Part shown: piece by piece, positions 1 through 64,000 of the stretch | Layout: each line of letters begins with the position of its first letter | Numbering within the stretch: position 1 is the first letter of the stretch | Origin: Isoetes taiwanensis | Lineage: Eukaryota; Streptophyta; Lycopodiopsida; Isoetales; Isoetaceae | DNA length: 64,000 nt | NCBI GenBank assembly: GCA_021234155.1 | Contig: JAJEKV010000008.1 | Location: 12,480,962 to 12,544,961, forward strand | Reading direction: 5' to 3' | Made by a program: the position numbers and the translations under genes | The notes under the pieces: generated by a model | Databases searched by the model: none | The model's input: only the letters and a program-made list of their open reading frames with translations | Told to the model about the DNA's origin: nothing

Positions 1-2980
1 CCCGCTATTACGTGGCTGCTATCCATTGCCTCGCTTCTTGGATTACGCTTGTCTTCCCTCCCCACGCCCCAAGCTCCTGGCCAGGAGCCTCGATTCTGGC
101 ATGCCAGTGGGGGACGCACCGGCAGGGATGAGAGGGTAGATAGATGGGGGTAGATGTAGGTAGGTTTTGACCATTTTCAATAAGCACGTCACAGGGCTGG
201 CCATTTAGAAGGTCATCATAAACTCTTTTTTCAAGAATGTTTGTGCTGTGGCAGATTTCATGAGGGTCACTGCAGTATCATCAAATTTTCAAATGGAATA
301 CTCTTTGATTTTTTTGGTAAAAAATGAAGTGGACTAGGCATGGACTTGGGTGAGGTGGCAAAAAATGGTGAAGATGTGGCACTTAAGGGTTGGTAAACCA
401 TCTTTTCCCCAGTAAAAAAAAATGAATTTTTTTGGTGAGGTGGCATGAAGTATGATGATAAGTGGATGACACGCGGTGATGTGAGAGTGGTGAAGTGGAA
501 CTATGACGATGAAGTGGGATGTTGTATCTTGCACTTTTTTGACATGGGATGCTACTAGGGGAGTTCAATTTCTTGCAAGAAGTTGAAATCTTGCTTTTTG
601 TCCTTCTTTGTAAGACCTAGTAGATATTTAGAACCCTAGGGTGTTTTTTGAAGGAATTCATGGGGCTCCCTAGTGCTTGACTTTGATGAGTAGGTGGATG
701 GAGCATGGAGTGTGTGTTTCATTTGACTAGGGAAAGAAATGTTACCAACACCATAGTATGTAATGAGAGGAGATGGAAATGTGGAAAAAAAAAGAAGGCT
801 GGGACATGTAATGGAGAGTGATGACTCAAGACATAGAATGGAAGAGAATGGCTAGGCAATTCTTCAAGAACCTTAAGAATATCAAACTCTCAATGCTCAA
901 ATGGTGAACAAGATATCATACCAAGTTGTGACCTTGCACCTTCAATGGGGCTTGAATTTTAGTAACTTGCCTCATGGACTTCCTCCCACTTAGCCAAAAT
1001 AATTCTCCTTTTATGTTTCTCAAGTGAATGCTGTCCTTCTTTGGTTCTTCAAGTCCTTTGTGTCTTTTAGCTTTTCAAAATGGTCTTCAAAGTTGCAACT
1101 TCAAATAATTCCTTTTGTGTGCTTATTGAACCATGTATTTGGAAATGCCAATTGCCTTCTATGTCGCCATGAGTGGCGCTAGAAGCTTCCCATTGATTGG
1201 TGCCAAAGCCTAAAGTTTTGGCACGCTTCAAATGGCTTGATTGCAAAGTAAGCCATGGCTTTCAACAAGCTCAGATAATTGAACCTTGCCGTTCCTCAAT
1301 GTAAACCTAAAGTCAATCTCCTCGGCACGCTATTTCAGGGCATTTTGGGCTGTAAAATGGCTTCATTCTCCTACCAATGTCTTCTAAACAGATCATCATT
1401 GCCATGGGTATCTTAAATTACTATCCATTGGTCTCATATGTGAATCGGGCTTTTTCATCCTTAGTAAGTACATTTCCATATCATTGACTTCCCTCCAAAG
1501 CAAGAACTTAAGTACTTAAGTTTTCGTACTTTCATCTTCCAAGTTTGTCCAATTATACACCCTATGGCAAGGTCATCATATGCACTAGCCATGAACGGAA
1601 AACACTCCTCCTTATCGCTTAGTTTGTTGATGTGGGAGGTAAAAGTAGCAAACAAACACCTAACCTAAGTGAAACTATGAAAGCCGATCCGACCTTCTCA
1701 TTACCTCCCTTTCCAAAGCATAAATTCGTGGTATCTTCACGCTTTTGATGCAAATATAAAATGAACTGACTGGCAGAGTTGGGGCACTCTATTCCTGCGC
1801 TTTATCATATCCCATAGTAATCAATCGATCATTCCATGATGGGGGAATAACTTCATACTCCCTCATCATCATCATTTGTTTCCTCAGATATGTGCCATAA
1901 GTAACCTTGTTAAACATATCACATTAATGAAATCAAATACTTTTAAAGCAAACTTCCATGTTTTTCTTTATAAGTCCTCAAATTATAAAAAGAAAAAGAC
2001 ATATCTATTCAACTCAAACTATTATCATAAAGGTAAAAGACAACAAAGGGATATTCCCTTGATGAAGTGTCTAAAAACCCACCAACTAGTAAACCTAGAT
2101 CAAACATCCGGCCTCTTTGGCTTCAATCTCAAATGCATTATCATCATCCCACATTTAACTTTTTTGAGTCTGCTAAAACGAGGTATCATCACTTTAACAT
2201 ACACTATATTTCCAAATTCCAATAAACCGGCCCAAGACTAGTGATTAAATATTTTACATTATAGTCCATATGGATCCTAGGCCAAGGAACAACCTGTGGT
2301 TTCTAGGAACATTTCATTTATTTGATTTGCCAGGCAACCTGTACTAATGAGTATTGTTCAAAACTATTGAGTTACTTGCCCATTCATACAAATGTGTAGT
2401 ATGCTACAATTTCTTATCTCCTTAAACTTAATACCGGCATATATTTCAGATGTTGATATAAACCTCAGAAATATATTTCTTTACATATTGAATTTTCCCT
2501 CACACCGTGATTCTGTCAATTTCAACTTTATACTGTTATCCAGAGTGCTATCTGGGAGAAATAGCCCTATGCTATTTAACATGTCATAAACTTGTTTTCA
2601 CTCGCTTTTGTTTCCTCGGATCTATTGATAAACATATATGAGCTTATTACATAGCCCCAAGTCCCGATGGATAAAAAAAAATACCCTCACCGCCTTTAAT
2701 TACACCTTTTGGTGGGATAACTAAGCCATCTACAGTTAAAGGGTAACTAGCTAAGCATGTCTTAAACAAACATGTCTATAAATTCTTGCTAATATGTCTT
2801 GCTTCCCATAATCAAAGTTTTTAGGGAGATTGTGGGTGTTTGTTGGAAGGAAATCACGGGAAAAAAAAAAACTTGAGGGGGTAGTGGTGAAGGTTGCATG
2901 GTCTAAGTGTATAAAACCATAAATCTGCTGGAGGTTTCAGGAAAAATGATTTCTTTTTCTTGATAAGGTTAATCTCAAAA
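1..2980. other. Region without a recognisable gene
   Basis: No open frame here gives a protein family I recognise on either strand. The short frames present are AT-rich and lack domain-like composition. There is a poly-A run near 786-793. I see no rRNA or tRNA. Confidence 0.5.
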
Positions 2981-2989
2981 ATTCATTTG

Positions 2990-4235
2990 GCTTCTAGGAG
3001 CAGAGGGTAAGGATGATTCTCTTTGGGTGCAAATCTTATTACTTTGAGCTCTGACCCTCACCTTATCCCTTTGGTAAGAATCACCTCAAACTGTTCTTCC
3101 ATGGAGATTTTTGTAACTTGACCTTATCATGTATGCTTCTCCATTCTTAAAGGGATTGTTAGATTCACGGCACAAACCCGATCAAAACTTTATTTCACAT
3201 CCAGTCCAGCTGGCAGTAATAAGGTTAGTACACCTTGATAGTGGATCCCTACGGTAGACAACTGACCACAACCACTTTGCTTTCACAGTCCCTTCATTGA
3301 CTCAAAGACGTTGGAAAAGTGCAGAATCTTAACTACCAGCATGGTATATTTCGAGGCCGATTCAATGGCGACATGGGAGGCTTTTATTAAAGCCAGTTTC
3401 TATTGGGGCGATGGGATAGAGTTCTTTGGCAAAAAGTTGCTGATTTTCTACAGCCTATTCCGCCACACCAAGAAGGTATTTTGGTATGGGTTTGTCATGA
3501 AGAAATTAAGGAGTGCAAACTTGTGAACTCTATGTAAAGGGTTGTTGCTTGATATTCGATGTTCTTCCTTAGTCTAATAATTGGTCTCTTCAACTTCCTC
3601 CTCTTCAATGGAAGTGAAGGTGTGGTCTTGGGCATGGGACAAGCTACTTCATCCTAAAGTGGAGTTCTTTGGCTAAATTCTTCATAGGAACTTGGGTTAA
3701 TGTGCTTGTCCATAAAGTTTAACCCTAGAATATCAAATCAGTGTCCGTATGCAAGCGTGGATCCGAGACCATTGAGCATTACTTTTTCATGTGTGAACAC
3801 CTTAGACAGGTATGGGACTGGTTGTTTCCCTTTTTCAGGTTTCACTAACAAGTCAACAACCGCTTTTGCAATTTACCCAGTACACGGAGGGAGTTACAAG
3901 GCGGGGCTTTTCATCTAGCGGCGGGATGGTTGCTTTGGACTATCTGGAAAAAAAGACGAAGTAATCTTCAAAGGTCTGGATGTGGTAGTTAATGTCGTGT
4001 TCTCAAGAAGCTCAAGGTTACATTGTAAAGTCGTATCATTGTTCTTCCTTGCCCTTGGATGTTATTGGTGCATTGAGGAGTTGTTGGATGTGCACTCTTA
4101 TGCTTAGGGATAGGTTGCTTCACTTTCGGTGGGTCTCGGTTAAAAACTGAGATTTTATTCTTTCTGCATTTATACTTGTATTTGACTCTTTGATTGAATA
4201 AAGTAAAACGTCCTTCAACAAAAAAAAACTTAATT
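2990..4235 (+). mobile_element. LINE ORF2 3' end fragment with poly-A tail
   Basis: Several plus-strand frames together resemble the end of a plant LINE ORF2. Around 3635-3690 a frame reads W-A-W-D-K-L-L-H-P-K-V-E-F-F-G, like the zf-RVT region that follows the reverse transcriptase. Around 3790-3830 a frame reads F-H-V-C-E-H-L-R-Q-V-W-D-W, and around 3920-3960 A-A-G-W-L-L-W-T-I-W-K, as in the tail of these proteins. The frames are broken by many stops. The segment ends with a short A tail after 'gaataaagt' near 4195-4230, typical of retroposition. The start is not defined. It could be a fragment of another non-LTR element. Confidence 0.5.
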
Positions 4236-6518
4236 ACACCATTCTTTGTAAATTTGAATATTTTTGCATTTAAGGGTTAAATTCCTCAACTATATAGCCA
4301 AAGTCATTTGAATCCTATGAACAAAGGAGTTTATAGAAAATTCATCTGCAAGACATGTCCATATTCCATAATCATGTTTTGCATAGTCATATATCAGCAA
4401 AATATACTGGAAGGAAAACCCCTTTAAAAAAAAAAAACAAAAAACTATGTCTATGCTCTATATCATTTGCTGCACATATTGTACTATCATAAATCAACAA
4501 AGTAGACATGAAAACAACCCATTTTTATTGTAACGTCTATGTTCCATACCATATCTTGCTCATTTAAAAATTATGAAAGCGAGAGGGATAGTGATACAAA
4601 ACCATTTGGGTGCAACCTATGCATAGCTTGAACCTCTATTTGATATATAATCACCCAAAATAGAGCCATTACTCCTCGAACCTTGACCCGTTCAACCAAA
4701 GAAACAAAAAGAGACAATAGAGTAAAATCCACTACTGTGGCCAAACATGTAGATATTAGCAATAAACTTGGTAATACAAGGCCAAAAGGTACATTGGGAT
4801 TTTCACTTTTCGCTGGTCACCCATTGTTCCTTTTGTCCCTTTTAGCCTACTATGATCATAAAAAAGAATCCTATGGTTTCAGTCGGGGTAATATTAACTA
4901 ATATTAAGCGGCTATGGATCTATATATGTTCTCCAAAGCGTCATCTAAGGATTAACAATAGCCTTCTGTGAGAAAAATCAGAGATGTCATACATATTTCT
5001 GCTCTTAGCCTATTTAGACCAGTTTTTATGTTTGTGTTATTGTATTTCTTTACTTCTCCAGTACTATAAAGAGCATTACTAGTATTACAACAGTGCATTC
5101 ATAATTTAGTTAAAACATAAATCATTACTCTGTTATATCCACTTGTACTACTTGCTTTACATTTTTACCATTTCAAGCTTTTCAAAAAGAACGAATCTTA
5201 AATGCAAGAACATTTTGTATGTCGTCCATGTCCTCATTATATTCTTGTGTCAACTTGACATTTTGGATTTATTATTTCTCCTCTTGATTCATGTTGTAGG
5301 AGTGTTTGTAACCCTTTTGGTAAGAACTCCTCTCATCCCTGCCATAGAAGCTCCTTTTTTGTCCATATCCACCTCTGTTATGCTTAGGATCCATGGCGGG
5401 AATGTATACACGCGGCAAACTCTCTTCTAAGTGCTTCCGCCTCAAGCCTTTCTTCTTCACTACCGGATGTTTCCCATCCGTCAGAGTCAAACCCCATATT
5501 TGGGTTTGTGAGCTGGAAAAAAATCTTTACCTGGAGCTACCTAAAGATTTTATTCCAAATTCTGCCTCTAGCCTTAACTTCTGGTGGTCGTACCATACTG
5601 CCCATACATGGCATAAAATCCATTTGAATTTCGGAACCTAAATACAACTTTATTTGTAACTTCCAAATTTACCAGTAGTCCATGGTTTAAGATTCACTGA
5701 CTAGGCTCTCCTACACTTTGATATATGAAATACCTTTGATGTTTAAGTTCCCTTAAGCTAGATTTAGCTACCACCTTCTATTTGCTTGAGTTACTTGAGG
5801 ATAAAAGGAAAAACCCTGACCATGTCTATACTGGCTTATAAGGTAATTTCCCTTAATGGGGTCACTATCAGATGTTATGCCACCTCCTAAGCTTCTAGGT
5901 TGCAGCATGATATCACTATCTTATAATTATTTTTTATAACAATTCTGCACCATTGGTCCAGCCCTGTTTCCTACAAATTGGAGGAGTAAAATTTACAGCA
6001 CTTATGTTTAGTACATAAACATTCTCTAATATTTAAATAAAAAAACCCTACCTCCTACCGTGGGAGTTGGTTTAACACAACTATTCACTTATGTGTCCGT
6101 GATTATGGGGATTGCTTACCCCCACTACCACAGTAGGGGTTAAAGCCAATCCCATTATTTGAAACATAAAAAAGCAATTAGATCAAACTTTACCTGTATC
6201 AGTTTGACTTTAAAAGTTGCTCCAGTACTTCCTTGTCATATGGCAGACCTGGGAACACGTTTTTTTGCACATGGGTAAAAGCATGAAAGGGTGTACGTAC
6301 ATTGTACTGAATTGATGTACAAATATGGATACTTTTCACGTACATTTTGGTTATTTTTTATTTGTATAAACATACACTTTTCGATTTTATGTACTTTGCT
6401 TATACATTTAAGCTAAATTTTGGATATGTTTTGGCTATGCATGTACTTTTTGGGTACTTTGGGTGATTTGTGTAATATAGCCACATGTACCAAAAGGGAT
6501 ACATTTATAGACACCCTT
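4236..6518. other. Region without a recognisable gene
   Basis: No recognisable gene. A minus-strand frame at 5272-5490 is basic and rich in G, R, Y and H in its middle, but has no match I can name. Inverted wording appears near 6040-6160, where a 'cctaccgtgggag' stretch and a 'cccccactaccacagtaggggt' stretch are partly complementary. A pair of related 'cctttcatgcttttaccca' segments near 6280 and 6515 may bound a small AT-rich insert. Confidence 0.35.
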
Positions 6519-7800
6519 TCATGCTTTTACCCACATATTTCTGTACCTTATATTGGATACCATTACTGTCAAAGCCATTGTAAGTAAACTGTTGAAGAAT
6601 TGCCCTGATGTCTTTGGCTCTGCATCATTCGGACTGGAGTTTATGTACAGATATGGCAAGATCTGAGAAACTATAACGATTCTGGCCTGAAAGTATGGCC
6701 TACAACTAGTCGCATGTACATATTTGAAGACCTTGAAAGGAAGACATTCTCTCTTATCGAACTTAATAGTTTTGAAGATTCCATTTGCCCTGCTCATAAT
6801 TTCAAGACTGATATTCAGGAAATTACCTTTAACTCCAAAAGCAGCAGTCCTTTTCAAGGGCTATTATTGTTTCTTTCTTTATTCCCAGAAATTCCATGTC
6901 ATATATACATGAGCCTCCACTATATTCCGTGAATGTAGGGCCTAAGAAGTTTTTTATGTCCCTACAATTTAAGGCCAACAGGTCATCCATATACCTAAAA
7001 GTGGATTTGAACTTTTCGGCATCATTATACCTCCCTTGAGACGCTAGATCTTTTATAAACTTGGCCTCGAACCATGCAAGATAAAAATTGCACCAGCATG
7101 GGCTACATGCAAAGCCCATAGGGATACCGCAAGTCTGCACCCATGTTTTTGTTCCTTTCATAATGAAGCAGTTGGTGATTAGCCATATGTTAGCTTGGAT
7201 ACACACTTCCTTGTTCATTAGAGACCAACATTTGCCCTTAGGGTCAATTTTAGACCATTTGGTCACAAAATCGTCTTCTCCCACTTTCTTAATCCATAAC
7301 TTATTGTTATAATGCTTCTTCCTCATGTATTTCCAAGTGGCCTCTATAACTTTGGTAATGACCTGGCAGATTCTTGATTCCCCGACCAGGGGAATACTTT
7401 CGTAGCACTTAGTGATATCAGCAACAAAGATGTCCGTGATTTTTGCAGGTAGATTAAGCACAACATCATAAACAGACTGTATCATCCAGTTAGGGTTAAT
7501 CTTGCCTGGGAATAAATTACAGAACTTTTCACAAATGTCCCTAGCACATATTTCTATGATCATGTTAAGAACTGTGTTAGTTGATGCAATTTTTGGACTA
7601 TACAAAAATCTTATCAAGTGCTAAAACATATGGCTTCTTTAATGCATTGTACAACAGAGGATGAATATTCAAAATGGACATAAGAAAGGCATCTTCAAAA
7701 GCCATTGGTAGGCCGCACTCTTTTCTCATTACTTTTTTAACGTCCCATCTCTGTGTGCTCAGATACTTTGCTCCAATTGGGATTTTTACATCTGTTTACA
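6519..7800 (-). pseudogene. Unclassified non-LTR reverse transcriptase relic
   Basis: The minus strand encodes a reverse transcriptase core. In 6829-7617 the order is: motif A F-V-A-D-I-T-K-C-Y-E-S-I-P; motif B around Q-T-C-G-I-P-M-G-F-A-C-S-P; motif C R-Y-M-D-D-L-L-A-L-N; and a motif D-like M-E-F-L-G-I-K. An upstream stretch (about 7620-7790, starting near K-I-P-I-G-A-K-Y-L) is separated by a TAG stop and a frame change. The downstream thumb-like part (6519-6857) is in another frame, with N-S-S-P-N-D-A near its end. The spacing and motif wording are not those of Ty1/copia, Ty3/gypsy or plant L1 elements. Penelope-like or rvt-type RTs are alternatives. No GIY-YIG or integrase domain is visible. 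The frame breaks make it a relic. Confidence 0.6.
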
Positions 7801-8690
7801 ATCATAATTTGTAGACTATAATTATTTGTTTGCATGATACAAACAATGCTAGTTGAACTTTCAATTCAACTCCACATAATAATGCTTAAAATGGATGCTC
7901 AAAATGGTTTGTTAAAACAAGTTTGCAGCCATTGATAAAATCTATATTAGCATTCCCCAACAAGTTGCATGGCCTGGGACGATAATTTGAAAGTTACAAG
8001 CATTTTAACACCAAGATGTGATTTTATACTTAGATAGATTGCTATGTGAAGAGAACATGTCCTATGTCTTCAAGCATCAAAATGGACATGCAATTGTTCT
8101 AATATGCAAGTCTTTGAAGTCACACCAAGCCAAACTTTACACATATCCCCTACTAGAAGTGTATCAGTAAAGAGAAATAACTGCAATAAACATGGCTAAC
8201 TTGCTAACAATGACATCTAAAATCCTTTAACTTCACTCTGCTAGGAGGAAACTACTCCGAGGCTCTATTTTCAATTGAAGTTATGGTTTTGAGAGAATGA
8301 TATTGTCAAATATTAATTCATACAAATTCCATACAAATCCCCAAATGGGCATCTCTTATATTGTGCGTCTTCTACACCATTCCAATCTCATATTGGGCAT
8401 CTTCCACACTATTCCGAACACACAATTTGAGCCAAGCCGTCGCGATAAATTTCTTGTATCATATAATATGTATATGTATACAAGAAAATTAATACGTTCT
8501 ACGGTGCATGTTTAAGTTTTAGCATGTTCCTACGGTGCATGCTTCAGGACATTACAGAAAATTAGAGCTTAAACTTTTTATTTTGATCCTGAGGTGCTTA
8601 CTCATGTTGTTACTTTACGCATGTGGTGCTTGCGCACCTGTGTCTACAATATTCTGGAAAATACTTTTGAAAAGTTTCTACTTTGAGTTT
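7801..8690. other. Region without a recognisable gene
   Basis: AT-rich sequence with only short open frames. Nothing resembles a known gene, RNA or complete mobile element. Confidence 0.45.
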
Positions 8691-8699
8691 GAGATGCTT

Positions 8700-9790
8700 A
8701 GGATCTCTAGAACATTTTAGAATCCTCTATAATATTCAAAGACATTCTATTTGGACGGTTTGCAGGCTTTCAAAAAAACTTTCTAGTAGGATATTCTAAG
8801 ACTAGCTAGAATACTATAGAACTTTCTAGAACATCCTACATCACCTTGCTTTCTATTTATAGATTGAGGTGCTTACCCACAAGCATGTAAAACAGTTTAA
8901 AACATTCTATTTTGGCTCTTTGCACTTACTACAACATTCCAAAACATTTTATTTTTGCTCTCATGCACATCTAGAATATTAGAGAATTTCCTAAAACTAT
9001 CTAGACCATTATAGAACATTCCATTTTGACTTTCACAAATTAAAAAAAGAAAAAAAAAAAAACCTTTTATTTTTAGGTGCTTACCCACGACTATCTACAA
9101 TATTCTAGAAAAATCAAGAATAGTCTAGAATATTTTAGAACTTCCTAGAACTAAGATTCCCCTGGGTTTTGTTTAGATTCCTTTAGATTCCCTTGGACTC
9201 CCTTAGATTTTATGAGATTGCCCGTGGTTCCCTTACATTATATGAGATTCAAATAGATTCTATGAAGATTCCCCTAGATAGTCTAAGACTTTATCAAGAT
9301 TCCCTTAGATTCCCTTAGATTTTATGAAGATACCCTTCGATTCTCCTAGATTTTAAGAGATCCCCTTAGACTTATGAATGTTTTCTTATATTCCTTTACA
9401 TTTTAGGAGATTTTCTAAGATTCCTTTAGATTCTCCTAGATTCTTTTAAATTCTAGAACTTTCTAGAACATTCTAAGACTTTCAGAAACATTCTAAAACT
9501 TTCAAAACATCCTAGAACTTCCTAGAAGTATTTTCTTAGATTCCCTCACATTCCCCTAAATTCCCTTACATTCTAGAGCTTTCTAAAACTTTCTAGAACA
9601 ATTTGGAAATTTCTAGAACTTTCTACAACATTCTGGAATTTTTAAGAAGGCTTCCCTTAGACTCACTCAAGATTCTCTTATATTCTAAAACTTTTTTGAA
9701 CTTTATAGAATATTCTGGAACTTTCTAGAACATTTTAGAACTATGTAGAAGATTCTAGAACCTTCTAGAGCCTTCTGAAACATTCTTATT
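8700..9790. repeat. Degenerate TTCTAGAA / CCCTTAGATT repeat field
   Basis: About 1.1 kb is built from short diverged words. TTCTAGAA with spacers such as 'cattctagaactttctagaac' dominates 8700-8820 and 9450-9780. 'attcccttagattc' words dominate 9150-9440. Alternating TTC and GAA blocks two bases apart are also the consensus of heat-shock factor binding sites, so the field contains many HSE-like sites by composition. It is probably an old simple-sequence expansion. A short related piece is at 10597-10622. Confidence 0.6.
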
Positions 9791-10011
9791 GCAATATCCT
9801 TATTGTTTTTTTTTTTGAATCATTGGATTCAAGCATAGTTCTACAAATATGCCAAATGAAGGGCTGTGGAATTTCCACATCAGACCCACGTATTAGTTTG
9901 CGCACCCCATATGGCTATTATTATACGTATATACATACATGGTATACTTCAATCTATACACATAAAAAATGCACGAACACCATTGCATTCACAAAAGAGA
10001 GATAAGACCAC

Positions 10012-10262
10012 TGCAACAGCCGAAGAAGATCACAACAGCCGAAGAAGATCGTATCATAGCACAAAGAGCACTGCAACAGCCGAAGAAGATCGTGGTCCAT
10101 CGCCAGCAACAATTCCTGAAAACCGGAGTATGCATGAACAACAAAAAAAGGGGTGATGCACATCGAAAAGGGGTGATGCATGATGAAGAAGCAGCCGAAT
10201 CTCTGATGCTGTCGAATTTGAAGAAAGATGATGCATCGAAAAAGGGGTGATGATGAAGAAAG
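10012..10262. repeat. Short tandem words GCCGAAGAAGATC and AAGGGGTGATG
   Basis: The word 'cagccgaagaagatc' occurs three times between 10018 and 10092. The word 'aaaggggtgatg' occurs three times between 10146 and 10250, mixed with 'gcagccgaatct' words that continue to 10315. Several overlapping frames are open here because of the repeats. I regard none of them as a gene. Confidence 0.55.
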
Positions 10263-10694
10263 ACGAACAGCCGAATCTTCGCCTAATCTCTGCCTTCTGT
10301 CTACAGCCGAATCTCTGCCTTCTGTGAGTGAGCCATCCTCACAGATCTCCTACAACCGAAACCGAAATAAAACCGAAATAGGGCCTCTGTGTACGATTTG
10401 TGTGTTGCCCTGCACCTCCATCGCCTAACTGCCTCTGTCCAAAAATGCATTGCGTCCAAGTCGCAGACCAAATATAGAAAAACATATGCATATAAGAAAT
10501 GTCTAATTTGGGACCATGGACACAATAAAACAGAAACCCCCTTTTCTTGCGAAACCATTGACAAAATCTTACTCTGAGATAATTTGGCAACCTTATAGAG
10601 CCTTCTAGAACTATCCAGAACATTATATTCTATTTTATCTTAATGCAGTTATTACCATTAAGTATATTTAAAACATAATTGTTTTAATGAATCA

Positions 10695-10768
10695 ATGCTT
10701 GGTCTAGTGGTTAGAATGGGGAGCTTGGGGGCAATGATTAGGGTTCAAATCCCCCAAACGACATAAAA
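10695..10768 (+). mobile_element. tRNA-derived SINE head
   Basis: A Pol III type 2 promoter is visible: an A box 'tggtctagtgg' at 10700-10710 and a B box 'ggttcaaatcc' at 10742-10752, spaced as in a tRNA. The flanks do not complete an acceptor stem, so this looks like the tRNA-like head of a SINE rather than a tRNA gene. The body may be the GCCGTAGGATC repeat region that follows. No clear A tail or target duplication is seen. Confidence 0.5.
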
Positions 10769-10784
10769 ATTTTGGGCCGAGCAT

Positions 10785-11125
10785 TCAACATGAGCCGTAG
10801 GATCTTGGACCCAATCAAGGGCCGAGATAGCGCCATGTGGTGAAAATCTAAAGCAACATGAGCTATAAGATCTTGGATCGACGATTAGGATCAAGAACAA
10901 CCTGGACCGTAGGATCGATTACATATAATTCCCAAAGCCATGCACCGTAGGATATGCCCCCAAGCAACGTGAGCCGTAGGATCTCGGACCAATGATCAGG
11001 ATCAAATCAACCTGAACCGTAGGATCATCTATATAGAATCTATATCGAAACTCCCAAGCCATTTGAGCCATAGGATACGTCCCAAAGCCACGTGGGCCGT
11101 AGGATCTCGAACGGACGGTCGGATT
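10785..11125 (+). repeat. Imperfect repeats of GAGCCGTAGGATC
   Basis: The word 'gagccgtaggatc(t)' and close variants recur at about 10792, 10860, 10907, 10941, 10970, 11014, 11065 and 11094, often followed by 'ttggacc' or 'tcggaccaatgat'. The spacing alternates, suggesting an old two-part tandem unit. Confidence 0.55.
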
Positions 11126-11597
11126 GAGTGGGACAAACATAAGAACATATATATGTTAGATAGATAGATAGACATGCAATATATAGGTTTAGGACATAAG
11201 GAGAAATATTGATCGTGAACGTCATATCTAGTAGCTTTTAAGTGGGTGTAAAAAAAGTTCTTTAAGTTCTTTCTATGTTACTTTGTTGTTTATTGGTGTA
11301 GATGGATCTTGAGTGTCCACGTTCGGCAAAAAAAAAAATAAAAAATTCTAGTTCGGTTAAGTCTAAGTTCGTCTTAGCTCATCATCAAACTTTCTCACGG
11401 GTCATATAAGATTGCCATAGAAGGAAGCATTAGTTATATGCTTACAAGCAAAGAAATGATGAATGCAACACATTTTTTTTTTGTATAAATTATTAGTATA
11501 TCCTATAGAGTTAGGTGTGCCTCATTTGTTGACAGAGTTTTAAACTCGATGTGTTGTTTCATTACCTTTAACATTCCACCTTCATGTCACATTCTCG

Positions 11598-12236
11598 TAC
11601 ATTTAAGTGGCATTAAGGAGCAGTAGAAGGAAACATGCTTCATGCCTACCGGCTTAGAGGTATGTCATTCAAAGGTGATATCTCAACAGATTTAAAGAAA
11701 AATTGTTTTTGTTCTAGTTCCATTGGCAAGTAACAAACTTCCAACCACTCGAGTTTCAAATAGTTGAATAAGTGGCATGTAGTGTAGAGAAACATGTGAA
11801 GCTTGTACGCTCTCAACTCTGGTCAAAATAAAGGTACAGGAAAATTCTAGATGAATAATGAAGGAAGGCAGATCCATGACAGGTTGACAATGTTAAAGAA
11901 GTTTATGGTCGGGGTTTTGATATGGTCGACATTTAAGTGGCAGTAAGGAGCAGTAGATGGAAACATGCTTTATGCCTACCCAACTTAGAGCATGTCATAT
12001 CAAAGGTTAAAGCAAAATTGTTTTTATTCCTGTTCCAATTAACAAACATCCAACCACATCGAGTTTCGTATAGTTGAATAAGTGGATTGCAGTGTAGAGA
12101 AACATGTGGAATTTGCACAGTTTGGAATCTGGTCAAAATGAAGGTACAAGAAAATTCTAGATGGATAATGGGGATAGGTCCATATGACAGGTTCACAATG
12201 TTAATGAAGTTTATGATCAGGGTTTTGATATGCAGT
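11598..12236. repeat. Tandem duplication, about 330-bp unit, two copies
   Basis: The segment from 'acatttaagtggcattaaggagcagtagaaggaaac' (11598) to about 11927 is repeated, diverged and with small deletions, at about 11929-12236. Shared landmarks include 'tagttgaataagtgg', 'gtagagaaacatgtg' and 'gtttatg(g/a)tc(g/a)gggttttgatatg'. No gene is visible inside. Confidence 0.75.
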
Positions 12237-12796
12237 TAAATTTATATTGTAGCATGATTTTTCTAGCTCGATAATTAAGGTCCACAACAATAGGGTTATT
12301 TTTTTTGTTAAATAAGATTTTTTGTTTGTTTTTGGAGCAAATCAACAATAGGAGTTTGTTCTCTAGATAACAACAAATAATAAATCACGTGATTTTCGCC
12401 ACGTTAAGATAGGCAAGAAGATCTGGACCGTTGAGGGCAATTAAACAAGGCGGTGCCAACTATTTAGGTGCAGGAAGAGAGGGGCACGTTTACACGGCAG
12501 GAACAGTACTCCAGGAGAAGGAGCTTTTCTAAATAAAAGATGCAGTTCTTACGGCCTGGACGCAACAAAGAAAGGGCGATTGGGGTACTTTGGTCGCCCT
12601 TTCCTCTCCGGCCCTTTGTATAGGCAGACCTTTTTGGGGCTTCAAATATCGGAATCACAAGCTCAATCCTCAACCTCTCAACTCCGGCGCTTGAAGCTCG
12701 ATCTGGATATTCCATCATATACAAAAAACCGGTTTTTTTCCTCTTCTTAGCCCCTTTTTTCCTTGAATTTTAAGGATTTCTTTGGATTTCGCAACC

Positions 12797-13320
12797 ATGG
12801 CCCAGGAAAGTTGGAGATTGGGTATGGATGAGACTGGATGCCAGCCTCCGGAAGGACCCGTTCTATGTGCAAAGAACTGTGGCTTTTTTGGGAGTAAAAG
12901 CACCATGAATATGTGTTCTAAATGCTACCGAGATCATGTTTTGGAGCATGCAAGGGAAATTCCTGAACGGCCTGAATCGCAGAGGGCTTTAAAGCTTGGA
13001 GAACCTAGTGTCCCTTTCTTGCCGAAAGAAACCAGCGAAGCCACATCAATTTGTACGTCTGGAAGCAGCTCTGAGGATGCAAATGTTTCTGCATCTGTGG
13101 CAGGTTCTCAGGAGCACCAAAAAGCCTTCTAATCGTTGCTTTTCGTGCAGAAAGCGGGTTGGGCTTACTGGGTTCAAGTGTCGCTGTGGCAACGTTTTCT
13201 GCTCCATGCATCGCTACTCGGATAAGCATGATTGCTCTGTTGATTACAAGACTTTGGGCCGTGATGCAATAGCTAAAAGCTAACCCTGTCGTTGCTGCCA
13301 ATAAGATAGACAAAATTTAG
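12797..13320 (+). CDS. A20/AN1 zinc-finger stress-associated protein, two frame breaks
   Basis: Plant SAP proteins carry an N-terminal A20 and a C-terminal AN1 zinc finger and act in stress signalling, some as ubiquitin ligases. The ATG at 12797 sits in a strong context (gcaaccATGG). The A20 finger follows at about residues 23-47 (C-A-K-N-C-G-F-F-G then C-S-K-C-Y-R-D). The linker is serine-rich, and the AN1 finger has [15 protein letters not shown]-x2-H-R and H-D-C. The total would be about 174 residues, usual for the family, in one uninterrupted exon as is common for SAPs. The reading frame breaks twice: at an A5 run before K-P-S-N-R-C (about 13118-13122) and at an A4 run in D-A-I-A-K (about 13273-13277). 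Restoring frame would need one A more and one A fewer. Apart from this, every finger residue is intact. It is either a recently broken gene or an assembly error at homopolymers. Confidence 0.85.
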
Positions 13321-13411
13321 CATGATACAGGGCTTTAGATTGCAAAATTTATCTTGTTTTGATGACGCAGTGAAGCACTTCATGGTGGACCACGAATTTT
13401 AGCCTGCGGGT

Positions 13412-13702
13412 TTGAAGTAGTTTTCTTAATTTCTTCAGAGGACACCGGGACGGCAAGAATTGGTACTGACAGTGTTTTGCTCTTAAGTTGTTGCGGACAA
13501 TTCTCTGCTAACCAGAAGATCATGTTGATAAGTCACTCTCTTGTGGAACTTGGTTCTTGTGAAGTAGATTTCTTTGTTTCATCAGAGGGGGATGGCAAGA
13601 ATTCGTACTGACACCCTTTTGGTCTTTATATAGTTGTGGACAAATTCTTGCTGAATAGGAAGATCATTTTGTTAATATACTGTACACTTTGGTTCTTGTA
13701 CT
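13412..13702 (+). repeat. Duplicated about 150-bp block downstream of the A20/AN1 gene
   Basis: In the probable 3' UTR or flank, the block 'aagtagttttcttaatttcttcagagga...ggcaagaattggtactgacag...ggttcttgt' (about 13415-13561) is followed by a diverged second copy (about 13562-13700). Shared words include 'ggcaagaatt(g/c)gtactgaca', 'ggacaa(a)ttct(t)gctgaa' and 'aagatcat'. Confidence 0.65.
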
Positions 13703-16700
13703 CTGTGCTTCTTTGATCTGTTTTGTGAACTTGTTTTGTAATAGTTAAATTGAAGTTATACTTAAACCAAATTGGATTATTCTGCATGCTTGACATAGAT
13801 TTGCATGTATTTCATCTGTTAGTATATTATGCATATTCAGCATCATTGTCATAGATTTGCATGCACTTCTTCCTTTCTGGCTTGCTGCTGGACTTATATG
13901 TGAGTCTGAAAATAGGCTAGAACATGTGTGCAGTTCTAGTGCAAGGAAATTTGATGTATTCTTCTGTAATTTGCTACTGGAGTTATAAAGGCTAATTTGG
14001 AGTTATAATTTGCCTTCTGAACAAAGCTCCTGGCTGAGTGCACAAGAATAATGCACTCAGCACCAGGCAACTTGATATGGATCATCATGTTCATATAAGG
14101 GATGCATATGCTTTTATGCAAAAGAACACTGTAACTATGCCATGCATTTTCAGCCACGCTATGCAGTTTTAGCATCTGGGAAATTAGGGTTTGGTCTGAA
14201 TCCGTGTTGTGTGCTTTGGATACCTTTGCCATTTTTTTTGTGCAGTATGATATTTTCTTGTACAGTTTTACGTTCTCAATCTGCAGCTAGAGATGTTCTA
14301 TTGGCTAGGTTTATGTGCAGCTTGATTTGCTTTGATTGCTGTTATCGTAATGTTAGTGAACTCATCTACTTAAAAATAGCTATTTCAGTTGACTGATTTT
14401 GTTTTGATTTGAGGCGAGTCTAATTAGGAGTGAATTGAGTGTCCTATAATTTTTTTATTTCTTGTGTCTTTATTGGCAACTTGTGTCTTTATTTCTTGTG
14501 TCCTTAAATAAATTACAGATCTTTATTTCATGGGTTTATTATGGGTTCGTTTTTAGCGTCTAATATGAACCATTGGTCTTCAGCATATCCCCAGCATGAT
14601 ACCAAATCAACGGCTCACATCTTTTTCCCCAAAAAAGGCTCTGCCACTTTCTAAGGTCGATTTCCAACATTACCATTCATTGAATTCGACCAAATAAAAA
14701 CCCAATGGTAGCCGCCAGAGTTCAAGCTAACTGCCGGGGATTCGCTGGCATGGGCTGGTATGGTCGGAAGATGGAGGAAAGCGGATAGAGCGGGGAAAGC
14801 TCCAAGATGGGTTGGTTCCAAGATGAGCGGATGCCGATGCACAAGCGTAAAGAAGCAAGCAGGCAAGCATGGCAATAATCGTGATGGTGATTTTGGTTCT
14901 GGCCTACCCTGCATTTAATCGTAATGCTCTACCCTGCATGCAAACAACCAAATTCAAAAACGCAAAACATTTGTAAGAGCATGTTACTATTTGATGGCCT
15001 GCCATCATCGACCATTTGTAAGAGCATTTGATGAAGAAATCTAGAAATCGATGGGATCCATCAACGGGGCCTTGGATCTTCTTGGGCACCTCCGATTTCA
15101 GGCATTTGCTGCCTCCGCTACAACCATGGCCGCCCTATTAAACAACCTACGCTGCTCCCCACACTCCCTGCCTCACCGCAAGAAGCTTTGCAATCCCTAT
15201 TCTAAACCAAGAAGCTTTCTTTGATGCCTACCAATGCCTTCCACAATGCCTACCAATGCTCGCATGCCTTTCGCATTTGCATCTCCCTATTCGACTCCAA
15301 GAACCGGCCATGCTCTCCACGCACAATCAACCCACGCTGCGCTAAACATAGATAGTGGGCGTGAAGACTTATCCACGTCCTAGAAATCCGAGCTCCTAAC
15401 AATAGCGAAAAAAAAAAAAAAAAAAAACATCCAAAATCACTAAATGCAATTAAGCTGCTCAAACATGCCAAAATATACCCTTTTTCATACAATACGACAT
15501 TAAAATCATAGTCCTAACCCTTTTTCATACAATCTAAACTGATTCCCAAATACCAAACTAAAATCGCAGAAGTTTATTGGCAACTTGTTATGTTTTCTTT
15601 CCTATATATATGATTACTAGAAAAAAAAAAAAAAATTTAGCCTTCTTTTTTTAGGCTTTTTTTTTTGCAAAACTGGGATTTCTCTTCCGGCCAAGCTAAA
15701 CGCTTTACTCTGCGCTATTGCACCAATAAAGCCCAACCCGGCACTGTAAAGAGAAGCTTGATACAACAGGCAACGCAGAGAAAAAATCCCAGGTACGTTG
15801 CTATAGATAATTGTTTGGATGGATTTTTTTGCTATAGATAATTGCCACGAAACCTGTGTTAAACGGCCCTGGATTGTTTATCGTCCCAAACTATGTTCAC
15901 TTGCGCTGATTATTAAGTTCGTCGTGAGTTTGGGGACTGGAAAAGAAACAATCTACAGTGTTCTTAAGTTTGATATGCCAACAGGCTACTTCGTGAATAG
16001 GGTTTAATCAAAAATCGTGACACAGATGGAGTTTGGGCTATTAGTAGGCATCCTCGAGCTACCCATGTCAAGAATCGAATTTGGCTCTGTCGACTGTTTC
16101 TTAGCTATGGCCTTCTTTAATTTCGCGCTACCACTGTGGTGTGGCTATGCCCAGAACAGGGAATTTAAGAAAAAAATATTATGAATATGAGGACTGTGAA
16201 AGAGTTCAACTATGGCTTTCGTTATGCTCGGAATAGGGGATTTAAGAAAAGAAAATTTTGAGTATATGAGGGTTGTGGAAGAGTCCAATATTTCAAAATT
16301 TATGTGCTAGAGAATCAATTTGAATCTAATTCCCTAGCACGTATTCATCTGGCTGTATATAACTCAGACACAATCCGCTCGCTTTAGTTAGCCTTGGCCT
16401 ATGAATTTTGAGTGTCCAGGTCCTAAAGATGTACTCTGCGAAAATTGGTGTTGATTCTAACCATTTCTTTGATTTTTCTACGTTTGAGAGGGCCCAATTA
16501 TTTGTATTTTGTGTTCTTAGATGCAAAAAAATTGGCAAGCGAGATCAAATTTGGACGTTGCCAACATTTAAAATTCGGACTTATCTGACATTTTGATCTT
16601 TCAAGGCATAAAATAGTCTTCTTAATCAAACTCCATACATCCTCTTGCCCTCGGGGCAGACCCCTGTTTCCAACAGCGTTATCATAGAGAAAAGCAGAAA

Positions 16701-16820
16701 GAAAGAAGGAAAATTATGAGGATTTGATTAGGGAAGCTATGGGAGCTTAAATTTGTGAGCCCCTACACAATGACACAAGAGTACTAAATCTGTCTGTCTT
16801 ATTCCTAGAACGACACAAGG
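13703..16820. other. Region without a recognisable gene
   Basis: No protein family is recognisable. Simple runs occur (A18 around 15410-15427, A14 near 15622-15635). A local repeat 'gaataggg(g)atttaagaaaa' occurs near 16155 and 16230. A few moderate frames exist on both strands but none looks like a known product. Confidence 0.45.
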
Positions 16821-16827
16821 GTCTTTT

Positions 16828-17022
16828 TCAAAGCATATAGCTTTGCATGGATGGAGGTATAGAGGTCATGGAAGCATATGAGGCAGTTCTGTGAGGGACC
16901 CTTACAGCCATATCTATGTTCTCTGGTAGACCCCTGTGCCTTCCCAGCAGCATCACCGGAACCATCAGCAGTTTAGATTCAACACCAAATTTTGCTAATA
17001 AACTCCATGGCACATCGGGCAT
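16828..17022 (-). pseudogene. HKT/TRK-type cation transporter C-terminal fragment
   Basis: The frame contains L-L-M-V-P-V-M-L-L-G-R-H-R-G-L-P-E-N-I-D-M-A-V, the signature that follows the last pore of TRK/HKT potassium or sodium transporters. Only this C-terminal piece (about 50 residues, ending in a short variable tail) is present. No fourth pore helix is recognisable in the adjoining minus-strand sequence. A related but distinct version (G-K-Q-R-D-L-P-D-N-T-D-A-A-V) belongs to the pseudogene at 60.7-62.4 kb, so these are two members of one family. It could be a last exon whose upstream exons lie elsewhere. Confidence 0.6.
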
Positions 17023-17854
17023 GACTTGCCCGAATTATTCAGCTTTCTCTCTTTGTTATCATCATATATAAATCTCCCATGCAATAGCTTAAGCAATGAA
17101 ATCTTACGATAGCCTCAAATATAGTTAAATATGGAGAAATTCAGCCCATCATTTCGAACCTTCCTGTGTTCACATAAACCGGATCAAGAACACCGGCCGC
17201 ATAAACGAGATATCTTTGAATCACGAGCAAGGAGCACATCCTGCGATGATGTAAGGAATGTAGGAAGTCACCTTTCCTTTTTGTACTTTTAGAAATGCAT
17301 TAGGATTACTCGATATAAGCTGGAATGTGCCAAAGTACCTACACTATAAAAGCCACCTTTACACGAACAGTTTTTCTGGCATATGGCATGGCATTCAGAA
17401 ATGTCTTTCACCTGCAATGATATAGTGTATGCTCTGGGTTTTTTCTTTGTGAAAAGGCTCTATATTCCCCTTGACTCTAGTGTTACGCCTAGATATATAG
17501 GATGGATACATTAACATACCGACAACAATGGCTACATATTACCAACTCGCTCCTTTTCTCTTGGGGTTACGTTTCAAGTTTTCCGATTATTGGAGGTTCA
17601 TTTTTGTTTAGTCTGCAGTAAAATGGATCCTCTAAATCAAACATAAAAGTGTTTAGTCTCCATGTGCCCTTAGAAGAACTAGAGGACTTGGCTGAAGATT
17701 CAAGGGCCTCCTCAAACATATAGGTGTTATACTTTAAGTATGCCCTTAGAATTAGAGGACTTGTTTCAAGATCTAGGGACCTTTGCAATATTCATGGCTT
17801 GGTGGCTGAAGTTCATTCACTTGCAAACAACTTGCATAACTTTTAGAGACCTGT

Positions 17855-18420
17855 AATCTTCTGAAAAAGAGGTGAATTATGGGTATTGCGAATCAAATTG
17901 CCAATATTCGTAGAGAATGTGCAAGATCTCGGGAGAGCACAGCTTGGAAACAGGATTTGGGGCAGATTTGGGACAACAACAGTAGTTAGCGTGCTTGAAA
18001 AAGAGGTGAATAATTGGGTTTTGAATTGGATTGCATAGCCATGAAGAATGTGCAAGGTTTCCCTGAAAAGAAGGTGAATGGCTGGGTGTTGTGAATCAAA
18101 TTGTCATAATCATGAAGCATGTGCAAAATCCCAATACATGGCTATGAAAAAGAGGTGAATTTGTTGGGTATTATAAATCGGATTGCCTTGCCGTGAAGAA
18201 TGTGCAATATTCCAATACAAGGCTATGTGCAAGTTTTGGAAATAGGGCTATGAAGTACTAGAGGTAGGGCTATGAAGTATTGAATTGTTGTTAGATTGAT
18301 TCAAATATGGATCCCAATACACGGCTATGTGCAAGATTTGGAAATGGCTATGAAGTACTCGAGGTAGGGCTATGAAGTATTGGATTTATTGCTAGATTGA
18401 TTAAAATTTGGTCTTTTATT
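17855..18420. repeat. Diverged tandem repeats, 'aaaaagaggtgaat' unit
   Basis: Four diverged units of about 65-140 bp begin with 'gaaaaagaggtgaat' near 17860, 17997, 18064 and 18147. Each contains 'aatc(a/g)(a/g)attg' and 'gaagaatgtgcaa'. They are followed by two copies of a 'ggctatgtgcaag...gtagggctatgaagtattg' unit (about 18220-18300 and 18320-18400). Confidence 0.6.
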
Positions 18421-18532
18421 TCAAACTTTATTGTGTCTTCAAATAAGCAAATAAATCTAAGGAATAAATCTTACAAGAAATTTGCCACGAACATTTCTAT
18501 TGTCCAATACGTTGCAAAAGACATTTGGTATT

Positions 18533-18711
18533 CAGTCGAAAGGATCACAGTTATAAACTTGCAAAAGTTGGACTAACTATATCTAAGCTTGGACAGTCGA
18601 AAGGATCACAGTTCTAAACTTGCAAAAGTTGGACTATGTCTAAGCTTGGACAGTCGAAAGGATCACAGTTCTAAACCTGCAAAAGTTGGACTAACTATGT
18701 CTAAGCTTGGA
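18533..18711 (+). repeat. Three tandem units of 61, 57 and 61 bp
   Basis: Units start with 'cagtcgaaaggatcacagtt' at 18533, 18594 and 18651 and end with 'tctaagcttgga'. The middle unit lacks four bases after 'ggact'. The units are nearly identical, so this array is recent. Confidence 0.9.
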
Positions 18712-19223
18712 CAATTCTAAACTCCAATATTTATCGAAATCAATGACTTTGTAGAATTTGAGCTCCACAATCTATGGTAGGAAGGAAAAACTAGCAAGAG
18801 GAATGGTAGGAACTTTCAATGGAGAATTTCTTGAAGCATTTGTACCTAAATCTTGATAATGCAAAGGGTGCTAAATGGTGTAAAAACTTACACCTCACTA
18901 TTCCCTTTATTTGATGCTTTTCGGACCCCTAATAACAAATTATGCCAAGGTTGTACATATGATCTCATGGCTTGAACATTTTTGGAATCGTGAAATATAT
19001 TTTGGCGGAGAAAACAGAAACCCTTTGTAATTCAACCCAGGTAGCTAACATTCGAGCATAATAAGCAGCGATCTTTGTCTCCCATAGCTTTAGACGCAAC
19101 TTATATTTTTATTTTTCAATTTTCTACTACAATCATACAATCAAATTCAGCTAAGCCATGTCTAGTTAATCCTAAATGATGGGCTTCAACAATAAATCTA
19201 GGAGACAATAACTTATTTACGGT

Positions 19224-19420
19224 AATATAACTCGAGCATATCAAGATAAAAAGATGATGTAGATTCGCAGACCCACCTTGATCTTGCTATAAAAGGGCAT
19301 CTTGATCTATAAAGCTGGAGCCAATATAACTTGAGCATGGCAAAGATAAAAGGATGATATAGATTTAGCGGGCCCCGGTCCCGCCGCTTAAAAGGGCATC
19401 TTCATCCATAAAATGTACCA
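19224..19420. repeat. Two diverged 99-bp units
   Basis: The block starting 'aatataactcgagcat' at 19224 recurs as 'aatataacttgagcat' at 19323. Both contain 'aagataaaa(a/g)gatgat(g/a)tagatt' and 'aaaagggcatctt'. Confidence 0.7.
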
Positions 19421-19429
19421 AGCCGAGAG

Positions 19430-21100
19430 TTTTGTGGGCAAATATCTTCAAAATTAAACTTGTCGCCTTGGAAAATAATCATCAAGCAATAGCTCACTGC
19501 GGGTGTAATTCCATTGTAAAGAGAAACTAGAATGCCCCTCCATCACCGCTCAACCTTCTTGATCCCCAAAACAACCGCATCTTGGAGAGCACCTCTAGGG
19601 CCATTATTTTCAAACTTAATAAAGGTCTCATATCCAAGGGACGATCCGGCAAAGATTATAAGCTCGCGGATAATCTTGACCCATCCACGCAAATTAAATC
19701 AGCTAGAAACCGCAATCTCTTTGAGGTGCCTCACATGTAAATCTTTAGGTATTCACATGTAGTTCATCCGAGACGGCGGTTTGATCGCCCGAGCCGTTAG
19801 CCCCCGAACCGGCTGGAGCAATTTACACCTGAAAGTGTCTCCAACGGTTTGACGTCCGGCAAAAAACTTGCCGTGACATGTGAGGCGCCCCTTACCTGAT
19901 GGACCCGGGATAAAAGATATGCCCCATTTTATTTTAAACCATGCCAATCATCGCTAGAAACGGGCCTCCAATACATGTTTTATCTCCAAAGAAATTGAGC
20001 GGCTACTCATTGTAGCAACTTTCAAGAACTAGTTGAAGCTTTCGGGAGCAAAGTTGTCGCTACCATCGTTGCGACTTTCAAAGAGCAAAGCTCTATGCTC
20101 ATTGTTCTTGACTTTTCGGGAGCCGAGCTTTCAAATTAGGGGCATGCGAAAGCGTAATTAAAAGAGGGTTCCTTCAATCTATCGGGGAATAACTGGTCCT
20201 AGGGACATGTCGTTGTCTGATCAAATAAGGAAAAATGAAGGAAGGATTCAGGTATGAACTTTTTCTCCCAAAAAGAGTACTCAAACCCATACAGATCTCA
20301 AAATAGCTCGCTTCGCGGATCGGAGCTTTTTCTTGGCCATGGCTACATCTTATAAAACCATGCAAGGGATCTGAAAACAAAATGAAGGGATCATTGCGAC
20401 AATAAAATAGCAAGAAAGAAGCAATTGGAATTCATCCGGAAGATCGTGAAAAGAAGACGCCATTCGATTAATTATTTGAGCAAAGACAAAGGGATCCACC
20501 CACCATATTTGGTGTTCACATTGCAACAAAAGAAATAGAAATCATTTGCAAAGTGGGTTCGATTCATGGAGATAAGAACATTGAGTCTGCGTTTAATGAT
20601 CTCTAATTAGACAAACAACTCCAGTCTCTTTGCTTGTCACGAATTTCCCCACACCAAAAGCATGTGAAGCAGTCCGTGATCGCTACATGGCTCATGGCCT
20701 GATTGAAGGAAACAATGCAAGCAACCCCGGCTTCAAATTGGAGGTGAAAACCGAAGCCGCATTTTAAAGATTGACAAAAGAAAAAATTGAGAGAAAATCC
20801 ATGCCTCCCATAACTAACCCGGAATGCCGATCTGATTTGTGGAGCAAAGGGTTAGGGCACCTCAAGATAAGCCGAGTCACAAGAAAATCTCTTCTCGAGG
20901 AATTTTGTTTTGCCATAGTTGGCTATGGCTATGTCGGTGGCCTTCTCTAAAACAAACCGACAATACAAAATTGTTTTTAATTCGATGGACAAGTAGAGAT
21001 GAGTGCCTCGGACGTTGAAGAATATGCCAAAAAAATCATCCTAATAACAATTATATATGTTCAAAAAAGCTGTCCCCCTCCCCTCCCTTTTTTTGAGGGA
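19430..21100 (+). other. No defined gene; one coding-like stretch
   Basis: I recognise no family. A plus-strand frame from about 20640 to 20770 has a natural-looking composition (for example P-T-P-K-A-C-E-A-V-R-D-R-Y-M-A-H-G-L-I). After one stop, the same frame runs through S-M-P-P-I-T-N-P-E-C-R-S-D-L-W-S. It may be a gene fragment. No start, splice or flanking exon could be assigned. Confidence 0.25.
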
Positions 21101-21179
21101 TCGGAATATATTAATTGAAACTCACCAATTACATAGATATATCACACACTTACACAACATATTTGATTATGTAGAGATA

Positions 21180-24100
21180 ACCACTCAGCTATGAAGTTGA
21201 ACTTTTTACGGAAGAGTGATAAGCGAGTCTTTTTGTTTCAAAGATGGGCTTGGGAAGCCCTAATTTCCTCCTCAAGTGCTACAAGATCTTAGATTCAAAG
21301 CAACTTTTTTCCTAATTTGCCATGATGATGGTACATGTCATTTTTTCTAAAAGCTCCTTTTCTGAGAGAGAAGTCTCAAATACTTCCTTCAATTTTTCCC
21401 ATATTGAATGTAGTTCCCAACAATGCATGAGATTCATGCCCGCACATTGGGCAGCTCCGTGAGACGTCAGGATTGAACTTGCTCACTAATACGTTGACCT
21501 TGGTTGTTGTGTGGAACATTTGCCATAGTAGTGTGGATACTTTTGGTGGCAAGTGGCCCTTGTAGACCCATTTTCATACTTGAGTGACTTGGTCATCTTC
21601 TAATGTTACCTCCCATTGGGAAGGAAGGCTCATCATTTCATTCATATGCAGAAACTTGTATGCCTTTGAGCCAACATGTCTTTTGTCAAGATTTTCATGG
21701 GAAAGGCAGAAAGCACCTACATCTATAAAATCAAAAGGTGGTATATGTACAGTAACATTTTCCAAACGCGTTTATCTTGCACTCAAGTTAAACTCGCTTT
21801 GAAAATGAATCCAAAGAGCGTTGTACGCCACAATCCATCTGCTTCGAGTTCTTTTATTCACCATCGAAAAAGGTGGCAGGCGACCTTTGTTGGTTTCCAC
21901 TTGCAGCCACCACACAGGCATAGTTACGGAGGTACAATTATTGATGTCCAAGTGCCGTAGAACTTTAACTATCTCCCAAGCTTTTAACAATCCTCTAAGA
22001 AATGGCATTACCTAACGAGGGTCTCGGTTTATAAAAAGGGCCCAAGGCGGATCTCGCATTATGAGAAGGCTTTTACAAGACGGTCTGACAATGAATTAGT
22101 GATTGTTTTAGAAGCTCAAGGCCTAGAGACTTTGAGTCCTATTTGAAACATTTTCCACATGAACTTGCAAAGCGAGATCTTACTATGCGACTTAAAGTCA
22201 CACATTCACGGGTTAAAACATGTTTGGGGGCATTTTTTTGCGCCCAATAAAGCACCCACTAAGCACTAGTGCTGAAAAATTTACTTATTTTTATCTTTTT
22301 TTTTTTTTTTTTCTCAGAACTCTATGAGGCTGAAAATTTGTATTCCACACGTAATATTGATGTGTGTTTCAAGGAAAAATATTAAAAATAAAAAGAAAAA
22401 TATTTTTCAAAAATACAAAGAAAATGTCTCAAGAAAGTACCCAACAAGCACCATGTGTATTTGACATAAAAAGTGTCCCCACCTCTATGCTTTAACCCTC
22501 ATACTCCTCCACTTGATTTAGATCTCAAGCATTTCTCCAAGCTACTTTGATATTTGCTCCTTCCCCATTTCACCCCGGACAAAATTTTGACTATTTTTAT
22601 AACTTTGCTAGCTTTGATTTAGGAGTCAACAACACCGATGTAGCATAAATATGAGTACTGCTTAGCACTGACTTAGCTATGACTATCCTTCTTGCCATGG
22701 AGAGCTTACTGACCTTCCACCAGTCAAATGTTTCTCTAAACTAAGCAAGAACTCATCCCATATATTCGAGAATGAGGTGCACACTCCGATTGGAACACCC
22801 AACAACATCGAAGAAGGCCCAACCGGCATTATGGCCCAAGGAAAAGCGTTAACCTGAGCAGGAAGTGGCTCATGATCTAATGGCCATATGGCTGCACATT
22901 TGTTCCAATTGAGAAAACGACCTGATGCTATAGAGAAAGAGTTCAATAACTGTTTCGCATTGTAGAGATTATCTTCTGAGGCATCTAAAAAAAGAAAGTA
23001 TCATCAACATATTGGTTACATATTTGTTACGAGCCATCTGTCATCCGCAGCCTTGTTATAACCCTATCTTCCACTGCTGCGTAGCACTTGAAATAGTTCT
23101 TCTGCAACGATGTCCAAAAGGAAAGGCACCAGGGGGCATCCTTGTCTAATGCCCTTGCTTACATAAAAAATAAGAGAGGTCTCTCTAAAAACTAACACAG
23201 ATGCATGTGATGACTTCAACAATTTTGCAACAATGCTGATAAATTCTTATCCACAACCAAAAGCGAGCAACATCATTTCTAGAAAGGACCAACTTATACT
23301 GTTATATGCCTTTTTAAAGTCAAGCTTTAGATAAAGCGACTTTTGATGTGTCTTTTCTTGCCCAATGTATGTCTTCAAAAGAAACCGCTATATTGTTGAA
23401 AATACATCTGCCTGAAATAAATCCCGACTGAACTCTAGATATATGTTCCGTCAAGATAGGTTTTATTTTTTTCGCACATCCTTTTGCTATAATTTTTTAG
23501 AAGGTCGCCAACAAAGAAATAGGTCTCCAGTCCCTATAGATTTTGGGTTCCTTAACCTTTGGGATTAAGGTAATATATCCATGTTTAATTTGTTTGTCCA
23601 ACTTATCCGCTTGTAAAAGTCCCGATAATCTCTATACACAAGATTGTATCCATTCCCTCGAAGAATTCGCTAGAATGCCATCTATACCCCGGGCATTTAT
23701 TTTTTGGCCAAAGAGTAGAAGGCCTCACGATATCATCAATGGATAGCAGTTGTCCGAGTTGTTCCCTTTGCATTGCAGATACTTTAGATACAACCTTTGA
23801 AAGAATTAACTCCTCAAAACAAACTTGAAAGTTTATATTCTTCTTCTTAAAAAAAGCTTCAAAGTGTTTAAAAATAGCCTCCTTCACCTATTGTGGGTTC
23901 TGAATGATGGATCCATCCTCCACCTATAATGAGGACAATGTGGCTGATTGTTTCCTCTGCCTTGCAACCTTAAAAAAGAAACTTGTACATTTGTCACTTT
24001 CCTTGATCCACGTCAATCCTGTTTTGACCTTGACTTATTGAATTTTGACTAGTTCTAGTTTCTTAATTTCGTCTAGAGCTTTTTTTTTTCCTTTTCGCTC

Positions 24101-24340
24101 GAGCTAGCACCATTTCTTCTAAGTTTTGTCAATTCTCTGTATAGTGAATTCAGCACAACATTTTCTTCAGCCATCTTATTAGGATCCCAAGTTTTAGCAA
24201 ATTTCATAACTGTTTCTAGAGACGCAATCATTGCTTCCATTTTCCCTTTATTTCTACTAGCTGCAATCCAAATCTGCTTACACTGATCTTAAAGGAGAGC
24301 TTCGAAAACTGTCCTTAATTCAAATATTTGTCTCCTAGCG
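21180..24340 (-). mobile_element. Decayed L1-type LINE ORF2
   Basis: Read right to left on the minus strand: an endonuclease-to-RT connecting region (about 24340-23900, with W-I-K-E-S-D-K-C-T-S-F-F-F); the RT start with I-D-D-I-V and P-G-Y-R-W (23600-23890); motif B K-G-I-R-Q-G-C-P-L (about 23135-23155); motif C Y-V-D-D-T-F-F-F (about 22990-23010); and the post-RT region with F-L-N-W-N-K (22900-22925). The tail has a zf-RVT-like stretch (about 21420-21560: P-P-K-V-S-T-L-L-W-Q-M-F-H, then C-A-G-M-N-L-M-H-C-W-E). This order is that of plant L1-type elements. Many stops and frame changes show it is dead. The 3' end is probably near 21080-21180. The 5' half (endonuclease, ORF1) was not found. Confidence 0.8.
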
Positions 24341-24344
24341 TGGG

Positions 24345-25070
24345 TCCGAGCTTACTCCCAGTTTTCTCGGATAGCGAGTCGAGAACAAGAACAATAGAAC
24401 TCAAACAAAGGAAATTCATTACAGATTGAAACCAAAGTTCTAGTTGAAAAAGAATTTTTATTAATAAATTGAATAGGTACAATGTATTTTACATCGGACG
24501 CAGAGACCATGGCGGTCTTGCTGTCACTACAGTTACATCGTCGTGGTACGGTGGTCCACCTTAGAGGATTAACTTGCAGGGCTTCTTCATGCCATCTGTA
24601 AGCCTTGGGGGCAACCTGAAGAGGTGCCTCTGGAGCCAACGGCTGACCTGTCCACCTGACTTCTCCACCCTCCTCCCGCAGCTCTTCATCGAATATGCTC
24701 CTTCCCCAACCTCCGTGGATGTTATGCAATGCTTGCAAGATGCTTTGAGCTTTATGGACTATCTCAAATTTCTTCCCCTCTTCTTTATCCCGAGTGTGTG
24801 CATAGCGTCTGCACTCACGAGCAACCTTATCCCAAAGGCCGGGTAAGAGTGTAGCGTGAGCGGGATCTGTGCCAGAACAGTATCTCTGCCGCCTTGAGCG
24901 GGATCTGTGCCGCCTGGAGCGGTCTCTCTGAGGCCTAAACGGGATCTGTGCTGGTGCGGGATCTGTGCCTGAACCACCTGGAGCAAGGAGAGTCTATGAT
25001 TAACAATTACGGTGCCATTAGTCAAAACGAAGAAAAGAATGGTGAATTCAAAATACATTCATTTCATGTA
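24345..25070. other. Repeat-worded region next to ParB-type copy 1
   Basis: The word 'gcgggatctgtgcc' and variants recur at about 24857, 24896, 24938 and 24954, giving open minus-strand frames of low-complexity appearance. A diverged half of the CTCGACTCGCGAGTCGAG palindrome ('ctcggatagcgagtcgagaa') lies at about 24364-24383. The minus frames at 24352-24738 and 24759-25058 do not resemble a known protein. They may be 3' flank of the ParB-type copy 1 gene. Confidence 0.35.
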
Positions 25071-25097
25071 ACTACATCTAATCACGTGGCAAGTAGT

Positions 25098-25374
25098 GCC
25101 TTTCTCGACTCGCGAGTCGAGAAAGGCCCGAAAAAGTCAAAGTACAACCATTTTCATTAGAATATGGCTGCATCCAATCACACACGGAAGCATACAAATG
25201 GTCTCGTCAATGAGACAAGCAATGCCTTTCTCGACTCGCGAGTCGAGAAAGGCCCAGGAAAACCAATGTACAACCATTATAGAATATGACTGCATCCAGT
25301 CACACAAACAAACATACACATAGTTTCATCAATAGGACAAGCATGCCTTTCTCGACTCGCGAGTCGAGAAAGCC
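25098..25374. repeat. Three tandem units carrying a 30-bp perfect palindrome
   Basis: Units of about 127 and 120 bp repeat three times. Each carries the palindrome whose core is CTCGACTCGCGAGTCGAG. Copies 1 (25098-25127) and 2 (25225-25254) are perfect 30-bp palindromes with GCCTTT and AAAGGC arms. The third (25345-25373) lacks one base of its arm. The array lies about 100 bp beyond the stop of the ParB-type copy 1 gene and has the same palindrome as that gene's second intron. Confidence 0.95.
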
Positions 25375-25474
25375 AGCGAAAACTCAATGTACAAGTATAT
25401 TCATTACAAAATATAGTACATTTCTTCATGTTTCTTTACAAAATTTACACAACTCGACTATCTGAAAGCAGAGG

Positions 25475-28400
25475 TCACTCTTCTTGATCACCATAATATT
25501 TGTCGTCCATAGCTTTCATGATCGCGCTGGTCTCTGGATCGACCTGCTTGAGGTTCGGATAGTTCCTAATCACATCGGCCACAAGAATGGCAAACAGGGA
25601 TTCCGCCAATACAGGGACGAGATTCATAGACAACTACCTATCCGTTTCATACTCTTCTGGACGATAAGTCTTGTCAATGATTGTATTTTACGAGTTATGA
25701 TAGCACTTGTAGGCGGAGTCGTCTATGATCCGCGTGTTGTGTTTGTTAAAGTCCGGGAATTGTTCATAAACCCTGTCCAGCCTTTTCACCATAATAGGCT
25801 TCCCCTTTGTGATGGCTGGATCGAGGTCTCACACATGCTCGACCCTTTCGTTTCCCCAAACAAACTTGAACTTCAAAACTGGAAGGCCGAGAACACCGAG
25901 GACATTGACAATATTTTTCTTTGCCATACAAGACCATATGGCCACTTCGAATCCCCGTTCCAGGCACCAATCAATAATCTCCTTTGCTTTAGGCCGGGGA
26001 TACACGATTTTAGACCCCACTTTTGTCGGTATCTGCGAGGTGTTAAGCTCAGGGACGTCTTTATCATGGTATACTGCAACTAATACTCCATTGACGTCAA
26101 ATATTACAAGCTTGGTGGGGCCCGATGGATCCCAATTGAAGTTTGGCTCTGACCAGATTTCCTCTTGATCGGGATCCATATGCGGGATCATTATTTTTTC
26201 GGGTCCTTTCTTGCTGCCCGCACTGTCTTGCTCTTGACTGCCTTTCTTGGATCCAGTATCCTCGTGATGTGAACTGCCAGTAGATCCTTGTGATATTGAC
26301 AATGATCCCGATTCGCTGTAATCGATGTCCCCGGAATGATGAAAACGCCGATAGGAACGCGTTTTCGCCGCGAAGCCGGAAAAGAAAAAGTTAAAGACTC
26401 GGAGCGTTTCCCGACTTCCGAGAGCAAAGTGAACTCACCTCAATCTCAGGTTCTCGAGAATATGTTCGGCAACATCCTCGTCTAAACCTTGGACATTCTC
26501 GTCTCCGTCATCTTTTCTCTCCCCGGGTCGCCGTTTGTCTTCGTCATCATCATCCCATCGCTTCCATTTTTCTTCCTCCCTTTGAAATGCTCATGAAGCA
26601 GGTCCAGGTATGACCGAATGATTTCAACCATGTCCTTATTTCCAACCACGGATATTGGTTTCATTCCATACAGTATAGCCCCCTGAGAGAACAGGCCATT
26701 CATGTACCACTCGCATACAATATGATCTTCCTCGACCAAGCTGGTTATGAAGTACTTGATAACTCTTGGCCGGATAGGAATTCTATGTATTGGACCTGTC
26801 GCACCATCAGTGCTGACTTTGTCCATCAATGGCACATCCTCCATAAATGTGCCACCCTTCCAGGGTTCCATCTGCTCTTGAGAAATCATGAACTTGTCGA
26901 GATAGTGGTGTTCGCTCGACCACCACTTGTCCAGGTCTGCAGCCGATCTTGAAACCAAAACCAAAACTACATTGGCAAAACTTGGTGCCTTTAGCAGTCC
27001 AAGTCTACACTCATGTTCCAGTTCGTATATGGAATACAAGATCTTGTTGGTGAAGTTAATATCAGCTGCCCATTGTGACACAACAGTTGTCTGATTGCCC
27101 GGCATGCAAAAGATAAGGAAACTGAAAGTATCCAGCTCGGTCATGTCGAGATACGTCTTGTACCACTGCTCAATGTCAGCCTTTTCATAAAATAGGGTGG
27201 GGTCTTCGATCATATTCATGGCAAATAGTGCCACGGGCCCACCCAGGTGCCAGTTCCAGACCACCAAACCCCTTGTGTCCCAAGGTTACCAGGAATGGAG
27301 GGGAGCTATCATCGATCTTAAATGGGACCACCCCGAATCCAAGCTTCCTCTTCAGAATTGCCATAGCACGTTCAGGAAAGGGGAGGGTTTTGACGTTACG
27401 CTTTAGCTTGGTGTTGATGTAGGGTTGACATAGACGGTTCAACTCCTTCATGTCTTCCTCATCAAGCGCAGCCTTCTCCTTATAATAATCAAAATCATGG
27501 TCTGCATTGGAGGCAAGATTGCAGAACTCTGTGATGCCTTCTTCCAATGCACGCCGTCTCTTTAGGATTGTGGCATAATCCGTTGCGTCCTGCATTTTTG
27601 AACTTCTACTTTTCCTTAGCAGGATTGTTCCATCCAGGATTCTGCCCTGTAGATCAAGCGTTTCCTTGTCCGTTAGGCCATGTATCCTTTTCATGAATTG
27701 CTTGTCGAACAACTTTGGGTCCGGCCTACACGGCAATTCTCCATTGCTGTCCTTCAGCTTGCCTCTTGTCCATTGAGCCCATATATCAGTCCATTTTTTC
27801 CAGACCGCCTCAGTGCTAAGAATGAGGTCATATTGGTCTGATAGAGATTCCCTGCACTTTCTTGGTGTTCTCTTCTTCTTCTCGTCTTCATCCTCTCCCT
27901 CATCATCTTCCTGGCCTTCCAGAAGAACATACCTGCAGAGTTTCTCAAAGGTCTTCCACTTATCGGAGGGGGCCCTGTTTCCTTTAGGACGCTGAGGACA
28001 ACCCAATGCTTTTCACTGTTGCCTAGCGTGTATGATCTGGTCAGGATACGGGCTGCATTCATTAAATGTCACAATGTCAGAGCATGAAAGTATCTCCTAA
28101 CACCCGAAGGAAACAATAAGCAGGAGGGTGCAAGGGGTTTCTCGACTCGCGAGTCGAGAATACCCACAGGAGAGGAGAAAACATAGGAGAGTCAAGGCCA
28201 GAGCAAAAGCATCGCGCATTCCCAAATCTTTGCTTTCACGCCTCTTCGAACGATGCAACTTAGGATATAAACTAAGCGACATTGCCCGAAGAGGCGGGAA
28301 AGAAAGATTGGGAAGACTCGATGCTTTCACTCTTCAACCATTAATTTCTAATGTTTTCTCTATTACCCTGGAGTTTCTTGACTCGCGAGTCGGGAAAGTC

Positions 28401-30123
28401 AGAGGACCACAGGAAAGGGGAAGATTCAAGGGACTTTCTCGACTCGCGAGTCAAGAATACCCACAGGAGAGGAGAGAACATAGAAGGAGAGTGAATGCCA
28501 GAGGGAAAGCACCGCTTATTCCCAAATCCTTGCTTGCCCCGCCTCTTCGAACGATGCAACTTAGGAAATAAACTAAGCGACATTGCCCGAAGAGGCGAGG
28601 GAAGAAAGGATGGGAAGGCTCGATGCTTTCACTCGTCAACCCTTAATCTCTAATGTTCTGTCTTTTGCCCTAGGGTATCTCGACTCGCGAGTCGAGAAAG
28701 TAAGAGGAGCACAGGAAAGGCGAAGATTGAAGGGGCTTTCTCGACCCGCGAGTCGAGAAAGCCCCTTCAATCTTTACTTTTCTTTACTTCTCTGGGGTTT
28801 GCGAGTCGAGAAACCCCTGAATCAGAAACAGTAATTTACCTTATGTAGCTGGCACTTGCTGCTATTGTGTTCTGGCAGTGGCTAATGCTGGCGAGCTCCG
28901 TTGGTGGCGTGTCCGCTGAAAGAACTCTGCACTCTCGTTTGGAATATCTGTCCTTGATCCTTTGCGGCACTTCCTTTTCCGTCTGCAATACCTGCGCTGC
29001 CCTCACTGAATGTTGGCCGCCCACAACCCAAAACCTGACGTCTTTTCCCTTCAGGTCTTCCTCAGACTTCCAGCTGAACAACTCACCGGTCGATCTGCTG
29101 AATGGTATGACATCCGCAGGCATTGGATCTGCAACAAGATGTCGCACCATCAAGTTCAGAATCTCCAACATGTGTGCTGGATTAAATTCCCTGTGGTTGA
29201 ACAAGACAGCATCTCTTGTGCAAACCTTGAGGCGTCTGATGTCCAGCAGCAGCTTGTGTGATATCCCTAATGGATAATACTGAGCCAGCCACTCCATCTT
29301 CTGGGCCCCTCTCTGTGATTTCCTAATCTGCTCATCTGGATCCAAGAATTGGGAGTCGACCATATCTTCCTCTTCGTCAGCATCTGAATCCTCCCGTGTA
29401 CTCTCTGCTTCATCTGCAGTCTTGTCCGGAGTTTTTTCTTTATGAACTACAATATCCATGGAAACTGCCGAGTGCTTTAGAGTCTTTAGCACCCTGGACG
29501 TAACGATCCCAGTGTTGAACAGCTTCTCCCTCACCCTGGAAATCTCCATTCCAAGCTCCCTGGATGTCAGGGTTCCGGCCTCCTTCATCCCTTCCAGATC
29601 CTTCCACCCAAGGTTCTGACAATTTAAAGGCGCCGGCCTTTTGTCGGTCCCCTTCGACTTGCTCATTGAAGAGTGAGAGTAATTGGATACTGATAACTTC
29701 TTCGTGTGGTAGAACTTACTCTTCAGGCAGTCTTCCACATACAATGTAAGATGCTTCGAATCTGGGGCAGAGACGGAGAGCACAACATCGACCTTCTTGT
29801 ACTTGTCGCCGGAGCTCTTCTTATCCCTTTGCCACAGAAACAGATCTTTCTCCTTCCCACTTGTTGATACTTCGACATACCACCAAGAATCTGCTGGTGT
29901 ATCAAGTAGCTCTGTCTCCAATCCCTCGATAACGAAGAACGGAGTTCTGCCAGTGATCACTAGCGTCTCCGCAGTGAATGCCGCAAAGACGTAAAGATGG
30001 ATCGATAAAAGGTATCCCGACCGAACACAAAACCGAGAGCTCACCCGAGTCACGTCTTTCTTTTCTTGGTGCCGCTTTTGAACCAACTTCCGCTCCGGCC
30101 CGCTTCTTCAATGGAGTCGTCAT
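25475..30123 (-). pseudogene. ParB-like / MTase-like / FCP1-like multidomain gene, copy 1
   Basis: A four-exon gene: exon 1 30123-30045; intron 30044 to about 29960; exon 2 to 28840 (AAG|GTAAAT); intron 28839-28053; exon 3 28052-26439 (GAG|GTGAGT); intron 26438-26316; exon 4 26315-25475. Exon 2 holds a ParB/sulfiredoxin-like domain (F-W-V-V-G-G-Q-H-S-V-R-A-A, then T-P-P-T-E-L-A). Exon 3 has a charged helical linker, then a stretch like a DNA methyltransferase (N-M-I-E-D-P-T-L-F-Y for DPPY; E-W-Y-M-N-G-L-F-S-Q-G-A for the FxGxG loop), both degenerate. Exon 4 has an FCP1/NLI phosphatase-like domain (V-I-F-D-V-N-G-V-L, A-I-W-S-C, K-P-I-M-V-K-R-L, I-I-D-D-S-A-Y-K). Breaks: TGA at 28013-28015, 25829-25831; TAA 25688-25690; TAG 25634-25636; frame changes near 27283 and at a T5 run (26567-26571). 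Domain names are inferred from motifs; function is unknown. Confidence 0.75.
28053..28839 (-). repeat. Intron 2 of copy 1: two 300-bp units with palindromes
   Basis: The intron is made of two tandem units of about 300 bp (about 28135-28434 and 28435-28735), sharing 'cgcctcttcgaacgatgcaa' and 'taaactaagcgacattgccc'. TTCTCGACTCGCGAGTCGAG-type palindromes stand at 28139-28160, 28375-28396, 28435-28456, 28678-28697 and 28733-28766 (34 bp, one mismatch), with a half site at 28801-28813. The segment 'cctcttcgaacgatgcaacttagg...cgacattgcccgaagaggcg' has complementary ends ('gcctcttcg' and 'cgaagaggc'), so each unit can also form a larger hairpin. Confidence 0.85.
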
Positions 30124-31145
30124 ATTCAGATGCCCCGCATCCTCTTGCTCGCTCAAACTCCTTTGTAAATTGAGCCTCTTCCACTTTGGAGGTTTTAGGA
30201 CTACACGTAAAAAAGGTCGGGCGTGTTCTTAAATTTGAAATTAAGGACATACAATCATTCAAGGGAAAAAAGCGGGGCTAAGGGTACAAAGACGCCAGCT
30301 TTTTAGCCCGCCCAAACACCAATTCGAAATTCATTCATTTCGGGGACTTAGTGAGCGCAGCGGAGATTTCCGGCGCTTTAGTTTTACTCGGCATTGGCGA
30401 CTTTGGGGTTATATTACATCGACCGGAGGCCCTTCGATTTGAGCGAGTTCACGGATGGCGCCACGACGCTGTAAGCTCCTAACAGCGCCTTACTCTCTGT
30501 CTATTTCTAACTGCGTGTCTTTTTGCAAATAGTTGATTTGATCGATGAGCACGGGGCTAAGGTAGCAAGCGGAGAGGAGCTGTAACACACGGGAACTCTT
30601 CACTGCAGCGCCATGGAAGAGGGATACACGAGAATCGCTTTGATACAAGTATTTGATGCGGATGCATTGTTGATGAGGCCAACAGAAGAAGCCAAGACTC
30701 TCGGTGAGGCTGCGAGATCTGTGATACAATGGCCCAAGGAATTCCTACGTGAAGAGGTGAGTTTCAGAAAGGCCTTTTTCATTCTCAAAGTGCAACACTT
30801 GCATTCAACTCAAGGATACACTTGCATCAACTGCAATAGAGAAAGAAAGAATGGCAATTAGGGAGCAATTTGCAGATCACCAAAGGGACCAAATATCATG
30901 TAGACAGCTGTATTGGCCTTGGAGAACATTTTCTCAGATGCAGCCTGACAGATTTTTGTGTCTAATTCATGATAAGATGGACCAATACAAGACTTTCTTG
31001 CCAAAGCTAGATCCTTTACCCAAGCGTTGTCAAAACGCTTTTCAGATGAAAGTAAGTCTGGCGGGTGTCTTAACACATGGTCATGGAACTGGAACCTATG
31101 GTCATTTTGTGCTTGATCTATGGAGGGATGATCCAAACTTCCATG

Positions 31146-31605
31146 TGAGCTACCGGCCCTTTGATGGGCTTTCGGCACTCTTCCACTGAGTCATTCTTCA
31201 TGTGTGCCCATTACACATGCTCCAGCATTCCAACATTCCCCCTTAATGGGCACACCAATCCATTCCAGCCTTCACCACAATCCACATGCTTCCCTCCTCG
31301 GGCAACTCCACCACTGCGGGAGTTGGGCTTTCCACTGGCCAAGCTTTGCTCATTCTAACCCCTACACCACTGGGGATTATCCCGGTGCAGTTAAGCACCC
31401 TCTACTTGGGACCATGGCTCTGATACCATGTTGAGAAATGAGATTTCTATGATTGGGTAGACAGGCTAGGGATCGAACCCAGGACCTCTTGCTTGCAAGC
31501 CAAGTACTTTACCACTGAGCTACCGGCCCTTTGATGGGCTTTCGGTACTCTTCCACTGAGTCATTCTTCATGTGTGCCCATTACACATGCTCCAGCATTC
31601 CAACA
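31146..31605 (-). mobile_element. TRIM: miniature LTR retrotransposon with tRNA-like LTR
   Basis: On the minus strand the 5' LTR is 31605-31429 (177 bp), beginning TGTTGG and ending CTCAACA. A primer binding site TGGTATCAGAGCC (31428-31416) follows directly and matches the usual initiator-tRNA-Met site. The internal part is only about 190 bp and non-coding. A polypurine tract AAGGGGGAA (31244-31236) precedes the second LTR, which starts TGTTGG at 31235 and is cut short at 31146 (90 bp left). The two LTR parts differ at one base in their shared 90 bp, so insertion is recent. The element sits inside the DUF7869-type gene. Truncation of the 3' LTR prevents finding the target duplication. Confidence 0.85.
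31459..31529 (-). other. tRNA-Ala(UGC)-like sequence inside the TRIM LTR
   Basis: The 71-bp stretch has an A box TAGCTCAGTGG, an anticodon loop CTTGCAA (UGC), a B box GGTTCGATCCC and acceptor ends that pair at six of seven positions with G-T wobbles. The D stem and one anticodon-stem pair are imperfect, and no intact 3' end is expected. It is therefore a tRNA-like Pol III module of the LTR, not a functional tRNA gene. The truncated second LTR keeps only its first part. Confidence 0.75.
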
Positions 31606-32829
31606 TCATCAACCGCTTTGTTACCAAAGGCAGATAAAAAAGCTCACATCCAAGGTGTCCAGTGAATCAAGGAGGACTGGGATGATTTCCCCTTACTTGA
31701 GAAACAACTACCAGAGGAGCTATGTGTTCAATTGGACAACTGTTGGAAAGAAAACAAGAATAGATGGATGTTTGGGGCAATGTCATACTTGACAGCAGTG
31801 GGAGTATTCAAAGTTGTGAAAGTGGGATTCATGATAGTTGGGCATATGCATGATGATATAGATGCATTCTTTGGAACTTTCTCCACCAAGGTCAAGGGAG
31901 AAAACGTGACTAGTCTCCCTGAACTAATGGATGTGTTTGAGAGTTGCATTGACCCCAACCCAATGGCTTTCTTGATGGATGAGGTTGCAGATTGGAAATC
32001 ATTTGTCGAGGGATACTTGCTATATGGTAAGGATCAGTTGGACAGACACACAAAGCCACTTCAATTCAAGGTTTGGTTTAGGGATGGAATACCAATCATG
32101 CAATATAAGTGGAGACCAGAGTTGTGGCAACGTGGTGCTGCTGTGAAGTTCTCATTCCTAAAGGGCAGCCAAAACCACTACCTCCCTTCAAGACTGTTAA
32201 AGACTCTAGCCAACTAGTGAAGGGCATCAAGGATTATATAACACACTGGGATGATGTTCGAAATAGAAAGCACACCTCCACTCTTAAGAAAAATCACATG
32301 GACTCCCTACCAGATGGGAGGGTTCTCAAGAAGCAAGCACGTCTAAGAATGTTCACTTGGGTCCTAACAAAGGTTCCAAGTGGTTTGTGGGAAGTAAGGC
32401 CTCAAAGCCGAAGTGGTTTGATCTTCCTGAGTGGGATCCCTTTGAGGACATCAAGGAAGGATACTTTGTGCTAGTAAGGCCTGATGATGAGGATTGTCCA
32501 ATATGGTTAGGGGTGGCACTCTCTGATGTAACCACCACTATGGCTGATGGAGAGGAGTTGCGTCCTGGATTCCAAATTCAATATTGGGAGCCCATTGGAA
32601 GACACAAGAAGGGCAACTTGAAGGAGCAATACACCGACTGCCGGGAGAAGAAGTGGAGGGCAAATCATGCTGATCCTCAAAGGAGGGAATTGGTGGAGTG
32701 TGTGGTATGGTCATATCCAAGTTCTCACATTGCAAAGGACAACACACACAAGATCCCAAAAAGGGAGATGGACAAAGCCATGAGCAACCTCCATGCTATA
32801 TCATTGTATGAGGGTAGATAATATTGAGA

Positions 32830-33690
32830 AGCTTGAAAACTTTCTCAACTAGTGGTTTGTAAAATTTATGAGGAAAACAAGTTACCCAATTCTTTGTGTG
32901 TGATGTGTAATTCTATTCAAGCAATCAATTCAGAATTTTTTTTTCTATAGTATGAGTCCCATTTTCAGTCCGAGTCCCAAAATTTGAGATTTGACCCACT
33001 TTAATTAAATGCGACTTTTAACCATCATTCAAGTACCATTATTCACTGACAGATAGGCAGCTGAGTAGATACAGGGAATTGTACTACTCACACAAGATGT
33101 TGGCAGATCTCTATAGTACACTACTGCTTCTGATGAGTAAGCAAGATATTCACCAGCTGCTGATGGAAAATGGATCTGAATTCAATAGCTACAAGTTTGG
33201 GACAAACTCCGGTTTCTATTGGGTGTCTACAATGCCATATTTGATCAAATTATGCAATCCCCATCACCTTAGCCATCATCCTTTACCACTCTTCATTAGC
33301 CTTATCTAAATCGTGCTTCCATTTCATATTTGCTACTGCTCAGTAATTAATCCTCCTCTTGTCCAACATTTTGCTCAAGCACTTGGAAAGAATTTTGTCC
33401 TTGCAGGTTTTTTGAGATCGACTGTTCATGATTGATGCTGCTTTCAGGTTCACATATTAGCTCCTTCAATAGGGGCATGGCAGAGTTAATTACCTTTCCT
33501 TATGCAATATCTTGTTACTTCTAGCAGAGCTCTTTTTGGTTCATTTGAACAACTCTATACTGCTACTTAATTATGTAATTGTTGCTGTTATGATGTAGCT
33601 AATGAGAACACTACTCTCATTAGTAACATTTATGTATGACTTTTATTAATTAATGGAAAAAACACTCTTACCTTAAAAAAAAAAAATTGG
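32830..33690 (+). mobile_element. Probable retroposon 3' end with A tail
   Basis: No coding frame is recognised. The stretch ends in 'tttattaattaatggaaaaaacactcttacctt' followed by A12 (about 33640-33687). The same wording, diverged, precedes the long A tail at 54840-54868. This suggests two copies of one non-LTR element 3' UTR. The 5' limit is unknown; it may start near 33050. Confidence 0.4.
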
Positions 33691-33904
33691 GATGATGTCT
33701 TGATTTTGGGATACATTTTTAATTGCAAGTTTTTAGTAACTTGATTAAATTCACTAACGTTAACTTAAAATCACACATCTTAACTTAAATTCACACACCT
33801 TAACTTCAAATTACAAAATCATATATCAACTGCTCATGTAGTACACAACTTTTCATAACTGTGACTGATACATATTAATGAAGAAAGCATATTTACATAG
33901 TTTT

Positions 33905-36570
33905 TTATTTTTCCTCCAGCATCCCCAATGATATGATAGCCTTATTCCTTACATCCTGAGGTATTGTAACTCTCACATTTCTACCTGGAATAGTTTTTGG
34001 AGTCCACGAGTACAATACGGTTTCAATGTCTAGCCAAAGATCAGGATCAAAAGGATTTCTCCTCCACCTCTTTGTCCAACAATCTGAATATCTTTCTTTA
34101 TCGGTGACATTACTCAATTGATGCACTGGACACCACCATTCTACACGCACCTTATTGAAGTTAACATTACCTTCTTCTTTGCAAATATCTGAGATGGTGT
34201 ATCCCAACCACACTGGATAGGTATCTAGATCTACTGGTTTTACTACTACAAATTGGTGGCACTCCACGTCAATAGAAGCTTCATAACAATCCATGCCTAG
34301 ATATTTTGGCCTATCCTTCTTAGGGCCAACATAGTGTTTGTCAGATTGAGGAGGAGCATATGCCTTAACAATGCTACTAATAGTACCATCATCTTCGTCA
34401 GCACCTGCTAATGTTTTCCACATACTTTTAGGGAACCACCCTTCTTTCAGCTCTTCTGAGGATGTGTCTACCTCATCCAACAAGTTAATCACCTTCTTCC
34501 AGTAATCTATCAATGCACGATTAGTCTCATCCGAATTAGTTTGCCAATGCTTGATGTAGTCATTGATGCCATCCTTAGTCAATCCCAATTGTTTCACTTC
34601 TTCATTCGATTTTAGAGCCTTTGGTTGATCTGAAGGTATCATAAGCTTGCCATTCGCATCCCTATGCCAAATTTCTGTCCCACCTCTCCACTTCTCCTCT
34701 GAAGGTCTCATTTTCCATTCCATGATTAGAATACCTTCTCTCACCCAAAAAGTGAATTGAAGAGGTCTAGAATGACCTTCCATGTCGAGAGCATAACATC
34801 CACAAAACTCTTCCAATCAGGCACTTCTTATATGAGAGATCTTATAGGAGATGGAGTAGTACATCCATGAAATATTCTCAGTAGCCTAGGAAAGTTGGTC
34901 ACTATCTGTTGTCTTAAGACATAACTATATTTTCCAAACAATGCATCCACATCCTCATGAGTATGTCCGGGCATTAGGAACCCCAAATTGACTCTTTCAA
35001 AAGTACCTACAATTAGGTCCATGCCTCCTGAACCTTGCCTTGCTAAACTTTTCAATATTGTTAGGGTTTTCATCCAACAATGCACTATGTAGTGCCTGGC
35101 TAGCTATAGGATCTTGGAGGTGACCATTATAACCATTCTCATAGTTTCTTAAACACCTCATGATACTCCCAATGTAAAAATCTGGGCCATCACTCCACAA
35201 CTCCAAACTAAAATGCCCATAGTAGGTTTGAGACTGCCGTGCAAGATTGCCCCAGTCATTGAAATCTGCAAAGGGTATGATCTTTCACATGACTTAGGTA
35301 TGTACTTGAATTGTGGAAGACAAGTCTTTTGTTGGTCATATGGTCCTTCATATATTCCCTTATCTTAGCCCTTAGACTTGGTTGCACAGTCTTATCTAGT
35401 GTCTCCTTCAGCTTAGCGCATAAATTGCACTTTGCAAAGTTATTTGAAGTTGCTATGGTCACATGCTTGAAATGCTTATTCCATAGCCTACTAAAACGGG
35501 CTAGGATATAGACGCCACTCCAAGTTCCCGAAGCAATGCATTTATTTCCTCTAATATGCTCTTCTGGGTACAATGGGATGGCAATCTCTTTTCAACAACT
35601 CCTCTACCCTGTACATCCTTCTTACTCTTATGTGGCATGCTTTTTGCATTGAAATCCACATATCTTTCAAATATTTCCTTTGCAGCTATAGTTCTTGAGG
35701 TAGACCTTACCAGGCCAGTGTTCCCGTGCAATGCAATTCTACTGCCAGTTTCATGTCTCTTTAGTTGTGCTAAGAAGCGGTTGTAATTCCATGTATAGCC
35801 ATCCATGCTTTTGAACATATCCACTTTCCGTTCAATGGAAATCTTTTCTTCTTTGATCTTTCATCCCGAATTGCATAGCCAAATATGGTGTACATGAAAT
35901 TCCTCCTGCTATCACACTTATTTTCCTAATATGTACCTCTTTCTCCCACCATCTCGTCTATTGTGAACATTCTAATACATGAGGCCCAACAACATTCACT
36001 TCCCCAAACCTTCATCAAGGCTTCAGGAGAACAATCATAATCTGACTTGCATCTTTTGATGGGATAATGTTTGAAAGTTGGAAGTGGCCTCTTGCTACAC
36101 TATGTGAATATTATTGACAATAGTTCTGCATCTATAGGTAACATGTAGTTCCCCTCCAGTTGAATACTGTCCCTAGGCCATGCCACAATAGTTGCAACCT
36201 CTAGTTGCTTCACACAAGCAAGGCATTCTTGTTTGCCTGACCCCTTTTCCTTCCAATTGTCATATAATTTTGAGATTGCCACACCTAACCTGTCCTCTCC
36301 TAATCTTTCATCATTGACTGCATTGATAGGATCTGCTAGAACAATAATCCCTTCTCCTACTACCTCTCTATTGCATTCATGCAGGATCTTGACCTTTTTG
36401 TTTTTTCAATCGACCCGAGTATAAAGTACAATTTCCTTTCCTTTGGCATCATCCTTTTCATTTGGGGTCTTTTCCTTTCAATTGCCATCATCAACATCAT
36501 TTAGAGTCTTTTCCTTTCCTTGGGCATCATCTTCATCATTTGGGGATTTTTCCTTGCCTTGGTCATCATC
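33905..36570 (-). pseudogene. DUF7869-type transposase-like gene, right copy
   Basis: Minus-strand order: an acidic low-complexity N-terminus of N-D-x-D-D-x-G-K-E-K repeats (about 36570-36430); a DUF8039-like part (G-E-G-I-I-V-L-A-D-P-I-N-A-V, I-V-A-W-P-R-D; 36350-36130); a middle with C-N-L-C-A-K-L-K (35256-35573); G-H-F-S-L-E-L-W near 35210; G-H-T-H-E-D-V-D-A-L-F-G (about 34950-34920); and the long C-terminus (33905-34816) with V-V-V-K-P-V-D-L-D-T-Y-P-V-W-L-G. The stretch with the QLDN/ENKN motif that should precede GHTHEDVD is missing, by internal deletion. An in-frame TAA at about 34826-34828 and a frame change just after it break the end. It converges on the left copy and lies head-to-head with ParB-type copy 2. 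Confidence 0.7.
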
Positions 36571-36992
36571 ATTGGGGGCATTTTTTTAGCATGTTACATG
36601 CCATTGACCTTTAATACATACAAACATAGAATAAGTTAGTATATCCAAAAAACATCTCCCCAACATGTCCTTAAATGAAAGCATACTTTTTTTAATCAAT
36701 AAAGAATAGCATACTTTATAAAAAATTGTGAGAGGGAGTTCTTTGATAACTTCTATAATAACTTCTTCGATACTATCTATCTATATGTATGCATCTTTGT
36801 TTATGATGACATTTTATTTCTATTACATCTAAGGCACCATAAGGCTATGCATGTCATCAATTCCTCATATATCTTATTTTATGTCATATAAAATCTGGTA
36901 AGTAATGCTCTCTGCCCTTAAGTAGATCTATGTATCATATGCTTTTTTTTTTTTTTTTTTTTTTTTTATACTATGATATGCTAGTATGGACG
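36571..36992. other. Region without a gene; T25 run
   Basis: AT-rich sequence with a T run at 36943-36967. No gene is recognised. Confidence 0.5.
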
Positions 36993-37204
36993 AAATCGCG
37001 CTTGGTGCATTTTAATTTTGCCCTTTTCATTTCCTGCAAATTTATTCAAAATGTGCCAGGCGCATATAGAGTAGAACTCTTAAAAAAACACCCTTTAGAA
37101 AACGCGTCTGGCGCATTTTGAACATAAAACTTTTCAGATTATTTTCTGGCGAGAGGAATATTATTTTCTAATTAGTTAATTTCTCTCGTTCTAGTGCATT
37201 TCAC

Positions 37205-37576
37205 ATGGCTTATTCTCATTCAAGTACACTTCCTTTGGACGACAATCAACGCTGGACCATGTACAAGTTACTTCTTAATTGTGCTGTTCAAAACCTACAA
37301 AAAGAGATGGATAAGCCATTCGACAATCTTTATGTAAGGCCATGGGAATGCTACCATCGCATCACGGGGTTTATCCGACTCTTCAGGCTCTTAGTGTATC
37401 TCATGCCAACAAATAAATATGAGGATATGATTAGGAAGGCCAGAGATCGACGGGATACTCTGATATGGGGACTCAACATTCCCAATGAATGGGATGACGG
37501 TGTCATATCAAAGTGGTACAGTGGCCACGTGACTCGTTATCTTGCTGATCAAGTGGGCCTTTGTGACATTTTGTAG
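37205..37576 (+). CDS. Hypothetical 123-residue protein
   Basis: An intact ATG-to-stop frame with natural composition: rich in W, R, L and Y, mostly helical in appearance, no signal peptide or membrane segment, and no family I recognise. Residues 40-60 include Y-V-R-P-W-E-C-Y-H-R-I-T-G-F. It lies between two clusters of the AATCGCGCC palindromes, about 1.1 kb upstream of ParB-type copy 2, and in the same orientation. It could be a separate small gene of the same element or a leftover exon. Unlike its neighbours it has no internal stop. Confidence 0.45.
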   Translation: MAYSHSSTLPLDDNQRWTMYKLLLNCAVQNLQKEMDKPFDNLYVRPWECYHRITGFIRLFRLLVYLMPTNKYEDMIRKARDRRDTLIWGLNIPNEWDDGVISKWYSGHVTRYLADQVGLCDIL

Positions 37577-38590
37577 AGATATGTACAGCCTTATTGTGTT
37601 AGATATGTACAGCCTCCTATGTTAGTTTGGAAAAAACTTGCGCCTGGCGCATTTTGACACACAAAAAAAAAATCTACATTTTATTTTGTGAATATTAATA
37701 TAATCTCGCGCCTGGCGCAATTTTGTACTGCAGACTTTTATCTCACAAGACTTTTATTATGTTTTCTTTTATATGCAATGTCAGAAACGTTGAAATCCTT
37801 TGATGCCCTCTAGTCAGTCTGACCAACCTCAAGAAACTACACATTTTAATTAACGTGTGGTTTTCTGGGGTTGATAATACTGGCTAAAGAGCATAAAAGA
37901 ATGTTCAATATTCATACCATGACGCACATGTTATGATATATTTAGATTATGTTTCAGTAGTCAACAGAATTATACACACACCTTTTTCAGACGTTCTTTT
38001 GGCCATGCTACAATTGTGCCCACGCTTTAGCCAACTGTATCGCCACCGGGATGTCTTCGCGGAAGAGCCTCATCCTCATAATTGCAATTTATAATCGAAA
38101 TCTTACAGAAACTATTTCCAAGAGGAACACCATGGCACATAGAACTTGGATTCAGATCTTCGACTTTACATAATCCTACTCGGCGCTTCAAGTTTGCTGT
38201 TAAAAGATAACATTCTCCGACACTGATAAACAACCAGAATGATAGAATTGGCATGAAAAAAAACAAAACGAAGCTGTGCATATTCAGAATGGAATGACAC
38301 TCACCGTAGTTCAGCCGACATGATCGATTGAAGACTTGGAAGATGGTCGATTGAAGACGCTCAAGATGCTATTAGAAGCGGGTCGGTGATCTTGGAAGAT
38401 TAGGTGGAAGTAGCTTGCCACATATGCATTTTTGAAAATAAGAATTAATTATTTTCTTGAAATTGCAATAAAAAGAAAAGCACATTAAAAAAATGTAAAT
38501 GAGCGGGATGGGCGGTTACTTAAGGTGGTATAATTTTAAAATGACGGGAATTTGAAATGACGGTTCTAATCTGACGGCTTAGATTATCAA
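37577..38590. other. Intergenic region upstream of copy 2
   Basis: It holds two palindrome copies (37637, 37701). Otherwise no gene is recognised. A minus frame at 38027-38281 is probably chance. Confidence 0.4.
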
Positions 38591-38593
38591 CCC

Positions 38594-38602
38594 ATATATA
38601 TA
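38594..38602 (+). promoter_or_regulatory. TATA box of ParB-type copy 2
   Basis: 'tatatataa' lies about 55-60 bp before the ATG at 38655, which would give a short leader of roughly 25-30 bases. Confidence 0.5.
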
Positions 38603-38654
38603 AATTTGAACCAAAACTCCAGTCTCATAACATATCTTCCGAACTTGCAGTTCT

Positions 38655-41600
38655 ATGGCATCTGGAGGATCTGGCAGCCGCGGCTGAGGCGCAGGTAGAG
38701 GTGGGCGACATGCCAAAGCAACCCAGGATCTTGTTGAACAAGCTGAAAGTACTAATCCAGCTAGCCGTTCAGGTAATCATCAAAATTTTCTTATATATTT
38801 TGTTTCTGCGTCCCTCTTTTTGTTAGGTTTATCGGATGTTTTTCTTTAATACTAGAGTTATTATCCGCTAAGAAGCACATGTCCTCTAATACTTCAGTTC
38901 ATATATCCCAAGATGTATGCAAATATATGCTATGACGAGATATCTTTATTTTTTGATATTTCTTCATGTTGTGTTTTCGTTCATTTCTGTATCCACTATT
39001 TTTAGTCTTCTATAGTTAGTTGTGCTTTCAAATGAAGATTAAAATCTCTAAGGTCGGTTTTAAAGCGCGCCAAACGTGTATTTGTTGCATATATTCCAAG
39101 AATTATATTAATTTCTTATCTCTGTATCCTATACTGACAAACCCCTTTTGTTTCGGACAAAATGCCCCTGGCGCAATTTAGACTAAGATTATAATCTCTC
39201 AAAGTTTCAAAGCGCGCCAAGCGCGTTTTTGTTGCATACGTTGCAAGTTAGCATATATTTTCACATTTCAACATTAACGTTATGCTATCATTCTGCAGGA
39301 ACACAAAGGACAATCAAAAGGAAAATCAAACTCAGTCAAACATCTTTAGCCCAGAAAAAGCAAAGGACAGATGAAGACGTTACCGTTACAGACCTACAGC
39401 ATGTGTGTTGACGTTAGAATATACATCTGGAATAATAAAGGCTCAGGTAGAACCTCCATGTCCAGAAGAAGATCTTATAGAGGGGTCAGAATGATATGTC
39501 GAGATCTTTAAGACTAATGGGAAGACAGATCTTATTTTCATGTCTAGGGTAAAAGAGACTGATTAAATGAAGAAGCAGGGAATTGTTATCACATGCGAAG
39601 AATAGGACGATTCATATTGTTCAGTGTTCGTTGAAGTGGGGCAAAAAAAATAAGAAGAGCCTAAAAAAGATTAATCGGTGCAGTTCTAGTTATTTTAAAG
39701 AGACTGTCCTAAGATCAGACGACACTGTCGACACCTTGTTCAAATTTGGTTGGACAGTTGGTGAGCCATTGACACCTAAAAGAATATGCGAAGGGCTTTC
39801 AACTGTACGACGTGCCATCAGCACGAGGCCCTCAGGCAGTGTCTATATGCAGGTATTGAAGGATAAGGAAGATGCAAGTTCTAGAGGCAGGGACACTACA
39901 GAAGTTGCAGCAGGCCTTATAAGTGATGATGACAAGGCCAGGCAGTTGGAGGCGATGAGCAAGCTCAAAAAATATGCTGACAAGTATCCACTGGGCCTTA
40001 GCTTCACCCATCCCGTCCACGTCGATAGGTTTTTCAGGTCGACTAAAGCTATTTATGTCAGCAGAAGTTACGACAAGCAGCACTCCTTGGAGTTAGTCAA
40101 CAGCATGATCGAAAATCTAGGGCAGATACCAATGCCGGCAAATGTAATGCCTTACGATACGAAGAGAGGAAGGTACTCATGTGGAACAAGCTGGAGGACT
40201 TCATCGACAACCAAGACGTACATTTCATGATAATAGATGGCCAGCACTCAATTGAGGCTCAGAAGGTTCTGATGTGGAAGGCACAGAATACTGGAAATCA
40301 GTTGTTCTATAGGCTGTATTCGGTCAGCAACTGCAGGCTCTTGAGCGGCTCAACAACTCCTACCGAGCTAGCCGAAATCAGTGCACTTCTTAACGACATG
40401 GGAAAAACGTTTCTGTACAAAAGGTAAATCTTTCTTCCCTCTCTTTTCGTTTTCGTATTTGCAAATCGTGCCAGGCATGATTTGCCTATTCAGAAACTCG
40501 ATACGTTTAACTGAGTATTCTGGTTAGTCAAATCGTGCCTGGCACGATTTTCTTCTATTTTGAAATCGCGCCAGACGCGATTTGCATATTCAAAAACGAG
40601 AATGCTTCAACCAGTGAAAGCTGCCTCCTTTCAAAATACGCAAATCGCGCCTGGCGCGATTTCCCTTCTATTCTGAAATCGCGCCAGACGTGATTTGCAT
40701 TTTCAGAAACGGGACTGTGTGTTAACCAGTGAAAGCGGTCTCTTTTTAGAATACGCAAATCGCATCTGGCGCAATTTGTTGTTAATTTGGAACTAACAGA
40801 TTTATTTTTCGCAGCCCCTATATACAGCAATTGCGGCATGCTCATAACCAATGGATAGAGTATGGGAAATCAATGCCAACCAGACAGGGTCAGTCTAAAA
40901 GCGTTGAATTCAAATTGCTAGAAAGGACACTTTGTCAGACTATAATACAAGATAAGAGTAAGAGCACCAGGGCGAAGAGAAAAAAAGGAGATGAAATGGA
41001 GATCCTTCCGAAGCCCCTACTATACCCAAGGATGCCTGCAAAATAATTTTTGCTTATGACCAGGTCTGAGAAAAATGGAACGAATTCTGGGATGCCTACG
41101 TGGAGAAGAAGTTGTCTGATTCACAAGGCAAATTTCCTCCTGTTGACACATCAATATTCGATCTCCATGTCACAGAGATGAGGAAGTCCCAGGGATTAGA
41201 CGATGAAGAACTGATTTCGGTTCTGGACAGGTGCATCAGAAAAGAAGTCCTTTACAAGAAAAGTTCTGCAGCGAAGGACAAGGTATCATTTGAAGACGCC
41301 TGCGACCAACTGAAAAATATTCGAGTGCTCAGGATGGCAGTTGGAGCGGAGTTACAAAAGGCTTACAGGTGAGTGGTCTAGGACTAATGCAAAAATACGA
41401 CGTCTCCAATGATGATCTGAAGAAGTATGTTTTTTGGTCGAAAGACTTTGTCAAACAGCAGAAGTTGAAAAACGTTGCAAACCTGCGTGGGATTCACACG
41501 AAAGTGGCATCCGACTTGAAAATAAAAGTCGCATTGGTGAAGTAGACTCCGAAGAAGAATCCACATTCTTTTACCAAGTGTCCACTGGTTTTAATACAAT

Positions 41601-43572
41601 TCCAGATGTGGGTAAAGGACCGCATGATATCACACTCTTCATGCTTGATAACCGAGGCATCAGATGGTCGCTTCATGACTGTAATACATTCTATGATACA
41701 TGCGGTGGTTTTACGACAGAAATGCATTATACAATTGTCACAATTTACCCTCCGACATGTCCTATGCATATGCTCTATCTGCTGCAAAGGATTTAGAATG
41801 CGTTAAAGTGATACGGCAAGCAATCCTTATAGATGAAAATAGGGACAGTGAGTTTAGCACAGAAAGTAAAATCTCTCATGTGCTAATCATTATGATAGCC
41901 ATGATGGATGATAAGGAATATGAAAGGCTTAAGGAGAAACCAGAAGGCAAAAAACTTACATGGCAGTGCTATCAGCTAGATGAACCCCTCCTGCAAAACG
42001 TCTTCTATCTTGAGCAAACTATTGAAGATAAGGGGAAGGGTGTCGTAGATGTGGAACAGCGAGAACTTGAAGAGGAAGATGAGAAAGTAAACCAGCTCCT
42101 AACGTCAATTAAGGGGATGCTAAACAAGAACGCGTTCTCTATGGGCTTTTCTCATTATCTCGTTGAAGCATTTTGCGCATTGGGGGCAACTTGCTGGGAG
42201 CTTTATGTCGGAGGTTACATCGATAGGGAAGCTTTGAAGTTAGCAAGGAAATGCCAAAGCGTCGTCCTCGATGATCGATCCAAGCATTTCTTAGAGCTCC
42301 TTTTTTAGAAAGTGCTAGAGGAAGCACCTAGGGGTCCAATCGGCAGTGCAAAAAGCAAAGCTTCTAGCTCTAAGGCTGAAATACCTGCAGATTTGGCTAA
42401 AGAACGGGAGGCTATGAGACGGCACCTGGCTAGCATCAATATGGATATCACCAAAGAGCAGATAGTGGTTCCGGATCCTGTCGAAACGTTCGACATGCCT
42501 GTGAACATCGAAGATAAAGAATAGGATGAAAATAATAAGGATGAAGATAATGACAGGGATCGAGAGTCGAAATCTGAAAGCTCTAACCAGGTTAGCGTAA
42601 AGAGTAATGAACTATCAACCATAGTTCAAACTATACAGATCTTAACTGATGTGGTTGATGCTTCTAGCAGACCGGAGACAACACAGAATAAAGAAGCAAT
42701 GGAAGAATACACCACGAGGATTGATGAAGAAGAAAGGTATTGTGGCCAAGCTCGTTGTCTTATGATATTCATGCATTTTACTAATGACGCGCATATGGAA
42801 ATCGCACCTGGCGCGATTTAGAGTTTCCTTTGGTTTCATATTTTTAGAATTTGTTGACATGCTTCTTTGTATAAATCGCGCCTGGCGCATTTTCTTATTC
42901 CATTTCTTTCATCTCATACGTATCTGTTTGCGTTACAGACATAGTTCAGCTTCCCCAAAAATACTGGTCTTTGATTTGAATGGTGTGCTATGCAGAACGT
43001 TACCTAAAGCAACATTTGATAAGTCATGATATGCACAGAAACCATTTGAAATGCATACCAAATATGTTTACCTGCGCCCTTATCTGAAAGAGATGTTGGA
43101 CCAGGCCTTTAGTCTGTTTCGTTGTGCAATTTGGTCATCTATGGAACATGGAAATATACATGAAGTTTTGAGAGTAGTGCCTGAGCTAAATAGAGATTGG
43201 GCGTCCATCTAGGATCAAAGCAAATGTGCTTCATTTACAAACCCTAAGGATCTGACAGGTAAAAAAATATTTGTGAAATGCTTGCGCACCATGATGGATG
43301 CTCTAGGTGTTGAGGAAAAGGAAGGCATGATCATGGTTGATGATGACGCCCTCAAGTGTTGCTTCAATCAGTCACAGTCATTAAATCCACGATCCTATCA
43401 TCCTAATATGTTTAGCACAGATGACTTTCTACTTCGTTTTATCAGTGCCTTGCAAGAAATAGCTTCCGAAAAATCGGTCAAAGAGATACAAACACTATAT
43501 CCACAACTTGATTGGATGGGGGAAATTGACAGGGACCTTGAGAAAATTGTTCTAGAAAGGGAACTATTTTGA
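38655..43572 (+). pseudogene. ParB-like / MTase-like / FCP1-like multidomain gene, copy 2
   Basis: Exon 1 38655-38771 (Gly/Arg-rich start), intron 38772-39297, exon 2 39298-40423, intron 40424-40814, exon 3 40815-42736, intron 42737-42938, exon 4 42939-43572. Intron phases 1, 2 and 2 and positions equal those of copy 1. Exon 2: Y-P-L-G-L-S, then F-M-I-I-D-G-Q-H-S-I-E-A-Q-K and T-T-P-T-E-L-A-E-I (ParB/Srx-like). Exon 3: the linker matches copy 1, and C-W-E-L-Y-V-G-G-Y-I aligns with copy 1's MTase-like loop. Exon 4: I-L-V-F-D-L-N-G-V-L, A-I-W-S-S, I-M-V-D-D-D-A-L-K (FCP1-like). In-frame stops: TGA 38685-38687, TGA 39492-39494, TAA 39564-39566, TAG 39603-39605, TAA 39651-39653, TGA 43027-43029, TAG 43210-43212, with others in exon 3. 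Frame changes occur at an A8 run (39643-39650) and near 40170. More decayed than copy 1, from which it is strongly diverged (my rough estimate by eye is below 45% identity in the best part). Confidence 0.75.
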
Positions 43573-44358
43573 TATATGTATACCGAAAATATACTTTGCA
43601 TAAATATTTTGAATATGAAATATATTTTACACAAAAGCTTTTGAATATATATTGTGTTATTGTAAAATAACTTTGCAATGTTCTATGGTGTTGATCTTCT
43701 CTGATTATTAGAGACGAAATACAACTGTCTGTAGCAGCATTATTGGTTCTGTATATGTATTGTATTATTCTATTATGTATATGATTTACTATACGTCCAA
43801 TAATTTGTATGTATATACCGTCAATAATTTTGATGGGTATAAATAGATGTGCATCATTGTACCTCCAGCGAGGCATAGAACTTGAAGACTGGCTGACTGT
43901 CGTTGCTATGAATCACGTCTGCTTCTATCCTGATCCCTTCGATGTTGCGATCCATCTGCTATGGAATCTAGATCATGGTTTGTTCATGATCAAAAAGGAT
44001 CTCGGGGAGTTTTTCCCGTTGATGATGAATCGAATAGTTTTTGGCATTTATGTTGTTTGATCATGCTATATTTATGCCAACAAAATCGCGTCGGCAAACT
44101 TAATCCCGAACTCACTTAAATCTAAGTTTTGTAGCCACTTGCTTGCCGTTATTTATTGAAAAAAGGCTTCTTATTTTACTCTATAAATTTCGTAGTTGTC
44201 CATGATGGTATAAAATAATATGCAATTTTCTACTTTATGGGTGATTTGCATCGTATTTTTGAATGTCGTTCAATTTCAACACAAAATGCATATTCCCAGG
44301 CTGAAAATGAACTCAGTGCAAAAGTATGGTTAATTCAATACAAAGGTAAATAATACTT
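43573..44358. other. Region without a recognisable gene
   Basis: AT-rich 3' flank of copy 2. A plus frame at 43809-44060 has no recognisable family. A partial palindrome half (aaaatcgcg) is near 44081. Confidence 0.4.
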
Positions 44359-44387
44359 ACTAGTTATGGTGCCCGGCGTTGCCGGGC
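44359..44387 (-). mobile_element. Helitron-like 3' terminus
   Basis: Read on the minus strand: a GC hairpin GCCCGGC-AAC-GCCGGGC (44387-44371), seven bases, then CTAG followed by T (44363-44359). This is the form of Helitron 3' ends (hairpin plus CTRR, inserted before T). The element would extend to the right. I could not find a convincing TC start, and no Rep/helicase sequence is present, so it would be non-autonomous. Confidence 0.45.
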
Positions 44388-44389
44388 TT

Positions 44390-45590
44390 TAGTAGTGGTT
44401 TGTAGAGGTGGTTGAGGATTGATGGTATTGGCAACTATTTTTATGAATTTAAATGGTAGACATGCAAGTGATGTAAATGAGGTTACATTATCATGATGAT
44501 GAGGTCGATTGTGTTTGAATTTGCATAAAGGTCCTCTAAAAGAATCTATATGGCAAGCTTGTCCACTAAATTTTGTGCAATCGTAGATCATTATGCATGA
44601 TGGGCGGCTAAAAAATTTGATTGATAATTATTTTCCTTCTCATCTATCAATATTGTTGAGTTGGGATGTGTTAAATCTTATCTACGAACGCTGGCATGTA
44701 CCTATTTAAAATTGCAAACAAAATGAGCACCCAAAGCATTTATTGCTCATGTGCTTGTCTCAACTTAATGTTCAATCTTATCTACAAAGGACATGTATAT
44801 GTATTCAAAATTGCACAAAAGGGGAGCATCCATAGGGAATTCGAAGTCTCATCTACTAAAAGGAATATACACATAGCTAGCTATACGTGCACAGACAATG
44901 ATAGTTTTTGTTCTTTAACTACATAACCTCACCTTGATAGCATGAATATATTCTTAAATATGCATGTGTGGCACTTTAAAGCAAAACTATACGACAAACA
45001 TATGGACAGGAGGTCAAATCACCTTGTAGCTCTTGCCTGTGCAATATTATAGTTTTACTCATTGTAACTTATGTTAACACATGATGGTATTTCAGATGGC
45101 CAGGCTAAGAAATAAACATGTCGTGAGTTCAGTTGCGAGTTCAAATTGTGATAATTCTACAGTGTATTATTTTATTACTGCAGGATATCTGTGAATATAT
45201 ACATTTGCCACCCACCATTATGCATTCACATCTCATTCACATTAATAACAGGACTCTCTTGAGCATGCAAAATAAAATCAATCATTGAATAACATAGAAA
45301 ACATAATAAAATCAAGTTAGCCGTCAATATAAGATTTGTTGCAGTTGAAATACAAAGGTTTGCCCGTGATAATCTTCATTAACCTCCCCACTTTTCAGGA
45401 TTCCATATCCAATCACAATACTCCTGGTACGTGGTACCTTATGCACATATCCAAAATCACAGTCTGCACATGATAAATGCATTCAACAATATACAATGGC
45501 TTAAACTAAATCTAAGATAATGCCCTAATGCAGCCTATGATGCAGATTTAAAGCATTTAATCCACATAATAATAAACAATAGAAGAAACT
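44390..45590. other. Region without a recognisable gene
   Basis: No gene recognised. It may be the body of the Helitron-like element that ends at 44359. Confidence 0.35.
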
Positions 45591-45596
45591 TGAAGT

Positions 45597-48485
45597 TCAC
45601 CTCAGCTCCAAAATCGTTATGGCCCAAAATGTCAGCCCCATTATGCTCCAATGTTGTCTGCAAAATCCGAAAATGACTTGCTCCTGCTCCAAAAACGAAG
45701 ATATATTTAGTTCTATACATGACTGCAAGAAATTAGCCTGTTGTAAAACACCATTTCAAATGAATGACTATGCTGAAGATCATAATTAGTTGAAAATAGT
45801 AAATACAGAAAAGAGGAAGGTGCACAAATTCACCTTGGAGCAATTGTTCTGATTCTACACTTCCTTCACCTGTTCTTTTACTCCATATAATTTTCAAAGT
45901 CTACAACCATCATATCTTCTTCAGAAATTATGACAAACAAAATTATGGCCATATTGTATGAGCATAGTTCACTTTAACACATTGAAATAGGGATAGACAT
46001 CCAATCCAACATACGCATTGCCTAGCTATAGAGGCTATTGGTTACCATCTTGCCAACATAGCCAAAAGGAAAGAAAGGAAAAAAAAAGCATAAGGTGTAT
46101 AAGAGGAGATGACTCACAACACAGTCGTTCAAGTGGTGGTGATAATTGTGCAGGAGCTCCCCAAGGCCCAAGTATGCTTGAACTGGAATTTGCCACATGG
46201 GAGGCTCTAAAAGTGCCAAATAACTGAAGCCTTTGAAATGCCTGGAAAGGATGCAAGGAGATTATAAAACCAAAAGACTTCGAGAAGGAAACAATACCTG
46301 GCTGGGAATATTCGTTGTTGTTGCCACAATACTTTTTATGCTCAAGTTCCTGTGTATAATGCAAACCGCTTGGCCAAGGACATTTGGGCAACGAAATTGC
46401 TACATCCAATTGCCCTAGAAAAACTCAGAATGTCAGTAAAGCATTTTCCACCTGAATTTTGACTGAACTTTGGAAAAGCACATTTACTATGAGCTATAGA
46501 CCTCTTCTCAAACCCTACATTGGAATCTTGCAGCCAAATTGCTTCAAAGTAAGTTTTTAGCATAACTCTGATCTAAATGGCAAAGTCTGATCTAAATGGC
46601 AAAGTTATTAGAGAGAAACAAAGGAAGAAACTTATGTTTGAAGTCCATAATAGATGTCCAGCTATATTTGCGCATGCTATATCATTGTATTATATCTTAA
46701 CAACAACAGCATGATCAGATTGTCATTAGAAGTACCATACAGTCATACTGTTCTATTATATTGCCTGTTTTAAGAGGTGCAGGAGAATTACTACCAGCTA
46801 GTTTAAATAGGTTTGATAGACAAAGGAAAGAATTGATGTTTGGCATTTGTAACCAAGGGAGCCTACTCTAGTCCTACAACTTAGTTCCGGAATTGTAACT
46901 ATTGTTCAGGAACTTCAAGTGAAATGTGAACAAAAATATTTCTAGAGCGAATCTCAAGAGCAAATACATACCTGCAAGTGGACTATTGGATCTCTAGAAG
47001 CCCACGGTTTGGAGCTGGCCATTCTTCCCATAGCTCCATTAATGCTCTTGGCCCATCTGGATGGTGCCCCAGAGGTTGAAGCAAGAAGCAATAGATTGTA
47101 GAGTAATATGGGTCCTCCTGCGTTTTTGGTTATAAAAAGTAATGTAGAACAACTCATTCATATGATAGCATAAAGGAATTGAAGCATATAACTTGATATA
47201 AAAATAAACAAAGAGAGGAAATGGAGATGGAAGACATGTTTTTTGTGGTCTAACCCTGCTATACAGATCTCCACGGTTGGAAATTGTCATAAGGATGCAA
47301 TCTAAATATGCTATCTTCATATGATGGAAGACATCCAAACATGTAAATGGTTATAATAAAGTTGTAATTAGGATATCTATTTCTAGAGCTAAATAATAGA
47401 ACTGGAATTACCTATTCCGATGCATCCTTATTAGGAGATGTAGAAGTTGCTAAGACTTTGTACATGACTTCGAGCTGCATAATAGCAAAGTAAGCACATG
47501 ACTTATTTGAGTTGCAACTGGCCCACAACAACATAAACAAACTTTCCTGCTATTTTGCTCATCAAAATGTCTTTGAAAACTAAAGATACACAAATATAAC
47601 GATGCCTTATAGATCAATCAAGAGTAATGTCTATAGAGGTAAACGATAATTTTAGAGAAGCCAAGTAATTATTTACATAGAGAAAACAAATGCAAAGTAC
47701 TCCAAAGCAGGAAGATGGAGACTCCTGCTGCATTTTTCAATCCTGAGAATGACAGAGAGATGGAGAAACCTCAAAATACCTTAGTGATTATGCTTGAAAG
47801 GCCTGCAAAGTTATAAATTGTACCTCCTACTTGTCATCATGCAGTAATGTCTGCAGAGGCAAATAGTTTAGAGAGCCAAGTACTTATCTGCATAAAGAGA
47901 AAAAAAATGCAAACTACTCCAACTAAGGGAGAAGATGCAGCTTTTGCTGCATTTTTGCAATTCTAAGAATGAGAAAGAGAGATGAAGGAATCTCAAATAC
48001 CTCAGATATTCTGAAATTGCTTTTATTAGATGAGGCCCCACTTCTATAGTGGCTTCCAACTGCGTAAGAGTAGAAACATGGCAATTAGAAACATTGAAAA
48101 GGCTGGCTTTGCAAATCCACAAAGCTCTATACAACAGAGCAAAAATCCCTCTTTCAATATGGAAAGCCTGCAATGATGATAGATGAATCAAGCATGATGA
48201 ATACGAAATACTTCAATTTTGATAGTTTATCACAGCACAGGAACACTAACTCATCCCTAATTCGAAATAAACTTACTCAGATCCTTCTGATGCAGATACC
48301 TGAAGTCTAAAATAAGAATTCCAAGGCATACAATGATGGATGAATGGATGAATCATGAAGGCAATCAACTGTTCTTGCCCAGTCTTTATCTCGCCTTTGG
48401 GCAGTTGAAGATCGCATCTCCGAATCACCAAACGAATGGCTGGGCAAGCCATTACCTTGAATATCGGCAGCGGTCGTGGCATATG
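45597..48485 (-). other. Possible intron-rich unidentified gene
   Basis: Several short minus-strand blocks are bounded by AG...GT and keep natural coding: about 48488-48290; 48175-48002 (A-F-H-I-E-R-G-I-F-A-L-L-Y, ending S-E-Y-L-R then GTATTT); 47476-47412; 47120-46974 (L-L-L-L-A-S-T-S-G-A-P-S-R-W-A-K, then GTATGT); about 46555-46440; 46395-46300; 46240-46115; and 45660-45602 (L-E-H-N-G-A-D-I-L-G, then GTGAAC). The 47412 block ends in a stop, so either frames or exons are mis-assigned or the locus is broken. I do not recognise the protein. The blocks may instead be chance. Confidence 0.3.
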
Positions 48486-48489
48486 CATG

Positions 48490-51400
48490 CCGGATTATAA
48501 GAGACGAAATGAGAAAGGGGCAAAATTGAAACCCAAATCATGGCCGAGGAAATCTTTCTGATTTTTGGCAAATCGGAATTATTTTCCGGCCACCAAAACC
48601 ATCGAAACCTTAGGAAATGAAACTAAAAAAAAATTCTAAAAAATTTTCGGAACCCCGGAAAAACTAAATTTAAACAATAGGATATGGCGCGATTTTGGAA
48701 TAGACATAATCCCAATTTAATTGAATGATGGTTGATTGTTTTTAACGGTTTAAAAGTATTAACTTTAGATGAGCTTAGTATCTGCGGATTATGATCCGAA
48801 ATGGAATTTTCTAAGAGATTATGATGATATAATAACATGTTCGTTTTTTGCAGAACTTGCGAGCTTACATAACACCGTCGTGCCATGCATATACCCTGCC
48901 ATCTCCAATCCAACCGTTACACCATGTAAAACCTGGATATCCTTGTAGTTCAATGAGTCCTAATTCATTTAAGCATACTCAACCATTGCTCCCTTTCGAA
49001 TCCATGTACAACATCAACCCCACTCCCATATCTATCACTGCTGCTTTCCACCGTATTAAAATCTCCAACCAGAATCTGGTATATCTCGATCGAAGTTTTT
49101 CAATTTGTTCTTCACACTGGCCTATAAGGATGATCTCTGCCTGGCTTGATTATGTGCATAAATATTTATCACTCCCTATTTTTTACCATGAGCATGTTAG
49201 GTTACTATTGCGCACCTCCCAAAATGATCTGTATAAGTCGATAAAATTTTCAACTGTTTTCTCCATGCAATAAAGGTTCCCACACTAGAACGGCCACTAG
49301 ATAATATGATGCCTACATATTATTTTCCTAATATATTAAGCAGAACCCTTGCTTCTTCTTTTTACATTTATGCTCTTGTAAACAAGCAATATGTGGACAC
49401 ATTTTTTTCAGTGCTAGAGAAAGCTTACTGCCTTTGGCCTCAAAGGATTTTATCCCCTGATATTCTAGCTCAGGATTTTATGCTCCATTGGAAATACCTT
49501 GGACTATTTGGATGATGCTGCCTCATGACGTTGTTCTTCCAAACTTGATGTAACTCTCCTTTTTCTTCCTATTCCATCAATAAGATGCTTTATATTTTCA
49601 TCCATTGGCAATTCTGCCCATCTGATATTATGCACTGGTAACTCCCCATTATCAACTTGAAATTCCATTGCCTATATTCAGCAAATGCTCCCTTATTGTG
49701 ATTCTCTATTGTTGCTTGAACATTGGAACAGTTATGGCCAGTGATATTTTTTGTTATACCCATCGGGTTAAGCAACCTCTTTCCCATTTGATTTTTGAGT
49801 CTGCCACCACTTCTGTGCTGCTGCACTATAGCCCGTCCCTCTTGATTCAAGGTGATCCATCCCATTTTTGGGTTGCCCCTAGGGGGGCAATCCCTTGTTT
49901 ATGTGGGTTTTTGGCATATTCATGGTATATGCTAGCATATACCTAGAATATGCCAAAACCGCTAAAACCTTGGCCGTAAGTTTGTAAATGCTAGGTCATC
50001 CCCTGTTGCCCGCGTTGCCGCGTGCATACCGCTAACTTAGGAAGTTTGGATGCATGGAGGCCATCTTGGAATGATGCAACTCCTACGATCCGGCATTTGC
50101 CTCGTTTCCCAACAGACCGAGTCAGGGTTTTTTCTTGCTTCATTTTCTGCTAACTATTTTCCAGGAGGTTTGATCGGCGCCAGTTAGCTATGGTTTCCAT
50201 GGCTAGCTTGTTTTGTCTCCCCTCTGAAGGCTATGGTGGCATTTCTTTGGATAAGTAAGAATTCAAGCATCACTATTTTAGTGTTTAACCTAAGAAGGAT
50301 CATTGCAATGCGGACCTCTAAAGATCTGCTTGAGCCGCCGAGTCAGCTTCGGATCTATTTGCAACATGCCCAAATAGATACACAGCAGCAATCCTGGATA
50401 ATTTGGGACGAGAGAACAAGAATTTTTAAAGATTTTCGACCTTAATTTATGATGAGAGGAAGAATGGTATTCAATCAAGTCACAGGTTGAAATGCGAGCT
50501 TTTAAGATATTACGTTCCTGTTCTTCAAGATAAATTTTGGTAGTTTGAGGACCTTCCGGTGATTATGGCAGCATCTTTTGGATGAAGATTATGGCAGCAT
50601 CTTTTGGATAAACACGGTACACTTTTCTTGCTCGCTCGAGCGTTTTTCTTATATTCCTTGCATTTGTGACACTTTTAAGGCCCTTATAGAAGGGATCTCT
50701 TTGTCAACCGAACTTGGATATTTGAGGCCTCCATTTTTCTTCTATGTTTGGTTATCAACCTTATTTACTTTGTCATTCACAGCCATGATTGGCAAACCGC
50801 ATCCGGATCTTATGGATCATTTTGGCATGATTTGTTTTGGTACGTTTACGGAATATTATGTCTCGTAGTTTCTAGTTGAAACCGATGCTTGAAAAGATGT
50901 TGCGGTTGTCTTGCAAAATGCATGGAGGTCGTTGCAGATCTCATTTCTAACTTTGTAGCGAGATGGTTCGGATGGGTGCGAAACATTCAAGATATAAGAA
51001 AAAAGTAGTTTGTTGTAGTGCAAAAGCACGGAGGACTTTGCGGTGCAGCTCTTATTTAATGAGTGCTAGTGTGCCTTACAAATGCGGGAATAAGGCAACA
51101 AGGATAGCGTGGGCTGCATGAAGCTTGACAAGAGGAAGAGGCGGGTTGTCTCTAGCTTGTGTATCATATACCAATTTGTGAATAGTGCTTGTGTTATTGT
51201 GCTTCTTTGGCGGTGTGATAGTGTAGTTAAGTAAGTTTCATTTCTGTCAATTCAAGAGTCATGTATGGATCGAAACATAGACATAGCATCTTGGATATTT
51301 GTAGTTCACTTAATGATCGAGGGATTGGAAAAATTGAGATATGGAGTTATTATGCCACTAAGCGGCTTAAGATGAGGACCATGGGGATTGTGGAAAAATG

Positions 51401-52500
51401 ATAATTTGTCTTTGAGCGTGGGCAAAGGGATGTGGAGAATTAGGGATAGCCTTTTTATAATAAGCAATGAGCATTGCGGGTTTTGTTGGGGAGAAAGCCA
51501 AACTATGTTTGGGGAAAGCCAAATTACGGCATCTTGGGAGAGATAAAGCAACAAATTATGGCGGTGAATGGACAACATTGTTATGTGTTGGTAGCCCATT
51601 TAAAGATGTCTAGAGGTTAAGAGGCATGCTTATGCAAGTAAAAGGTGATTAAGCAATTTGGTGAAAAAAAGATGTGTTAGGAAGGAATTTACAAGATATA
51701 CCAACGTAATGCTATGTGGGATGTTTGTTATGGTTGAGAGGTGGGATTGATGCCGTTCTGGGATAATGAAATATAAAGAAGGGGAAGTGAAAAAAGTGTT
51801 TTCATCAATGTCGGCCACGGAAATCTTATGCTTTATAGGATGTCAACGTACCATATAGACCTAACTATTCCTAAGGATTTTGTATTTAAGTGTCTAGCTG
51901 CATTATGTTTGTAAGCTCAATTTTGTCCAATCATAACATATGAATATTTGTTTCTTTTTTTGTACCTTGGCGGATGCATGGAGTTAATGAGAATACCAAG
52001 CATCCCACTTCTTCATCACCGCTCTGCTACAGGTTTTCCAATCCCTATTAAATTCATGCATTCAAGAAGCGCAACATATAATTTGCTATTGCTCTGAGAC
52101 TTTTGAACTCTTGTGTGCAACTCTGGAATTGCCTGATATGCTTAAGGACACAATTAAAGATTCACCAAATATGAGGGCATGTTGCATACCCCAAGAGAAG
52201 GTTGCGGGTTTCATCTTATTTGCTTAGTCGATCTTATCGGGGTTATGTTGTCCCTCAAGCCCGGGCATCATAAAGGGTGTTTGTCAAAATATTCAACTGG
52301 AAAATAATAATACTAGTGGCTAATGGTTGTCTTCCAATGTCGGAAGCACCTTGAGCCCGATAAAAACATGTAGGGCTATCAAGGACAAAAATTGAGAGTT
52401 CTTGCCGGAAAAATAATTGTACATGCTTCAAATATGAGGATCTTGAAAAAGCAACATGTAAGTTTTCTTTAGGTACTACTCTCTTATCCTAAGCGCATTA
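48490..52500. other. Mostly non-coding; weak coding-like stretch at 48.85-49.95 kb
   Basis: Plus frames at 48848-49273, 49306-49515 and 49668-49946 are open but do not give a recognised family. The middle one contains a W-M-M-L-P-H-D-V string in a neighbouring frame that faintly recalls DUF4283-type gag proteins. The rest (50-52.5 kb) shows no gene. A 25-bp direct repeat 'gattatggcagcatcttttggat(g/a)a' occurs at 50560 and 50586. Confidence 0.3.
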
Positions 52501-52542
52501 TGTCTTTAGGACCTAGCTCACTATATGAACATGGTTTTATGT

Positions 52543-53909
52543 TGCGGAAAATCTTGTTGGGGCTGGAGGATGCGATAAAGTGTACATGGGTATATTAAAT
52601 GATGGGAAGGTAGTGGCTGTTAAATGCTTGAATGAAGGTCTTTGGAGCGAGCGAAGAGCTCGACCAGTAGAAATTCTCGGTACTTTAAGCCACCCTAATA
52701 TTGTGAATTTACTTGGTTCTTGTGTGGATGAAAGAAGCCGATTCTAGTGTCTGACTTGTCCTCTAATGGGAACACGGAAGAGAATCTTTATGGTAAGAAT
52801 TCTTGAAAAGCATTCATTGCATGCTCCACATTGCAACATCGTTTTTACTTCATATTTTGCAGGGAAAGATCTCAAGTCGGTGTTGCCTTGGGAAGCAAGA
52901 TTTAGAATTGCGGTGGATCTTTGCCAAAGATTTCGCTATTTGCATGACTCTTGTCCACGACCAATTATTCATAGAGTTGTGAAATCGACAAATATTCTTT
53001 TTCATTGAGATTTTCAGGCTCGGGTTGGTAAATATAATCGAGAAATGCTAAAGATGAACACCAGCGATGATGCTAGTGCATTCGGATATGTCGACTTTAG
53101 ACTTGCAAAGTGGGCTCCATCAAATTCATCCCATATTACATGCCCATATGTTGTTGGAACTCTAGGGTATAAACACTAATAACCTTTATCTACAAAATGA
53201 CATCTCACACATACTAATTCATTTGTTTACAATCTCAAATACAGGTACCTGAATATTTCATGTTTAGGAAAATAAATGAGAAAAACGTCATTATACTCAT
53301 TTGGTGTAGTGTTTGCTGCGACTTATAACTAGAAGACAACCAATCGATGTGTCTAAGCACGAAGGACAAAGAGAATTTAGTGGCATGGGTAGGGAAGATT
53401 TGCAAATATGTTTCAGTGACCCTTCCTAATGTTGGAGTTTGAGTAGACCATTGCTTGAGGCGAGAAAATATGGGGGAGCTTATTGATCCTCAACTAAAGA
53501 GCCAATACAATGGCGTTGAAATGAAAAAACATAGCTTGATTTCGCGTTTGTTGCTTGTTTGCGCCCGATCATCTCAGTTTCGTTCTAGAATAAGCAGGGT
53601 AGGCTTACTAAATGAAACAAATTATGCATTATCAAACAACCTTTTATAAAATTCCATCTAAATTGTGAAAATTCACCAAAACATTGTTTTTAGGTGAAAT
53701 TGTTGGTTGGAGAAGAACAAAATGGCTTGCAATGGCCTGCAACAAAATTTGGTGAATCGTTCAACGGGTCATATCTCGATGAAATTGGGGAATCCGACAT
53801 CAGGAGACATTTGGCATTAGCCATGGTAGGAGTTGATGATGATTTAGCTTCAATTAGTGCGCAGGCCAACATATCGAGCACGGGAAGAATACCTTGGAGG
53901 AAGGTTTAG
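52543..53909 (+). pseudogene. Receptor-like kinase pseudogene
   Basis: The plus strand encodes pieces of a plant receptor-like kinase in order: the glycine loop G-A-G-G-C-D-K-V-Y (52559 on; the third loop Gly is Asp), V-A-V-K, E-I-L-G-T-L-S-H-P-N-I-V-N-L-L-G (about 52670-52715), a stop at 52746, L-P-W-E-A-R-F-R-I-A-V-D-L (52885 on), the catalytic loop I-I-H-R-V-V-K-S-T-N-I-L (52960-52998; the catalytic Asp of HRD is Val), a stop, D-F-R-L-A-K-W instead of DFG (about 53095), a possible intron near 53170-53245, Y-S-F-G-V-V, E-L-I-D-P-Q-L-K-S-Q-Y (53473 on), and a typical tail V-K-L-L-V-G-E (53690-53909). The essential residues are lost and stops are present. Extracellular and membrane parts were not found. 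Confidence 0.8.
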
Positions 53910-53949
53910 CTTTGGCTTGGCTTCTTTGAGGGGGTATGTGGGGTATGGG

Positions 53950-54690
53950 ATAAAGCCTTGAAAAGGTTGGGGCCCATTATATAACGATTTTCATGAAGGA
54001 TCCGCCCTCTTGGTGTGTTGCTTAGCACTAAGAGATTATTGTGTAACATTTGGCATCACAACCAAGGTTCAATTAGTGGCAGCCACCACCATGTAACTAA
54101 CTAACTATAACTTTCCCACCATGTTGTGGATCATGTATGTTACTACAATTTCAACTTGCACCATCTGCTATATGCCATTTGTGATCCTAATAATTTGGTT
54201 CCAATTCAAACATGTATGGAATATATCCAAATACCCAGATGAAGATACCTAGTTCCACACTATATAGAAATGCTCCATGTCGAATGTTTATTTCCTTATC
54301 TAATACATCCACGTGATGTGACTCGTTTAATGGTGCTATAGATGAAGACCTATAGCTTAAAATATTGTGAGTACTGGGAAGTGATGACATTGCGAGGTTT
54401 GGAGTTAGGCTATGCATCAATGTTTCATTCCTCTACAAAACCTGCTCCTCAGATGTTTGAAGCTCTTCGTGACAAAAAATTGATCAGAGGTCTTCAAGCA
54501 GTTCTCTCATTTCTATGCTAACAAAACATGTATTTCCATTCTCTGCTCTATTACACTTGTCCTTATGCTTCTGCAATACTTCTTCCATGCCGAGCACCAA
54601 ATATTTCTTCAGGCCAATTCCAATAAAGTCATGGTATCAAGTATTCTATTGTCTAGTTAGTAGCAATTTGAATTGATTGTCAAAACATGA
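53950..54690. other. Region without a recognisable gene
   Basis: No gene, RNA or repeat recognised. Confidence 0.45.
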
Positions 54691-54699
54691 CTTTGGACT

Positions 54700-54868
54700 A
54701 TGATTTAAGCCACATCACCCTCCGGCCATGGAGGGCAACCCGCCGTGCGCAACACCTTGTTTCCTTCACTTTTGATTCGAGAAGCATGTTGCCATTGTAC
54801 TTGACTTTTTATAATTAATGAAAAAAACCTACTCTTACTTTCAAAAAAAAAAAAAAAAAAAAAAAAAA
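54700..54868 (+). mobile_element. Retroposon 3' tail with long A run
   Basis: 'tttttataattaatgaaaaaaacctactcttactttc' followed by A27 (54842-54868). The wording matches the tail at 33640-33687, so both come from one non-LTR family. No coding part is recognised. Confidence 0.5.
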
Positions 54869-54875
54869 CAATAAT

Positions 54876-55105
54876 AATTATACCACGACCATTCCCTCGT
54901 ACGGGATGCAACATTTTCCATTACCCAATCCATTTAATAGCTTAAGCATTTAATTAGACTAACTGCTTTATGATATCACATTCCAGAAGCTCCTATAAGC
55001 TTTTAATAGCCCTGTCACAATAGCATTCATGCAACATCGTAACTGCTTGTACCCAAAGTCATGGGCCCAATATGGTATGGTCACATCTTATAATACTAAC
55101 AAAAG
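54876..55105 (+). repeat. Direct repeat, copy A
   Basis: About 220 bp starting at 'attataccacgaccattcc' and ending near 'aaaagcactta'. It is repeated with about ten percent change at 57105-57350. Confidence 0.8.
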
Positions 55106-57104
55106 CACTTAAAGAACCTTAAAGATCTGGTTGGAGATGGTCCTTTTTACTAATTTTGGTTTAGTTCTTAGCAATTGCTAGTTTATCTTTGGATAAATTC
55201 TTGGAGCAGCAAGTATCTGCTAATTGCTGGTCTCTCCAGAAAGCTTACAGTAGTTGATAGGTAAGTATTTACTTGGATGTCTTTTTGGATATTTGTTTTG
55301 TTAGTTGTCATCTTATAAATATGTTGTCTTCTAGATTATTGCACTGCTAGCAAATGAACATAATCATCTAGAGCTAGAATTAAAAATGCAGCTGATAATA
55401 ACCAACTTTTTTCCTGTGCTCACATTTAATAGGAAGGATTTTGGGCAGCATCTTTGGCCCTCATTTTTGGGCCTAGTCGACATATGTAATTATTTGATGA
55501 GGTCATTCTTTGCATTAAGGTTGTAGCCAAACCTGAATACAAGAGGGTGTATTTTGATATGCTTTACCTATATCTGATTATGTTATATCTGATTATGTTA
55601 TATAAGATGACAAGAAGAGTGTTGAGATTGAAGCAAAGGCAACTGCACATGCAACAGGAACAATTTTTGTCCCCATAAGCTGGCACTTGGATTCTTTAGC
55701 TGCTTGTACATTACAACACATGCCAAGCTGAGATTTGAGAGAATTGATGGCTGCATATTGTAAATTTTGTGTGTTAATAATGGTTTTTCATGGCTGAAAT
55801 TCTCTTCATACTGAAATACTGGGAACCATCTTATTTGCATGATCAATATATAGTTATGAATTCAACCATGTCTTAAAATCCTGCATACTTTGACATATCG
55901 ATTGGAAGGGCATCTTTGTTATGTTCTGTTTTTAGCTTGGAGGTAAATGTAAGGTAGGGGGTAAGTTAGATGAATAATCTACTCAACGTAAAATTATAGT
56001 CAAGGGTAGGGTAAATTAGGATTAGACTCGGTGTAAAAGTAAGGAATAGGGTATTTTGCTTCGACAACACAAGACTGTATACATAGGGGTTTCTATAGAG
56101 GGCAAGCTGTATACAGAGGGGTTTCTCTAGGCCCAAGGAATGCACATGCCATGTCTCCCTTATATAGTGGTGAATCCCCCGGGTCCAAAGGACATATTAG
56201 CCACAATACATATGCAACACAATGTAGCAATTTGGTCCAGAATCTTCTAGATCAACCATGCTCTCCAGCTACACCGTCTCCATTAACCTGGCCACTGCTT
56301 GCTAATTGATTGCACATGCACTCAATGGGCTTAGTCCTCATGACTAAGTGGGGATCCCTGGCTGCCAGTGCATGCATGGAGCATCCTGAAAATCTTGGAT
56401 AACAAGAACATAAGCACAAGCAAAGACATCAGATCCTACGTGATTAAAATTCCAGACAATCACAACGTAATCCAATGAAATATAGCACAGTAGCATCAAA
56501 AGCAAAGAACATAGCATAAATACCAAAACATCATGAGGCACAACTTCGGGACAATGGGAAGCTCAGTTAGCCTACGTGCAGGCCCTGATAGGATGAAAAT
56601 GCCCAACAAGTGGGATTCCAAGCCCCGTAGTGGGAGTGGTGGGTGGAACCTCTTATGCACATACCCTCTCAGCGCACGGCTAGCACTGGAGGATCTCTTA
56701 CCATGGAGTCACAGAGTTGGCGTAGCATCCTTGCTAGGAGAACTACGTCTGGTATCACAGAACACAAGAACATAATATACAAATATAGATGACATGAACA
56801 TGCCGGAGCAACCCAGGCGATGGAATCTAGAAGCCCGACCCCAGAGGATTCAAGAAAAAACAAAATGCCAAGACAACAGGTGCAATACAAAGAGAATGAT
56901 TTGTGATATTCATCACAAGTTTAGCATAGCTCATACCCTTGCCGAGATTGCCCTTACCACCTAACCATGCCAAAGTAGCTATCTCGATGATGAAGACCAT
57001 GATGACGATCGAAACATGCTGAGGAAGTCTCAAGCATTGTTTCAAACTGCTATAGGTCCAAATCCTCTGCACTTCATTAGCACATAGAGACATTAGCACT
57101 CTTA
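55106..57104. other. Region between the direct repeats
   Basis: No gene recognised. A local duplication 'ctgtatacataggggtttctatag / ctgtatacagaggggtttctctag' is at 56072-56130. Without TG...CA ends, primer site or coding part, there is no support for an LTR element here. Confidence 0.4.
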
Positions 57105-57350
57105 AAATGATTATACCATGACCATTCCCCCATACGGATGCAACATTTTCCATTACCCAATCCATTTAATGGCTTAGGCATTTAATTAGACTAATTGTTC
57201 TATGACATCACATTCCAGAAGCTCCCATAAGCTTTTGATAGCCTTTCTAGCACAATAGCATTCATGCAACATTGTAACTGCTTGTACCCATAAGTCAAGG
57301 GCCCGATATGGTCACATCTTGCAATACTATTTTAATACAAAAGCACTTAG
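57105..57350 (+). repeat. Direct repeat, copy B
   Basis: Second copy of the repeat at 54876-55105, in the same orientation. Confidence 0.8.
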
Positions 57351-59345
57351 GTAAGGTTTTTAATATGGAATATTAAAAACCACTTTCCTTGGCTATGAGA
57401 TTTATTAGTGCATCTAATATGAAAACTCAAAGATTTCGCACTTCCGGCTTAAAAGTCTATAAGGTCTCACGACAGCAACTGCATTTAGCGCTTGTTATCT
57501 GATCCTGAATCAAGGCTCCATCTTCAACAAAAAAAAACCAATATCATGGATTACACATTTTCTTTTTATTAATCCAACTTCTTCTATCTTTATGTAAGGT
57601 TAAACGACAATTTGTTTACAAAACATACAGAAAAAGGGACGACAAACTAATGGAAATGCAGGGTTGGGGCGGGGATGGAGTTTTTTCTTTGATTGACATG
57701 ATTGTCTTGTGGAGTTTGTGCGTTTTGTGGAAGGGCAGGGGATGAAGAACAATAAATGCCAACCAAAACATTAAGAATGGTAAAGATAAAATCTGCACGC
57801 CATCTACAAAAAAGAAAGCAAATTCGACACGTGAACGGATCAAAGAAGATAACATATGAAAAAGCTTAATGATTTGCATCCACAAAAGACTGTTTTGGAT
57901 GAATTCTATTATTCTAGGTAAATACAACATTAAAACAAAATTGCAAAGACTAAATTCTTATGCAGGGAGGGTACTTAATTACCAAGACCCATCAGAGGTT
58001 CCAAATTCTTGGTGGCTTCGGCCGACTATAATAGCAGTTGCTCGTAGTTTATCTGCCTTCATCGAAAAACCTTCTTCCTCATACAGGGCAGCCTGCTCCA
58101 ATAGCCAGCACAGATGTCGAAGAGGGGGTAAAGCTAATCCGCAAGCACTCCACCGCCCTCCAAAAACTGTTTGTCAAATCTTCAGAAGCTGAAACAGGCT
58201 GGTGCTGGGGCTGAGCAGTTCAGGCCATGGCCATGTTCGACGGAGTTCGTGCTGCTATTTTGAAATGGGGACGGGCATATTGTTTCCAAGCCCGAAGTGC
58301 AATTACACGTGGCTAAACATAGGACACACGTGGTGTACACGTGTATAGGATGGAATTGCATGAAATGATGCACCTCGAATTAGGCAACCCTACTAATAAG
58401 ACAACAATAACCAACAAATAGATCTCCTTTGTAGCTTTTTGGAGCTGCCCACAATGAATCGGCAGTTCTAGTGCCCAAATCGACACTCTCAAGCCAATTT
58501 CGATCAGTTTCAAGCCTAAATCTACTCTTTCCAAGTAGATTAGAACTAACCCAATAAATCTAATCAATTTCGGCCAGCTTCTTGGATTCTGTAATTTCAT
58601 CCCTTGATTCATCTTATATAGTTATTAGCTTCTCCGATTTCGTTGGTTTGTTTAGTCTTAGTTGATGCAGTCCAGGCTTGATGCAATCTTCCAAGCTCTT
58701 GCCTCTTCAATGCTCTGCTCCTTCTCTGCTTTCATGCTCTACAAAAGCTTTTCCTCCGTGGCAATGGGGCCACAACGCCTCAAGGTATGTTGGAAGGAAA
58801 AACGAGCCCAGTGGCTCGCCAGATTGAATGTGCAGAAGCACAGGTGCAAACAGAAGCAGACTGCCATAGCTTGAGGCGATACCTAAATGCTTGCTTCCTC
58901 AGCAAGCTCTGGGATGCCAACACTCTTGAACACGTCAAGACAACACATTATCTACGTACCATCTACCTATGAAAAGGCGTGGGCTCGTTGCCTACCCACC
59001 GTCTTCGAATTGAGATAAGCAGATGAATCGGGAAGCCATGCTAGGACATGCTTTGTTGTTGGTGTTGCCAAATGGGAGTAGTTGAGGATGAATGCCATAC
59101 CCTCCAAAGCTGCCCAACGTATATGATCAAATTTGTGCATTCGGATGTTGGGATCATATCTGAAGGAGGTCATGGATGTGCATGATCAGCTTTGTCCTCG
59201 GGCGCTTGCCTGACTTGTATATATTTCATGATATGTATATTTGTACTATTTGACAGCACTCTTATTGCTGCCACAGCTTTTCCCTCGAAAACCCTTGGAT
59301 GGGGGTTTTTAACTTTCGAGGCGATGTCGTCTGCTGCGACGAAAA
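57351..59345. other. Region without a defined gene
   Basis: Open plus frames at 57869-58192, 58662-58874 and 58787-58972 have coding-like composition in parts (for example A-E-A-Q-V-Q-T-E-A-D-C-H-S-L-R-R-Y-L) but no recognised family and no consistent exon structure. Confidence 0.35.
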
Positions 59346-59348
59346 ATC

Positions 59349-59455
59349 CATTCTATTCTATTCTATTCTATAAAATCCATTCTATTCTATTCTATTCTAT
59401 TCTATTCTATTCTATTCTATTCTATTCTATTCTATTCTATTCTATTCTATTCTAT
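59349..59455. repeat. TTCTA microsatellite
   Basis: About twenty units of TTCTA, split once by 'taaaatcca'. Confidence 0.97.
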
Positions 59456-59719
59456 AAATCAAAAGAGGCAAAACCCTTGTTTATATGCTCTTCACGCTGC
59501 ATGCATGTCAAGCATGTGTACACACATACATAAGTACGCATACTAGATTTCATACTAGGCCGAGTCAACTTGGCCCAGGGTTATGCGGTAGAGGGCGGAT
59601 ATTTCACATATAAGGCCAAGGCCTTATGTGCCAAATATCTGACTGAGGATGTACGACCAAGGCCACGCATTTTTGGTTATTAGCTAAGGTAAAGATCGGT
59701 AACCACCTTATCGGGCTTA

Positions 59720-59795
59720 TATGGGTGGGATAGTAATGATAACTAGTTATCAGTACCTATGGGTGGGATAGTAATGATAACTAGTTACCAGTACC
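59720..59795 (+). repeat. Two tandem 38-bp units
   Basis: 'tatgggtgggatagtaatga...cagtacc' occurs twice with a single difference (gttatc/gttacc). Confidence 0.95.
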
Positions 59796-59897
59796 TTATC
59801 AGTACTCTACCAGTACTGTAACTAGTTTTCAGCTTGCGCCAATATAGTGATAACCAAAAAATAAGGACTCTACAAGAGTCCAAGAGTCTGATAAGGA

Positions 59898-60118
59898 AAG
59901 TAAGTCCATAAATTATGTTACATGCAATAGTATTGTAATAAGCCATATGCCTTTCCAACTCGTTTTGGAAGTAAGTCCATAAATTATGTTACATGCAATA
60001 GTATTGTAATAAGCCATATGCCGTTCCAACCCGTTTTGGAAGTAAGTCCATAAATTATGTTACATGCAATAGTATGCAATAGTATTGTAATAAGCCATAT
60101 GCCTTACCAACTCGTTTT
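59898..60118 (+). repeat. Three tandem 71-bp units
   Basis: Units start 'aagtaagtccataaattatg' at 59898, 59969 and 60040. The third has a 10-bp internal duplication (atgcaatagt). Confidence 0.95.
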
Positions 60119-60706
60119 GTCACCCAAGAAAATGATTCTAAACACTCATATGCTTCATGTTCACATTGTCTTACATTATTAGTCCCAAATTTAGCAAATA
60201 CGTAGTGGATTGGCACCTTATCGGATTGTTACCCTGAAGGTGGTGATAGTCTTAGTTGTTGTTTCAAAGATTTTGAATTTGTAGTTAGGTGCTAGGTGGT
60301 GCATTAAAGAGTCTTGCTAAATGTAGCTTACATCGAATTTGCCTTAGATAACACTGTCGCTGTACTTATTTTTTAGTTAGACTCTTCTTCTTCTTCGAGA
60401 CTTCTTTTTTACTTAAGCCTTATGCTGATTATAAAGTGGATAGGGGCAAAAAGAGACAAAATGGCATCAATCATTCCAGTATACATCAATCAAAATAATG
60501 TACAAATTTCAAGAATACGGGTTAATGCTCACGTAATGATTTAATGCTCATTGTAAGCAAACATCCCAAGGTTTCCTAGGATAATAAGCTAAACTGCACA
60601 TGTTTCTTCAAAATTTGGTAATTCAACTCATCTTCTTTGTCTATAAGCCGTTTACAATGTCCTAGACTTTGCGTCATCCTTCACAAAACTTTGACTCAAC
60701 TCTTCA
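60119..60706. other. Region without a recognisable gene
   Basis: AT-rich 3' flank of the HKT pseudogene; nothing recognised. Confidence 0.45.
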
Positions 60707-62358
60707 TTAGAATATCCAAGCTTGTTTTTGATCCAGTTTCTTGCAAAAGCTAGCATAAGATTCCTCAACAATTTTGTTAGGCATCATCACTGCTGCATCT
60801 GTATTGTCTGGTAAATCTCTTTGTTTGCCAAGAATCATCACCACAATAATAACAAGCTTTCCTGCAACCCCAAGCATCCCAGAGAGGCTAAAAGGCACAT
60901 CTCGACATGAAGAACCTTGACTATTCAAGCTGCAACTATATCCAATTGATAAGCCCACATTGGCATATGCACTGATAACTTCAAATACTAAGTTGAATAT
61001 AGAAATTGAGTGGATCATGTTCAATTCGGTTTCCTTCAATAATGGATAGCAAGAGAACAGCTACAAAGACCACAACAGAATCACGAGCCAAAAGCTTTCT
61101 ACATTGCTGTGAGTAAACAATTTGTTCTTCAGGGGTTACCTTAGTGTTTTGCCTAGACAAATAGACTGGATAAGCTGAAATGTGCATCATGCCAACATAT
61201 AGCAGCAGCAGGGCTGGTGCAAGTTTTGAATGACCACTGCATTTGCACCTGCATGGCGTGTGTTTATGGACTGAAAGTATGCTACTACAATCTTCTGAAT
61301 TGGATTTAGAGTATCAACTACCACAGATTTCCATTCTAAACTCATGAATGAGATCATTTCTATGGCATTGAGAACCATGACCACTGTAAAAGCCACACGG
61401 TCTGTTTTCTAGGGAAAAGATGTGTGAAGCATTTTCTAGAATGCTGTAATAAATATTCGTACGCCAACTTGTCCTTTTCTCCTGAATACCTGTGGAGCAA
61501 GACTATTATCCCCTAAGGCATGTTGGGTACATAGTATTTCCAAGCAAGATTAATCCTCCTAGCCAGATGAGCAGGCAAATTGATTTTGTAAATGGGATAA
61601 AACTTTCATCTATCAGATTGAATCCGGCACCCGCAAATAGAGACCGTAGTAAATAGTCCAAATAAGAAAGGATTTGCTTTGTGATCCTCAAGAACTCTAA
61701 GATCATGAGGTGAAGAGGCAAAGCAAAGCTCAACTACAAACAAACCAGCTGCATGTAGCATGACGAGGTAAAGAAGAACAACTAGTTCCAAAAGAAACAA
61801 AGCTCTGTATTCCAAGAATAGGGTTTCTAGACCTGTATCAAGAATGTCATGAGAATTATCACTTGTTATTACAACTACCTCCAATTGTTGCAACTCATTC
61901 TCACTATCTGAGCTGCTGTTTCTAATCATGGCAAAAACGCGCTCATTTTTCACATCAATGCCAAATTTTTTGGCCTGGCAGTACAATTGATGGCGCCTAA
62001 TGGTTAGAAGAAAGAAAGATGTGAAAACTCTGCTGCCCATTGTGATGCATACCATCAACAAAATTGATCCTAATATATGAAAATTATGTGTGGATATGGT
62101 GAGAAGACCGGTTCCAGTTGTGGAAGATACAATCGTGAAAAGGCAATCAAGAAAACTCACTGGTTGAGAAGAATTCCAAAGAATCGCCCAGAAAATAAAT
62201 GTTCCGACCATATCCAAAAGCAAGAAATAGCTAAGATGAAAGAAGCAGAATGTTAAACGAAAATGCCGCTGCAAAAAGCGTTCCATCGGATGCCGGACGT
62301 CGTGTGTGACCATGATTAGGGTTAGAAAATGGAGTCCCGCTCTAAATCTTGAAACCAT
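60707..62358 (-). pseudogene. HKT-type cation transporter pseudogene
   Basis: HKT proteins are plasma-membrane sodium/potassium transporters with four pore-loop repeats. Minus-strand order from ATG 62358: first membrane pair; pore 1 F-T-I-V-S-S-T-T-G-T-G-L (Gly at the filter position); R-V-F-T-S-F-F; a variable loop; L-L-E-L-V-V-L-L-Y; pore 2 F-T-T-V-S then F-A-G-A-G-F (Gly); L-L-G-N-T-M-Y-P-T-C-L-R; M-S-L-E-W; pore 3 F-Q-S-I-N-T-R-H-A-G-A (Gly); E-H-D-P-L-N-F; pore 4 F-E-V-I-S-A-Y-A-N-V-G-L-S (Gly); and K-Q-R-D-L-P-D-N-T-D-A-A-V. Four filter glycines would place it with potassium-permeable HKTs. The frame breaks at least three times: near 61639 inside pore 2, near 61216-61221 after pore 3, and near 61003 before pore 4. 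No introns are visible although many HKT genes have introns in the 3' half, so a retrocopy is possible. The last part covers the C-terminus to 60707. Confidence 0.85.
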
Positions 62359-62700
62359 CTTCTAGGCATCGCAAAAAGGTGGTTGCCCTTTTCAAAAGGA
62401 TCAACGGCCGTCGTGGAGATGGACGGTCGGATGCGAATATTATATTTATCTATATTAACTATGCGTCGGATGTATCTATCGACGTGAATATCTATCTATC
62501 TAGCTATAAATATGGAATTTGTAATTTTTTTTTGAAATTATCATACTTTTTTTTAACGCTTTGGCTATTTTTCTGGCTGCATATGTGAGATCTTAACACT
62601 CGCCACCATCTTGCTCTAAAATCTCTTCTTCTTCTTCTTTTAAATCTTTGGAAGGAGTAATTCTAGGCAGCTTAAAATTTTCTGAAATTTTCAGCTGACC
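62359..62700. other. Upstream flank of the HKT pseudogene
   Basis: No gene; short pyrimidine-rich runs such as 'cttcttcttcttc' and 'ctatctatctat'. Confidence 0.45.
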
Positions 62701-62735
62701 TCATGAGCGGCAAAACTGCGAGTGGCGCCGCTAGG

Positions 62736-62905
62736 TCTGTTGAAAATTTCGAACGAAATTTTATGGTGCCTGTTGAAAATTTCGAACGAAATTTTATGGT
62801 GCCTAAAATTTTGTTAAAGGTGATTGGAGCGGCTGCTAGATGCATTGAAAATTTCGAACGAAATTTTATGGTGCGTAAAATTTTCCAACGAAATTTTAGC
62901 CACCT
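62736..62905 (+). repeat. Repeats with palindrome AAAATTTCG-AA-CGAAATTTT
   Basis: Three full copies (about 62741-62764, 62772-62795 and 62846-62870) and one half copy (about 62876-62898) of 'gaaaatttcgaacgaaattt' followed by 'tatggtgc'. The arms AAAATTTCG and CGAAATTTT pair around AA. A plus frame (62703-62921) runs through as N-F-E-R-N-F-M-V repeats, which I take as a by-product of the repeat rather than a proven gene. Confidence 0.85.
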
Positions 62906-62921
62906 TCAGAATTTGAGATGA

Positions 62922-63290
62922 TCTTCATCTTTGTAGCAATTTTTGGCTTTTACTTCTGCGTTCTAAAGTCCGTCACTAATTTTTCCTTTAGATTCAAGCC
63001 TTGTCTATTCAGCCAGATGCACAAAAACTAGTCTAGCTATGGCTATGCCCAGTTCTGCGTATGCCCTTATGTTTGGTTCTTCTGGAGTCTCCTTATGCTC
63101 GATGTGATGGTTGGATTGGGACTCGACAGAGCACCCATAAAGCATCTAGTAATCCTTCGAAAGGTTTTCGCATTGAAATGGCATTGAAATTTCCAACATT
63201 GAACGGGTCAGACAGATCCAAATTTCTAGGTCCCTTCTCAGAGCATAGCAGGATTGTCTTCAATGCCAACATAAGCTAGTTTCTGACCCA
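62922..63290. other. Flank before the gag-like frame
   Basis: A plus frame from about 63061 to 63279 may be the N-terminal part of the gag-like gene that follows. No start could be fixed. Confidence 0.3.
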
Positions 63291-63298
63291 TTCCAACC

Positions 63299-63978
63299 AT
63301 GAGACCAATATGTTTTGGAAGAGTACAATGCAAACTTGCAGCAGTATATGGTAAAAAAAACCTTCGAATCATAAATAAGCAAGCAAGGAAGTGGGGTTGC
63401 TGTCCCGGCATGTTGGCAAAAAACTTTGTTCTCATTATGTTTGAAAGTAGTGATGCAGTGGACTCTTTGGTATCAAGAGGGATTGATCCACTTGGTGAGG
63501 AATATATATAATATACCAGTATTACTCTCCTGGCTTTACACCAGATACAGTTCGTGCATTAAAGATGCCTTGTTGGTTCTCGTTACCTAATCTTCCTCGT
63601 GATCTAAAGGCTCATCAATTTCTAGTTGCAATTGCAACGGGACTTGGGGTTCATATCTCATACTCCATCATGAATGGACCAAGGATTTGTGTTTCTATGC
63701 TTGTGGACTCGCCTTTACCAGATTGTGTAGTTGTGAAGAGCGGGCCTTGGTATAAGAAGTTGGATCTTAAGCTTCTGAATGGTCCAGAATTAGCCCGTTT
63801 GTTTTCTGATAAGGAGGCTTTTGCTAGCTTTCGTCGAGGTACTCGTGCATCTCAGGCATCTGTTCAACATTCTTCTCAGGTTCAAGCTCCTATTGTTATT
63901 TCTTCATCTATTCATGTGCCTTGCATTCCTCGTCTATGGAAGATGCTCTACACACAGTTCCAATGGTGTCGTCCTTAG
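63299..63978 (+). mobile_element. LINE ORF1 / DUF4283-type gag-like frame, cut by window end
   Basis: Two overlapping plus frames form one protein: 63299-63511 (K-N-F-V-L-I-M-F-E-S-S-D-A-V) and, after a frame change near 63510, about 63515-63978 (C-W-F-S-L-P-N-L-P-R-D-L, then A-I-A-T-G-L-G-V-H-I and P-R-I-C-V-S-M-L-V-D). The W-x-L-P-N-L-P string and the following hydrophobic pattern are those of DUF4283-type ORF1/gag proteins of plant LINEs. A zinc knuckle would be expected downstream. A stop falls at 63976-63978, 22 bases before the window ends. Confidence 0.55.
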
Positions 63979-64000
63979 CACCGTCAGCTGCAGCTATAGT

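Follow-up and report, generated by a model that had tools for sequence, protein, structure and literature searches.

Two diverged genes of Isoetes taiwanensis, gene A on the minus strand and gene B on the plus strand, sit in decayed copies of a large DNA transposon that is abundant in this plant genome, and both copies of the gene are pseudogenes in the window, i.e., the whole stretch of 64,000 nt analyzed (GCA_021234155.1, JAJEKV010000008.1:12,480,962–12,544,961, forward; positions below are window-based). The elements are about 12–13 kb long and carry two head-to-head genes, one for a DUF7869 protein and one for a ParB-like/MTase-like/FCP1-like protein. They form a group of related large DNA transposon families, whose copies and remnants number in the hundreds and probably in the thousands. 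Each family has its own palindrome, with 15–22 sites per element in the five copies read, located in introns and flanks where they were mapped (the window copies and copy Z). The element-encoded ParB-like factor may bind its own palindromes so that the genes of the element escape silencing or are otherwise switched, a proposal drawn from sequence comparison that we judge evenly poised. The following features were located in the window.

24302..33017, minus strand: transposon A, window copy (main homology blocks 86–97% with copies X and Y)
24363, 25101, 25227, 25348 (span 24363..25371): palindrome A sites in the 3' flank
25475..26315, minus strand: gene A exon 4, broken, FCP1/NIF-like (Pfam NIF 0.0026, below cut-off)
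26439..28052, minus strand: gene A exon 3, broken, helical linker and MTase-like part (AG/GT borders; homology to B)
28138, 28374, 28435, 28676, 28737 (span 28138..28760): palindrome A sites in an intron (0 expected)
28839..29279, minus strand: putative ParB/DndB-like domain of copy A, with the GQHS box (hhalign; dN/dS 0.14)
28840..29945, minus strand: gene A large exon, N-terminal part and ParB-like part (open frame; kept in 30 fetched loci)
after 28840, minus strand: donor GT of the gene A large exon (by eye)
30613..30756, plus strand: first exon of the DUF7869 gene of A (kept in 28/30 loci)
30779..32821, plus strand: DUF7869 gene of A (Pfam DUF7869 1.2e-35; also in copies X and Z)
32993..33017, minus strand: family A terminal inverted repeat (exact match, 0 expected)
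33684..44353, plus strand: transposon B, window copy (pieces 78–93% identical with copy U and 79–92% with copy V, the latter over 34818–43854)
33905..35860, minus strand: DUF7869 gene of B (Pfam 6.1e-12; 66% to P0001)
36993, 37099, 37635, 37703, 39062, 39159, 39209, 40463, 40530, 40563, 40642, 40676, 40757, 42799, 42873 (span 36993..42893): the 15 palindrome B sites
37205..37576, plus strand: ORF37, a small extra ORF of family B (72–76% identical in copies U and V)
39299..40423, plus strand: gene B exon 2 with the putative ParB/DndB-like domain at 39976–40423 (frame break 40170; dN/dS 0.12)
40815..42736, plus strand: gene B exon 3, broken, linker and MTase-like part (homology to A and to copies U and V)
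42939..43572, plus strand: gene B exon 4, broken, FCP1/NIF-like (Pfam NIF 1.1e-5)

The initial annotation had suggested a mobile or amplifying family, which is strongly supported. The family A terminal inverted repeat (TIR) of about 25 bp has 669 exact sites in the genome (315 + 354; control, 0), and a perfect 4-bp target site duplication (TSD) was found at 10/10 inverted TIR pairs lying no more than 13 kb apart among the 100 places listed; shorter copies of 2–4 kb bounded by TIRs also occur. A TSD of this length is presumably compatible with the Sola superfamily. Copy Z of family A measures 12,291 bp from TIR to TIR and contains both genes and 22 palindromes. Copy U, the sole family B copy with both ends, has TIRs of about 32 bp with one mismatch, the TSD ATTA, and the gene order of family A. 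The window copy of transposon A is truncated at its 24302 end and contains one intron deletion and a TRIM-like insertion (31152–31607) that splits its DUF7869 gene; an end of the element at 30783 was considered and rejected, as this position is the intron deletion. The window copy of transposon B has lost its right end, and an inserted stretch of some 650 bases sets its left-end fragment (33020–33035) apart. The interval 25475..43572 reported initially holds the two genes but is shorter than the parent units (A, about 24302–33017; B, about 33684–44353). The DUF7869 genes between A and B, the palindromes, and the ORF at 37172–37576 were absent from that annotation. ORF37 is under weak constraint, and a similar gene sought in family A was not found. 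An insertion of giant-virus or phage origin was rejected because introns, TIRs, and TSDs mark the units as transposons; when phage records were searched with three pieces by tblastn, two remained unmatched and the third had four matches at chance level (E 4–9). Copies X, Z, U, and V ruled out that the ParB-like gene is independent of the neighboring DUF7869 transposon.

Sequence comparison confirmed genes A and B as diverged versions of one gene, with the domain order and strands first annotated and splice sites compatible with about four exons in each. Their identity is 37% in the ParB-like part (36% over 85 aa of its exon; BLASTP 3e-13), 29–31% in the linker, 27–37% in the FCP1 part, and 26% over the joined length, the protein being about 1100–1200 aa in the joined reading. 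Gene A is interrupted by in-frame stops, one of them in exon 3 and three within the FCP1 part, and by frame breaks; the frame of gene B is broken at 40170, near 41040, and near 41370, and it likewise contains stops. Protein database searches with near full-length queries, in an apparently plant-poor database, returned no relatives of the ParB gene; such queries and the length rule exclude exon-sized fragments, so this absence is no sign of rarity. Scans of viral and prokaryote contigs also returned none.

As a whole, the initial interpretation is partly supported, and in the profile searches it came close to failing: the FCP1 match was found, and the ParB relation was visible only by profile–profile comparison. 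In the latter, against a viral ParB set collected with a hand-typed consensus, the copy A domain scored 24.8 vs 20.5 for the best of 100 shuffles, and the P values were 0.00095 and 0.0012, with 0/100 shuffles as good in each case and an HH probability of only 20–22%. The match lies in the box I–box II register. No Pfam model named ParB matched, and the curated family matches to the ParB fold (DndB, 0.0023 and 0.083; DUF6551, 0.11–0.18) were all below the gathering score; no helix-turn-helix was recognized in the protein, and the AlphaFold model of the ParB-like part is of low confidence (pLDDT 37.7). The ParB/Srx-like identity first proposed is moderately supported, as a ParB/DndB-like domain. 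This domain is the most constrained part of the protein (dN/dS 0.14 in 171 pairs of A and 0.12 in 90 pairs of B). Taking the P-motif position in ParB as GxxR, GQHS in 11/11 aligned sequences places Ser where the P-motif Arg is expected. This Arg is needed according to PMC12704722, and with its replacement by Ser nucleotide switching may be lost.

The FCP1/NIF assignment of the C-terminal end is solid at the level of sequence profiles. Pfam NIF matched copies U (4.6e-12; 46.4 bits) and Z (5.4e-7; 29.9 bits) above the gathering score of 21.8, the window pieces reached 17.9 bits (A) and 25.6 and 21.8 bits (B), and UBLCP1 was matched in PDB at 1.1e-5. We take DxDx(T/V) to be the HAD catalytic motif of the FCP1/SCP family. 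D-x-N-G-V-L stands in its place in 7/7 copies (the two of the window together with X, Y, Z, U, and V), so that the first Asp is present and the second is Asn.

The palindromes are bound to lineage in the 54 loci read, and their interpretation as general genome repeats was rejected. Exact sites in the genome number 3,678 for palindrome A and 613 for palindrome B (controls, 0). The 15 palindrome B sites in the window compare with 0–2 for each of five random controls, and 0/15 fall within exons as delimited here; 12/15 long palindromes (>30% GC) of the 64-kb window lie inside units A and B. A model-free search of copy Z detected 18 palindromes, vs 0–3 in random sequences of equal dinucleotide make-up (n = 30); 16 were motif A, and one more was formed by two adjacent sites. 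Motif A was present in 30/30 A loci and 0/24 others, and motif B in 14/14 B loci and 0/30 A loci, counts that are not independent since loci of one family share descent. In a third, C-type lineage, a changed motif occurs in 3/5 loci and the C motif is missing in 2/5; the C and B cores are two letters apart, so that 9/14 B loci also score C sites at two mismatches. Locus L222, B-type with 87% in the ParB exon, has a single B-type site next to a palindrome of another kind, indicating that the motif is not determined by the ParB exon alone.

In the proposed mechanism, the DUF7869 protein would be the transposase, and the ParB-like protein would bind the palindromes of its own lineage as a dimer via its ParB/DndB-like part and cluster over the non-coding DNA of the element. 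The FCP1-like end, presumably a domain of the Pol II CTD phosphatase type, would thereby be delivered to the chromatin or transcription machinery of the element, whose genes would escape silencing (or be otherwise switched) while other transposons are left untouched. The MTase-like part, perhaps a former DNA methylase of phage or bacterial type, may now serve mainly structure or binding, and a joint change of protein and palindrome could give rise to a new independent lineage. A fuller version is possible and put forward only tentatively: a phage or bacterial ParB-methylase turned into a self-addressing chromatin factor, with a parS-like palindrome of each lineage, anti-silencing delivery by an FCP1-like, possibly pseudo-enzyme, end, and co-evolving lineages blind to each other.

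Alternatively, the palindromes may be (sub)terminal and internal sites at which the DUF7869 protein, a putative transposase, binds for transposition, the ParB-like protein being unrelated or a co-factor of excision. Subterminal repeats are frequent in plant DNA transposons, and some palindromes lie close to the right end, others within the DUF7869 gene intron of family A, which makes position uninformative on which protein binds; the DUF7869 genes of A and B also diverged in parallel with the ParB genes. However, the arrays of copy Z are mainly mid-element and intronic rather than terminal (3981–5000, 7578–8091, 10043–10091, and 11110–11363, with one site at 12121), and this alternative appears unlikely. 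For the DUF7869 protein, the protein database search gave one relative, the profile searches gave no transposase family above cut-off, and the predicted structure (pLDDT 38) is unusable.

A role of the palindromes through DNA or RNA folding instead of protein binding, i.e., as cruciforms or as intron or 3'-end hairpins, in transcript processing, dsRNA formation, or self-spreading mini-inserts, is improbable. Outer-arm symmetry in copy Z reached 130/242 pairs vs a mean of 109 and a maximum of 134 in 2,000 shuffles, and some sites with different arm sequences still pair; but the excess is small (1248/2420 in 220 unique related sites vs a mean of 1181 and a maximum of 1249), and the letters of the core are conserved in their own right, which is what a binding site would be expected to show.

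A functional DNA methylase, guided by ParB and marking its own element with N6-methyladenine or N4-methylcytosine, as proposed for algal transposons, is more doubtful still. The order of ParB and MTase parts and the opposite-strand position are those of Ectocarpus Sola1-1_Ec32 (PMC12477816). The initial MTase assignment is suggestive only: the stretch aligns in the X–I–II motif register, which we take as expected for an MTase (hhalign P 0.012), but 1/60 shuffles scored higher and the signal was gone without copy B (P 0.23). Inspection by eye shows neither a DPPY-like nor an FxGxG motif, no MTase was matched in Pfam, PHROGs, NCBIfam, or PDB, and constraint is weaker than on the ParB-like domain. 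A parS-like partition or replication system for an extrachromosomal form, which the ParB-like domain, repeated palindromes, and large element might evoke, is hardly credible, as no ParA is seen among the genes of the element, plain TIRs and a 4-bp TSD suit cut-and-paste, and the sites are scattered over introns rather than in one cluster.

Algal transposons are already known to carry ParB-MTase genes (PMC12477816, which lists Iyer 2011, ref 50, and Petroll 2025, ref 51). Sola1-1_Ec32 of the brown alga Ectocarpus, with green and red algal kin, is likewise described as a large DNA transposon, and its accessory gene opposite the transposase strand encodes a protein of 1104 aa, close to the length here, with a ParB-like and a DNA methyltransferase-type domain (PMC12477816). 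Unlike Sola1-1_Ec32, the elements described here have a plant host, a DUF7869 gene, a degenerate MTase part, an FCP1/NIF-type end, and lineage-specific palindrome arrays. The string "palindrom" has 0 occurrences in PMC12477816, and its passages on the algal ParB-MTase genes name no phosphatase and, while suggesting binding to the own element, no binding site. The literature searched yielded no mention of the FCP1 end, of the palindromes, or of families in land plants. DndB, called ParB-like, DUF6551, reported as fused to a ParB-CTPase fold, and phage ParB-MTase proteins share the GQHx-type box and its register, with N6_N4 methyltransferase fusions in phages (PMC12704722); in contrast, the gene here is eukaryotic and intron-bearing, with Ser for the P-motif Arg and an FCP1-like end. 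With ParB-parS, the elements have a ParB-like domain and palindromic sites in common, but no ParA is seen, no helix-turn-helix is recognized, and the sites are intron-scattered.

The proposed anti-silencing role can perhaps be likened to that of VANC of the Arabidopsis VANDAL elements, which we take to be MULEs, with VANC not being ParB-like. VANC is also an element-encoded accessory protein, and its motifs, which recur in tandem within introns and upstream regions and vary between related elements, resemble the palindromes here (PMC5735166). However, these motifs are 8–9 bases long, the corresponding passages do not call them palindromic, and binding and demethylation have been demonstrated for VANC (PMC5735166). 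With a candidate site in hand and lineages that differ in both protein and site, self-recognition by the ParB-like protein is directly testable with recombinant protein. If true, the binding of the ParB-like factor to its own palindromes would represent a second VANC-like solution, unrelated to VANC, and would supply sequence-specific DNA binders for palindromic targets of 20–24 bp.

The two window copies of the ParB-like/MTase-like/FCP1-like gene, A (minus strand) and B (plus strand), are parts of transposons. Sequence comparison showed that they encode one protein in diverged form, and in-frame stops and frame breaks are present in both alike. Exon borders were placed by AG/GT reading as follows:

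25475-26315, minus strand, exon of gene A
26439-28052, minus strand, exon of gene A
28840-29945, minus strand, large exon of gene A
5' exon of gene A, minus strand, placement less certain
38655-38772, plus strand, exon of gene B
39299-40423, plus strand, exon of gene B
40815-42736, plus strand, exon of gene B
42939-43572, plus strand, exon of gene B

In the scanned genome (1.66 Gb in 1,110 contigs, window included), the large exon of A had 5,217 first-look candidates, confirmed only in part, 99 of which were scored and yielded 103 matches (62-100% identity). The ends and terminal inverted repeat (TIR) of the family A element were derived by aligning the window with two further copies, X and Y. 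With zero mismatch, this TIR was detected at 315 forward and 354 reverse sites genome-wide (control, 0), and among the matches listed (100 of 669) there were ten inverted pairs 2-13 kb apart, all ten with identical 4-bp flanks. Another copy, Z, is complete from TIR to TIR (12,291 bp), with both genes inside. In copy X, the ParB-like gene lies head to head with a DUF7869 gene, which consists of a first exon (9237-9094 in copy X coordinates), a 3.7-kb intron, and exons at 5330-3859, and shares 90-94% identity with the window DUF7869-A in its main pieces. The first DUF7869 exon is retained at 28 of 30 A loci, being missed in L172 and L188, and the DUF7869 exons are absent from copy Y. A TRIM-like insertion (31152-31607), whose 91-base direct repeats are 99% alike, sits in the DUF7869-A exon; it contains a tRNA-Ala call and a tRNA-primer-like stretch. 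Together with the earlier note's view of the gene as a plant one, such TRIM-like features, judged by eye, make a plant host likely.

For family B, 2,889 exon candidates were found genome-wide, and the 150 scored gave 150 matches (56-100% identity). Copies U and V align in pieces with window 33684-44353 (78-93% DNA identity) and 34818-43854 (79-92%), respectively, and share the order DUF7869 (minus), ORF37 (plus), and ParB gene (plus). Copy U ends in an inverted repeat of ~32 bp flanked by ATTA. The apparent left end of B (33020-33035) begins two bases past the left end of A (33017) and is split by a ~650-base insertion with a poly-A tract (33036-33681), which could be a retroposed sequence. 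The small ORF37 (37205-37576) is 72-76% kept in U and V; it had no family match, and a counterpart was looked for in family A and not found. The ParB exon at G000:C923:1380299-1380553 is identical to that of window B, reflecting either a recent regional duplication or a young copy. P0001, a JGI protein from a 2,165-base contig, shares 66% identity with DUF7869-B; its source may be a related plant whose DNA was present in a sample from the environment. Elsewhere, the window holds a Penelope-like (by eye) reverse-transcriptase-like ORF with FRYMDD (6829-7620), a dense array of ~10-base TTCTAGAAC-like units (8781-9789), and an ORF resembling, by eye, a plant HKT/TrkH-type cation transporter (61606-62361).

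For the ParB profile, the A loci giving >120 residues (27 of 30, the window's own included) were considered. A set of 28 sequences from the elements, comprising A-type loci, A and B, was compared by hhalign with 77 viral ParB sequences collected with an analyst-typed consensus; it scored 24.8 (P 0.00095, probability 22%; best of 100 column shuffles, 20.5), and the alignment falls in the expected register. Adding B- and C-type rows gave a score of 24.6, with P 0.0012 and a probability of 20%, against at most 19.6 in 100 shuffles. The domain of the third lineage, C-type, by itself gave 0.0023 against Pfam DndB, under the cut-off. One study describes DndB as ParB-like and DUF6551 as joined to a ParB-like fold in phages (PMC12704722). 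The MTase-like part scored 23.7 (P 0.012, probability 3.5%; 1 of 60 shuffles higher), with P 0.23 without copy B, and is possibly MTase-derived. At the FCP1-like end, the Pfam NIF match exceeds the cut-off in U and Z, and UBLCP1 was matched in PDB (1.1e-5). The first Asp of the catalytic pair is retained and the second replaced by Asn; any role of this end in the element is a guess.

For the ParB-like domain, dN/dS was 0.14 in family A (19 of 30 loci, 171 pairs) and 0.12 in family B (14 loci, 90 of 91 pairs). Pooled pN/pS, from two to four copies per part, was 0.21 for ParB in A, and 0.14 (second half) and 0.31 (first half plus N part) in B. The other values were 0.51 (A; bad stretch in one copy) and 0.23 (B) for the linker, 0.54 for the N-terminal part (A), 0.55 (A) and 0.29 and 0.38 (B) for FCP1, 0.60 (A) and 0.55 (B) for the MTase-like part, 0.34-0.72 for DUF7869, and 0.59 for ORF37. 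Stop-bearing codons were excluded, and CpG decay may have inflated dS. The ParB-like domain was a working protein during the spread of the families.

In Ectocarpus, a gene combining ParB-like and N4/N6 MTase parts is described on the element Sola1-1_Ec32, where it lies opposite the transposase, and it has relatives in green and red algae (PMC12477816); the gene type is therefore already known. Among the matches listed in the open-access literature, the FCP1 end, the palindromes, and the plant families were not found, nor was any mention of DUF7869.

The palindromes are lineage-specific repeated motifs inside the elements. In the B-type copy L222 (87%), the core differs (GTTAACCAC..GTGGTTAAC), its even form occurring at 3 genome places, and L222 may represent a recent motif switch. 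Lineage-dependent motif arrays limited to an element's own non-coding DNA are characteristic of VANC targets (PMC5735166). As carrier of a palindrome-matching DNA-binding activity, the DUF7869 protein remains a rival. The ParB-like protein would be the simplest carrier, since constraint is strongest in this part and proteins of the ParB/DndB type bind sites on DNA.
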